From positions 1 through 41,157 of IMG/VR virus record IMGVR_UViG_3300028558_000048: DNA of 41,157 nt; one strand, written 5' to 3'. This document shows positions 1-41,157 of the stretch, in pieces. How positions within the stretch are numbered: position 1 is the first letter of the stretch; every line of letters starts with the position of its first letter. Under the pieces are notes generated by a model. The model saw nothing but the letters and a program-made list of their open reading frames with translations. It searched no databases and was not told the DNA's origin. The stretch comes from a virus. The position numbers and the translations under genes were made by a program.

Positions 1-1
1 T

Positions 2-121
2 GCACTCGCCGAAGGTAGCCGCGAAAAAAAGCTGAAATGGGTCGCTGAAACCTATGAAAAGGGTTCCAGCCAATCCATCGGAAAGGGTGGTCGCTATCAG
101 GGCAGGTACCAGAAATCGTAA
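2..121 (+). CDS. C-terminal end of an unidentified plus-strand gene (partial)
   Basis: The first 120 bases read as an open plus-strand frame of 39 residues ending in TAA. The start is outside the window. The peptide is rich in Lys, Gly, Ser and Tyr, with a charged stretch (SREKKLKW) and a basic tail ending GGRYQGRYQKS, and its composition looks like a real protein terminus. It converges on the tail-tip gene and overlaps its 3' end by 25 bases. The family cannot be named from this fragment. It could be the rightmost gene of the phage or a flanking host gene. Confidence 0.45.
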   Translation, partial: ALAEGSREKKLKWVAETYEKGSSQSIGKGGRYQGRYQKS

Positions 122-2976
122 CGCACCGGACCGCTCTGGGTCATCCCCGCTTTCGCCGCATAGAGCCACAGGGTAATTGCAGACCCAAAGAAGGGCGTCC
201 CTGGCGGATAAAGGCGGAATCCCGTCAACGGCGTGACGGAGTGGTTGATCCACCCTGTCGGCGAAACCCCTGGGGGCATCATTGCCCAGTAGATCGTCGC
301 GCCGGCCGTCGCGCAAGTCACCGCCACCGTGGCAATCCCCCCCTTCACACCCCCTTCGCTTGGCGTCAGCATCGGCGTCAGGACCGTGGTGGTGGGCCCC
401 ACTTGCAGGTGCACTGCAGCGCCCCCGCCGACCGGCTGCAGTTCATGCCATGTCACCCCCAGCACGCTATCCGATACCACCGCAAACAACTGCCAGCTAC
501 CGGGAGACGGCAGCACAAACGCCGGCGCTACACACGTCTGATACCCGCTCGCGCTGAAATCCTGCGCGAACAAGCTCGTTTGCTGCGACCCCAGCTTTGC
601 CACGAGCGCAACCTGCGTAATTAGCCCACCGCTGGATCCCGCCCCACAACTCAGTTTGAACTGCGTGGCGGAATCGAAAGTCGCCGTGAAGTCCCCAATA
701 TCGATGAAATCCGCATCCCCCGGTCCCTTCTTTTGGATGGACAACCACGACACGCCGGGCGCGAACGTCGGCGCCAGGACAAACGCCAGATCCGGGCATA
801 CATCCCCGTCGGTCAAATCCGCTTCCCGCGTCTGCGTGAACGCCTGCAGCCTCAAGACCCCGCCCGTCCCCGCCAAGGCGTAATCCGCAAACTTCGCATG
901 CGAATAACTCACCAGGCCGCTTCTGGCTGCCACCCACACGGCGTCCCCGGCCGTCAATGCCATCGGCTGCGTCCCGAACCTCCCCCGCGTCACCTGCAGC
1001 GTATAAACGCCCCCCGCCAAGGCCATATTACTCAGCGTCATTGCCTCGAAAACGCCAGCGTGGAATACCCATACCAACACCGCATTGTCGTTGACCGCGT
1101 CCGCCGATTGCTCCCCCGCAAAATTGGCCACGTCTCCCTGCACCGAGAATTCCGACAGCGTTATCCCAAAACTCGTCGCCCAATCCGCTCCCCCGCTTGG
1201 CGCGCCCACCGTGGCTGCCACAGTCCCTGAGATTGCCCACGCTGTTTGCTGGCCCAGCAGATAAAACACCGCCCCATCCGCCGCCCTCAACCACACCTTC
1301 AATCCCACCATCGATGGTGACTTCCTGGCGGCCAGCACCATCAGTTCGAACCCTGTCTCCCCCGTCAGCGCCGGCGGAGGTTGCATGATCTGATAAAGGC
1401 TTACGTCCTCCGGGGCCGCCTCCACCAATTCCCCAGGCCCGGGTAAGGTCGCGCTATATGGAATGGCCGCCAATCCGCGTTCGTTCTCGAATTTCATAGT
1501 CACCCTGCCAGCCGGCGGTGCTTCCAGCGTCTTCCCGTTGCACCTGCAGATGACCGAAAGCTGCAGCGCGTCATGCGTCAACGTGAACAAATCCCCGACC
1601 CCGATCCCTGCCGCCTTTTCCATGCGGACCGTCAACTCCCCGCTCAGCTTCGGCTGCGCATAGATCTTGCCCCATTCCGCTGCATGACTCGCCGCCTGCG
1701 CTTCCCTTGTTATCCACGGCCGGTCCAGTGTCGCCCGGCGCGGCTCTCCCACCACCTGCCGGTTCAGTCCGCTAATCCAGATTCGCGCCGCGTCCTTATA
1801 AGCCCTCGCCAGGTCCTGAAACTTCGCCACCGTTTCATTAAACGAAGCCGCCCAGCCGTCCGCGTCCCATTGGATTTCATCCACCAGATCAGTGTAGGCA
1901 ATCGTCCCGCTAATCAGCGGCAATTCGCCATGCAGGAAGCGCCCCGCCTGGATCGTGCCGGATGGCCCAAATCGTAACCAGCCATCGTAATAGGCCAGCG
2001 CCTGCCCCACCCATTCCCGCCCCGTCTGCGCCTTGTCCAGCACCGGCGACACGTACGCGTTCGGCGCGGCCCCAACCAAACTGTCCGCCACCGCCTGCCA
2101 CGAGGCCGCATCGAATGCCGCATTCGCCTTGCCCAGGCCAAATATCGGGTCCGTCAACAACTCCGCCACCACGGCCGCGGGGTTCGCCTGCTTATCCCCA
2201 TCCAGAGCCGCAGAAGCGCCGGCGATCAATGTTTGCGAAAGCCCCCGGATCACAAGGGCCTCCAAGTTCGGGGCCTCCTGTCTTTCCACCCCAAACTTGA
2301 AATCCTTTAGCACCACCACCGCCTGGCGCCGGTACGGCGGATGCCCCAAGCCGGCCAATATCGCCTCACCAGCCGTGTCCAGCACCTGGTCATCCGTGCC
2401 CCAGTAGAAATAAGCCTGCCCATAATCCTTCACCGTGAACGGGTAGGGGTTCGCGCTCCCCGCCCTCGTCACCGTGTATCGCGCCCAATAAGCCCCGTTC
2501 GGGGGCTCCGTGTCCGGCGTCGCATAATGCGCGGCCGTCGCCTTATAGGTTATCCCCAGGTAATTGGCCAGATCAGCCACGGCATAGTGGCGGGCCTTGC
2601 TCATCAACCCGCTCGCCACGGCCGTCTGCGCCACGTTCGGCCCCGCGTTGGCGTACTGGATCATCCGGCTGCTGGTCCCCGTGATCGCCGTCGCGACCGC
2701 GCAGTCAAACGACGCATCCGGCAGTCCCGTCACCACCATGTGATCCCCCTTCGAGCACCCATGGTCGACGTCGAACCACAGCGTCGCCGTGCCCCCGCTG
2801 CGGCGCACCTCGGTCACCTCCAGTTCCACCGCCCCGTCGTTCCAATGGTTCTGCGTGGGCCACACCGTGCTGCCATCGATGATTAGCGCGCACAATTCGT
2901 CCACCGGCCCGGCGCACACCACCCCCGCCACCGTGCCGTAATACGTCTTCGTTCCCCCGCTGCTTTTTCCGCCCAT
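97..2976 (-). CDS. Tail tip / host-specificity protein, J-like
   Basis: A 959-residue protein at the end of the tail operon, where the central tip protein of siphophages sits. It opens MGGKSSGGTKTYYGT, followed by a short segment about a virion-exposed 'DGSTVW', as is usual in J-like and D3112/B3-type tip proteins. The middle (about residues 230-480) resembles the phage-tail type 3 scaffold. The last 350 residues are beta-rich, Gly/Ala/Thr-rich and probably form fibronectin- or receptor-binding modules ending SGPVRYDFWYLP. It follows the NlpC/P60 and DUF2163-type genes in the order seen for lambda K-I-J. The family is assigned by position and character, so receptor specificity is inference. 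Confidence 0.75.
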   Translation of the reverse strand: MGGKSSGGTKTYYGTVAGVVCAGPVDELCALIIDGSTVWPTQNHWNDGAVELEVTEVRRSGGTATLWFDVDHGCSKGDHMVVTGLPDASFDCAVATAITGTSSRMIQYANAGPNVAQTAVASGLMSKARHYAVADLANYLGITYKATAAHYATPDTEPPNGAYWARYTVTRAGSANPYPFTVKDYGQAYFYWGTDDQVLDTAGEAILAGLGHPPYRRQAVVVLKDFKFGVERQEAPNLEALVIRGLSQTLIAGASAALDGDKQANPAAVVAELLTDPIFGLGKANAAFDAASWQAVADSLVGAAPNAYVSPVLDKAQTGREWVGQALAYYDGWLRFGPSGTIQAGRFLHGELPLISGTIAYTDLVDEIQWDADGWAASFNETVAKFQDLARAYKDAARIWISGLNRQVVGEPRRATLDRPWITREAQAASHAAEWGKIYAQPKLSGELTVRMEKAAGIGVGDLFTLTHDALQLSVICRCNGKTLEAPPAGRVTMKFENERGLAAIPYSATLPGPGELVEAAPEDVSLYQIMQPPPALTGETGFELMVLAARKSPSMVGLKVWLRAADGAVFYLLGQQTAWAISGTVAATVGAPSGGADWATSFGITLSEFSVQGDVANFAGEQSADAVNDNAVLVWVFHAGVFEAMTLSNMALAGGVYTLQVTRGRFGTQPMALTAGDAVWVAARSGLVSYSHAKFADYALAGTGGVLRLQAFTQTREADLTDGDVCPDLAFVLAPTFAPGVSWLSIQKKGPGDADFIDIGDFTATFDSATQFKLSCGAGSSGGLITQVALVAKLGSQQTSLFAQDFSASGYQTCVAPAFVLPSPGSWQLFAVVSDSVLGVTWHELQPVGGGAAVHLQVGPTTTVLTPMLTPSEGGVKGGIATVAVTCATAGATIYWAMMPPGVSPTGWINHSVTPLTGFRLYPPGTPFFGSAITLWLYAAKAGMTQSGPVRYDFWYLP

Positions 2977-2988
2977 AATGTTTGCCCT

Positions 2989-3174
2989 CTACTTCTTCCC
3001 GGACGATGACGTATAGGTCAGGTTATAAACCGGCGTGACCCAGGTCACTGCCAGCTTTCTCTGCCCCCAGAATACCGGCACCACCGTCGCGTCCTGATTG
3101 CTCACCAGCTCCGCGTGACTCAGGTTCGCCGGGTCCGGGTTGGGCTGCGCCGGCGTTGAATTGCCATCCTTCAT
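2989..3174 (-). CDS. Small tail-region protein of unknown function
   Basis: A 61-residue protein starting MKDGNSTPAQPNPDPANL. The start is set by an ATGA overlap with the stop of the upstream NlpC/P60 gene, so an upstream in-frame ATG at 3234 is less likely. The N-terminal third is Pro/Asn-rich and probably flexible, while the C-terminal half (VFWGQRKLAVTWVTPVYNL) is beta-like. It has no cysteines, signal peptide or membrane segment. It sits between the tail peptidase and the tip gene, the place of a small tip-assembly protein in lambda-like tails. I do not recognise the family. Confidence 0.6.
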   Translation of the reverse strand: MKDGNSTPAQPNPDPANLSHAELVSNQDATVVPVFWGQRKLAVTWVTPVYNLTYTSSSGKK

Positions 3175-3641
3175 AATGTTCCCCTCTCGCCTTCTTCGAC
3201 TGGCCGCCAGGCCGCCTGCAGTCGGCTGCCCCACGTCGCGTCACTCAACGCGCTGCGGATCGTCCCCACCTGGCTCATGGCATGCACAAACATCCCATCC
3301 CCCAGGTAAATCCCCACGTGATGCACCACCCGCCCAAGCCTGAAGCCCAGCAAATCCCCAGCCTGCAGCGCCGCTATCGCCGGCAGCCTCACAAACTCCG
3401 GCCGCCCGTCCATCCATTCCTCCACCAGGCTTACCCGGCTGAACTGCGCATGCGCCATGGACACCGCCGGCACCTCGATATCGCAGCATCCCACCCGCCG
3501 GTAAATCTCCGACGCCAGCTTCTGGCAGCTCGCTCCCTTGCCGCGTTCGGCTGAATTCGCGAGGAACGGTGTCCCCAGCCATGCCAGGGCCTCCGCCTGC
3601 AAGCGCTTGCTCCTCTCCTCATTCGCGAACCAGCTCGTCAT
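3171..3641 (-). CDS. NlpC/P60-family tail peptidase (K-like)
   Basis: A 156-residue putative cysteine peptidase of the NlpC/P60 fold. The likely catalytic Cys is C39 in GKGASCQKLASEIYRR, which begins a helix as in the family. The His is H107 or H108 in GRVVHHVGIYLGDG, and the third position may be H120 in MFVHAM. The 'GDLLGF' strand before the His is also typical. In siphophages such proteins sit at the tail tip and trim peptidoglycan during entry or help tip assembly. It starts 3 bases after the larger tail gene and overlaps the next gene by ATGA. No holin or signal peptide accompanies it, which fits a virion role rather than lysis. Confidence 0.85.
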   Translation of the reverse strand: MTSWFANEERSKRLQAEALAWLGTPFLANSAERGKGASCQKLASEIYRRVGCCDIEVPAVSMAHAQFSRVSLVEEWMDGRPEFVRLPAIAALQAGDLLGFRLGRVVHHVGIYLGDGMFVHAMSQVGTIRSALSDATWGSRLQAAWRPVEEGERGTL

Positions 3642-3644
3642 GGC

Positions 3645-5717
3645 TCACTTCTTTCCCGCGCCCCCCGTGCTCTGGTTCAGCGCCAGCGTTGGGTTCGCCA
3701 CCGGCATAAACGGGTGCCCCCCAAAATTCAGGCCGTTTGCGAACTTCGCTTTGCACGTGTCAAACCCCAGATCGCATCCCGGATAGATCACCACCACGGC
3801 CCCGATCACGGGTAACACTGCCGGGTTCCGGTCCAGCGTCAATACCCCCGCTCCGCCCCCCAGAGGCGCGAACGCCGAATCCACAATCGCCCGCCTCTCC
3901 AGTGCCGCCCCCGCTCCAAACTCAGCCCAGCCTCCCGCAAAGAATTCCCCCCACGCCGCTCCGGCCGCCATGGCCGCGATCGCGGCTGCCCCCACACCCG
4001 TCAAGGCCGCCACGTAATATGCGGCCGGATATCCCCCCGCCGGCGCCGCGGACATCGTCACGGTGAACTTCCAATCCGCCGCCGCCAGCGTGCAGCCCGG
4101 CCCGAACAGACCGTGGTTGCATTGTTGCTGGAACAGAAACCGTGGCGCCTGCCGATCGAACAACGTTCCCGCCGGCGCCGCCACCGCCTGCAGTCGACTG
4201 CCCTTCACCGTCACCTTCACCACCTCCCCGCTGAAAATCACCGCGACATTCCCCGCCACGCCTGCAGCCCATTCCCCCGACCGGATCACCAGATAGAGCG
4301 GCGCTTCCATTTTTAGCGTCGCCATCTTCACCAGCATCCCGCCCAGCCCCACGTCCGCGTCCACGTCCACCTCGTCCCGGTCGAGATACAGTTCCTGCTG
4401 GATCTGCCCGTGCGACAGCTTCCCAGCCGTGTAATTGTTCCCACCGTAGGTCACGTCCGCCTCAAAACTCGTCCACCGCTCCGTGTACGTTGCCCCTGCA
4501 ATCGCGTATGAAAACTCGTACAGGTAACACCGCGTCGGCAGCGCCCCGAGCGTCGTGCCCAGCGTCTCCCCGTCCGCCGGCACATACTCCGCCGGCGCTT
4601 CCCGGAGCGGCAGCACCGCCGTGGCATAATCGCCGCTCACCCATTGCAGCTTCAATGCCGCGTCCCGGAACCGTCCGAGCACCAGTCCGCATACCAGTGT
4701 ATCCAGTGGCAAAGCCGTCCCCACCGACGCGCTCAGCGTTATCGTGTTGGCCCCCACGGCCGCCACGTGCGCCCCGATCACCTGGTTCCCGGCGGCCGCG
4801 GCCGCCGGCGTCACAAACCCCAGCCAATCCCCGGCCATCACCGCCGCCGTATCCTCCACCTGGAGCACCAGGTCCGTGGCGAGCGCCGGCGCTGTCAATA
4901 CCGCCGCCCCCGTCCACGTGGGCGCCCAGAAAGCCCCGCCCGCCCCAAACTGCCGGTAAAACTCCAGCAACTGCCCCACGTCCTCCAGCGTGCTCAGGAA
5001 GTGACTCGTCTCTTGCTCCCTTGCCACCGCCTGCGGATAAAACGTCTGCGCCGGTTCCCGCCCAAACCCGATCCGGTTCCGGATAATCGCCAGCGTGAAT
5101 TCATCCGGCCGCGCGTCGAAATTCACTTCAAACGGAAACACCGGCGGCCCCGCCGCCCACGCCCCGCTCGGGACCGGGCCCGCCGCAAACACCGCCGCCG
5201 CCGGCGCTATCGCCCATGCCGCCGGCGAGGCCTCCGCCAGCTCCACGTCGAACACCAACCGCTCCGGCGTTTCCCAGGCACCCTTCCGTTGCTCTAGCCG
5301 GCCCCACAACAGCGGACAAACCCAATCCCCGTCCGCCGGCCATACCGGCTCCACGCCGCTGTAAATCTCCCATTGGCTCCAATCCTCCTTGAACGCCACA
5401 TTCAGTCCGCCGCCGATCGCCCGGCCCCCGCGATCTCCCCACGCCACGATCGCCGGCCATAACGGCGCGGCCACCGCTTCGCTGGTCCACAACCTCAATC
5501 CTCCCGCCAGCGCTCGCGCGGCCACCCCGTCCGCTGTCACGCGGTATTTAACCGTGAACCGCAATGTCGCCGAATGCGCCCTCCGCGTCTCTCGATTGCT
5601 CAGCCCCGTTTCCACCTGCGTGATCAGGCTCACTTCCGCGCTCACGGCCCCCAGTGACTCTGGAGCATCCGTCAGCAGAAACACGTCCCGACCCCCAAAC
5701 GCCGTCGCAATCATCAT
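3645..5717 (-). CDS. Tail protein with C-terminal DUF2163 / BR0599-type domain
   Basis: A 690-residue protein. Residues about 400-690 match the DUF2163 / 'phage conserved protein BR0599' type. Signs are LYEFSYAIAGATYTERWTSF, then a DRDEVDVDADVG segment, then the diagnostic Cys-rich stretch QQCNHGLFGPGCTL, and later GCDLGFDTCKAKFANGLNFG. The last element (C..GFDTC..F.N..NFGG.P) is a family hallmark. The first 400 residues are Ala/Gly-rich beta-type sequence that I do not recognise, although a patch around RIGFGREPAQTFYPQ recalls distal-tail proteins. In D3112/B3-like phages this domain is a separate smaller protein, so this looks like a fusion of two tail-tip components. It lies between the tape measure and the NlpC peptidase. 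Confidence 0.75.
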   Translation of the reverse strand: MMIATAFGGRDVFLLTDAPESLGAVSAEVSLITQVETGLSNRETRRAHSATLRFTVKYRVTADGVAARALAGGLRLWTSEAVAAPLWPAIVAWGDRGGRAIGGGLNVAFKEDWSQWEIYSGVEPVWPADGDWVCPLLWGRLEQRKGAWETPERLVFDVELAEASPAAWAIAPAAAVFAAGPVPSGAWAAGPPVFPFEVNFDARPDEFTLAIIRNRIGFGREPAQTFYPQAVAREQETSHFLSTLEDVGQLLEFYRQFGAGGAFWAPTWTGAAVLTAPALATDLVLQVEDTAAVMAGDWLGFVTPAAAAAGNQVIGAHVAAVGANTITLSASVGTALPLDTLVCGLVLGRFRDAALKLQWVSGDYATAVLPLREAPAEYVPADGETLGTTLGALPTRCYLYEFSYAIAGATYTERWTSFEADVTYGGNNYTAGKLSHGQIQQELYLDRDEVDVDADVGLGGMLVKMATLKMEAPLYLVIRSGEWAAGVAGNVAVIFSGEVVKVTVKGSRLQAVAAPAGTLFDRQAPRFLFQQQCNHGLFGPGCTLAAADWKFTVTMSAAPAGGYPAAYYVAALTGVGAAAIAAMAAGAAWGEFFAGGWAEFGAGAALERRAIVDSAFAPLGGGAGVLTLDRNPAVLPVIGAVVVIYPGCDLGFDTCKAKFANGLNFGGHPFMPVANPTLALNQSTGGAGKK

Positions 5718-5741
5718 AGCTTTGCCTTTGTCCCCCGCGCC

Positions 5742-8492
5742 TTACACCTTCTTGATCTCGCTCGCGTGCTGCTTATAGACATCCACCAGGACGCCTCTCC
5801 CCTCCCGGCTCCGGGCCCAGTCCGCGAACATCTGCTTGTCGTGAAAGACGCCGATGTTGAACCGGTTGTCGTTATGCACCGTCGCCGATCCCGTCCCACC
5901 CCCGCCGCCCCCGGCCATCACCTGCTGGGTCATGTGCGCTGGCAGAATCATCCCCGGCTGATCCGGCACGAATAATTCCGGCCCCCGTTCACCCACCAGC
6001 GACAACTTGCCGACCGGCGGCCGCCCGCCCTCCGCGAACGCGCCCCCCAGCGCCGCGATCGCCAGACCCACCATGGCGATCAGCGCCACGATGCCTATCG
6101 TTGCGCTCATGCCCCAACTCCCCGCGCTGGCGCTTGCCGCGTTGGCCGCCAGCGCTGGTGCCTTGGCGGCCTCCTGGGCATTGCTCTGTGCCACGCGCTC
6201 CCAACCCAGCGCGATCATCAATAGGTGGAACCCTTTCGTCACCGCCGCCATGATGACGTGCGTCAAAACCCACTGCACGCCCATCTCGACAATTCCCTGC
6301 ACCAATGCGGTCACTATCGAAATCCGAATCGTTCTCAATGCCTGTCCCCACTTCTGAGTACCCATGACCAGGCCCGTAATACCGTTACTAATCGAGTGGA
6401 AGGCCGCATTGAACGTGTGCTCGAACACCTGAGCCGTCTCCCTCGCCCAGCCCTGCCATTGGTCCTGGATATTCTTCATGCTCTGCCCCCACTCGCCTCC
6501 CCAGGTCCCGCTCCGCTCATTTGTCCTAATCCCTTGTTCCGTTTCCGCCTTACGCTGCTGGGTGTCTTGCAGTTGTTTGTTTGCTAGCAGTTTGGCCTCC
6601 GGACTCAGGTTTTCATCCCGCAATCGCCGCTCATCAAGCTCGATTGCCTCCTTCAACAACTTCAATTCCGCCTTCAGCAACTCAAGTAGCTTTTCCTTCC
6701 TTTGTTCCTTCGTCAGGTCCGCGTCTTTCTCGACTATCTGCCTCCGCCCTTGGATCTTTGCCAGCGCGATCTGCTCTTCCGCCTCCTGTTGTTCCTGCTG
6801 CAGGGCTCGTCGCTTTGCCGCGTAGGTCATCTCGATTCGCGCCATTTCCTCCAGCTCGGTTTGCCGCGCCAAACCCTCCTTCTTTAACTTCTCTTTAGTC
6901 TGATCCTCTTCCACCTGCAGCAGTGCCAGCTTTCCCTTTGTGGACTCAGCCCAAGCCCGGTCCACCTCCATCACGGCCTGCTTTTCGACCTCCCTCCGCT
7001 TGGCCGCGTACGTCGCCTTTATTTTCGTGATCGCTTCTTCGGCGGCCTGTTGGTCCAGCACTTCCTCTTGGATCTTCTTGATAGCCGCCGCCTCCTCCGC
7101 GTCCAGCAAGGCCAGCCGCCCCTTCGTCGCCTCCGCCCACGCCTTGTCGATTTCCTGGATTAGCCGCTTGGACTCTTCTGTCTGTTGGGGCGCCTGCGGT
7201 TCGGCCTTCATAGCTTCGCCGAACGCTTCCTGTTCTTGCTCGTGCGCGCTCCGGGGAGTGATCGCCGACTCTCGTTCCTTCCGCGCCGGCTCCTCTGGGG
7301 CCGTCGAACGCCACATGTCAGAAGCCCCGCGGATGGCCCCAGTAATTCCCTTCATCACCGATTCAGCCAATTCGTGGAACGCCTTCAGCCTTGAAGCCTC
7401 AGATCCCGCCAACTCCCCTTCCTGGACGTGTCCAGCCAGCTTCATCTGCTCTTGCGTCGTGGTCAGGTCTGCCTGCTCGTTCGCTGTCAAGGGCCGGGAC
7501 CGCCGGATGGCCGCCAACATGTCAATATGGTGCTGTAGAATGCGGATGCCTACTTCGTCCAGGCCCGCCACGAGCGATTGCGCGCCGGCCTTCCAGCTAT
7601 CCCACGCTGTATGCAACGCCGCCGGAATGGCCTCGACTAGCGCCTGCGCTACTGCGGCCGCCAGCGTCGCCGCAAATCGCGCCACGTATTCCATGCTCTT
7701 ATCGAACCCGCTCGCAATCCCTTCCGCGAGCCCCTTTCCCGACTTCACCGCCGTTCCCAAACCCTCCGCTATCTCCTTCAACGCAGGCAGGATCTTCCGG
7801 GCGATAGCAACGAACACCGCCTCGAACTCGTCCTTGATTTCGCGCACGGCTACGTTGAACGCCATTGCTTCCTTCACCATCGCTTCATCGATGATGCCGT
7901 GGCCTGCGTCCTTGGCCCGTTCGAGCGCCGGCAGAATGTCCCGCCACTCCCGGCCGAACATTTCTGAGGCTATGGCTGCCTTCCTAGGCCCGTCAGGCAT
8001 CTGCCCAAGATGCTCAATTACCGCCTTCAGGACCTGATCCACGCTCATCGCCCCGGAGGAAAATTGCCTCATCGCGTCGATCCCGAGCATTTCCCGGAAC
8101 GGCTGGAGAGCCTGACCGCCCGACTTCATGGCAGATCCCAGGTTGCGAGAGAACATCTCCAATCCCATAGACGCCGCCTCGAACCCAGCGCGAGTCTTGT
8201 TGGCCTCTTCCCGGAGGCTGGATAGCAGCGCGATGGAAATGCCCGTGTTGCTGCTGATTTTCCCCAGAGCCTCCGCCGCGTTGATCGCCTCTCGCGTAAA
8301 TTCCACAATCGCGCCCACGGTGAAGAGCACCGCGAGTTTTCCCCCGATTTCCTCAAGGAACTCACCTATTCCGCCCAGGCGGTCCATCCCCTCATTCATC
8401 TCACCGAAAAACTCCTTCATCCGCGCCAACGCTTCCTTCGTGTCCGCGTTGATCGTGATCGTGATCCCATTCCCATTTCCCTGGTCGCTCAT
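5742..8492 (-). CDS. Tail tape measure protein
   Basis: A 916-residue protein starting MSDQGNGNGITITINADTKEAL, the usual opening of tape measure proteins. It has hydrophobic helical stretches near residues 270-300 and 780-870 (IGIVALIAMVGLAIAALGG) and a long charged coiled coil at about 440-650. Inside the coil is a direct duplication: residues 447-500 and 508-562 share [IV]D[KR]AWAE[AS]TKG[RK]LALL and end TYAAKRR, a period of about 61 residues. The C-terminus has the 'FAEGGRPPVGKLSLVGERGPELFVP' type module common at tape-measure ends. It follows the tail-assembly chaperone pair, as expected. Its length predicts a tail of roughly 140 nm by the usual 0.15 nm per residue rule. Confidence 0.9.
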   Translation of the reverse strand: MSDQGNGNGITITINADTKEALARMKEFFGEMNEGMDRLGGIGEFLEEIGGKLAVLFTVGAIVEFTREAINAAEALGKISSNTGISIALLSSLREEANKTRAGFEAASMGLEMFSRNLGSAMKSGGQALQPFREMLGIDAMRQFSSGAMSVDQVLKAVIEHLGQMPDGPRKAAIASEMFGREWRDILPALERAKDAGHGIIDEAMVKEAMAFNVAVREIKDEFEAVFVAIARKILPALKEIAEGLGTAVKSGKGLAEGIASGFDKSMEYVARFAATLAAAVAQALVEAIPAALHTAWDSWKAGAQSLVAGLDEVGIRILQHHIDMLAAIRRSRPLTANEQADLTTTQEQMKLAGHVQEGELAGSEASRLKAFHELAESVMKGITGAIRGASDMWRSTAPEEPARKERESAITPRSAHEQEQEAFGEAMKAEPQAPQQTEESKRLIQEIDKAWAEATKGRLALLDAEEAAAIKKIQEEVLDQQAAEEAITKIKATYAAKRREVEKQAVMEVDRAWAESTKGKLALLQVEEDQTKEKLKKEGLARQTELEEMARIEMTYAAKRRALQQEQQEAEEQIALAKIQGRRQIVEKDADLTKEQRKEKLLELLKAELKLLKEAIELDERRLRDENLSPEAKLLANKQLQDTQQRKAETEQGIRTNERSGTWGGEWGQSMKNIQDQWQGWARETAQVFEHTFNAAFHSISNGITGLVMGTQKWGQALRTIRISIVTALVQGIVEMGVQWVLTHVIMAAVTKGFHLLMIALGWERVAQSNAQEAAKAPALAANAASASAGSWGMSATIGIVALIAMVGLAIAALGGAFAEGGRPPVGKLSLVGERGPELFVPDQPGMILPAHMTQQVMAGGGGGGTGSATVHNDNRFNIGVFHDKQMFADWARSREGRGVLVDVYKQHASEIKKV

Positions 8493-8540
8493 AATCTCAA
8501 TCCTGTTCTCGCTCTCGCTTTAGTGCGGCGGGGCCGGCCT

Positions 8541-9127
8541 TCAAGCCTCGGACTGCCTCTTCAGCCAGGCCCCCAGGTCTTTATGCCCCTTGCCCCCGTA
8601 GCTCGCATTCGTCCCCGCCGTCACCACCTGCAACTCCAGCCAGGCCCGCCGCGCCTCCCGCCGCCAGGCCGCCCCGTGCAGCAGCTTCAACTGCGCCAGG
8701 CTCATCTCGCGCACGTCCCCGAGCGTCAGCCCGCACTCCACCGCTACTGCGGCCGCGAATTCCCCGAGCTCGACCGCCCCGGCGCCCCGGCCGACGCCAT
8801 GAGCCGTTCGGTTATTCCCGGCTTGATCCGCTCCATTCGCCCCAGCCGTCTCGCCACCCAGCGCGAAAAAAAATCCGCGTTGAGTTTGTCCGCGTTCTCG
8901 ATCACCGCCTCGTAACTCGCCGGCGTCAGCCCCTCCGCCCAGGCCTTGTCCTTCCCGCAGTACAAGGCGGCCAGCCCCAGCTCGTCATCCACCAGCTCGA
9001 GGATGCGCGGATAATCCTTGATCGGCATCTGCTTGACCGACACCCGCTCCGTGCTCCCATCCAGCCGGACCACCTCCAGCTCCAGCGCCCCCAACACCGT
9101 CGCCATCGCCGCTAATTTGCTCTCCAT
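8541..9127 (-). CDS. Tail assembly chaperone GT-like frameshift product
   Basis: The predicted 195-residue product of a programmed -1 frameshift. It shares residues 1-87 with the shorter chaperone, slips on a run of eight T at 8873-8866, and reads on for 108 residues to the stop at 8541. I read the -1 frame codon by codon from the slip site to the stop and it is uninterrupted. The C-terminal region (VECGLTLGDVREMSLAQL, then HGAAWRREARRAWLE) is helical and basic, typical of the T domain that contacts tape measure. The T part could also be made separately from a GTG at 8741, but lambda and many siphophages use the frameshift. Confidence 0.8.
8744..9127 (-). CDS. Tail assembly chaperone G-like (short form)
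   Basis: A 127-residue protein beginning MESKLAAMATVLGALELEVV, ending at TAG (8744-8746). An in-frame upstream ATG at 9298 would overlap the previous gene, and its extra sequence looks non-coding, so 9127 is preferred. It contains the chaperone-like segments VRLDGSTERVSVKQMPIKDY and ELVDDELGLAALYCGKDK. Lambda G-type chaperones keep tape measure soluble and guide tail tube assembly without entering the virion. It sits directly upstream of the tape measure gene. The ratio of this form to the frameshifted form is probably important for assembly. Confidence 0.8.
   Translation of the reverse strand: MESKLAAMATVLGALELEVVRLDGSTERVSVKQMPIKDYPRILELVDDELGLAALYCGKDKAWAEGLTPASYEAVIENADKLNADFFSRWVARRLGRMERIKPGITERLMASAGAPGRSSSGNSRPQ
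8866..8873 (-). other. Programmed -1 ribosomal frameshift site, U-UUU-UUU
   Basis: On the minus strand the chaperone mRNA reads GAT TTT TTT TCG, a perfect X-XXY-YYZ heptamer (T TTT TTT) aligned with the zero frame at codons 85-87. Slipping back one base continues in TTC GCG CTG and opens the T frame. GC-rich sequence just downstream (CGCGCTGGGTGGCGAG) could stall ribosomes. Position in the gene and gene order match the lambda G/GT system. Confidence 0.8.
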
Positions 9128-9173
9128 ATTCAATTGCCTTTCTCTCTGCGTGATTTGTGGTTGCTCGGAGCCG

Positions 9174-11459
9174 TCACTTGAACACGTTCGTCGTGAGACA
9201 ACCGCTTGCGCGCGCATGCAGATCGTAGTTCGGATGGACGCCATCCGTCGTCGACTGCAGCCACACCTCGTACGTTGTGGACGTGGTAGGCGTCCCATTG
9301 GTCCAGGATCCCACTGGATACCAGGTTTCCCCGAACTGGCCCGAATTGAACTGCACCGGATAGATGCCCGGCGAAGCTGGACCGCCCGTGATTTTGATTA
9401 CCGTGCGCGCGTCATAGTAGTGCTTGGCGATCCGCCCAATTAGGTTTGTGTCCCCGGCCGATGTGCTCGTGAGGTTCGTGTTGAACGTACCGCTGAAGAT
9501 TGGCGCGTTGGTAACCGGCGCCCAGACCCCGTTCGTACTCACCAAAGCAGCTACATCCACCACCGAAAACCGCGAGCCTAATTGTGCTACCGCCCCAGTG
9601 GCCGATCTGTCCAGCAACCAGCCGTTGAGGTTTGTCCTCAGGGACTCGTACGCCGTTACGGTTTGGCCGGTCGTGCTAATCCAGTAGTCCGAGGACGTGG
9701 TGTGTGGCAGGATTGTCGCCTGGATAACTCTCTTGCCCGACCCAAGCGGATAAGCCCATAACTTGGTCCAGTTCGAGATCGTCGATGCGAACGTCGCGCC
9801 GACCAGGTTAAGGTCGTTAGCCCCATAGCAAGTCAGCCAGTGAAGCGCTTGTCTCGCCTCGCGCTGCCGTAACGCTGAAACATTCCAAAGCGTCGTGTTC
9901 TCGCCCGAGGCTGACAGATTTACCCAGCCCAAGCCGATATTCTTCAGGCCCCGCTCCGCCCATCCGGTTGGAATCGCCCAATTCGTGCTCGCGCCTCCGT
10001 TGTTCAACCAACTGTCGCCCGTGCCCGCCGTGATCGAGTCCCCGATGATTGCAACCCCAGGCGTCACCCCAACCGGCGTGGCGTAGATGCCGGACGCGCT
10101 CCAGTACCTGGCGTTGTTAGCGCCTGCGACCGTACCCGAATCGCAGTAATCGGTCGTGGCCGAATACCCGTCCGTGCCACCCCCGTCCCCAGTGCCATTG
10201 TACAGCGCTCCGCCGGGCACCGCTCCCGTCACGGAGAGCCAGATTCGGATATACACCGCATTTGACGGCGCGAGCATTATGCCGACAGGGTCGGAAAAGA
10301 CCACGCCTCCGGGATCCAGCACGTTCGTGCGCTGGCCCTTGAAATACATCGGATAAATCACCCCGTCCACGTCCCAGCTTGCTTTGAACGTAATTGGATT
10401 GGTGGTGGCCTGCACCGTGCTGCTCGTGCTCCGGTAATAATTGTGGAAGCTGGCAATCGGGTCGATGCACGGTACGGCGATGATATGCTCACGCCTCACC
10501 GTCCCACTCGTCATCGCCACCAAAGCAGACGCGTTTTCCGTGAACGTCCGTTGATTCACCGGCACCGCCGGCGAGGCCTGAAAGGTGCCAAAAACGGCTC
10601 CGGGCAAATTCGTTAGCGCGGAGGCGTCCCCAGCGAAGGCCCCGGTGATATTCGCTCCCGACCCTGTGTTCGCGATCGTCATCAGATTATTTGCCGACGA
10701 ATCCACGAACCGGAACGCGTTGTTCGATCCGCTCAAGAAAAATACCGTCCCGAGCACGTTTGCCACCGAAGGCTGGTTGGTGCTCTGCGTGTTGATCCCG
10801 AACGCCCCAAAGGCCCCCGATCCGAGCACCGGCGGAAACCCGCTCAGGACCGTGCCCCCCGGCCCCTCGAACTCGAACCCGTAACCCTGCCCCTGCATCA
10901 GCACCCCGTTGGTCTCCCCCACCGGCCCGTTGAACACGCTCGCGCTCAATGGACCTGGCAGCGCGTTGTTCCCGTTCGTGATGGTCAGCATCGTGTTGCC
11001 TGACGAATCCACGAACCGAAACGAGTTGTTGGTGCCGCTGCGGAAGAAGACTGTCCCCATCAGGTTCGCCACAAATGGCTGATTGGTGCTCTGCGTATTG
11101 AACCCGAACGGCCCAAAGGCCCCCGGTCCCAGCACCGGCGGGAACCCGCTCATGGCCGTGCCCCCCGGCCCGTCGAACTCGAACCCATAGCCCAGGCTCA
11201 CCAGGCTGGCCCCGTTCGTCCCCAGGATCCCGCTCAGCGAGTATTGCGTCTGCGTGATCACCGTGCTGGCCTGCCCCGGAGCGTTCGTGTTCAAGGTCAC
11301 TCCCGCCACGCTCGCCACCCCCGGCCGGTTCGTCGTCGCCCCCGTCACTCCCGCCACGCCCGGCGCATTCGTCGTGGGGTTGCTCGCCCCCAGCGCCAGC
11401 GCCAACGCCATCACCATCACGGCCGTGGCCGCGGCCATCGCCATTTTTGTTGTGTTCAT
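9174..11459 (-). CDS. Secreted SGNH/GDSL hydrolase with duplicated beta module
   Basis: A 761-residue protein. Residues 1-26 form a hydrophobic leader (AAATAVMVMALALALGAS) that looks like a signal peptide. Residues 27-70 are a Pro/Gly/Asn-rich linker. Two copies of an about 75-residue module follow at 88-160 and 190-262, both with LGYG or QGYG, FEF[DE]GPGGT, SGFPPVLG, GAFG, NTQSTNQP and FRFVDSS. Residues 465-761 are an SGNH hydrolase with all blocks: GDSI (catalytic S475), a Ser-Ala-Ser-Gly block near 516-519, GAND (N548) and DGVH (D739, H742). Likely substrates are acyl or acetyl esters on surface polysaccharide. It sits between the tail tube and the chaperone, unusual for an exported enzyme. 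It could be a tail spike-like enzyme or a lysogenic conversion factor. Confidence 0.7.
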   Translation of the reverse strand: MNTTKMAMAAATAVMVMALALALGASNPTTNAPGVAGVTGATTNRPGVASVAGVTLNTNAPGQASTVITQTQYSLSGILGTNGASLVSLGYGFEFDGPGGTAMSGFPPVLGPGAFGPFGFNTQSTNQPFVANLMGTVFFRSGTNNSFRFVDSSGNTMLTITNGNNALPGPLSASVFNGPVGETNGVLMQGQGYGFEFEGPGGTVLSGFPPVLGSGAFGAFGINTQSTNQPSVANVLGTVFFLSGSNNAFRFVDSSANNLMTIANTGSGANITGAFAGDASALTNLPGAVFGTFQASPAVPVNQRTFTENASALVAMTSGTVRREHIIAVPCIDPIASFHNYYRSTSSTVQATTNPITFKASWDVDGVIYPMYFKGQRTNVLDPGGVVFSDPVGIMLAPSNAVYIRIWLSVTGAVPGGALYNGTGDGGGTDGYSATTDYCDSGTVAGANNARYWSASGIYATPVGVTPGVAIIGDSITAGTGDSWLNNGGASTNWAIPTGWAERGLKNIGLGWVNLSASGENTTLWNVSALRQREARQALHWLTCYGANDLNLVGATFASTISNWTKLWAYPLGSGKRVIQATILPHTTSSDYWISTTGQTVTAYESLRTNLNGWLLDRSATGAVAQLGSRFSVVDVAALVSTNGVWAPVTNAPIFSGTFNTNLTSTSAGDTNLIGRIAKHYYDARTVIKITGGPASPGIYPVQFNSGQFGETWYPVGSWTNGTPTTSTTYEVWLQSTTDGVHPNYDLHARASGCLTTNVFK

Positions 11460-11493
11460 ACTCTTCGGTGTTTTGCGTTCTTGGTTGGTTCCC

Positions 11494-12033
11494 CTATACC
11501 GTCGCTCCCGTGTTCAGGCTCGAATACAGCATGAACATCTCCCACTCCGCCTTCGTGGGCGTCCCGTCGAACTTCATCGACACCCGCAGCTTGCACCAGA
11601 AATCCAGCGTCAAGAACAGTTGGTCCGCCTGGTCATAGGCTTGGAAATGCGCCCAGCCTCTCTTATTGATGGCGCTCAGCGGATTGAACTGCACCTGCGC
11701 TCCCCCCAGCTTCTGGCTTGCGCGGAAGAACGTTTCCATCGCCAGCGGCCCCACCTCGTTGCAGGTGACCTTCATGCTCAGCTCCTGTTTGCTCTCGAGG
11801 ATGTCCTTGAGCACCAATCGCCCCGGCGCCGGCCGGTACAGCTTGTGGTCTTCCTGGCTCACCGTCGGGTCGCAGCTCTCCACCGATCCCATATCGAGCC
11901 AGCCCACGTCCATGTCCGGCGCGATCCCGGGCTTGCTCTCCTGTCCGCAGTTCCCGGCCGCCGGCACCGCGAAGGCATCACCCTCGCGGAAAAACCAGAA
12001 ATGACTCCCAACAATTACGCTCGCCAAATTCAT
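11494..12033 (-). CDS. Major tail tube protein (probable)
   Basis: A 179-residue protein directly upstream of the tail chaperone segment (the SGNH gene lies between). It begins MNLASVIVGSHFWFFREG and has alternating beta strands with one long central helix region, and no signal or membrane segment. The segment ELSMKVTCNEVGPLAMETFF resembles the strand-helix of tube proteins, where 'P.A.E..F' patterns are common. It is one of two candidates for the abundant tube subunit and the only one of suitable size and position before the chaperone. The start ATG is preceded by an A-rich leader (AACAAAC) with no strong Shine-Dalgarno. Family assignment is by position and character. Confidence 0.65.
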   Translation of the reverse strand: MNLASVIVGSHFWFFREGDAFAVPAAGNCGQESKPGIAPDMDVGWLDMGSVESCDPTVSQEDHKLYRPAPGRLVLKDILESKQELSMKVTCNEVGPLAMETFFRASQKLGGAQVQFNPLSAINKRGWAHFQAYDQADQLFLTLDFWCKLRVSMKFDGTPTKAEWEMFMLYSSLNTGATV

Positions 12034-12083
12034 GTTTGTTTATCTGTTTTGCTCTCGCGCTACCCGTTGTTCTCTGTCCTCCC

Positions 12084-12344
12084 TCAGGCTTCCGCCAGCA
12101 CCTTCACCAGCGTCGCCTTCGGCCCTTTCTTTCCTTCGCCGATCCCGAATTCAACCGTTTCCCCTTGCTGCAGCGCCCGGAACCCGAGCGCGTCCACGTC
12201 CGAATGGTGCACGAATACGTCCGCGCCACCGTCATCCCGGGTCAGGAACCCGTAACCCTTCTCCCTCGAAAACCATTTCACGGTCCCCGTACACCGGGCC
12301 CCCGCGTTCTGGTTCTTTTGCTCCCTCTCATCTCTCCGTTTCAT
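12084..12344 (-). CDS. Cold-shock domain protein (CspA-like)
   Basis: An 86-residue protein made of a 17-residue charged leader (MKRRDEREQKNQNAGAR) and one complete cold-shock domain. It starts TGTVKWFSREKGYGFLTRDD, with RNP1-like KGYGFL at residues 29-34 and RNP2-like VFVHHS at 43-48, and ends with the expected GETVEFGIGEGKKGPKA strand. Cold-shock proteins bind single-stranded RNA or DNA and melt mRNA structure. It is encoded in line with the virion genes between the tube and tail-terminator-like genes, so it should be expressed late. A role in translation of late mRNA or at the frameshift hairpin is conceivable but unproven. The leader is longer than in free-standing CspA. Confidence 0.9.
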   Translation of the reverse strand: MKRRDEREQKNQNAGARCTGTVKWFSREKGYGFLTRDDGGADVFVHHSDVDALGFRALQQGETVEFGIGEGKKGPKATLVKVLAEA

Positions 12345-12368
12345 CAGTTGCCTTTCGTTTTTTTGTTG

Positions 12369-12920
12369 TTACCACACCGCCCCATCGCCCAGCCGTGCCT
12401 CCATCCGTCCCCCGCGGCATTCCACCTCCAGGACCACCGCCAGCCGGCCCGGCAAATCGTTTTCCGTATCCTTCACCGTCATCGCCGTCGCGTGTCGGGG
12501 GACCGCCGACACCTTGTTGGGGGCCCCGAGCAGTAGCCCCGTGAGTTCCGGCAAGGCCGCCTCCAGCAGGCCGTATGCCCCCGGCGTGTCCAGATTCCCC
12601 CATAGCGCCGACTGCCGGTCCCCCATCACCTGGTCCGATACCAGCACCGCCACCGGCCGCGTCCGCTTCACGACCAGTTTCAACTGTTGGAACTCCGGCT
12701 CGAACCCCTCCATCAACGGAATCACCAGGCACACCCGCTGCTCTGTCAGCAGCAGGAACCGGAACGCCTCCACCAGGTTCTCGCTGTCGAACAGCTCCAC
12801 CCGGCCGAACGCCGGCGCCGGGTCCTGCCCGTCAACCGCCGGCAGCATCAGCGCCCGCATTCGCGTGACGATCTCCTCCACGATCTCCCCGGTCCCCCGC
12901 ATGTAACTGGTCGCGCTCAT
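12369..12920 (-). CDS. Mu gp37-like tail terminator / completion protein (probable)
   Basis: A 183-residue protein, MSATSYMRGTGEIVEEIVTRM, with an N-terminal helix and then beta strands (VCLVIPLMEGFEPEF, PVAVLVSDQVMGD, LAVVLEVECRGG). In Mu the genes after the capsid (gp35, gp36, gp37) encode head-completion and tail-terminator proteins. This one occupies the gp37 place, after the helical 129-residue connector and before the tube. Tail terminators cap the tube and join it to the head. The alpha-beta pattern fits the terminator fold. There are no catalytic motifs. The assignment relies on order and general character. Confidence 0.5.
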   Translation of the reverse strand: MSATSYMRGTGEIVEEIVTRMRALMLPAVDGQDPAPAFGRVELFDSENLVEAFRFLLLTEQRVCLVIPLMEGFEPEFQQLKLVVKRTRPVAVLVSDQVMGDRQSALWGNLDTPGAYGLLEAALPELTGLLLGAPNKVSAVPRHATAMTVKDTENDLPGRLAVVLEVECRGGRMEARLGDGAVW

Positions 12921-12926
12921 CTTGGC

Positions 12927-13316
12927 TCAGATCTGCCCCGGAATCCGCCCCGTGACCTTGCAGTTGCTTCCCCACCGGCCCCCGTTGGTCCGCACCGGCG
13001 ACGTCGCCGCCTTCGGCAGGTTGGGCCGTTTCCCTTGGGCGATCTCGGATAGCTCTTTGCTGGCCGATTCATGATCGCCCTTCACGTCCGCCGGTGTGGG
13101 CACCTGCGCCCGCATGTAAGCCTGGTACATCGCGAGCGCCCGGATGAACCGCTGGACGCTCAACGGGTCCAGCATATAGCCCGTCGTCAGCCGGGCGACG
13201 TCCGCTGCAGCCTCGTCACAGAGCATCTGCAGCGGATCTGCCACCTTCAGGTTCGCCAGCCCTTTCGCTAACTGCGCCGCCCGGGCGTCCGTTAGCATCA
13301 ATAGCGATTTGTCCAT
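12927..13316 (-). CDS. Head-tail connector, Mu gp36 / DUF1320-like (probable)
   Basis: A 129-residue, mainly helical protein. The centre reads DPLQMLCDEAAADVARLTTGY then LSVQRFIRALAMYQAYMRA, the usual pattern of adaptor proteins that ring the portal (a helix with A..V..Y, then a helix with A.Y..Y.R). The last 50 residues are basic and Ser/Pro/Gly-rich. It lies between two small capsid-proximal genes and the gp37-like gene, matching the Mu gp36 position. It starts 50 bases after the 71-residue gene and ends 6 bases before the next start. Confidence 0.55.
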   Translation of the reverse strand: MDKSLLMLTDARAAQLAKGLANLKVADPLQMLCDEAAADVARLTTGYMLDPLSVQRFIRALAMYQAYMRAQVPTPADVKGDHESASKELSEIAQGKRPNLPKAATSPVRTNGGRWGSNCKVTGRIPGQI

Positions 13317-13366
13317 GGTCGCTCCTTTCCAGTGGTGTCAGTCTTTCCAGTAGCCGGCGGCGGGCC

Positions 13367-13582
13367 TTACTCCGTTTTGCCGTCCGGCTTGCCATCGGCC
13401 TTGCCGTCAGCCTTGCCCTTCGGATCTTCCGTTTTAGGCTCAGCGACGTCAGGTTCTTTGTGCTCGATCGCGTGTTCCCGCGCGATCAGTTCCTTCGCCA
13501 GCTTCGGCGCCAGTTCATGCATCTGGTCCTTGATGAAGGCCTTCCCGGCCAGGATGATCGATTTGATTATTTGGACTTTCAT
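13367..13582 (-). CDS. Small helical protein with a GKADGKPDGK-repeat tail
   Basis: A 71-residue protein of unknown function. The N-terminus (MKVQIIKSIILAGKAFIKDQ) copies the start of the 200-residue gene just upstream, and the DNA before both starts is also similar. The middle is an amphipathic helix (ELAPKLAKELIAREHAIEHK) and the end is a charged tandem repeat of the form GKADGKADGKPDGKTE. It could be an internal head protein or a truncated duplicate that was extended. Confidence 0.55.
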   Translation of the reverse strand: MKVQIIKSIILAGKAFIKDQMHELAPKLAKELIAREHAIEHKEPDVAEPKTEDPKGKADGKADGKPDGKTE

Positions 13583-13604
13583 ATTTGTCGTCTTGTTTGC
13601 GGTC
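13543..13604 (-). repeat. Duplicated leader and N-terminal coding segment, copy 1
   Basis: About 60 bases spanning the leader and first codons of the 71-residue gene match 14187-14246 before and in the 200-residue gene. Shared blocks include TCCCGGCCAG, ATGATCGATTTGA and CATATT.GTCG (plus-strand sense). A few indels separate them, giving MKVQIIKSIILAG versus MKILKSIILAG. Confidence 0.7.
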
Positions 13605-13619
13605 GGTTGGCCAATGGGC

Positions 13620-14222
13620 TTAGTTGTTCGCCCGGCTTAGCCACAGCGTCACCGTGATCCCGTTGGTATTGGTGTTGTTGTTGAGGAGCCCCGTCATGGC
13701 GATCTGCCGCAGATTATTCAGCGTGAGCCCCGTGCCCGTCGGCGGCCAATTCGTGAACCCCATCGCCGTATTGGTCCCGGCCCCGGCCTGGCTGAACTTG
13801 AATGGCTGCGTCGTCGTGAACGTGCTCCCATCCGGAGTCACGTCGAACGACGCTGTCACCGTGTTCGTGCTCTGCGCGTTGGTCCCGCCGATTTGCATGA
13901 ACACCGCCTCGCCCGCGTTCGGACGCAGCGTGTCCCAGAAGTTGGTCACCGCCAGCGTGCGCGATTCCCCGTTCGTCAAGGTCACCGGCCCATACACTTT
14001 GTACCAACTGGGCTGATACACGGTCGTGGGGGCGGTTGTCCCCTGTCCCGACGCCGGCGATGTCAGCGGCCCAATGAGCAGCGCGGCCACCAGCAATACC
14101 ATCATCACCATGAATGCCAGAATCGGAGCCTGCCCCACGCACCTGGTGAATCCTCGCATTTCACGCGCGATGGCCGTGATCCAGATCGTCCCGGCCAGAA
14201 TGATCGATTTGAGTATTTTCAT
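13620..14222 (-). CDS. Membrane-anchored beta-rich protein next to the capsid gene
   Basis: A 200-residue protein. Residues 1-12 match the start of its 71-residue neighbour. Residues 32-55 (ILAFMVMMVLLVAALLIGPL) are a strong membrane segment or uncleaved signal. From residue 60 on it is Thr/Asn/Gly-rich and beta-like (QGTTAPTTVYQPSWYKVYG; SFDVTPDGSTFTTTQPF), ending NNTNTNGITVTLWLSRANN. The exposed part has the look of a surface or decoration protein, but the membrane segment is odd for a head protein. It lies directly downstream of the capsid gene. The function is unknown. Confidence 0.55.
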   Translation of the reverse strand: MKILKSIILAGTIWITAIAREMRGFTRCVGQAPILAFMVMMVLLVAALLIGPLTSPASGQGTTAPTTVYQPSWYKVYGPVTLTNGESRTLAVTNFWDTLRPNAGEAVFMQIGGTNAQSTNTVTASFDVTPDGSTFTTTQPFKFSQAGAGTNTAMGFTNWPPTGTGLTLNNLRQIAMTGLLNNNTNTNGITVTLWLSRANN

Positions 14223-14246
14223 ATTCGTCGCTTTTGTTTGCGTTCT
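14187..14246 (-). repeat. Duplicated leader and N-terminal coding segment, copy 2
   Basis: The second copy of the segment at 13543-13604, covering the A-rich leader (GCAAACAAAAGCGACGAAT on the minus strand) and the first codons of the 200-residue gene. Confidence 0.7.
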
Positions 14247-14261
14247 TTGTTCAGCCTCGCT

Positions 14262-15257
14262 TTACCGGAGGACCTGCTGGAGCAGAAATGCCGCCTTGGA
14301 CCCCACGATCTTCTCCGTGACGTAATGTTCCACCCGGTGGACATCGCTCTTTTTCGTCTCGTCCCGGTAGTCCGCGACGCTGATGAGTTCGGCCCCTTGG
14401 CCGCCGCCCATGGTCGGATAGCCGGTCCCGCCCGTCTGCGGCGTGATCTCGCTCGTGAATGCCGTCCAGTAGAACGTCCGCATGAAGTTCGGCAGCGTCA
14501 GGTCCGGACCGTCCTCCGTGTGACACAGCACCACGTCCGTGCCCCAAATATCGGCCGGGGAAAACTGCTGCCCCTCCAGATTGGTAGCCACTACCGACCG
14601 CGCGATCGCCAGGCCCCCGATCGGCAGCCCGAAATATTGCGCCAGTCGATCCTCTTCGAGCACGCCGGGCGTCGTGTACTTGAAGACGTCCAACAACTTC
14701 GGATGCTGCTGCAAGACGAAAAACGTCGGCTCGCTCATGATCATCGTGTTGATCATCATGCCGCTGTTCTGGCGGATATAGGTCTTGGCCGCGTCCACGT
14801 CCTGTTTCGGATTGCTCGCGCCGTCGTTCCAAGGCATCCCGAGGATCGCCGCCGTCACGTTCGCCGGATTCACGGCCGCGTCGTGGACCCGCTGTTCGTG
14901 GTTGATCGCCAGCGTGTCCGTGCATAGCCGGACCGCCGCCACGTCCACGTCGAAAAACGCCTGGTACTTTTTCCGTTCCTCGTCGGGGACCGGTCCCTCC
15001 AGGCCGTAGTTCTGGCAGTAGTAGTTGTCATTCGACAACTGCCGCGTGATCCGCGGATACCCGCTCCCCGGCGCCCTCGGCTTCAATGTCGGGACGTTCG
15101 CCAGGCTCTCCGGCGTGAACACGTAATAATTTGCGGACTGCAGCGCCGTCGGGAACGGCGGCGCCACCTTCTTCGCCACGAAACCCCGCGGGTCCCGGAT
15201 GAACTGATTGGCTATCCCCGTCAAAATCGGGTTCAGCGTACTCGTCGTTTGGATCAT
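14262..15257 (-). CDS. Major capsid protein
   Basis: A 331-residue protein located after protease/scaffold and a 131-residue decoration-type gene, the place of Mu T (gp34). It starts MIQTTSTLNPILTGIANQF. It has a long N-terminal arm, a helix ending in PDEERKKYQAFFDVDVAAVR, and a P-domain-like segment NTMIMSEPTFFVLQQHPKLLDVFKY, the 'S..T...L..HP...D..KY' pattern of Mu-type and E-type capsids. IWGTDVVLCHTEDGPDLTLP and the final VEHYVTEKIVGSKAAFLL fit the A-domain and C-terminal strand. The leader is A-rich (AGAAAGCAAAGAGAGAACG). High expression is expected. Confidence 0.85.
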   Translation of the reverse strand: MIQTTSTLNPILTGIANQFIRDPRGFVAKKVAPPFPTALQSANYYVFTPESLANVPTLKPRAPGSGYPRITRQLSNDNYYCQNYGLEGPVPDEERKKYQAFFDVDVAAVRLCTDTLAINHEQRVHDAAVNPANVTAAILGMPWNDGASNPKQDVDAAKTYIRQNSGMMINTMIMSEPTFFVLQQHPKLLDVFKYTTPGVLEEDRLAQYFGLPIGGLAIARSVVATNLEGQQFSPADIWGTDVVLCHTEDGPDLTLPNFMRTFYWTAFTSEITPQTGGTGYPTMGGGQGAELISVADYRDETKKSDVHRVEHYVTEKIVGSKAAFLLQQVLR

Positions 15258-15298
15258 ACTTATGGTTTATCGTTCTCTCTTTGCTTTCTCTGTTTGTG

Positions 15299-15694
15299 TT
15301 ACGGCACCACTTGGAACCCGTCCACGATTTCGATGATGTCGTTCTGGGCATCCACGCCCGGCGGATTGATCTTCACCCCGTGCGCCTTGTCCCCCGAGTT
15401 CGCGGTAATCATCGTCCCGCCGTTCTGGACCTTGACGTAAGCCGGAGCTTGCGCGATCGCGCCGCCGGCCACGGCCCGCACCGTACCGCCCTTGCCCGCC
15501 AGCCGGACGTTCCACGTGGTGTCGCCCTCCAGCCGCTCGAACAACCAGCCGAGCAATGGCCCCACCGTGTAAAGCTGAATCGTGTTGGTCCCGGCCACCT
15601 GTTCGACCGCGTAGCCCTCCTTCCCCACCAGGTTCGCCGGCGCCGCCGCGGCGCAACTCTGGTAAGGGCTGTCATTATATGTCTGTCTGCTCAT
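15299..15694 (-). CDS. Capsid decoration / DUF2190-like protein (probable)
   Basis: A 131-residue beta-rich protein (MSRQTYNDSPYQSC start). It has the sequence features of small head decoration proteins: GKEGYAVEQVAGTNTIQLY near the N-terminus, then LAGKGGTVRAVAGGAIAQ and GDKAHGVKINPPGVDAQNDI. It lies immediately upstream of the major capsid gene, where Mu gp33/gp35-like or DUF2190-like proteins occur. It has no membrane segment. The role as a head-stabilising protein is inferred from position and composition. Confidence 0.55.
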   Translation of the reverse strand: MSRQTYNDSPYQSCAAAAPANLVGKEGYAVEQVAGTNTIQLYTVGPLLGWLFERLEGDTTWNVRLAGKGGTVRAVAGGAIAQAPAYVKVQNGGTMITANSGDKAHGVKINPPGVDAQNDIIEIVDGFQVVP

Positions 15695-15746
15695 CGTGTT
15701 GCTGTTTATTCTCTCGCGCTGTCTCTCTGTGGTTTTGTTCCTGGTG

Positions 15747-16355
15747 CTAACCCTTGGCCGAAATCTTCTCCCGGTATGCCTCGTATAAGGCCGCCCCCTC
15801 CGCCGTCCGGCCGAATGCGATCAGCGCGTCCGCCTCGCCCTTGATGCCTTGCGCCTTCCCGTAATCCTTCGCTTTCGCGATGAACTGGTTTTCCGGTTCC
15901 GCGGAGGCCGCCGCCGCCGCCGCCGCCGCGGTCGCTGCCGAGTGCCCGTTCGTCGTGAGCCGTGCCAGCGCCTTTCCCGGCAATCGGGCCATTTGCTGTT
16001 CGGCCGAAGCCGCGTCCGCCAGGTGCGCCGTTTCCCAGAACTGCACGCTCTTCGTGTCCTCCGGCGCGATGGCCCCCCGGGCCACGTGCGCCTGGACCGC
16101 CGCCTTGGCCATCGCCTTGCGGCCTTCGGTCTGCTGGGTCTCGAAGCCCTGCAGCCGCTCCGTAATCGGCTTCAGCCGATCGTCGAACAGTTTCACGATC
16201 TTCTCCTCCGTCAGGCCCGGCGTCCCGGCCGCCTGCGCCGTGCCCGCGGCCGTCGCGGCCTTGGCGGCCGCCGTCGTCGTTTCCAACGCTCCTACGCGCT
16301 CGATGATGGGCTTTAGCCCTTCGTTCAGCAGCGCTATGAACTCTTCCCGTGTCAT
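15747..16355 (-). CDS. Nested in-frame scaffold protein (Mu Z-like, candidate)
   Basis: Within the protease gene, codon 178 is an ATG (MTREEFIALLNEGLKPIIER) preceded by GGCGAGGAA, a good purine-rich ribosome-binding stretch though very close to the ATG. Starting here gives a 202-residue helical protein without the protease domain. Mu makes its scaffold Z from such an internal start in gene I. The arrangement is inferred by analogy and the short spacing is a weakness. Confidence 0.45.
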   Translation of the reverse strand: MTREEFIALLNEGLKPIIERVGALETTTAAAKAATAAGTAQAAGTPGLTEEKIVKLFDDRLKPITERLQGFETQQTEGRKAMAKAAVQAHVARGAIAPEDTKSVQFWETAHLADAASAEQQMARLPGKALARLTTNGHSAATAAAAAAAASAEPENQFIAKAKDYGKAQGIKGEADALIAFGRTAEGAALYEAYREKISAKG

Positions 16356-16886
16356 TTCCTCGCCTTTCGCTTTGTGGCCGTCTTTGGCCAATGCTTGTAT
16401 TTTCCGAAACGCGGCCCGGTTCACCAGGCCGCCCAAATTCAATTCCACCCCTGTCGGCTCCTGCGTGGCTTCGTCGAACTCCCATTGCGGGCTGAACCGC
16501 CGGTAATCCCGCCCCGTCAACGCCGCCCGCCCGCTCCCCGTCCACGCTCCCCGCGCCCGGATCCCGCCCGTCTTCAGGTCGTCGCCGGCCCAATACAATT
16601 CCGTCGGATGGCCCGACGCCGCCCCGTCCTCGTGATTGAAATCGAAAAACGGCTCGTCACCCGTTCCGGCGGCCGCCCGGCTGCGCAGTTGCTGCAGCGC
16701 CGCATTGCACGCCGCCGCATGCTCCAGCCCTACCGTGAAGGTCATCGGCCGCGGTTTGCCGTCGACGTAACACACGATCTCCTGCCGCCCGGGCGGCATC
16801 CATTGTATGTCGAATTCCCGGCTCGCCGACTCGCCCACTGTCCCCATCGGCTCCGCGACCGCGAAACTTGCCCTCGCTATGCTCAT
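15747..16886 (-). CDS. Mu I-like prohead protease with C-terminal scaffold
   Basis: A 379-residue protein resembling the Mu I (gp32) protease family. Family features are FFDFNHEDGAASGHPTELYW at residues 80-99 and ALTGRDYRRFSPQWEFDE at 122-139, followed by LGGLVNRAAFRKIQAL. The C-terminal 200 residues are an Ala/Glu/Lys-rich helix-forming region typical of the scaffold part (Mu Z). Mu I cleaves the scaffold and itself during head maturation. It lies between the gpG-like and decoration genes in Mu order. Codons run GCC GCC GCC in a poly-Ala patch around residue 325. Confidence 0.85.
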   Translation of the reverse strand: MSIARASFAVAEPMGTVGESASREFDIQWMPPGRQEIVCYVDGKPRPMTFTVGLEHAAACNAALQQLRSRAAAGTGDEPFFDFNHEDGAASGHPTELYWAGDDLKTGGIRARGAWTGSGRAALTGRDYRRFSPQWEFDEATQEPTGVELNLGGLVNRAAFRKIQALAKDGHKAKGEEMTREEFIALLNEGLKPIIERVGALETTTAAAKAATAAGTAQAAGTPGLTEEKIVKLFDDRLKPITERLQGFETQQTEGRKAMAKAAVQAHVARGAIAPEDTKSVQFWETAHLADAASAEQQMARLPGKALARLTTNGHSAATAAAAAAAASAEPENQFIAKAKDYGKAQGIKGEADALIAFGRTAEGAALYEAYREKISAKG

Positions 16887-16893
16887 ACGTGTC

Positions 16894-17493
16894 CTATTCG
16901 TTCTCTCTTTTCAGCACCTTCTCGCACCGGGTTAGGATTGCCTCCTCCATCACCCCTTCTGCCGGCAATGCCGTCGGGTCCGCCGCCTGGTCCACGCTCT
17001 TGGTCAGCAGGTATTCCACCTCGAGTCCCCCTCCGACCTTTGCCGCCAGCACCGCGTTCTCGAAATTATTTCCCTTCGTGCCTCCGACCTTGACCAGGAA
17101 CAACCTCAGTCCCGTCTCTTGCTCGAACGTCGCCGCCGTCCGGCCGTACGCCTGCTCGCTCTCCGGGATCGTCAGTTCCTTCGCCTTCTTGGCCACGATG
17201 CGACCGCCGAAAACCTTTTGCGCGATCCTCGGGTCGCTCACGTTCACGCTCACCGCGTTATACCCCGTCTGCCGGGGCGCGCTCACTGTCCGGCTCACCT
17301 GCAGCCAGAAATGCTCCCGGCGCGGACTCAACCGGTTTGGCTCATTCGCGTCCTTCTGCCGGAAATGCTTCACCAACTGGTTGCCCGCCTCGCGCCCGGC
17401 CGCCAGCAACATCCCCGTCGGGTTCTCTGTCTGCGCCAGCATCCGGTTGAACTCCTTTGTGAACCCGGCCCGGCTGTATTGCACTCGGATCAT
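16894..17493 (-). CDS. Mu gpG-like virion morphogenesis protein (probable)
   Basis: A 199-residue protein starting MIRVQYSRAGFTKEFNRML, with the start fixed by an ATGA overlap with the portal stop. The upstream in-frame ATG at 17715 only adds Gly/Arg-rich shadow sequence. It has a helical N-terminus followed by conserved-looking strands SVNVSDPRIAQKVFGG and an aromatic/charged C-terminal half (TGLRLFLVKVG). In Mu, gpG lies after gene F and contributes to head-tail joining. Here there is no F gene between portal and this protein. The 'RAG..R.....' opening and the DPR-like strand are in keeping with gpG or HK97 gp10-type proteins. Confidence 0.55.
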   Translation of the reverse strand: MIRVQYSRAGFTKEFNRMLAQTENPTGMLLAAGREAGNQLVKHFRQKDANEPNRLSPRREHFWLQVSRTVSAPRQTGYNAVSVNVSDPRIAQKVFGGRIVAKKAKELTIPESEQAYGRTAATFEQETGLRLFLVKVGGTKGNNFENAVLAAKVGGGLEVEYLLTKSVDQAADPTALPAEGVMEEAILTRCEKVLKRENE

Positions 17494-19421
17494 CGCTTCC
17501 TCCTCAGGTATCCCTTCACGGCCCCGTTGACGCACCCCGCCCCCATCGCCTTTTCCAGGGCCGTCGCCACCGCTTCGTGCTTGAGCTTGCCAAACAGCTC
17601 CGGCATCTGCCGCTGCGCCCGCTCCAGCGTCCGCACAAATTCCGCGTCCGTCACCTCCGCGCTCAGCGCCGCCGCGCATAACCTCCGGAACGCCGGCTTC
17701 ACCCCGCCCAGCCATTGCTCCTCGACCCCGGTCAAATCCTCGATGACCCGGTTGACCAGTTGTTCCGTGGCGTCCGTTGCCCTCGCTGTATGCGTATGCG
17801 CCGCGTCGCGGCCGTCCGCTGTGGGTGTCAGCAGTTCTTCGTCCGCGCTGCCCGGCTCGTCCCCAGGCGTTGACCCGGGGCCGCCCCCGCTCGCCTGTCC
17901 GATCAGCACGTCGTCGCCTTCGGCCGGCACCACCAGGTCGTTCTCCTCATAGAACTGTTGTTTCGAAACCGCGACCCCGGGAATGCTCAGCACGGTCTTA
18001 TATTTGGTCGCGACCGCCACCGAGTCCTTGGCCTGTTTCTGCGCCGGCTGCAGCCACGGGCATTCCCGGTCGTCCCCGAAATTCAATACGCAAATCGACC
18101 GCACCAGCGTGTGGTTCAGGACTTTCGCCGTCCGCTTCGCCACCGCCATAATCTTCTCGTCCCGCACGTCCTTGTGGATGGTCCCCAGCGACTGGCTGCC
18201 GCGTTCTCCCTGCGTTGATGTCAGCGTCTGACCCAGGATGAGCAAATCCGCAATCTGGTCCGCCGCATCGATAAACGCCTTCGCCGGGTTGTCTCGCGCG
18301 TTTTCCACCGCCTTCAGCAGTTCGACCTTCGTCCCCTCCGGAAACGCTCCCCATCCCGCGCTGCCCAGGTTCGACAGCATCTCTTCAATCGCGTCGATGG
18401 TCTCGGTCATGCCCGTCCCCGTCGCATAGGTGGCCCAGCGGATGGGTACCCCGAACAGTTGGGCGAGGTTCAAAAACCACTCCCAGCAGAAATTTGTCGC
18501 CGCCCAATGAAACCCCAAAATCCTGAGCAATGCCCCGCTTACCGGATGCCCGCTCTTCATTTTGTAGGTCCCCAGAATGAATTGGTCGCGCGGAAACGGC
18601 ATCCATAGTCCCCCGTCTGGCAATTGCGCCGGCAGCACCGCCACTTGCGGATTGTTCTGCGCCAGCTCATAGACATTCAGCATCAGCCGGTCTTCCACCT
18701 GGGGATAAGCCGGATACCCGTAATAACGCGGATGCACCCACCACGTCGCTCGCGGCGCCCAGACCCGGGCCACCCGCTCCGCGCTCTCCCCTTTCGTCCC
18801 GTCGGCCGCTGTCTTGGACGCCGCGGTAATAATCACGTCCCTGCGCTCCCAACCCGTTTCGAGCACGCTGATCCCCTTGCCGATCCCGTCCATCACGTCC
18901 CGCAGCGTGTCCTCGAAATCATTCTCGTCCGCGTCCGCCTCCGGACGCATGGACCAAATCAGGTCGTCCACCACCCGCGCCCGCTTCTGCGCCTCGTCCG
19001 TCGGTTTCTCCCCCTTCCTCGCGTGCGCCTGAACGTTCCAGTCCAAATCCACGACCGCGTTCTTTAGCTCGTTCAGATTTTTAGTGAGGCGCCCCCACGT
19101 TTGCTCCATCAGATCGAACATCAGCCATTGCGACATCAGGTTCCCCGCCATCGCCCCCCGGATCGTGTTCATGACGATTTCCGGGGTGTAATAGCTCAAC
19201 TGCGTCGCCAGCCACCGATCCCTCACGTTCGGGCGCAACAGCCGCATTAAGTCCGGGTTCCCCTTTCCCTGAGGCCCGGGCGCCGGCGCCGATAGCTCAG
19301 CCGGTGCCGTGGGCGCCACCGATGCCACCGGCCCGCTTGCGGGCTTGGCCGCCGCCTCTGCCGCCGCCAAACTCACCCCGGCCCGGGCCGCCATCCGCCA
19401 TTCTGGGATCTGGTTGCTCAT
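17490..19421 (-). CDS. Portal protein, DUF935 / Mu gp29-like
   Basis: A 643-residue portal of the Mu gp29 (DUF935) family. Residues 1-50 are Ala/Pro-rich. The portal core starts at about 55 with RDRWLATQLSYYTPEIVMNTIRG and continues AGNLMSQWLMFDLMEQTW, then LNELKNAVVDLDWNVQAH. The stem region contains DVMDGIGKGISVLETGWERRD and ILGFHWAATNFCWEWFLNLAQLFGVPIRWATYATG, and the clip SLGTIHKDVRDEKIMAVAKRT. It is preceded by a strong Shine-Dalgarno GGGAGGTGG at 19425-19433. The C-terminal 130 residues after the polar GSADEELLTP stretch form a helical adaptor-binding or F-like tail. It is coupled by ATGA to both neighbours. Confidence 0.92.
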   Translation of the reverse strand: MSNQIPEWRMAARAGVSLAAAEAAAKPASGPVASVAPTAPAELSAPAPGPQGKGNPDLMRLLRPNVRDRWLATQLSYYTPEIVMNTIRGAMAGNLMSQWLMFDLMEQTWGRLTKNLNELKNAVVDLDWNVQAHARKGEKPTDEAQKRARVVDDLIWSMRPEADADENDFEDTLRDVMDGIGKGISVLETGWERRDVIITAASKTAADGTKGESAERVARVWAPRATWWVHPRYYGYPAYPQVEDRLMLNVYELAQNNPQVAVLPAQLPDGGLWMPFPRDQFILGTYKMKSGHPVSGALLRILGFHWAATNFCWEWFLNLAQLFGVPIRWATYATGTGMTETIDAIEEMLSNLGSAGWGAFPEGTKVELLKAVENARDNPAKAFIDAADQIADLLILGQTLTSTQGERGSQSLGTIHKDVRDEKIMAVAKRTAKVLNHTLVRSICVLNFGDDRECPWLQPAQKQAKDSVAVATKYKTVLSIPGVAVSKQQFYEENDLVVPAEGDDVLIGQASGGGPGSTPGDEPGSADEELLTPTADGRDAAHTHTARATDATEQLVNRVIEDLTGVEEQWLGGVKPAFRRLCAAALSAEVTDAEFVRTLERAQRQMPELFGKLKHEAVATALEKAMGAGCVNGAVKGYLRRKR

Positions 19422-19600
19422 TGGCCACCTCCCGAAATCGCCTTTCCCGACCCCATGGGGTCTTCACCCCATACGGGTTTTAAGGCTCGGTGCAGCGCAT
19501 TGCAGCCCTTTGGAGACCCCGGAACGCCGGTCCCGCCTCTTTGTGCGTCCCCAGTCCTAGCCGCCCCGCCTGCCCAAAATCGTGTCATAGGCTCTTTCAT
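19418..19600 (-). CDS. Small coupled ORF between terminase and portal
   Basis: A 60-residue frame beginning MKEPMTRFWAGGAART, linked to the terminase stop by TGATG and to the portal start by ATGA. Both junctions are of the kind seen throughout this operon, which argues for translation. The peptide is Gly/Arg/Pro-rich with one Cys (CNALHRALKPVW) and carries the portal's Shine-Dalgarno within its last codons. The composition is odd, so it may serve mainly to bring ribosomes to the portal start. Confidence 0.45.
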   Translation of the reverse strand: MKEPMTRFWAGGAARTGDAQRGGTGVPGSPKGCNALHRALKPVWGEDPMGSGKAISGGGQ

Positions 19601-21216
19601 CACTTTTTTCCCCCATTGGCCGTGTGCAAACGCCACCTTCGCGGCTTCCACATTCCCCGCCCGGTGTTGCCCCCGTATCGGATGCCCTCCACCCCCTGCA
19701 GTGCCCCTTGGGTCGAAGTCAGCGCCCGCAACATCAATTTCCCCGAATCAAACGTGTCCCCGTGCTTGCCGTCGGGACCTGGCAGACACACGAACTCGCC
19801 CTGTTCCGTCTTGACCATCCGATGGTCGTCACGGAAATATTGCTCGGGCGGCGCGGTTACCCGGTTGTCGTTGATCTTCCCGGCGTATAGATCCCCCAGC
19901 CGGGTTTTCATGTTCACTTTCTTCCCGTCGGGCAACGTCACCGAAGTCCGGGCGTCCACGCATTCCACTGGCGCCAGCGCCGCGAACTGCTGCCGCGTCT
20001 CCTCCGCGAAATACTGCTCATTGGTCGCATCGATGCAGAGCCGGCGCGCCCGGCCCCCTTCCGGCCGATGCCGCACCGTCTCCAGGATGGCCCGCATCCT
20101 TCCCCGGGCCAGCACCGGGTCTTTCGTCTTCCACACGAACACCGCCCGCTCGATTACCTCCACGCCCGCTAATTCGCCCACTGTCACCGACGTCGGATTG
20201 CTCACCTGGTTCGTGGTGGTGGCCACGTCCACTCCGAGGCCCACGATGCCCGTCCCCAGGTGCTCGGCCAGCCAGGCCAGGGCCTGGTGGAAATCGTCTT
20301 CCCCATCGATGAGAAACAACGCGCAGGATCCCACGCCCCGCCTTTGCGCCGCGTCCAGCGCCAGCGCGTCCACGGCCGCCGTGCCCCCGCGAATCCACTT
20401 CAACCCCTCGTTACGCCACCAGCTATCCTTGTCCGTGCTCCGTGCCAGCGATTCCATCGGCGTAATCGGCTCTCCCGTCTTCAGGTCGTAACTCTTCACC
20501 CCGGCGGCCGCCCCGTCGAAGATATCCACCCGATGCACCGGTATCCCGCCCGCGCTCTCATATATGTTACCTTCCGCGTTCGGCTCGAACTGGGCCCCGA
20601 GCGGCTCCCCGAGCAGCTCGAAACTATAATGCGTGTCATCCCGCGGAATCGTCGTGGCCATCACCAGGTGGAAGTCCGCGTTCGCGTTGATGATGTACAC
20701 CACCCCGTCCATCAGTTCCTGGAACCCCGCGATGAACCCCACCTCGTCCAGCAATACCCACCCCGTCCACCCGCGCGCCGTCGCCGGGTTCGGCGCAATC
20801 ACCACCGTCCGGCGGTAGTTGGTCCGGTCCACGTACAGCCGGAATTCCAGTCTTTGCGCTTCGAAGAGCTCCGTGAAATCGTCCGGCTTGAGATCCACCA
20901 CCTTGTGGGTCTTCTGGTCCGCCGTCTCCATGCGCAGCTTCTGTTCGGCCGCGGCCGCCAGCATCCGCTGATAAGCCCGCTGCAACACCAGGCTTTCCTT
21001 GATGATGATCTCCCGCCCCAGCAACAACGATGCGCTGGCGTAGGTGACTGTGGACGCCAATCCCTTCAGCATTACGAACAGGCTCGTCTCCGAGAGCTGC
21101 GTGGACTTCCCCTTCTGCCGCGCCCACAGCAACCCGCAACACCGGTTCGCCAGCACAAAGTGCAACGCCGCGCGCTGGTAGGCTCGCCGCTGGTAGGCTG
21201 TCTGGTTCTCGCTCAC
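19600..21216 (-). CDS. Terminase large subunit (Mu gp28-like)
   Basis: A 538-residue packaging motor. GTG at 21216 overlaps the upstream stop as GTGA, and the upstream frame to 21357 is excluded because it runs inside gp27. The ATPase centre has a divergent Walker A at residues 31-39 (WARQKGKST) and a Walker B WVLLDE at 153-158. A coupling motif MATTIPRDD is at 187-194. The nuclease half begins with GLGVDVATTT (acidic residue D330) and includes the acidic segment RRLCIDATNEQYFAEETR. It packages by headful with host DNA at the ends, as in Mu-like phages. Translation is coupled with gp27 and with a small gene after it. Confidence 0.92.
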   Translation of the reverse strand: MSENQTAYQRRAYQRAALHFVLANRCCGLLWARQKGKSTQLSETSLFVMLKGLASTVTYASASLLLGREIIIKESLVLQRAYQRMLAAAAEQKLRMETADQKTHKVVDLKPDDFTELFEAQRLEFRLYVDRTNYRRTVVIAPNPATARGWTGWVLLDEVGFIAGFQELMDGVVYIINANADFHLVMATTIPRDDTHYSFELLGEPLGAQFEPNAEGNIYESAGGIPVHRVDIFDGAAAGVKSYDLKTGEPITPMESLARSTDKDSWWRNEGLKWIRGGTAAVDALALDAAQRRGVGSCALFLIDGEDDFHQALAWLAEHLGTGIVGLGVDVATTTNQVSNPTSVTVGELAGVEVIERAVFVWKTKDPVLARGRMRAILETVRHRPEGGRARRLCIDATNEQYFAEETRQQFAALAPVECVDARTSVTLPDGKKVNMKTRLGDLYAGKINDNRVTAPPEQYFRDDHRMVKTEQGEFVCLPGPDGKHGDTFDSGKLMLRALTSTQGALQGVEGIRYGGNTGRGMWKPRRWRLHTANGGKK

Positions 21217-21824
21217 GCCTTGGCTTTCTCGCCGGCGGACCAATCGGCCCCGAACATAAGCTGCCCGATCGCCTCGAACTTCTCCTCGTTGCTCGACGTC
21301 GCCGCTACAATCGCCTTCACCCGCGCGTCGTCCGCCCACTTGATGACCAGCCCGCACGATTCCCGCTGGAACTTCTCCCGTTGCAACCTGAGGCCTTCCT
21401 GCAGCCGCGCCTCAGATCGCTGCCGCAACTCAAGCTTCGCTTGCTCGATCTGTCCCCGCGTCCGCGCGCTCCTCACCTTGATGAACCCGTCCAGGTCCTG
21501 GCGCCTGATGGCCATGAGCGAAAATGCCCGCTGCCCGATCGCGTCCAATTGCTCGTCATTCAATCCCGGCGCTTCCCGCTTGAGTTGTTCGACCAGTTGT
21601 TCCGCCGTGCCCTCGTCCTGCCGGAACTGCGCCCGCACGTGGTACCAGCTCAGGAAACCCGATACCGCCGCCGGCGACGTATCGATCCCGTCCTCTGCCA
21701 GCCACTTCACCGTGTCCGAGAGCGAATGGTTGTCCGACTCCGCGTAGGCCACGATCTGCGCCTGCCGTTCCTCCGGCAACCCCTTCAATTTCGCGTCCGA
21801 CCGCACTTTCTTTTCGGGATTCAT
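21213..21824 (-). CDS. Small terminase-like protein, Mu gp27 / DUF3486
   Basis: A 203-residue protein matching DUF3486 (Mu gp27). It starts MNPEKKVRSDAKLKGLPEER, then QIVAYAESDNHSLSDTVKWLAEDGIDTSPAAVSGFLSWYHV. This is a DNA-binding helix-turn-helix head typical of the family, followed by a charged coiled coil (RRQDLDGFIKVRSARTRGQIEQAKLELRQ). The protein probably recognises phage DNA and recruits TerL, which it precedes with a GTGA overlap. It lies 13 bases after the 87-residue gene. Confidence 0.88.
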   Translation of the reverse strand: MNPEKKVRSDAKLKGLPEERQAQIVAYAESDNHSLSDTVKWLAEDGIDTSPAAVSGFLSWYHVRAQFRQDEGTAEQLVEQLKREAPGLNDEQLDAIGQRAFSLMAIRRQDLDGFIKVRSARTRGQIEQAKLELRQRSEARLQEGLRLQREKFQRESCGLVIKWADDARVKAIVAATSSNEEKFEAIGQLMFGADWSAGEKAKA

Positions 21825-21837
21825 GGTCCGTGTTTGG

Positions 21838-22101
21838 CTAGCGGTCTAAGAACGCCACGCCCGTGCTGCTGATCCGCCAGGCCCGGTTCTCCCGGCTGAT
21901 CTCTTTGCGCACCTGCTGCAGCATCTGTTTGCCTTCGAGGTATTCGATGGCCTCGGTCACCTGCTCGGTAGTCGCGTCGGGAAACCCCAGCGCGGCCACC
22001 TGCAATTGCACCGCCATTGGCCCCAGCCCAAACCGCGTGTCGTTGGCGTCAAACACCAGCAGCACGGCCTTCCGAAATAACTCCAATTGCTCAGCGTCCA
22101 T
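21838..22101 (-). CDS. Small winged-helix-like protein, unknown role
   Basis: An 87-residue protein, MDAEQLELFRKAVLLVFDAND. It has a helix, then GFPDATTEQVTEAIEYLEGKQMLQQV and a strand-turn RAWRISSTGVAFLD, which together look like a small winged helix. The place before gp27 is that of Mu gp25/gp26, for which structural or packaging functions are suggested. Regulatory or packaging roles are both possible. Confidence 0.55.
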   Translation of the reverse strand: MDAEQLELFRKAVLLVFDANDTRFGLGPMAVQLQVAALGFPDATTEQVTEAIEYLEGKQMLQQVRKEISRENRAWRISSTGVAFLDR

Positions 22102-22114
22102 GTGTTCCTCTCGA

Positions 22115-22594
22115 TTACTTGCGATTCCTGGCTTCCTTCCGATCCTCCTCGTTCATCCGGTCCAGTTTCAGGCTGATTTGGCTGAGTTGCTGATTCAACA
22201 ACCTGCCCGATGCCGTCAGTTCGCTAACCTCCCGGGCGACTCCGTTGACCTTCTCGTGCAGTTCGCCAACGTCTGACTTGATGTCCTTTTTCAGCTCGTT
22301 GAGCTCCTCTTGCAACGCCTCGTGGCGGGCCATGCAATCCTGCTCGCGAGCCATTTCCTTCACCTGTTGGATTTCGAGCGGCGAGGGCAACAGCGTCCTT
22401 TGCTCCGGTCCCGAGGGCCGCGTCATGTCGCGCCAAAACCCTATGCCCTGTCTCAACCCGATGATGATGCACATAAGCGCGAAGCACAGCCACCCCACGG
22501 CCGCGTAGGTTCCTGGCTCTGGCAATGCTCCGACTCCGGCCCCATTTACCACGTTCGTTAGCATGTTTCGTTCGTTGGTTCTCCCACGCTTCAT
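22115..22594 (-). CDS. Membrane protein with coiled coil (lysis or packaging zone)
   Basis: A 159-residue protein with an ATGA overlap to the lipase stop. A second ATG ten codons on (MLTNVVNGAGVGALP) gives 149 residues and may be the true start. One hydrophobic segment (TYAAVGWLCFALMCIIIGL) is followed by an amphipathic basic stretch and a long coiled coil (HEALQEELNELKKDIKSDVGELHEKV). One membrane segment plus a long coil is the build of i-spanin-like or holin-related proteins. It follows the lipoprotein and lipase. The function is inferred from neighbours. Confidence 0.6.
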   Translation of the reverse strand: MKRGRTNERNMLTNVVNGAGVGALPEPGTYAAVGWLCFALMCIIIGLRQGIGFWRDMTRPSGPEQRTLLPSPLEIQQVKEMAREQDCMARHEALQEELNELKKDIKSDVGELHEKVNGVAREVSELTASGRLLNQQLSQISLKLDRMNEEDRKEARNRK

Positions 22595-23496
22595 TCGCCT
22601 GTCTTTGGTGCGGGCAATTTGATCTCGCCTTCCGGTGTGGCCGCGCCGCTCGCCATTAGCCTCTGGCCGAACCCGCCCACAGCCGCCGCGTCCCGTTGCT
22701 CGCTCTGAATTTTCTCCGCCTGGTCTGTTTCCCAGAGCGTCCGAATCCGTTGCGCGTAATGGCCCACGTGATGGTCCGCCAGCAACCCCAAGCGCCGATT
22801 CCTATAATCCAGCGCTATGCTCACTGCGTCGCAGAGCACCGTCATCGGCCAACCCGGCTCGAACCTCATTGGCCCAAACGCCGGCAGATACACTTCGCGC
22901 CCGCAGTGCCGGTAACCTGCCAGCAACCCTGGCACCCGCGGCACGATGTCCACCTGGTTCACCAGTCGCCAGGTAATCGCCCCCAACGCCTTTGCATCCG
23001 CGGACGCCGTCGCATCGTAACCCCGCGCCCAGGCCGCATCTCCAATCCTCGGACTGCCGAAGGTATAGACCGAATGCAGGTTGGCCCGATGCAAAGTCGT
23101 GGGTCCCTCGAAAACGTGTCCCGCCAGGCGCCGCGCGAACAGCTTGGCCAGCGCGGCGCCGTAGGAATGCCCCGTAACCACGACTTGCCGGTAAGCGAAA
23201 TCGCGGCCCAGCAATTGCAGCAGATTTTCCACCACGCTGGCGGCGCCTTGCCAGAACCCGTGATGCACCCGCCCGCCAGTGATCGGGGCGTACCAGCATT
23301 CGGCATCCGTCAGAAAGTCCCGGGGATCGCGCGTCCCTCGGAACGCCACCAGCACCGCCCAGCCGCAATCCTCCACGCTGACGTGCGCCAGGGCCGTCTG
23401 GACCGTCGGTTGGCCGCTATAAACGGCCTCCGAGGCCTCCACGCACGCCAGGCAGTTCATCAGACTGAACCCCTCCACGTTTTCGAGTGTCCGCAT
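22591..23496 (-). CDS. Class 3 lipase (alpha/beta hydrolase)
   Basis: A 301-residue class 3 lipase. It has the oxyanion segment AVLVAFRGT at 48-55, the nucleophile elbow GHSYGAALA at 109-117 (Ser111), and the acidic residue D183 in NQVDIVPRVP. A His in ADHHVGHY (H242, H243 or H246) completes the triad. The typical VYTFGSPRIGD strand at 143-153 is present. There is no signal peptide or membrane segment. The last 45 residues are charged and Pro/Ala-rich. The cassette carries a lipoprotein and a coiled-coil membrane protein but no recognisable endolysin, so a lipolytic step in exit or entry is plausible. It ends in an ATGA overlap. Confidence 0.85.
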   Translation of the reverse strand: MRTLENVEGFSLMNCLACVEASEAVYSGQPTVQTALAHVSVEDCGWAVLVAFRGTRDPRDFLTDAECWYAPITGGRVHHGFWQGAASVVENLLQLLGRDFAYRQVVVTGHSYGAALAKLFARRLAGHVFEGPTTLHRANLHSVYTFGSPRIGDAAWARGYDATASADAKALGAITWRLVNQVDIVPRVPGLLAGYRHCGREVYLPAFGPMRFEPGWPMTVLCDAVSIALDYRNRRLGLLADHHVGHYAQRIRTLWETDQAEKIQSEQRDAAAVGGFGQRLMASGAATPEGEIKLPAPKTGE

Positions 23497-23532
23497 ATTT
23501 TCCCCCGGGTGATGGTCAGGTTGGGACTCCGG

Positions 23533-24018
23533 TTATGGCTTCGATGTCGCCGGCGCCGGCGCGGGCGTCGTGGTCTGGACCTCGGGCGGCCCCGTCGTGG
23601 TCGTTGCCGTCGCCGCTCCGGACACGGCTTTGTTCACTAACAACGACGTGCCTCCGCTCGTATAGGCCGCGGCTCCCTGCTGCAACATCTGCGTCAGGAT
23701 CGGCCCGGCCGTTTGCAGCACCGTGGTGAGCCCCTGCGCCATCGCGGCGTCCCGCTGGGCCGTGGCGGTGATGACATCCGGGTTCATGTGCCGCGTGAAT
23801 TTGGAGACCTTGACGTCCACTTTCGCGGTCCCGTTAGTCTGGCGCTCCGCCTGGATCTCGAGCCCTTCAATATCCGTGTCCGACGCGGTCGTCACGTGGA
23901 ACGGCTGTCCGAGGATTTGTCCGGACACCCTGGTCTTCGGGGGCGCCCACGAACATCCCGCCATTGCGCTGACCAGGCCGGCTGCGGCCAACATTCCTAT
24001 CCATTTTATCTTTCTCAT
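23533..24018 (-). CDS. Lipoprotein, first gene of the late cassette
   Basis: A 161-residue protein with a lipoprotein signal (MRKIKWIGMLAAAGLVSAMAG) and lipidated Cys22. The mature part begins SWAPPKTRVSG and has a beta segment (EGLEIQAERQTNGTAKVDVKVSKF), a helical middle and a Thr/Pro-rich tail of the form TTTPAPAP. It lies directly in front of the lipase, 36 bases away. Outer-membrane lipoproteins in phage exit cassettes are often o-spanins, but this one is longer than usual, so spanin or surface roles are both open. Confidence 0.7.
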   Translation of the reverse strand: MRKIKWIGMLAAAGLVSAMAGCSWAPPKTRVSGQILGQPFHVTTASDTDIEGLEIQAERQTNGTAKVDVKVSKFTRHMNPDVITATAQRDAAMAQGLTTVLQTAGPILTQMLQQGAAAYTSGGTSLLVNKAVSGAATATTTTGPPEVQTTTPAPAPATSKP

Positions 24019-24028
24019 GTGTGTATTT

Positions 24029-24042
24029 GCGGCCTAGGCCGC
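24029..24042. repeat. Perfect palindrome GCGGCCTAGGCCGC
   Basis: A 14-base self-complementary sequence just in front of the lipoprotein start. It could be an operator for a dimeric regulator or form a small hairpin. Confidence 0.8.
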
Positions 24043-24066
24043 GTTGAGGTTATGCCTTGTTTCAGC

Positions 24067-24183
24067 GCGCGGATCTGTTAAGTCGAACCCGGCCTGGAGC
24101 TTGAGGGTTCGTTGGTTGCGACACCTCGGCAGGGGATGGAAGTTCGGCCGCCAGGCCGGATTCGACTCAACAAATTCTCGCGC
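24067..24183. repeat. Long inverted repeat, arms 24067-24097 and 24151-24183
   Basis: The arm core TTAAGTCGAACCCGGCCTGG pairs with CCAGGCCGGATTCGACTCAA with two mismatches, and similarity extends about 11 bases further outward on each side. The loop of about 53 bases contains GTTGGTTGCG, which is complementary to CGCAACCAAC (24181-24190) beyond the second arm, so RNA from here could form a pseudoknot or alternative folds. Confidence 0.7.
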
Positions 24184-24200
24184 AACCAACATCGTCGCCA

Positions 24201-24225
24201 GCGTCCCACGTTCTACGTGGAACGC
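24201..24225. repeat. Hairpin GCGTCCCACG-TTCTA-CGTGGAACGC
   Basis: A ten-base stem with one mismatch and a five-base loop. No T-run follows on either strand, so it is not a standard terminator. Confidence 0.65.
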
Positions 24226-24236
24226 CAAAGCCTGCA

Positions 24237-24263
24237 TTGGCTCTGTTGGCTCCGTTGGCTCTT
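24237..24263. repeat. Three tandem 9-base repeats of TTGGCTC
   Basis: Copies begin at 24237, 24246 and 24255 (TTGGCTCTG, TTGGCTCCG, TTGGCTCTT). They lie between the HTH gene and the structured region, a plausible activator-binding array. Confidence 0.65.
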
Positions 24264-24291
24264 TTCCGCTCCTTAACTGAAATTCTGAAGC

Positions 24292-24582
24292 TTACCCGAT
24301 CAACTGACTGCTGGACCGCTGTCCCTTAAATCGTTCCAACTCTGCCGGGGTGATCCGCCAGTACTTTCTTTTCCGCTTGCCGACATTCATCGCCCCCAGC
24401 GCGCCCTCATCGATCAGGTCCCGCACGTGCTGCTCACTCGTCTGCAATTTTTCCGCCGCCTTAATCACCGTGTAATATTCCGGCTCCAGCACTGGCCGCC
24501 CCGGACGCACCAGGTAGGACCCGTCGCCCTGGGGGACGATCACCGGCTCGAACCTGAGTTGTTGTTGCTCTCCGCTGGGCAT
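24292..24582 (-). CDS. Excisionase-type (MerR-like) DNA-binding protein
   Basis: A 96-residue protein. Residues 37-85 form a HTH_17 type domain: YTVIKAAEKLQTSEQHVRDL, then the wing EGALGAMNVGKRKRKYWRITPAELERF. This is typical of short excisionase-family regulators. In a phage without integrase, the domain is more likely a transcription regulator. It is the last gene before the structured gap that precedes the late cassette and could control it. It follows the small coupled partner of the metallopeptidase gene by 13 bases. Confidence 0.8.
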   Translation of the reverse strand: MPSGEQQQLRFEPVIVPQGDGSYLVRPGRPVLEPEYYTVIKAAEKLQTSEQHVRDLIDEGALGAMNVGKRKRKYWRITPAELERFKGQRSSSQLIG

Positions 24583-24595
24583 CCACGTCTATGGT

Positions 24596-24784
24596 CTATG
24601 GTTCGTCCGCAATGCTCAACTTCAACCTCGCCAGCACGTGGCCGCCTTCCATCACGATCACCAGGCCGTGCTGCACGATCGGCGTGTCCCCAATCAATTC
24701 GGCGTAATGCGACGCCGTCGCCCGGTCGAACCCGTGCCTGGCTATCTCGTCCACCAACTCGCGAAAAGCCTTTTCGTCCATCAT
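24596..24784 (-). CDS. Small protein coupled to the metallopeptidase (possible immunity)
   Basis: A protein of about 62 residues. Two consecutive ATGs overlap the stop of the metallopeptidase gene (ATGATGG with TGA inside). A GTG two codons earlier is less likely. The sequence is acidic, with a helix (DEKAFRELVDEIARHGF), then ELIGDTPIVQHGLVIVMEGGHVLARLKL, an alpha-beta build. It is not a known family to me. Tight coupling directly after a MuF-type gene with a C-terminal enzyme domain is the usual position for an immunity protein or inhibitor, but this is inference. Confidence 0.6.
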   Translation of the reverse strand: MMDEKAFRELVDEIARHGFDRATASHYAELIGDTPIVQHGLVIVMEGGHVLARLKLSIADEP

Positions 24785-26241
24785 AACCACCCCAGCTTCC
24801 TCATCATCCCCTCAATGGCTTGTTCCAGCACCCCGAAATCGCCGCTCTCCCATTGCCGGTCTTTCTCCGCCTCCAGCGCCTTCTTCAAATCGCGTTCGAG
24901 CGCCTTGAATCCCGACCGCTTCGCTATGAACTGCGAATAGGCCCGCGCCCAGATTTCTTGCGGCTTGAGCAGATACCGCAAGTAGGCCCTGCCATCCTCG
25001 CTCGTCGTTTCCTCAAGTCGGCTGCGCAGGCTTTTGATCGCGTCCGTCTTTTCCGCCGCCTCCAGGACCCGCTTCATGTCCGGATCGCCGCCCGACGTCG
25101 CGAATGTCCCTTTGGCCCCGATCCCTTCCAAATCCAGAAAATGCCCCGTTTCGTGCGTCATCGTGAACGTCGGCCACGGCCCCGTATTCCGGACCCCGAT
25201 ATGATCCGCCTCAATCCCCGCCCCGTCCGCCGCCGGCGCCATGCGAAAATAGCCGTAAGACGATTGCTTCGAGGTCTTCGCCTCCAGGTCCGGCAGCCGG
25301 CCGTCGTCATGCACCCGGTCAATGGCCGCCAGGGCCGCGTCCATGTCCTCCCCCAGCACGCCCGGCGCTTGGACCGTGATGGCCTCGGACACCGCATTTT
25401 CCCGCACCGCCGGTACCGGCACGGCCGCCGGCGCCCAGCTCATCGTCCCGGCCTCGTCATCCACGACCAATTGTTCCCCCAAATCCGCTTTCAGCTTTTC
25501 GACGAGATCAGGGTCCAGCGTCTCCGTGGAGGCCTCCAGCCCTTCGTTGAAGCTCCGCAACTGGGGCTTGACCTTTTCCCCCGACTTGAGCAGCCCCGCC
25601 TCCTCCGTGGCATCCCGGTCCACGTCCTCGACATCGTGCCCGCAGCCCCAGCCCCAGGGGCCCCACGGCACGCCAAAATCCTGGTTGATCCGTTTCTCCC
25701 AAATCGGGTCGGTCTTCAAATAGACCTGGTTCTCGAACGGCACGTGGGCTTCCCGTTCCTGCTTTACCGCCTGCACCCGCACGAACCGTTGCGCCGGGAA
25801 TTCGTTCAGCACGTCCGGATCCATCCCCTGGCGCCAGTACCCGTAATCCCCGGCCTGCTGCGTTTGCGTGTTGAAGATCAGCCCCAGCCGCCGCTCGCTC
25901 GTGATGTCCTTCAGCCCGTGTTCATCCTCCGGCGCCAACGGCCCCATCCCCTCGCTCTTCGCGAACTTGCGCATCTGATCCACGAACACCGACCGGCTCC
26001 CCGCCTTCAGCGCTGTCTGTCCCGGCAACGTCTCCCGCGCACCCGCGAGGTAATCCGAAATCTGATCCCGTGCCCGCTGCAAAAACCTCAAGCTCTCCAC
26101 CTGGCTCGAAAAGAACGCCCGCTCCCTCAACGCCACCGGCACGTCCGCCCATTCCGCCGACATCATCGCGCTACCGATCGGCGACCGCTCCCCAATCTTC
26201 TGGATCGCCTCTTCGAACGTCATCGGCCCCACGAATTGCAT
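24781..26241 (-). CDS. MuF-like head protein fused to an HExxH metallopeptidase
   Basis: A 486-residue protein. The ATG at 26241 begins 4 bases after the preceding stop, and a second ATG six codons on is also possible. Residues 10-215 resemble phage head morphogenesis (MuF-like) proteins: ISERRL-like KDITSERRLGLIF, then FNTQTQQAGDYGYWRQGMDP, QAVKQEREAHVPFENQVY, and finally NQDFGVPWGPWGWGCGHDVE (the W..G.GC.H type closing). After a 70-residue linker, residues 340-445 carry a zinc peptidase: MTHETGHFLDLEG with H363, E364, H367, and a likely third ligand E429 in PQEIWARAYSQF. This matches gluzincin-type toxin domains carried by MuF proteins. It is far from portal, unlike gene F in Mu. Confidence 0.75.
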   Translation of the reverse strand: MQFVGPMTFEEAIQKIGERSPIGSAMMSAEWADVPVALRERAFFSSQVESLRFLQRARDQISDYLAGARETLPGQTALKAGSRSVFVDQMRKFAKSEGMGPLAPEDEHGLKDITSERRLGLIFNTQTQQAGDYGYWRQGMDPDVLNEFPAQRFVRVQAVKQEREAHVPFENQVYLKTDPIWEKRINQDFGVPWGPWGWGCGHDVEDVDRDATEEAGLLKSGEKVKPQLRSFNEGLEASTETLDPDLVEKLKADLGEQLVVDDEAGTMSWAPAAVPVPAVRENAVSEAITVQAPGVLGEDMDAALAAIDRVHDDGRLPDLEAKTSKQSSYGYFRMAPAADGAGIEADHIGVRNTGPWPTFTMTHETGHFLDLEGIGAKGTFATSGGDPDMKRVLEAAEKTDAIKSLRSRLEETTSEDGRAYLRYLLKPQEIWARAYSQFIAKRSGFKALERDLKKALEAEKDRQWESGDFGVLEQAIEGMMRKLGWL

Positions 26242-26245
26242 AAAA

Positions 26246-26464
26246 TCAGTTAAACTCAAAGAACCTGGCTTCTCCGTATTTGTCCAGCAGCCAATCGCAG
26301 TGGGCCGATTCGGCGATATCTGCGACGATGTCTGCATCGCGCTCCGAGTACCGCAAGCGGCACTTCTCCCATTCCTCCCGCTGGACGAAGGTTGTCTTCT
26401 GCTTCAAGAGATTCCGCCGTATCCGCCGAACCAGCCGTTTCAGCATCGTCGCAGCCTCATTCAT
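26246..26464 (-). CDS. Small basic protein, unknown
   Basis: A 72-residue protein starting MNEAATMLKRLVRRIRRNLL, with the start set by ATGA overlap with the upstream gene. The N-terminus is a very basic helix, while the rest (EEWEKCRLRYSERDADIVAD) is charged and helical and ends ARFFEFN. It could bind nucleic acid or membrane. It lies 4 bases before the MuF-like gene. Confidence 0.55.
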   Translation of the reverse strand: MNEAATMLKRLVRRIRRNLLKQKTTFVQREEWEKCRLRYSERDADIVADIAESAHCDWLLDKYGEARFFEFN

Positions 26465-26733
26465 ACGAGCATTTGAGTGAGTTTTTCCAACGCATGGCGG
26501 AGACCGATCCTTAGGCAGTCGTCGCACACATACATTTGGTCGTCGCAGCCGCCGTTCCGCCATACCCCCACGTTTACGACGAGTTGCGGACTAGCCTCGA
26601 AGGACTTGCCCGGACCATGCAGCAGAGGCTTGTGCTTTTCAACAACCACGATGTCGTTGAAGCCTACCTCGCTGCGCAGTGCCGCCAGTCCGCGCAGCGC
26701 GCCGCAACAATGGCAATAGTCAGATCTGTTCAT
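26461..26733 (-). CDS. Zinc-binding small protein
   Basis: A 90-residue protein with Cys pairs at both ends: CHCC at 7-10 and CDDC at 70-73, most likely one zinc site. Between them is a beta-type region (EVGFNDIVVVEKHKP). The start MNRSDYC overlaps the DUF2786 gene by 14 bases. The arrangement is that of a small zinc ribbon. It has no known family that I recognise. Confidence 0.6.
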   Translation of the reverse strand: MNRSDYCHCCGALRGLAALRSEVGFNDIVVVEKHKPLLHGPGKSFEASPQLVVNVGVWRNGGCDDQMYVCDDCLRIGLRHALEKLTQMLV

Positions 26734-27457
26734 CGCGCCTCCCAATCATCGGCGCCGCTTTCCCGCCCTCCGTGACGCCCGACCGTATCTCCGTCTTCCG
26801 GCCCTCCACGTAGCCCGCGTACATTGCCGCCTTCGCGTCCGAGTCCGGCCGGCCCGACACGCTGTCTTGCGGCCCGAACCGCTTCTCGTACTCCTGGCGC
26901 CGGGCCAACGCTGACCCAATCAGCACCAACCCGGCCTCGGTCACCTGCTGCTTCCGTTGCTCCCAGAGCTTGGCAGAAATCCCGTTATACATTCCCCATA
27001 AGAACATCTGCCGGTTTCGCACCCGGCCACGGCGGTCCCGCCACGCCAGGCGAAACTGCCGCACGAGGAACGTATAGACGTACATGGCCACCCGCGTGTC
27101 CCACGCCGTTCCGATAAACGTGAGGCGATACGCCGAAGGCCTGCCCGGTATGATCCGGCCCCATCCGCGCCGCCCGGCCGTCCCGCGCAGTAACACGTTT
27201 ACGTTGAAAAACTGCGCCAGCACCATCCCCGAGTACTTGCACTCCCAGCCAATCCGTGACGCCGTCGCCGTGTCGATATGGCCGATCGGCTCGTCCTTGA
27301 CCTGGTCCGGATCGACCGTCCCGAGGTCAATCCCATGGTTGCGCGCCAGTTCCGCCGCCAGGGCCAGCGCCGTCTCGACTTCGGCGGGCGTGCCGCCCCT
27401 CTTCATCCGAAGGAGTTTCTTGATCTTCTCGATTACCCGTTCCCTGTCAGTGTTCAT
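26720..27457 (-). CDS. DUF2786-domain protein
   Basis: A 245-residue protein. Residues 8-46 match DUF2786: EKIKKLLRMKRGGTPAEVET, then ALALAAELARNHGID. The rest has a segment KYSGMVLAQFFNVNVLL and a conserved-looking AYRLTFIGTAWDTRVAMYVY, as in DUF2786 proteins of phages and plasmids. The C-terminal helix SDAKAAMYAGYVEGRKTEI closes the domain. The biochemical function of the family is unknown. It lies after the alpha-CTD-like gene. Confidence 0.8.
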   Translation of the reverse strand: MNTDRERVIEKIKKLLRMKRGGTPAEVETALALAAELARNHGIDLGTVDPDQVKDEPIGHIDTATASRIGWECKYSGMVLAQFFNVNVLLRGTAGRRGWGRIIPGRPSAYRLTFIGTAWDTRVAMYVYTFLVRQFRLAWRDRRGRVRNRQMFLWGMYNGISAKLWEQRKQQVTEAGLVLIGSALARRQEYEKRFGPQDSVSGRPDSDAKAAMYAGYVEGRKTEIRSGVTEGGKAAPMIGRRDEQI

Positions 27458-27497
27458 TCTTAGTATTCCTTACATCCCGTCCCCGTTGTACCCGTGA

Positions 27498-27896
27498 TCA
27501 CGCCTGTTCCCCTCCCATTTTTCTGTCCCAAATCTTTCTGGCAGATCTGCCTCTTGCCACCAGGATGCGCGCCTTCTCCTTGGACCCCAGCCGCAGCACC
27601 GTTGAAATATCCTGAAAGCTGAGCAATTGCTCGCGCAGTTGCAGCGCCAGGCCTGCGCGAATTGTGCAGGCCTGCTGGGCGCTCAGAGGAATCGGGAGCC
27701 CGAGCCACTCCCTGATCTCGTTATAGGTTTTTGCACCGAGCCCGCTGGCTTGGACATTCGACGGATGAAGCACCCGGCCCTGAACCGCGGAGGCAACTTG
27801 CGCCCGGGTCCGGAGGTTCAGAATCCAGGCACAGTTTACTGCCCGTGGGCTCAGGCCAGCCAGTCCGCTTAGGTCATTGTTCATTTTCGTATTCAT
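27498..27896 (-). CDS. Alpha-CTD-like regulator (candidate late activator)
   Basis: A 132-residue protein. Residues 12-69 resemble the RNA polymerase alpha C-terminal domain: LSPRAVNCAWILNLRT matches the 'L..R..NCL....I.T' helix, and ASGLGAKTYNEIREWLGLP matches 'N.LGKKSL.EI...L...GL'. That is the helix-hairpin-helix part that binds UP elements and activators. Residues 88-122 (REQLLSFQDISTVL, GSKEKARILVARG) look like an HTH arm. In Mu, the position before the late block holds Mor and C. This protein could mimic alpha-CTD to redirect the host polymerase to late promoters. This is inference from alignment by eye. Confidence 0.65.
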   Translation of the reverse strand: MNTKMNNDLSGLAGLSPRAVNCAWILNLRTRAQVASAVQGRVLHPSNVQASGLGAKTYNEIREWLGLPIPLSAQQACTIRAGLALQLREQLLSFQDISTVLRLGSKEKARILVARGRSARKIWDRKMGGEQA

Positions 27897-28531
27897 CAGA
27901 ACGGCTCGTCTCCCTCCGTCGCCGCCGTCCCCACGGCCTCGGCTGGCGCCATGTCCGGTTCCGGGGCTCCGCTCCGCGGCTGCGCCTTCCGGCCTTTCAC
28001 CAGTTTAAGAATCCAAATGATCTTCTGCGTCTCCAGATCCTCCCAGAAGATGGTCCCGAACGCGTTCCGGCTGATCGCGCAAAGAGTGGTCTCGCCCGCC
28101 ATCTTCCGGAGGTACTTGACCAGCGCTTCCTTGTCCGCGATCTCGGGGTGGTCCCATTTCATCACGCAGTCCATATTTTCACCATCCTGGAGCAAGTCGA
28201 ACAACGTCACGACCCGGTTTACCTCGTGATTGGTCAGACCATCCGAGCCGCTCTTCCGCCCGCCCGTTGCCACGAGGTTGCACGCGTGCCGCAGGTCCGC
28301 TGCTGTCACGCTGCGGTGCTCCTGCCGTGCCAACTGCTCGGCATAGTCCAGCACCTGCAAGCCCGCCTTCCACGCTGGCGATGCCAGCGACGGCCGCGCC
28401 CGCTCAACAAGCTCCTCCCGTTGCTTCCTCAGATCGGCCAGCAAGCGACCCCGGACCATGACCCAGTCGCATATCCGGGCACACCGGTTCCAAGCGGGAA
28501 AATAGAAGAACTTCCTTTGTTTCTCAGTCAT
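27896..28531 (-). CDS. Hypothetical early protein, 211 residues
   Basis: It starts MTEKQRKFFYFPAWNRCARI (ATG at 28531, inside the previous gene's last codons). The centre is helical (LQVLDYAEQLARQEHRSVTAAD, LTNHEVNRVVTLFDLL) with a later aromatic segment FGTIFWEDLETQKIIWILKL. The C-terminal 35 residues are Pro/Ala/Glu-rich. This is the zone of Mu gemA/gp16-gp19-like genes, but I do not recognise the family. It overlaps its upstream neighbour by 8 bases and stops one base into the alpha-CTD-like start. Confidence 0.55.
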   Translation of the reverse strand: MTEKQRKFFYFPAWNRCARICDWVMVRGRLLADLRKQREELVERARPSLASPAWKAGLQVLDYAEQLARQEHRSVTAADLRHACNLVATGGRKSGSDGLTNHEVNRVVTLFDLLQDGENMDCVMKWDHPEIADKEALVKYLRKMAGETTLCAISRNAFGTIFWEDLETQKIIWILKLVKGRKAQPRSGAPEPDMAPAEAVGTAATEGDEPF

Positions 28532-29297
28532 AATTCCCCCGTTCAAGCGGCGTCAAACTCTCCGCGCTCTTTACTGGGTTTTCCGCCCGGAACGCCTTCC
28601 AAGCCGCCTCAAGCTCTCCAATCTCATCGCCCGTGAGCCCAATCCGGCGCGGCCCGCGGCCGTAAACTTTCACGCGGCGGCGATGCCCATCCACCTTCGA
28701 CTGCGGGCTGATAACCACCAACTCCTGCTGCTGGGTCATCTTGTAGAGCGTGCTGCTCCACGTCCCATCCGGGACCACCGCCGAAGGCGCGTGCTTTGCC
28801 ACCCACGCCCTGAGTTCGATAAGCGTGAACGCCTTCGGCAGATCATCCATGGCTTGCCTCACGATCCCGCGAAACCCCGACTCCCCGTCATGCCGCGTGC
28901 CGAACTTGCCTCCGGATCGCCCCGCACTCGCCGGCGGCCTCGACGCCCGGATGTAAATATTCGGCGTAGGCCCCGCACCCCGGCTAGTGCAGATAATCTC
29001 GCCCGCCTTCTCCATGCGCGTGAGCAAACAGGACACCTGGTGTTCCTCCGTGACGGGCTTCAACTCCGGATGCAATTCATAAACCGCCCGGCGAATCAAC
29101 TCCGCCGTGAACGGCCCCGGCCAACTGCCGACTACCCTCCGCACGCCGCTCGACAAACCCCCGTTATGGTAGATCCGTCCCTCCAGTGACAACACCCGCC
29201 GCTCAAGTGCCGCCAGCCTGGCCAGCACGGCGGGGATGGATTCCTGCTTCTCGATATCACCCGTGTCCCGCGCGATATCATGGTCCTGTTCAGACAT
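28524..29297 (-). CDS. Hypothetical protein with two winged-helix-like domains
   Basis: A 257-residue protein. It has an N-terminal coiled coil (IPAVLARLAALERRVLSLEG), then a domain FTAELIRRAVYELHPELKPV...VSCLLTRMEKAGEIIC that reads like a winged helix. A linker leads to a second one, FTLIELRAWVAKHAP...WSSTLYKMTQQQELVVIS. Both have a helix-helix-strand arrangement and a basic wing, so it is probably DNA-binding. The name of the family is unknown to me. It overlaps the upstream gene by 8 bases. Confidence 0.55.
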   Translation of the reverse strand: MSEQDHDIARDTGDIEKQESIPAVLARLAALERRVLSLEGRIYHNGGLSSGVRRVVGSWPGPFTAELIRRAVYELHPELKPVTEEHQVSCLLTRMEKAGEIICTSRGAGPTPNIYIRASRPPASAGRSGGKFGTRHDGESGFRGIVRQAMDDLPKAFTLIELRAWVAKHAPSAVVPDGTWSSTLYKMTQQQELVVISPQSKVDGHRRRVKVYGRGPRRIGLTGDEIGELEAAWKAFRAENPVKSAESLTPLERGNYD

Positions 29298-29781
29298 AAG
29301 CCGTTTCCCCTGAGCCTAAGAGCGCTGCCGTCAGTTCCTTGTATTCCGCGTCCGCGAGCGTCCGCATAGCCTGGCTAAATCGCTTCAAGAGCCACGCGAT
29401 TTGCCGTACTGCGTCCCGCTCGCGATCAAACAGCTCGTGATCTCGCAAGAACTGAAACAACCGGTCCGCGCGAACGCCATACACCCGCGCCGGCGTCTCG
29501 CTCTCCAGCATCATTTCCCGTGTCTCAACGATCCACTCATAATGGACGCTCATCTGGCTTGCCTGCCCCAGTTCGGCCGCTACCGCCTCCTCCAGCCGCC
29601 GCCACGTGTCCTCTACCTCGCGCCGTGCGCATTCGAGGACCGGCGGAGGCGGAGACATCTCGCACGGGCAAATCCCCGGCAAGGTCATTTCCTGCCACTT
29701 CAGCCCCAATTCCGTTACCAGAACCGGCTCGAACGCGCGTTCCACGGAATCCCGGTGCCACGAACGATATTGTTCCATCAT
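29290..29781 (-). CDS. Hypothetical helical protein
   Basis: A 163-residue protein (MMEQYRSWHRDSVERAF) with mostly helical content: VLECARREVEDTWRRLEEAV, RLFQFLRDHELFDRERDAVR, FSQAMRTLADAEYKELTAAL. A Pro/Cys patch (GICPCEMSPPPPV) at about 37-49 might bind metal or form a turn. It starts with an ATGATG that overlaps the upstream stop. Function unknown. Confidence 0.5.
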   Translation of the reverse strand: MMEQYRSWHRDSVERAFEPVLVTELGLKWQEMTLPGICPCEMSPPPPVLECARREVEDTWRRLEEAVAAELGQASQMSVHYEWIVETREMMLESETPARVYGVRADRLFQFLRDHELFDRERDAVRQIAWLLKRFSQAMRTLADAEYKELTAALLGSGETAYV

Positions 29782-30014
29782 GGCACCCTCTCGATTGTGG
29801 TTTCCTCGCCCATCGGCAACAGGAAGGCATCGGCCTTCTCTATGGCCGCCATCTTAGAAGGGAACACGGTCCCGTTCTCATCGCTCCCCACCCAGGCCAA
29901 TTTGCTCTCATCCACGAACCGCACCGGCCACCCCCGGTACCGGATCATGAACCGCGTTTCCGTGCCGGCGTTTTCGACCGGGCCAGCCACCGCGATGCTC
30001 TCGTGTCCATTCAT
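29778..30014 (-). CDS. Small beta-type hypothetical protein
   Basis: A 78-residue protein: MNGHESIAVAGPVENAGTE, then ETRFMIRYRGWPVRFVDESK and a helix MAAIEKADAFLLP. It looks like a small alpha-beta single-domain protein. It overlaps the next gene by ATGA. Function unknown. Confidence 0.5.
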   Translation of the reverse strand: MNGHESIAVAGPVENAGTETRFMIRYRGWPVRFVDESKLAWVGSDENGTVFPSKMAAIEKADAFLLPMGEETTIERVP

Positions 30015-30037
30015 AGTTCAGATCTCGCTTGGATTGG

Positions 30038-30292
30038 TTAGTTCTCCTTGGCCGCGGCCGCCGCTACTGCCTTCCCCAAGTCCAATTTGGCCGCCTTGAC
30101 AGAAAACGTTGTGGACTGACGCCGCCGGATCTTCAGATGCGCCAGCACGTCGTCTTCCAGCATCTTCAGCGCGTCTAGATTTAAGTGCGTTTCAACCCTC
30201 ACATACGGCGTCGCCTTGAAGCCCGGAGTCCGCACTTCCTCATTCGCCAGCAATGCCAGGCTCAGTTCCTCGTCGCCTTGTTCTCGAACCAC
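30038..30292 (-). CDS. Small hypothetical early protein
   Basis: An 84-residue frame starting at GTG (30292) and overlapping the upstream gene by 31 bases. A later start near residue 15 is possible. The body VRTPGFKATPYVRVETHLNLDALKMLEDDV is a beta strand then helix, and the tail is Ala/Lys-rich. There is no Shine-Dalgarno in front of the GTG. Function unknown. Confidence 0.45.
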   Translation of the reverse strand: MVREQGDEELSLALLANEEVRTPGFKATPYVRVETHLNLDALKMLEDDVLAHLKIRRRQSTTFSVKAAKLDLGKAVAAAAAKEN

Positions 30293-30537
30293 TGCGGATT
30301 CCGGCGCGCCAGCACCTCCAGGGCGCCTTCCGTGTCCGACAAAGCCTGCTGTAGGCGCGCGTAATCCGCCTTGTGTTCATCCACGATCTCCAGTTGGCTG
30401 CCATTGGCCGCCGCCTGGATCGCCGCCAACTGGTTTGATGCCTCGCTGAACACCGCCAGCAAATCCACCAGGTTCTTGAAGTCCGGTTCGCTGCCGGCCG
30501 TGGCCGTTTCTGTCCTGTCATTGTCCGTCTTTTTCAT
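30262..30537 (-). CDS. Small coiled-coil hypothetical protein
   Basis: A 91-residue protein: MKKTDNDRTETATAG, then LVDLLAVFSEASNQLAAIQA and IVDEHKADYARLQQALSDTE, two helices with heptad-like spacing. It ends ARRNPQWFENKATRN. It is one of a run of small overlapping early genes after the HD gene. Function unknown. Confidence 0.5.
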   Translation of the reverse strand: MKKTDNDRTETATAGSEPDFKNLVDLLAVFSEASNQLAAIQAAANGSQLEIVDEHKADYARLQQALSDTEGALEVLARRNPQWFENKATRN

Positions 30538-30733
30538 TGGTTCCTTTCATTTGGGGTTTTGTCTCGCCATCACCGGCCGCTGCCATGCGCTTGCACCGCA
30601 AACAACTCACCGGCCAAAGATCCACCTGCCATTGCGCCGCCTTCCCTCCGCGCCCCCCCCCGCACGCCGGGTGCCCGTTCCTCTCCACATGCACCTTCAG
30701 ATGCTTCGCCCCGCCTTTAATCAAAGCATTCAT
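30518..30733 (-). CDS. Small zinc-finger-like protein
   Basis: A 71-residue protein with HVERNGHPACGGGRGG then WPVSCLRCKRM. C24, C44 and C47 with a nearby His suggest one zinc site. Short proteins of this build (H..RNG.PACGGG....W....V.C..C) are common in early regions of Mu-like phages. The start overlaps the HD gene stop by ATGA. The tail is charged. Confidence 0.55.
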   Translation of the reverse strand: MNALIKGGAKHLKVHVERNGHPACGGGRGGKAAQWQVDLWPVSCLRCKRMAAAGDGETKPQMKGTNEKDGQ

Positions 30734-31332
30734 GCCGCCTCCGTTTTGAAATTTGAGAGGGCGAGAAAGCGCTCCCTGAAATCAAGCTCGGCGGACGCGG
30801 GATTGAGGGGAACAATCGTAAGGCCGTCTGGCTGGATCATCGGCTTATCAACGTCCCACGGCATTGGGCGTGGCCCCATCAGGTCGCGCCGTTCAGTGGC
30901 GAGGGCTACCAGGTCAGCGTGTTTAACCTCGGGCGCCATCACGACCGGGACGCCAAACTTGTTGGCGATGGCGTTCCAGATCCTTTGCTCAATTGCACGG
31001 TATTCAGGCAAGGCTGCCTTCAAGGGCCTGACCATGTCACCAACGTAGGCCTCGGTTGCATCGTGGAGCAGCCCTTGGAGAGCGAACTCTTGGGGGACTA
31101 GACGGCTGACGTGGACACAGTGCTGGGCGACGGAATAGAACCGGTGTACGTGACCATTGAAGCGACACTCGCGAGCAAGGGCGTGCGCGATGTCCTCAAA
31201 GCAAATCTCTGCGGGCCGGGGGTCCTGGTGGTAGAAGGCGATACCAGTGTAGGTTTGGAACCAGTTGCCCCGGTCGGTGGAAGATTGCATATGTTGTGCG
31301 GGTCGGGCGCCGGCGTTCATATTTAGGCTCAT
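30730..31332 (-). CDS. HD-domain phosphohydrolase (YfbR-like nucleotidase family)
   Basis: A 200-residue phage HD hydrolase. GNWFQTYTGIAFYHQDPRPAE, FEDIAHALARECRFNGHVHR and YSVAQHCVHVSRL lead to the metal site: H71, then H90-D91 in LQGLLHDATEAYVGDM, and a later Asp in VKHADLVALATE. Proteins of this type act on nucleotides such as dNMPs. In a phage that replicates by transposition they may adjust nucleotide pools. It is translationally coupled by ATGA with the MuB-like gene. The N-terminal 20 residues are extra. Confidence 0.85.
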   Translation of the reverse strand: MSLNMNAGARPAQHMQSSTDRGNWFQTYTGIAFYHQDPRPAEICFEDIAHALARECRFNGHVHRFYSVAQHCVHVSRLVPQEFALQGLLHDATEAYVGDMVRPLKAALPEYRAIEQRIWNAIANKFGVPVVMAPEVKHADLVALATERRDLMGPRPMPWDVDKPMIQPDGLTIVPLNPASAELDFRERFLALSNFKTEAA

Positions 31333-32408
31333 TCCTCGTCCCTCGCTTGCTTGACGTGTTCGATCGTGAGCCCCTTCTTCTCCGCCTGCGCCTGCACCTT
31401 GGCCGTCTGTAGATCCTCGAACAGTATCCTCACCCGGCCTGGCTCACGGGCGATTTTCTCCAGGTAATCCAGGTGCTGTTTCGCATCCTTCAACCCGAAC
31501 GCCTCAGCGATCGCCAATATGTCCTCCTGCGTAGGATACTTCGGCACCAGGTGGAAATTGCGCCGTCCCCCGGCGCGCCCTTCAAACTGTTCCAGGTAAC
31601 CCTGGAGCATCGCGTCCCTCATCTTCTCGCCCGCGTCATGAGTGATGCTCAGGATAATCGTGCAACCCCGTTCGTCCTGCAGGCGCCGCAAGAAGTTGAA
31701 TGCGGGCTGGTTCTGCCCCCGCCGCTCGTCGTACATCGTCTGGGCGTTATCGATGATGATCGTGTTCCGGCTCTTAACGCTTGCGATCACCCGCCGCCGC
31801 AGCCGTTCATAACCGTCCGAGTGCGCCCCGCCGTATTTCGACCCCAACCACATCAGAAACTCCTTGATGCTCCCATTTTCCGGAGCCTCCAACCACACAC
31901 ACAACCCGTGGTTGTGTTGCCGGCAATACTCGCGGTACGTCGCCGTCTTCTGCGTTCCCGTCCAGCCCTCCACGATACCGAACCGGTTCACGCGCTCCGG
32001 CGCGCGCCGAATATCAATGAAGTCCATGATCGACTGTGCCGTCGGCGTCATGATAAACGGCACCTTGCCGGCCATCTCCCGAATCCGCTGCTCGTCGCGC
32101 AAACACTTCACCGCCCGGAGGAACTTCGGCACCGCCAGGATTGGCGACGGCAACTCTGCCCCCGTCGCGTCCTGCTTCCACCTCCCCCTCATGATGCGTG
32201 ACCAGGTCGTCTTGTCGTTCTCGATCCCGTTGTCCCGCAGCCGGGTCGTCAGCACCTCCAGGTCCCGCCCGCACTCCTCCCTCAGGTACCATCCGAGCCA
32301 CATGAACGGTTCCCGCATTTCCTCCGGGTACGCCGCCGCGTGCTTTTCCAAAGTCAGATCGTCCAGCCTCAGCAGGTTCGGTTCCGCGCTATTGAGTCCC
32401 TCGTACAT
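31329..32408 (-). CDS. MuB-like transposition ATPase (target DNA activator)
   Basis: A 359-residue protein. ATG at 32408 follows AAGGAGAG, a good Shine-Dalgarno. The upstream frame to 32630 is a shadow of the 143-residue gene. It has Walker A GWTGTQKT at 148-155 and Walker B NTIIID at 215-220, followed by a sensor-type LSITHDAG at 253-260. The N-terminal 110 residues contain a helix-turn-helix-like stretch (NDKTTWSRIMRGRWKQ), like the N-terminal DNA-binding part of MuB. MuB captures target DNA and stimulates MuA. It differs from Mu in having a 143-residue gene between transposase and ATPase. The C-terminal 60 residues are helical. Confidence 0.88.
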   Translation of the reverse strand: MYEGLNSAEPNLLRLDDLTLEKHAAAYPEEMREPFMWLGWYLREECGRDLEVLTTRLRDNGIENDKTTWSRIMRGRWKQDATGAELPSPILAVPKFLRAVKCLRDEQRIREMAGKVPFIMTPTAQSIMDFIDIRRAPERVNRFGIVEGWTGTQKTATYREYCRQHNHGLCVWLEAPENGSIKEFLMWLGSKYGGAHSDGYERLRRRVIASVKSRNTIIIDNAQTMYDERRGQNQPAFNFLRRLQDERGCTIILSITHDAGEKMRDAMLQGYLEQFEGRAGGRRNFHLVPKYPTQEDILAIAEAFGLKDAKQHLDYLEKIAREPGRVRILFEDLQTAKVQAQAEKKGLTIEHVKQARDEE

Positions 32409-32434
32409 AATGTCTCGCTCTCTCCTTGGTTGGT

Positions 32435-32866
32435 TCAGAGGCCGAGCCGGATACCCTGCCGCTCCAGAGCCCGCAGAAACTGCGGCAGGCAAGCATCGAT
32501 CAACGCCTGGCATACCGTCGCCGTTGCCGCCATGCCATCCAGGCACTCGGTTGCTGACGCCTTCAACTCCATCCCCGGGCATCGCTCCCCGCCCGCAACG
32601 TGCCAGTACCTCAACTCCAGCGTGAGGCACGGTTCGTCCTCGTCCGCCAGCAACGTGACCTTGCCCAGCGCCGCCAGAAAAATCGCGCTTGCCCTCGTCA
32701 CGGCCTCACGACAAGCCCCCTCGGTAATCACCCCCAGACTCGACTGATGCTCCGGTGTCCGTGTCGCCACCCGCACGTCCGTCGGCCCGCACAGCGTGAA
32801 CTCCACGTCGATCTCCTCGTTCTCGTATTCACTCCGGTCCTGGCCTGCATTCTTGTTCTCTCTCAT
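32435..32866 (-). CDS. Hypothetical protein between transposase and ATPase
   Basis: A 143-residue acidic protein: MRENKNAGQDRSEYENEEID, EFTLCGPTDVRVATRTPEHQ, CREAVTRASAIFLAALGKV, CPGMELKASATEC. The alpha-beta pattern includes six Cys without a clear metal motif. I do not recognise the family. Its place between MuA- and MuB-like genes suggests a role in transposition or its control, but no motif supports that. Confidence 0.5.
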   Translation of the reverse strand: MRENKNAGQDRSEYENEEIDVEFTLCGPTDVRVATRTPEHQSSLGVITEGACREAVTRASAIFLAALGKVTLLADEDEPCLTLELRYWHVAGGERCPGMELKASATECLDGMAATATVCQALIDACLPQFLRALERQGIRLGL

Positions 32867-32895
32867 AACGGTTCTCTCGATTAGTTGTTTAGCGC

Positions 32896-35613
32896 CTAGT
32901 TTTCCAACCCCAACAAGGCGCGCGCTATCGTCGCCTGTCGGGCAATCTTCTCCCTCTGTTTCCGCAAGGCCTCGCCGCTCGGGGCTTCGAACGGCGTCCG
33001 CGTCCCGCGCGGGCCGGCCGTGGCGCCCGTGGCCTCTGGGACCTTCGTCGGACTCCGCACGCCCCGTTCCACCCTCACCAGGCCGCCTTTTCCGTCCCGG
33101 GCCTCCGTCCGCTTCACGGCCGGCTGGCCCGGCCTCGGGATCGCGCTGAACGCCGTGGCCACCGTCTTGTTCTGCGCTTTGCGCAGGTTGTCCGCGTTGT
33201 CGAAGGCGCCTTCCCCGTAAAACTCTGACACCGGCCGTCCCACGATCCCCCGCGCCTCGGACCCCACGTCCGCGGCCGGCCCCGGCATCTCCCAGGTTGC
33301 CCAGCCCATGAATTGGCCCAGCTTGTAGCCCTTATGGTTCGCGGGGCCGCCCTGGCGGTTGTACACGGCCGCCCCGCGCGTCGGTTCGGCCTGGTCGAAC
33401 CGCAGATACACCAAATAACCGCTCCCCATCTCCGCCATCCACACCGCGCGAAAATCATGCCAGTTCCCTTGCACTTTCACCGACACCCGGCCCCCATCGA
33501 TGGACCGCTCGCGCATGTCCGGCAGGAACGCCGCGTAATCGTCCGGCTGCAGCGTCGGCAACTCGCGTTGGCCGGGAGCGCCGGCCTCCACGCCCGCGCC
33601 CTTCACGTCACGTTTCCAGATCTCATCCGGGACCTCGCCGCGGCTGTTCGACTTGCCGTTGATATGCGCAAACGCCCGGTCGATCCGGTCGCTTAACACT
33701 TCCATGGGCACGAAGCCTAAGTCCCCAGGCGCGCGGCCGGCCCGCACCTGGCGCAACCGCTTGGCGCCGCTCTCAAACTCCCCCGCGTGCCGCCCGATGT
33801 TCACGAAATCGCGCGTCATCACCGCCATGACGTCCTGCAGGTGGTTGAAGCACGTCTCGATTATCTTCCCATGCGCGCTCGTCGCGAACACGACCTGCAC
33901 GCCGATCCCTGCCAGCCCCGTTGCCAGGTTCTGCCGGTCCTCTTCGGCCATCTCCGGACGCTCAAAATCCTCCGGCGTCACCAGGCCCTGCGTCTGCAGC
34001 GCGTACCCGTGAATCTTGCGCGCCTTCCACACCGACTGCTCGAATACGATCATGTCCGGCTTCCCGTACAGCTCAAACAGATCCCTGAGAAACCTCAGGA
34101 TGTCCTCCGCCCGGTAAGCTTCCCTCGCCCGGGCCACCAGCATCTTCCCCAGCCACCGCAACGCCCGATGATCAATGCAGTACAGCCCCTGCCGGCTGAA
34201 TAGCATTTGCTCGTTCTTGCCCCTCAACAGGCACCAGAACGGCTGATTGGAACTCATATCGTCGAATACCCACTTGAAACCCGCCGGCATCTCCGCGCGC
34301 TCGCCGTTGGCGAACCGAACCGTCAGATCCCGCCGGCTCGTGAGCCCCGCCAACTGGTAATGCTTCGGGCCTCGGACCCGGTTCTCCAGTTCCGGCGTCA
34401 ACCGCTTCAGGAAGCGCTGAAGGCAAACCGGAAACTTGCCCCTGCGCAGGCGTTCGGCCAGTTCGGGCGGGCACTCCGGTTCGTTCGCCATGCACGTGAG
34501 CGCCGTTGCCATTTTGGCGGTGCGGCGGCCGCGCGCTTGCGGCTGCCCGCTCGCGCCAATCGTCGCCACATACAGCTCGGTTAATTTCGCGCCGAAGGCG
34601 CTGTCGGCCCGCGCCAGCGCATCCCACTGGCTGTTGCGGCCGCAGTTGCAAGTCCGGCTCTCGAACCCCCGCGTCGCATAATGCCGCTCCAGCCGCCAGA
34701 GCGTTACGTCACCCACCCCCAGCAGCTCGGCCGCCTGCTTCCGCGTCAATCCCTCGTTCGCGGACTTCAGCGCCTTCCAATCAGCCCACAACCGCTTCCA
34801 CTTCGTCTCCCGGGCCATGCTCGCGCCGCCCGTCACGTGGGGCTTTCCAGTTTTCTCCGCGGTGCTCTGAATGCGGCCGGCGTCGGCGGGTGCGTTTTCG
34901 AGGCATCCTATCGGCGTCATCCTCACGGGCTCGTCGGCTGATCCACAGGCATTGCCGAGCCCCAGACGAGCCCTAGCACCGGGAACCGGCTCGCCATGCG
35001 TGGAGCCCACCGCAGTAGCTCCCCGCAATACTTCCGGGCCGGCCGCATTCAAAGCATCTGGTTCTTGTCCCGAGGCGGCGCCGGTTCTGGCCGGCGCCGC
35101 CTGGTCGTATGTCAGTTTCGCTACCGCATCAGCTCCCTCCTCTCTCTCTCGGTTCTCGGCCTCCTGCGGGGCGCTCGTTCCCCCCGCCATCGCCCGATCT
35201 TCCGGAAATCCAACGGGGAGGCAGACCGGCTGACTACTGCCGGGCAGACCTAGCCGGCCAGACACACCCTGCAAGTCCTGCCTCCCCAAATCGCTCCTGG
35301 ACATTCGCACCCCCACGCCGGCGTCAGACTTGCCGGCGTGGGACCCCTCATCCTGGGTATCCGTCGCGCTCTGCTCGGCTCCGGTTCGGGAACCACCCGC
35401 CGTTATGGCCGCTTCTCCTGCAGCGGCCCTTTCCGTCGCGCTTCCGGTCCCGCCTCGCTGAGCCAGGACATCGACCGCGGCCCCGGTCCATGCGCCCGTC
35501 GTTCCCGCGTCTGCTAAGGCCGTGTCCGCTGTCCGCAAACACGCCGCGGGCAAGCACTGTGGCGCCGCGCCCTGGCTCAAAATTCCTGAAATCTCTCGGT
35601 CTGATTCGTTCAT
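32896..35613 (-). CDS. MuA-like DDE transposase with long N-terminal extension
   Basis: A 905-residue protein. Residues about 286-312 are a helix-turn-helix (LTRKQAAELLGVGDVTLWRL). The RNase H-like core has FKWVFDDMSSNQPF (D451/D452), YGKPDMIVFEQSVW (D520) and SAHGKIIETCFNHLQ (E586); the spacings are close to MuA (67 and 56). The C-terminal beta barrel has KVQGNWHDFRAVWMAEM and YLVYLRFDQAEPTRG, the MuA-type second domain. The last 60 residues are basic and would bind DNA or MuB. Residues 1-265 are Ala/Gly/Ser-rich with no domain that I recognise, and may be disordered. An ATG at codon 266 (MARETKWKRLWADWK) would give a conventional 640-residue transposase. Confidence 0.9.
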   Translation of the reverse strand: MNESDREISGILSQGAAPQCLPAACLRTADTALADAGTTGAWTGAAVDVLAQRGGTGSATERAAAGEAAITAGGSRTGAEQSATDTQDEGSHAGKSDAGVGVRMSRSDLGRQDLQGVSGRLGLPGSSQPVCLPVGFPEDRAMAGGTSAPQEAENREREEGADAVAKLTYDQAAPARTGAASGQEPDALNAAGPEVLRGATAVGSTHGEPVPGARARLGLGNACGSADEPVRMTPIGCLENAPADAGRIQSTAEKTGKPHVTGGASMARETKWKRLWADWKALKSANEGLTRKQAAELLGVGDVTLWRLERHYATRGFESRTCNCGRNSQWDALARADSAFGAKLTELYVATIGASGQPQARGRRTAKMATALTCMANEPECPPELAERLRRGKFPVCLQRFLKRLTPELENRVRGPKHYQLAGLTSRRDLTVRFANGERAEMPAGFKWVFDDMSSNQPFWCLLRGKNEQMLFSRQGLYCIDHRALRWLGKMLVARAREAYRAEDILRFLRDLFELYGKPDMIVFEQSVWKARKIHGYALQTQGLVTPEDFERPEMAEEDRQNLATGLAGIGVQVVFATSAHGKIIETCFNHLQDVMAVMTRDFVNIGRHAGEFESGAKRLRQVRAGRAPGDLGFVPMEVLSDRIDRAFAHINGKSNSRGEVPDEIWKRDVKGAGVEAGAPGQRELPTLQPDDYAAFLPDMRERSIDGGRVSVKVQGNWHDFRAVWMAEMGSGYLVYLRFDQAEPTRGAAVYNRQGGPANHKGYKLGQFMGWATWEMPGPAADVGSEARGIVGRPVSEFYGEGAFDNADNLRKAQNKTVATAFSAIPRPGQPAVKRTEARDGKGGLVRVERGVRSPTKVPEATGATAGPRGTRTPFEAPSGEALRKQREKIARQATIARALLGLEN
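34927..34973. repeat. Inverted repeat in transposase 5' region (1)
   Basis: GGGCTCGTC at 34927-34935 pairs perfectly with GACGAGCCC at 34965-34973, and inside it GGCT pairs with AGCC. It is one of three strong stems in the extension coding region. Confidence 0.7.
35074..35101. repeat. Inverted repeat in transposase 5' region (2)
   Basis: GGCGGCGCCGG (35074-35084) and CCGGCGCCGCC (35091-35101) form a perfect 11-base stem with loop TTCTGG. Confidence 0.8.
35312..35342. repeat. Inverted repeat in transposase 5' region (3)
   Basis: CCCACGCCGGC (35312-35322) and GCCGGCGTGGG (35332-35342) form a perfect 11-base stem with a 9-base loop. No T-run follows, so it is not a standard terminator. Confidence 0.8.
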
Positions 35614-35626
35614 GAGGACCTGATGG

Positions 35627-35806
35627 TTACCTCTCGGAAAAACTCAACTCGCTGTCGCTCTCGCGCGTTTCGCCGGCCGGCTCGGGTTGGACCCCGTAAT
35701 TGAATCCGTCACGGTCCTGGTATCCCAGCGGCGCCCGCTCACAAACCCGCCACACCAGCGCCGCCAGCGCCGCCTCGATCCCGACTGCAATCCAAATCCA
35801 GTTCAT
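35627..35806 (-). CDS. Very small membrane protein between ParB-like and transposase
   Basis: A 59-residue frame read directly from the sequence: MNWIWIAVGIEAALAALVWR, then VCERAPLGYQDRDGFNYG and an acidic Ser/Glu tail ending SFSER. The first 20 residues form a membrane helix with a short periplasmic N-terminus. It begins 4 bases after the ParB-like stop and ends 13 bases before the transposase start, within the early operon. The last codons carry GAGAGG, which could act as ribosome-binding site for the transposase start. Confidence 0.65.
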   Translation of the reverse strand: MNWIWIAVGIEAALAALVWRVCERAPLGYQDRDGFNYGVQPEPAGETRESDSELSFSER

Positions 35807-35810
35807 GGCC

Positions 35811-36773
35811 TTAGCCCTTGGCCTCCACCCGCCGCCCGCGTTTCTTGACCTCCGCGCGGAACGCCTCCGTCACCTGTTCGAGCAGCTCGCCCGGCACGGC
35901 CTCCGCCGCCTCCCGCACCGCCTCAATCGCCTTGGCCCGCTCCCCCGCGCTCAGCTTTTCCCAGCGCTGGCAGCCCTTCGCCCAGCTACCCCATTGCCGC
36001 TCCCAGTAGAACAAATGGCTGTTCCTCTCCGGCGGCGCCTGATCCAAGGGTTGCCCGTCGGGGCCGACAAACCATCCGATGCCCTTGATGACGTCGCCCA
36101 ACCCCATCGGATGCTCCGCGTCCAGGATCAGCGGCTCAAAATGCTCCCGTAACGTCCGCTCCTCCCCGTCCTGGAACTGAAACTTGTGTTCCCGCAGGGC
36201 GGGCGACTCAAAAAGCTTTCTAATCTGAATCGCGCGTTCGACGGTCTTTTCAGACACCCCAAATCGCTCCGCGAGGCCTGCGGCGGCCGTCCGGTCATGC
36301 CGTGACCGTCCTGATGACGGTAACGGGACAATTAAGGGCTTTCGCAGGATTTTTACCCCCTTTTCGAGCCAGGTCAGCCTCTGCATCTCGGCTGCCGACG
36401 CGTATTCCTTGAGCACCTGCAATGATAAGTAAACCTTGGCGCCCTTGGTCAGGCAGCGTTGCCCGAACAGCGACTCCACGATCCACAGCGGCGCTTCCCA
36501 TTCCGGTCGGACGATGCACGCGATTTTCTGCCATTGGAGCTGTTTCGCCGCCAGCCAGCGCCGGACGCCGTCCATAATCCAGCCCTGAGGCGTTACGTGG
36601 ATCGCTGGCGTCCCCTCCGGGCCCAGCCCGCTTAGGCCGTCAACGAATGCGTGCCATTCCGGTGAGTCCAACTGCGGCTCGGGCAGGCAGCCGTGCAGCA
36701 TGTGCGCCCGCAAGGGCGCCGGATCCCTCCACTCGATCGTGTCAACTCCCGCGTCAATCTCAGATTCGTTCAT
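35811..36773 (-). CDS. ParB-like DNA-binding protein
   Basis: A 320-residue protein with a ParB-type N-terminal domain: EWHAFVDGLSGLGPEGTPAI, then HVTPQGWIMDGVRRWLAAKQ. This is the 'I...G....G.RR..A' strand-helix of ParB, followed by LQWQKIACIV. After a helical region, residues 166-186 form a helix-turn-helix (GLAERFGVSEKTVERAIQIR). The C-terminal part ends with a Glu-rich helix and a basic tail (KKRGRRVEAKG). ParB-like proteins bind or cut DNA. The CTP-binding box of true ParB is not clear here. It lies upstream of the transposase, so a role in transposition or host takeover is possible. Confidence 0.75.
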   Translation of the reverse strand: MNESEIDAGVDTIEWRDPAPLRAHMLHGCLPEPQLDSPEWHAFVDGLSGLGPEGTPAIHVTPQGWIMDGVRRWLAAKQLQWQKIACIVRPEWEAPLWIVESLFGQRCLTKGAKVYLSLQVLKEYASAAEMQRLTWLEKGVKILRKPLIVPLPSSGRSRHDRTAAAGLAERFGVSEKTVERAIQIRKLFESPALREHKFQFQDGEERTLREHFEPLILDAEHPMGLGDVIKGIGWFVGPDGQPLDQAPPERNSHLFYWERQWGSWAKGCQRWEKLSAGERAKAIEAVREAAEAVPGELLEQVTEAFRAEVKKRGRRVEAKG

Positions 36774-36799
36774 GATCCAAATTCAGGGTTTTCTGTGTC

Positions 36800-37048
36800 T
36801 CAAAAATGCTTTCGCGCCTTGGTAACCGGGGGATTGGCCATTGCCGTCCCGGGGTAAGGAAAGAGCTTGAGCTTGCCGTCTCGCTTCGGGCGCAGCGCCC
36901 ACACCAGGCGCCCGCAAAAGCACCGCATGATGTCGTAATGCGCCAGATACTGGCCGCCCCGCTCTCCGCAGAAGCCGCACTCGTGGGTCACCCATTCGCC
37001 AGCCTGCTCATGCTTCCCGCTCCTGTCGTTCTGGGCCTTGTCATTCAT
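36800..37048 (-). CDS. Small zinc-ribbon protein
   Basis: An 82-residue protein. C24-x2-C27 (HECGFCGE) and C43-x-C45 (RCFCGR) form a compact zinc site. Between them is GGQYLAHYDIM, and the tail is basic (ALRPKRDGKLKLF). The start ATG overlaps the methyltransferase stop by 8 bases. It is a small nucleic-acid-binding candidate. Function unknown. Confidence 0.55.
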   Translation of the reverse strand: MNDKAQNDRSGKHEQAGEWVTHECGFCGERGGQYLAHYDIMRCFCGRLVWALRPKRDGKLKLFPYPGTAMANPPVTKARKHF

Positions 37049-37889
37049 TGGTGCCTCCTGCGAAATTCAGTTCCAACTCCGCCTCCTCGGGTTTCGGGTC
37101 TGCTTCGGCTTTTCGGTCTTCGGATTTTACGGTTTTCCTCATCGCTCCCAACGTTCCCGGGCGCTTGATCGCCTTCTCGAACGCCTCCACGCCCTGGAAT
37201 CCGCCGTCCCGCAAAATCGCGCAAAACCGTTCTACCACTGGCACACCGTCTGGCGTCACCATGCTTGTTATCGCCGGCACGTTCTCCATCACGCACGTCT
37301 GCGGCATCGTCTCCACGATCAGCCGCGCGAATTCAAAAACCAGCGTGTTCCTCGGATCAGCTACGTTCCTTTTCCCGGCGGTGCTAAAACCCTGGCAAGG
37401 AGGCCCGCCGAACATGCAGCCCAGTTCCCCCTTGTTCAGTCCGATAATCTCCAGCAATCGATGCCCCGTCAGCTTCCTCACGTCGCCCACGATGATGTTC
37501 GCCACCCCGGACGCCTCGGGATGCTGCGAGATCCAGCCGCTCCCCGCCATGTCCGGATCTAGGTTCTTCCGGTTAAAACTCTTCGCCAACGCCCGGTTCA
37601 TCCGCTCCTTGTCCGCTGGCTCGATGAAATGCACCTGGACTTCGCCCCACCGGCACAGGTTGCACATGTAGGTTTCCACCGCTTCCACCTGCCACTCGAT
37701 CGCCGCCACGACCCGAAACCCGGCCTGGATGAACCCCAACGAGAACCCGCCGCACCCCGCAAAAACGTCTACTCCCGTTTTCCGCCGCTCTTTCCGTGCC
37801 CGCTCTTCAGCAATGTAGCCAGGCACAACCAACCCCGAACGCATCTCGACCAGGCCGCGCGCTCCTCCGCTGTCGTTCTGAATAATCAT
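37041..37889 (-). CDS. C5-cytosine DNA methyltransferase, C-terminally short
   Basis: A 282-residue protein. The start is set by ATGA overlap with the 84-residue gene; upstream extension to 38258 is shadow sequence. It has motif I DVFAGCGGFSLGF at 41-53, motif IV GGPPCQGFS at 161-169 with catalytic C165, the R-DPRN segment at 174-181 and motif VI ENVP at 202-205. After that only about 80 residues remain, ending in an acidic/basic tail. Motif VIII, a target-recognition domain and motifs IX-X (GN element) are missing, so specificity is uncertain. It could be a degenerate enzyme, or pair with another subunit. Dcm-type activity would help against restriction. Confidence 0.8.
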   Translation of the reverse strand: MIIQNDSGGARGLVEMRSGLVVPGYIAEERARKERRKTGVDVFAGCGGFSLGFIQAGFRVVAAIEWQVEAVETYMCNLCRWGEVQVHFIEPADKERMNRALAKSFNRKNLDPDMAGSGWISQHPEASGVANIIVGDVRKLTGHRLLEIIGLNKGELGCMFGGPPCQGFSTAGKRNVADPRNTLVFEFARLIVETMPQTCVMENVPAITSMVTPDGVPVVERFCAILRDGGFQGVEAFEKAIKRPGTLGAMRKTVKSEDRKAEADPKPEEAELELNFAGGTNE

Positions 37890-38140
37890 GCCGTGGCCTT
37901 GGGTTGATACCGCTGGCGGATTTCCTCGACGCGGTCTCGAATGAGCCGCCCGGCGAATCGCCGGTCCTTTTCCGATGCCGTCCACAGCGCCGATCGCAGG
38001 ATGAGGAAAGTTTCGCAGCGTCGGCCGGCGCTGAACTGTGTGATGGGGATACCCCAGTTGGCGCGCCGGTCCAGTAAATGCCCCATCACCGCTTCCGCGT
38101 GCCTTCGGCAAATCAATTTCAAGAGCGCGCCCGCTTTCAT
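37886..38140 (-). CDS. Small basic hypothetical protein
   Basis: An 84-residue basic protein: MKAGALLKLICRRHAEAVMG, then LLDRRANWGIPITQFSAGRR and a helix RRFAGRLIRDRVEEIRQRYQ. It joins the methyltransferase by ATGA. The composition suggests nucleic-acid binding. Family unknown. Confidence 0.5.
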   Translation of the reverse strand: MKAGALLKLICRRHAEAVMGHLLDRRANWGIPITQFSAGRRCETFLILRSALWTASEKDRRFAGRLIRDRVEEIRQRYQPKATA

Positions 38141-38769
38141 TGCTTCCCCCGAGGTTGACGCCCGCGTTCTCGATCGTCAGTCTGCCCGTATGAGTGAGAA
38201 CGAGATTGGGACTGTTCGCGAGGAACTGAAGGACCTGCGTCACAACCTCCAGGACCACCAGTGCGAGGCTCTTCGGGCAATAGGTTACACCGAAGGTTGG
38301 CAGAGCCAGGTGGAAGTCCGCCTGACCCGCCTGGAAGGGCAGCTAGATACCCTTCTGCTGCAGCTATTGTCCGAATCGCGAGATGCACCTTCTCCCGGCA
38401 AAAGTCCGGCAAGTCCCGGATCTGCCCCAGGTGTCTGATAGAGGCCTGCATGTGCGCCAAACCCAAAGTCCTGACTTCGCTCGAAAAGTCCAGCCGTTCC
38501 CTCACCACCGCCGGCACGCTCCAGGTCAGTTGGTGATAGACCTGCGTGAAAACCATCGCCTGCGTTCGCCACACCCGTTCCGCCGCTGGGAACCGATACT
38601 GGCGCGCGTGCCTCCAAAGCCTCTGGCACGCCAGCGCCCGCTCGCGCAGCTCCTTCAAGCCCGTGTTGCAGTCCGGGCACGTCCGCAGCCAGACCCGCAA
38701 ACAATCGACGCCCGCCTGTGCGGATGGGTGCCGGCGAATGGCCTGCGCAATTTGATATTTTTGCTTCAT
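38137..38769 (-). CDS. Hypothetical helical protein, 210 residues, overlapped by an antisense ORF
   Basis: It starts MKQKYQIAQAIRRHPSAQAG (38769). The first 140 residues have normal protein composition: RTCPDCNTGLKELRERALA with one Cys pair, then VYHQLTWSVPAVVRERLDFS and RHLGQIRDLPDFCREKVHLA. After residue about 145 the sequence becomes Gly/Pro/Arg/Ser-rich (GGSGGLPPGSA, then SQSRSHSYGQTDDRERG). That part lies opposite a plausible plus-strand coding frame (38190-38438). Either the C-terminus is disordered or the real gene ends earlier through a change in frame. It overlaps the next gene by 4 bases. Confidence 0.5.
   Translation of the reverse strand: MKQKYQIAQAIRRHPSAQAGVDCLRVWLRTCPDCNTGLKELRERALACQRLWRHARQYRFPAAERVWRTQAMVFTQVYHQLTWSVPAVVRERLDFSSEVRTLGLAHMQASIRHLGQIRDLPDFCREKVHLAIRTIAAAEGYLAALPGGSGGLPPGSANLRCNLLPEEPRTGGPGGCDAGPSVPREQSQSRSHSYGQTDDRERGRQPRGKQ
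38190..38438 (+). CDS. Possible antisense coiled-coil protein
   Basis: A plus-strand frame of 82 residues starting MSENEIGTVREELKDLRHNL. The helix continues EGWQSQVEVRLTRLEGQLDT and LLLQLLSES, with a clear heptad repeat of Leu/Val and charged residues, then a Pro/Ser tail. No Shine-Dalgarno is seen in front of the ATG. It overlaps the 3' third of the minus-strand 210-residue gene, where that gene's sequence is unconvincing. It may be a true antisense gene, or chance. Confidence 0.35.
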   Translation: MSENEIGTVREELKDLRHNLQDHQCEALRAIGYTEGWQSQVEVRLTRLEGQLDTLLLQLLSESRDAPSPGKSPASPGSAPGV

Positions 38770-38776
38770 GGGCGTC

Positions 38777-38995
38777 CTAATTGCGCGCCTGGTTCCGCAA
38801 CGCATTGTCGAGGGCCACAAACGCGTCCGCGGCCTTGAGCGATGGTCTAGCCCCAGTCGACATCAGGTCGCACATGGCCAGCACCCTCCGATACGCCGCC
38901 CGGGCCTCCAGCGTGGACTGCGTGAGCCAGCTCTGCATTTCCTCGCCATTCAGAACCACCAGAATCTTCCCGCCAGCCGGTTCCGCGTTGCTCAT
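38777..38995 (-). CDS. Small hypothetical early protein
   Basis: A 72-residue protein: MSNAEPAGGKILVVLNGEEM, then helices STLEARAAYRRVLAMCDLMS and LKAADAFVALDNALRN. It is coupled by ATGA to the first early gene and starts the helical series. No family is recognised. Confidence 0.5.
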   Translation of the reverse strand: MSNAEPAGGKILVVLNGEEMQSWLTQSTLEARAAYRRVLAMCDLMSTGARPSLKAADAFVALDNALRNQARN

Positions 38996-39192
38996 GGCGC
39001 CTCCGTTCCAGGTTGCGCTTCCTCGACATCTGGAGGCACGGCGGCCTCCAGCCCCATCTCTCTTCTGGCTGCCCTGCGCATGAGTTGCGAGAACGTCACG
39101 TCCTCGCTCTCACACCTCTTCCTCGCCAATTTGCGCATCCAGTCAGGCATCCTGAAAGCCACCACCTCACATTTCTCGTTCTCATTACGCAT
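38992..39192 (-). CDS. Ribbon-helix-helix protein, first gene of early operon
   Basis: A 66-residue RHH (Arc/MetJ/CopG-type) protein. The DNA-contacting strand is CEVVAFRMP, followed by helices DWMRKLARKRCESE and FSQLMRRAARREMG. It aligns with the divergent plus-strand protein over about 38 residues (V.AF..P....K.A..R..E.....S...R.....E.G). It is expressed from the promoter at 39211-39238 with a leader of about 12 bases. By position it corresponds to Ner of Mu (or lambda Cro): an early regulator opposite the repressor. The tail is acidic. Confidence 0.75.
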   Translation of the reverse strand: MRNENEKCEVVAFRMPDWMRKLARKRCESEDVTFSQLMRRAARREMGLEAAVPPDVEEAQPGTEAP

Positions 39193-39207
39193 AGCGCTCT
39201 ATTTGTA

Positions 39208-39230
39208 GGCGTTATACGCCGTTATACGCC
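39208..39230. promoter_or_regulatory. Tandem operator repeats GTTATACGCC (two copies)
   Basis: Copies at 39211-39220 and 39221-39230, with GGC before the first, are spaced exactly 10 bases, one helical turn. This suits cooperative binding by RHH dimers. They lie over the early promoter, so a bound repressor would block it. Confidence 0.7.
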
Positions 39231-39238
39231 ATTGTCAA
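39211..39238 (-). promoter_or_regulatory. Early promoter (minus strand)
   Basis: On the minus strand, TTGACA (39238-39233) is followed after 16 bases by TATAAC (39216-39211). This predicts a transcription start near 39204, 12 bases before the first early ATG. Two GTTATACGCC copies overlap the -10 and the spacer. Confidence 0.75.
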
Positions 39239-39246
39239 TATTATTT

Positions 39247-39273
39247 TTGATTTTCTTTTTACGGCGTTATAAA
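39247..39273 (+). promoter_or_regulatory. Candidate repressor promoter (plus strand) with operator
   Basis: TTGATT (39247-39252), a 15-base spacer and TATAAA (39268-39273) form a weak plus-strand promoter. The -10 overlaps GGCGTTATAAAC (39263-39274), a third copy of the CGTTATA core. The predicted start near 39280 makes the mRNA almost leaderless for the GTG at 39282. Confidence 0.5.
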
Positions 39274-39281
39274 CTCCAATA

Positions 39282-39773
39282 GTGCCGCACACGAGAAAAG
39301 CAAATCAGACCGTCGAAGCTTTCAGCCTGCCAAGGGAATTATTGAAAGCGGCCAAGGTCCGCGCGGCTGAACTACAGATGTCGAAGTCCGGCTATTTTCG
39401 TTTTTGCCTAGCGAAAGAACTTGGGATACCGGAAGGCGAAGCCAAAGCCCTGGCGGCTCATAGTTCTGTGAGGAACCTGAAAGAACAGGTATCGGAGCAT
39501 ACAACGTCCGAGGAGTTGCAGCCTCAGCTTAACGATTCCAGGCCCGCGGAGAATAAATTGGCGTCAAATAAGGCATCCCTCATTCGTGGTCTAGTATCGG
39601 TCGTCGGCGGCCGGAACGAACGCGATTCTGGAGACTCTTCCCAAGTAACTTCTGCATCCGAGCCTTCAGCCGCAATCCCCGTTCCCATTGAGCGCAAGCG
39701 TCCGCGCCGGCCAAACACTCGGCAGCGCTCCATCCGTTCGAAATTCTCTCCAGTTCCAGATCCAAAAGAATAA
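39282..39773 (+). CDS. RHH-type putative phage repressor
   Basis: A 163-residue protein starting at GTG: MPHTRKANQTVEAFSLPREL. The N-terminal 45 residues are an RHH domain (VEAFSLPRELLKAAKVRAAE, then MSKSGYFRFCLAKELG). The rest is Ser/Glu/Pro-rich with a basic patch (RKRPRRPNTRQRSIRSKF). It faces the early operon across shared operators and is paralogous in sequence to the first early protein. By position it is the counterpart of Mu c. The C-terminus could give oligomerisation or cleavage, as in longer repressors. Codons are less GC-rich than in the minus-strand genes. Confidence 0.7.
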   Translation: MPHTRKANQTVEAFSLPRELLKAAKVRAAELQMSKSGYFRFCLAKELGIPEGEAKALAAHSSVRNLKEQVSEHTTSEELQPQLNDSRPAENKLASNKASLIRGLVSVVGGRNERDSGDSSQVTSASEPSAAIPVPIERKRPRRPNTRQRSIRSKFSPVPDPKE

Positions 39774-39793
39774 TAGGAAGTGTCATGAGACCT

Positions 39794-39826
39794 ATACTGA
39801 CGTCCAGTATCGGACAACCGCTGTCC
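39794..39826. repeat. Two short hairpins upstream of the lipoprotein gene
   Basis: ATACTG-ACGTC-CAGTAT (39794-39810) and GGACA-ACCGC-TGTCC (39812-39826) are perfect small stems. They lie 15-47 bases before the lipoprotein ATG and may affect its expression. Confidence 0.55.
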
Positions 39827-39840
39827 AACCAAAGGAAAAA

Positions 39841-40365
39841 ATGAGAATTCTGCTTCTCGCCTCTCTTCTCAGCATCGCCAGCGGGTGCGCGAACCTGCCT
39901 GATGTCCATACCCTAACTTGCGATCAGATTCGCCAAATGACCGCCGTCTCCCATGATGATTTTCGGAAATCCACGACGGTCTCCGCATCACGACTTAAAT
40001 TTGGCCAGGTCCAAGAGAGCGATTTTGGGCTGTCAGCCAGTAAAATCGACGCCCAGCCCAATATTATTTACTCACTAATTCTCACGACCTCCCGCTCGCC
40101 CGATCAGGGTTGGGCGTTCTGGAAACAAGCCTTTGACGAGCATGGCCACGAATTAACAAATCCATCCACCTCCAGCGAGGTGGGCCAGCACGCTTCGGTT
40201 TACGAATCCATCGCGTTTGCCCTAACCAGGGAATGGTTGGTCTCCAATAGCCGAACCGGCATCAAAGTCCGGGTTGATGGAAGCCGTGACCAGATCATCC
40301 TTGAGTTGCCGCCCAACTACATTCAAGGCTTCCTGCTCAAAGCTGACGACGTCCTCGGTAGATGA
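39841..40365 (+). CDS. Plus-strand lipoprotein (probable moron)
   Basis: A 174-residue protein with ATG at 39841 after AAAGGAAAAA. The signal MRILLLASLLSIASG leads to lipidated Cys16 (lipobox IASGC). The mature domain has alpha-beta sequence (TCDQIRQMTAVSHDDFRKST, NIIYSLILTTSRSPDQGW) and ends LPPNYIQGFLLKADDVLGR. It is encoded behind the repressor on the lysogenic strand and lower in GC than the phage core. Lipoproteins in this position often block superinfection or change the cell surface. No family is recognised. It is coupled to the next gene by ATGA. Confidence 0.65.
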   Translation: MRILLLASLLSIASGCANLPDVHTLTCDQIRQMTAVSHDDFRKSTTVSASRLKFGQVQESDFGLSASKIDAQPNIIYSLILTTSRSPDQGWAFWKQAFDEHGHELTNPSTSSEVGQHASVYESIAFALTREWLVSNSRTGIKVRVDGSRDQIILELPPNYIQGFLLKADDVLGR

Positions 40366-40670
40366 ATCCCGGACAGCCGATGCACGAGCCGCCGGCCAAG
40401 CGCGTCGTGAAGATTCCCAAGCGCGGTTTCATCTGTCAGGAATGCGGCGAAATTGGGTGGCCTAGGAAAATTGTGCCCGGTTCCTTCCTTCTGGAGGTCT
40501 TCCTTTACTTTTTGTTCGTCATTCCGGGGCTGATTTACACCGTTTACCGCTCTTCCCATCGGCAGGAGGTCTGCCCGGTTTGCCGGGCCCGGATGCTTCC
40601 ACTCGGGAGCGCTGGCGGCCACCAGGTCGTGCAGCGGTTTTTTCAATCCTCCAAGGTTGAGTTCCGATGA
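40362..40670 (+). CDS. Membrane protein with split zinc ribbon (LITAF-like layout)
   Basis: A 102-residue protein. CQEC at 25-28 and CPVC at 71-74 flank a hydrophobic helix (SFLLEVFLYFLFVIPGLIYT, 41-60). This is the layout of LITAF-type membrane zinc ribbons, where the two Cys pairs meet to form one zinc site beside a membrane-dipping helix. The N-terminus is basic (PPAKRVVKIPKR). Its role is unknown, but location behind the lipoprotein suggests a joint effect at the membrane. It is coupled by ATGA on both sides. Confidence 0.6.
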   Translation: MNPGQPMHEPPAKRVVKIPKRGFICQECGEIGWPRKIVPGSFLLEVFLYFLFVIPGLIYTVYRSSHRQEVCPVCRARMLPLGSAGGHQVVQRFFQSSKVEFR

Positions 40671-40789
40671 ATCCCCGGCGACATTCGAACGCTGCCCTTG
40701 CGGCCGCTCTCATCCGGGACCACGATTGGGATTGGGACGCAGCTTACTCCGCCGTTCGCGCCTGGCGTTATGGGAAATCCGTGGACTGA
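40667..40789 (+). CDS. Tiny protein of 40 residues
   Basis: The frame MNPRRHSNAALAAALIRDHD then WDWDAAYSAVRAWRYGKSVD starts in ATGA overlap with the zinc-ribbon stop. It is helix-forming with several Trp. It is too short for a family call, but coupling favours a real gene. Confidence 0.45.
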   Translation: MNPRRHSNAALAAALIRDHDWDWDAAYSAVRAWRYGKSVD

Positions 40790-40806
40790 AGCATCCAGAC
40801 CGGGCC

Positions 40807-40905
40807 ATGTCTGAAGTCATGCGGGCCAAACGCATCATCCTGGAACCCTCCCTCGCCGCCGAAATCGAGGCGTCATACCGTCGTGTAAAAACCGGCGGTG
40901 CGTGA
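40807..40905 (+). CDS. Tiny frame of 32 residues
   Basis: Begins MSEVMRAKRIILEPSLAAEI, 17 bases after the previous stop. It is helix-forming and charged. Evidence is limited to position and composition. Confidence 0.25.
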   Translation: MSEVMRAKRIILEPSLAAEIEASYRRVKTGGA

Positions 40906-41157
40906 GGTCTGCCGTTTCGCTGCACCGTTCCTGCCGGTCCTATGCAAGGCCCCATGGTCCGGCTTGAATCTGTACCATTTCAGTTTTTCCTGGTCGTCGT
41001 TGAAACTGCTCTTCCCGTCCATTTCCCTCTTTCAGCTTTCGGCCTGCTGTAACTCCTTGTAATTAAGCCTCTTTCAGCCTGCTTCGGCTTCCTTCAGCCA
41101 TTATTTCGGTGTCCCGCACTCGTGCACAATGAAGCAAAGTTCTGCAGGAGCGATAAT
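40906..41157. other. Non-coding end region, candidate phage left end
   Basis: No gene is seen. The 10-mer CTCTTTCAGC occurs at 41027-41036 and 41069-41078 (42 bases apart), and a similar TTCCTTCAGC at 41089-41098. Each is followed by a TTCGG element. Repeats near the end, beyond the repressor arm, are where a MuA-type transposase would bind the left end. The exact phage/host junction cannot be placed. Confidence 0.45.

Follow-up and report, generated by a model that had tools for sequence, protein, structure and literature searches.

The window, meaning the whole stretch of DNA that was analysed, is a 41,157-base virus record (IMG/VR) carrying MuB- and MuA-like genes. Most of the phage genes lie on its minus strand, including those for a portal protein, a MuB-like ATPase and a MuA-like transposase; the MuA-like open reading frame (ORF) extends to 35613 and its true start is uncertain. 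Two small divergent genes, here called RHH1 and RHH2, are separated by 89 bp, and both ORFs lie where an earlier, sequence-only reading of this DNA had placed them. The genes relevant to the following analysis are:

31329-32630, minus strand: MuB-like transposition ATPase (Phage-MuB_C above cut-off, AAA_22; phrog_296, E 2e-17)
32896-34818, minus strand: early-operon region for a MuA-like transposase (phrog_310, a weak match for the window protein, with E-values down to 9e-26 among relatives; aligned with Mu A)
38992-39192, minus strand: RHH1, a 66-aa ribbon-helix-helix (RHH) protein and first gene of the early operon, in the Ner/Cro/Arc position (ORF; RHH_1 and CopG_antitoxin matches across the family)
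39282-39773, plus strand: RHH2, 163 aa with an N-terminal RHH domain (about residues 9-48), candidate lysogeny repressor (ORF; profile match to the RHH1 family)
39841-40365, plus strand: predicted lipoprotein, 3' of RHH2 (ORF with a lipobox-like N terminus)

RHH2 begins with a GTG codon, and the lipoprotein gene possibly shares one lysogeny-side operon with it. The minus strand also encodes a C-5 cytosine DNA methyltransferase within the early operon (37041-38258; Pfam E 8.6e-27) and, directly upstream of the transposase gene, a ParB-like protein (35811-36773; phrog_4715, E 1.3e-5).

The sequence-only reading held that both divergent genes encode RHH domains and that these align with each other. 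Profile comparison bore out the alignment: hhalign of the RHH1 and RHH2 families gave an E-value of 2.9e-5, or 7e-7 with more members, over the RHH region, and the RHH1 profile weakly finds RHH2 members and vice versa. Judged by these comparisons, RHH1 and RHH2 are homologous and have one common domain. The domain assignment itself stands through the relatives, but not for the window proteins by Pfam alone. RHH1 of the window matches Pfam RHH_1 marginally (E 0.072, below the cut-off on its own) and RHH2 of the window has no Pfam RHH match, whereas RHH2 of the related locus L132 passes RHH_1 with 24.2 bits (cut-off 20.5) and the RHH1 proteins of L131 and L132 reach 20.5 bits against the RHH profile. 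It is thus these diverged members, rather than the window proteins alone, that point to membership of both families in the RHH (MetJ/Arc) superfamily.

Structure prediction agreed in part. In single-chain models, an extended stretch is followed by two helices (residues 17-30 and 34-46 in RHH1; 18-30 and 35-46 in RHH2, pLDDT about 90); the RHH strand forms only in the dimer. The C-terminal tail of RHH2 is long and modelled with low confidence. Foldseek searches with both models gave no significant match; the list for RHH1 consisted almost entirely of RHH proteins, none individually significant. Several family members weakly match CopG_antitoxin, which would suit antitoxin or partition proteins rather than a switch. 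We find this hardly credible, as no toxin or ParA was recognised alongside, the neighbours are phage early genes, and toxin-antitoxin operons do not typically have divergent control regions that overlap.

Between RHH1 and RHH2 lie three CGTTATA cores, at 39210, 39220 and 39265. All three were located as previously described, two in a 10-base tandem over the minus-strand -10 and spacer and the third over the plus-strand -10. The predicted control region contains:

39211-39216, minus strand: -10 TATAAC of the predicted RHH1/early promoter, read from the sequence
39211-39217, minus strand: O1 box B (GTATAAC on the minus strand), over the -10 of the RHH1 promoter and 10 bp from box A; kept in relatives
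39221-39227, minus strand: O1 box A (GTATAAC on the minus strand), in the spacer of the RHH1 promoter; kept in relatives
39233-39238, minus strand: -35 TTGACA of the predicted RHH1/early promoter, read from the sequence
39256-39262, plus strand: a further, weak O2 box (TTTTTAC), 10 bp from the third core, from the sequence
39266-39272, plus strand: O2 box (GTTATAA, one mismatch against GTTATAC), over the -10 of the RHH2 promoter; third core at 39265-39271
39268-39273, plus strand: -10 TATAAA of the predicted RHH2 promoter, read from the sequence, with equal geometry in relatives

On the plus strand, boxes A and B read GTTATAC. The predicted early promoter, TTGACA-N16-TATAAC, agrees with the consensus at 11 of 12 positions and has a spacer of 16 nt; a promoter scan did not call it, solely because the tool requires T as the last -10 base. 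The predicted RHH2 promoter has a weak -35, and its TATAAA, which the third core overlaps, ends 8 nt ahead of the GTG. At this distance the RHH2 mRNA is probably leaderless. The whole window contains six copies of CGTTATA against 0.84 expected, a number reached in 0 of 100 shuffles. When the 89-bp region was shuffled with dinucleotides preserved, two exact boxes had p = 0.0003, and an exact pair 10 bp apart arose in 0 of 20,000 shuffles. As the box includes TATA, part of the similarity could come from the -10 hexamers. An imperfect 12-nt inverted repeat (92%; 39248-39259 and 39296-39307) spans the RHH2 promoter and start.

The same arrangement, which the sequence-only reading had proposed to look for in related phages, recurs in five viral contigs (L002-L005, L011) and four chromosomal loci (L129-L132) from Verrucomicrobiota-type genomes. 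The entry point to the family was a scan of viral contigs with RHH1; exact single-protein scans of viral contigs with RHH2 and with MuA returned no matches. Among 384 genomes sampled at class level around a Verrucomicrobiota MAG, the RHH1 and RHH2 profiles each matched 4 genomes and both were adjacent and divergent in 3; in the fourth RHH1 genome (L132) a diverged RHH2 lies beside RHH1. A 388-genome sample of the phylum yielded nothing beyond the locus already known, and at the sensitivity applied no relative turned up among the INPHARED phages. Scanning viral contigs for the operator pattern produced 97 stretches, among which the pair is encoded only in contigs already known; the remaining stretches are probably chance. 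Both MuA- and MuB-like proteins are encoded downstream in L002, L004, L005 and L011; in L003 only the MuB-like protein was recognised there, and L131 has a downstream MuA-like ORF, judged by eye and by N-terminal helix-turn-helix (HTH) matches.

The RHH pairs of L129 (16401-16917) and L130 (2380-3037) lie among apparently host genes, as does a lone RHH2 in L012 (9713-9991). These are possibly relic or domesticated immunity genes, and given L129 and L130 the module is not strictly bound to active phage. In several relatives membrane or lipoprotein genes follow RHH2. Directly 3' of RHH2 in L004 (9090-9563) is a protein with GYF_2 and TM2 membrane domains, with a similar one in L005 (9106-9558); they are candidates for superinfection-exclusion or lysogenic-conversion genes. 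Another contig, L006, combines a Mu-type portal and F-like head genes with a replication-O-like early gene and no recognised transposase beside RHH2 (1327-7141).

Operators were compared across ten intergenic regions by a motif-free test, in which similar 7-mer pairs at offsets 7 to 25 were set against 200 shuffles. At offset 10 there were 43 such pairs (shuffle mean 3.45, maximum 17), and no other offset in this range was prominent. Nine of the ten loci contribute to the offset-10 repeats, the exception being L129. Box pairs with at most one mismatch occur once each in the window and in L002-L005, always between RHH1 and RHH2. In most loci the early -10 and its spacer are covered by two boxes, and the RHH2 -10 by one or two; in L011 just one of the early boxes is exact. 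The early boxes mostly read GTTATAC and those on the RHH2 side mostly TTTATAC. In L132 the box is GTCTTAC, with two copies in the early operator and one in the RHH2 operator, which indicates that both operators changed together. The predicted RHH2 -10 lies 6-10 nt from the start codon in the window, L002-L006 and L011, a spacing that suggests a leaderless mRNA in these loci as well. A candidate protein-DNA covariation (strand Ala versus Ser/Thr, box GTT versus GTC) is broken by L011 and comprises few lineages; it is not claimed.

The operator region of phage Mu also acts as an enhancer of transposition. The boxes could likewise serve transposition, as MuA-bound enhancer or end sites, instead of the RHH proteins. 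We consider this very improbable, given that the boxes lie over promoters and that box-like sequences are found beside chromosomal RHH pairs without a nearby MuA (L129, L130).

A natural replacement bears on which protein uses which box. L006 keeps RHH2 and a TTTATAC box, its partner is an unrelated small protein (HTH-like by eye, with no Pfam support), and the early promoter has no boxes. The swap links the early boxes with RHH1; RHH2, for its part, may act chiefly at its own promoter. Taken further, RHH1 and RHH2 would be two independent autoregulators, RHH1 acting only on the early promoter and RHH2 only on its own, with lysogeny kept by another gene that is unrecognised or missing. The different prevailing box sequences on the two sides also fit such a division. 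It is at odds with the one box type common to both operators, altered on both sides in L132, and with the persistence of the pair even on chromosomes. It would further call for another repressor, and none of the families HTH_Tnp_Mu_1, HTH_35, HTH_3 and Peptidase_S24 scored above the Pfam cut-off in the window and six related contigs; a single weak HTH_3 match (E 0.0034) falls within a MuA-like ORF. The contigs may be incomplete, and another repressor gene could be absent from them. On balance we hold independent autoregulation to be unlikely. Its position and a process of elimination make RHH2, the only divergent regulator recognised, the leading candidate for lysogeny repressor.

Our preferred reading, with a probability of roughly 0.68, is that RHH1 and RHH2 are paralogous RHH repressors which together make up a conserved module for switching between lysis and lysogeny. 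Its computed basis is the gene pair, the paralogy, the conservation, the 10-bp boxes and the lack of a conventional repressor above cut-off in the contigs. In this switch, RHH1, heading the early (transposition) operon, would damp its own promoter and that of RHH2, in the manner of Ner, Cro or Arc. The divergent RHH2, with its near-leaderless mRNA and the membrane or lipoprotein genes behind it, would be the prophage repressor. Each promoter bears 7-bp boxes of the GTTATAC type at a 10-bp repeat. Neighbouring RHH dimers bound to these boxes would share one face of the helix and obstruct RNA polymerase over the -10 and spacer. A divergent two-RHH switch with shared operators had been put forward in the sequence-only reading; it gains from the conservation, the 10-bp period and the lack of a recognisable HTH repressor, while DNA binding, cross-repression and the identity of the lysogeny-keeping protein are what we infer.

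Several known systems resemble this layout. Mu c and Ner are HTH proteins. As in the window, the Mu c/ner region has a divergent repressor and an early negative regulator directly upstream of A and B; it differs in the HTH type of c and Ner, whose Pfam families gave no match above cut-off in the window and six related contigs. Lambda cI and cro are divergent repressors with common operators and a near-leaderless repressor mRNA, all of which the proposed switch would share. Lambda differs in its HTH proteins and 17-bp operators, in contrast to the RHH proteins, 7-bp boxes at 10 bp and lack of an S24 cleavage domain match here. By analogy, the module may work like Mu c/ner or lambda cI/cro, outside those families.

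The precise precedent is P22 immI, in which Mnt represses arc and ant, and Arc represses mnt (PMC11016777). In the annotated P22 sequence (NC_002371), mnt and arc are divergent across 90 bp, with promoters and operators that overlap. The likeness to the window extends to two divergent RHH repressors, adjoining control regions and a nearly equal distance (90 bp in P22, 89 bp here), and also to gene size: the short Arc (53 aa) heads the lytic-side operon and the longer Mnt (83 aa) is the maintenance repressor, the same short/long layout as RHH1 and RHH2. At the sequence level the window family shows marginal similarity to Arc and Mnt (8.6 bits or less). A divergent two-RHH circuit is consequently not wholly new. 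The sequence-only view that RHH paralogues replace the usual HTH proteins is in keeping with the lack of an HTH repressor above cut-off, but the lack of precedent that it implied goes too far. P22 differs in that the arc operon leads to an antirepressor, with immI secondary to immC, whereas the window operon leads to transposition genes, and in that O-arc and O-mnt are unlike in sequence, whereas the window boxes are common to both promoters.

By the same parallel, the RHH pair could control an antirepressor and only tune another immunity system. L132 offers an example of this layout, with an RHH1 homologue followed by a Bro-N domain (Ant-like) gene (10216-10604), the mnt/arc/ant order of P22. 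Elsewhere, in the window, L002-L005 and L011, RHH1 heads an operon toward MuA-/MuB-like genes, no antirepressor gene such as that behind P22 arc was recognised among the window early genes scanned, and no primary repressor to be tuned was detected; we regard a secondary role of this kind as quite improbable. Under the preferred reading, a primary RHH switch, the novelty is that it sits at the main early promoter, that both operators share a box and that no HTH repressor is apparent. The papers searched, which included few subscription journals, do not describe an RHH pair in the c/ner position.

Searches for temperate phage switches usually start from HTH repressors, and a group that relies on RHH pairs, if real, escapes them. 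We would give even odds to a broader proposal, namely that a lineage of Verrucomicrobiota transposable phages has a primary immunity switch built solely of RHH paralogues, with one common 7-bp box at 10-bp spacing that shifts in step in both operators with divergence, yielding new immunity specificities. Within the family, loci with a shared box, an altered box or a replaced partner form a natural series for testing how two repressors with one operator code stay matched in evolution.

Aligned with Mu A, all six MuA-like proteins (window, L002, L003, L004, L005, L011) appear to have a glutamate in place of D336, the second catalytic aspartate, a reading based on an alignment at only 14-21% identity. 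The first catalytic aspartate is aligned in these proteins, and a glutamate lies near the third position.
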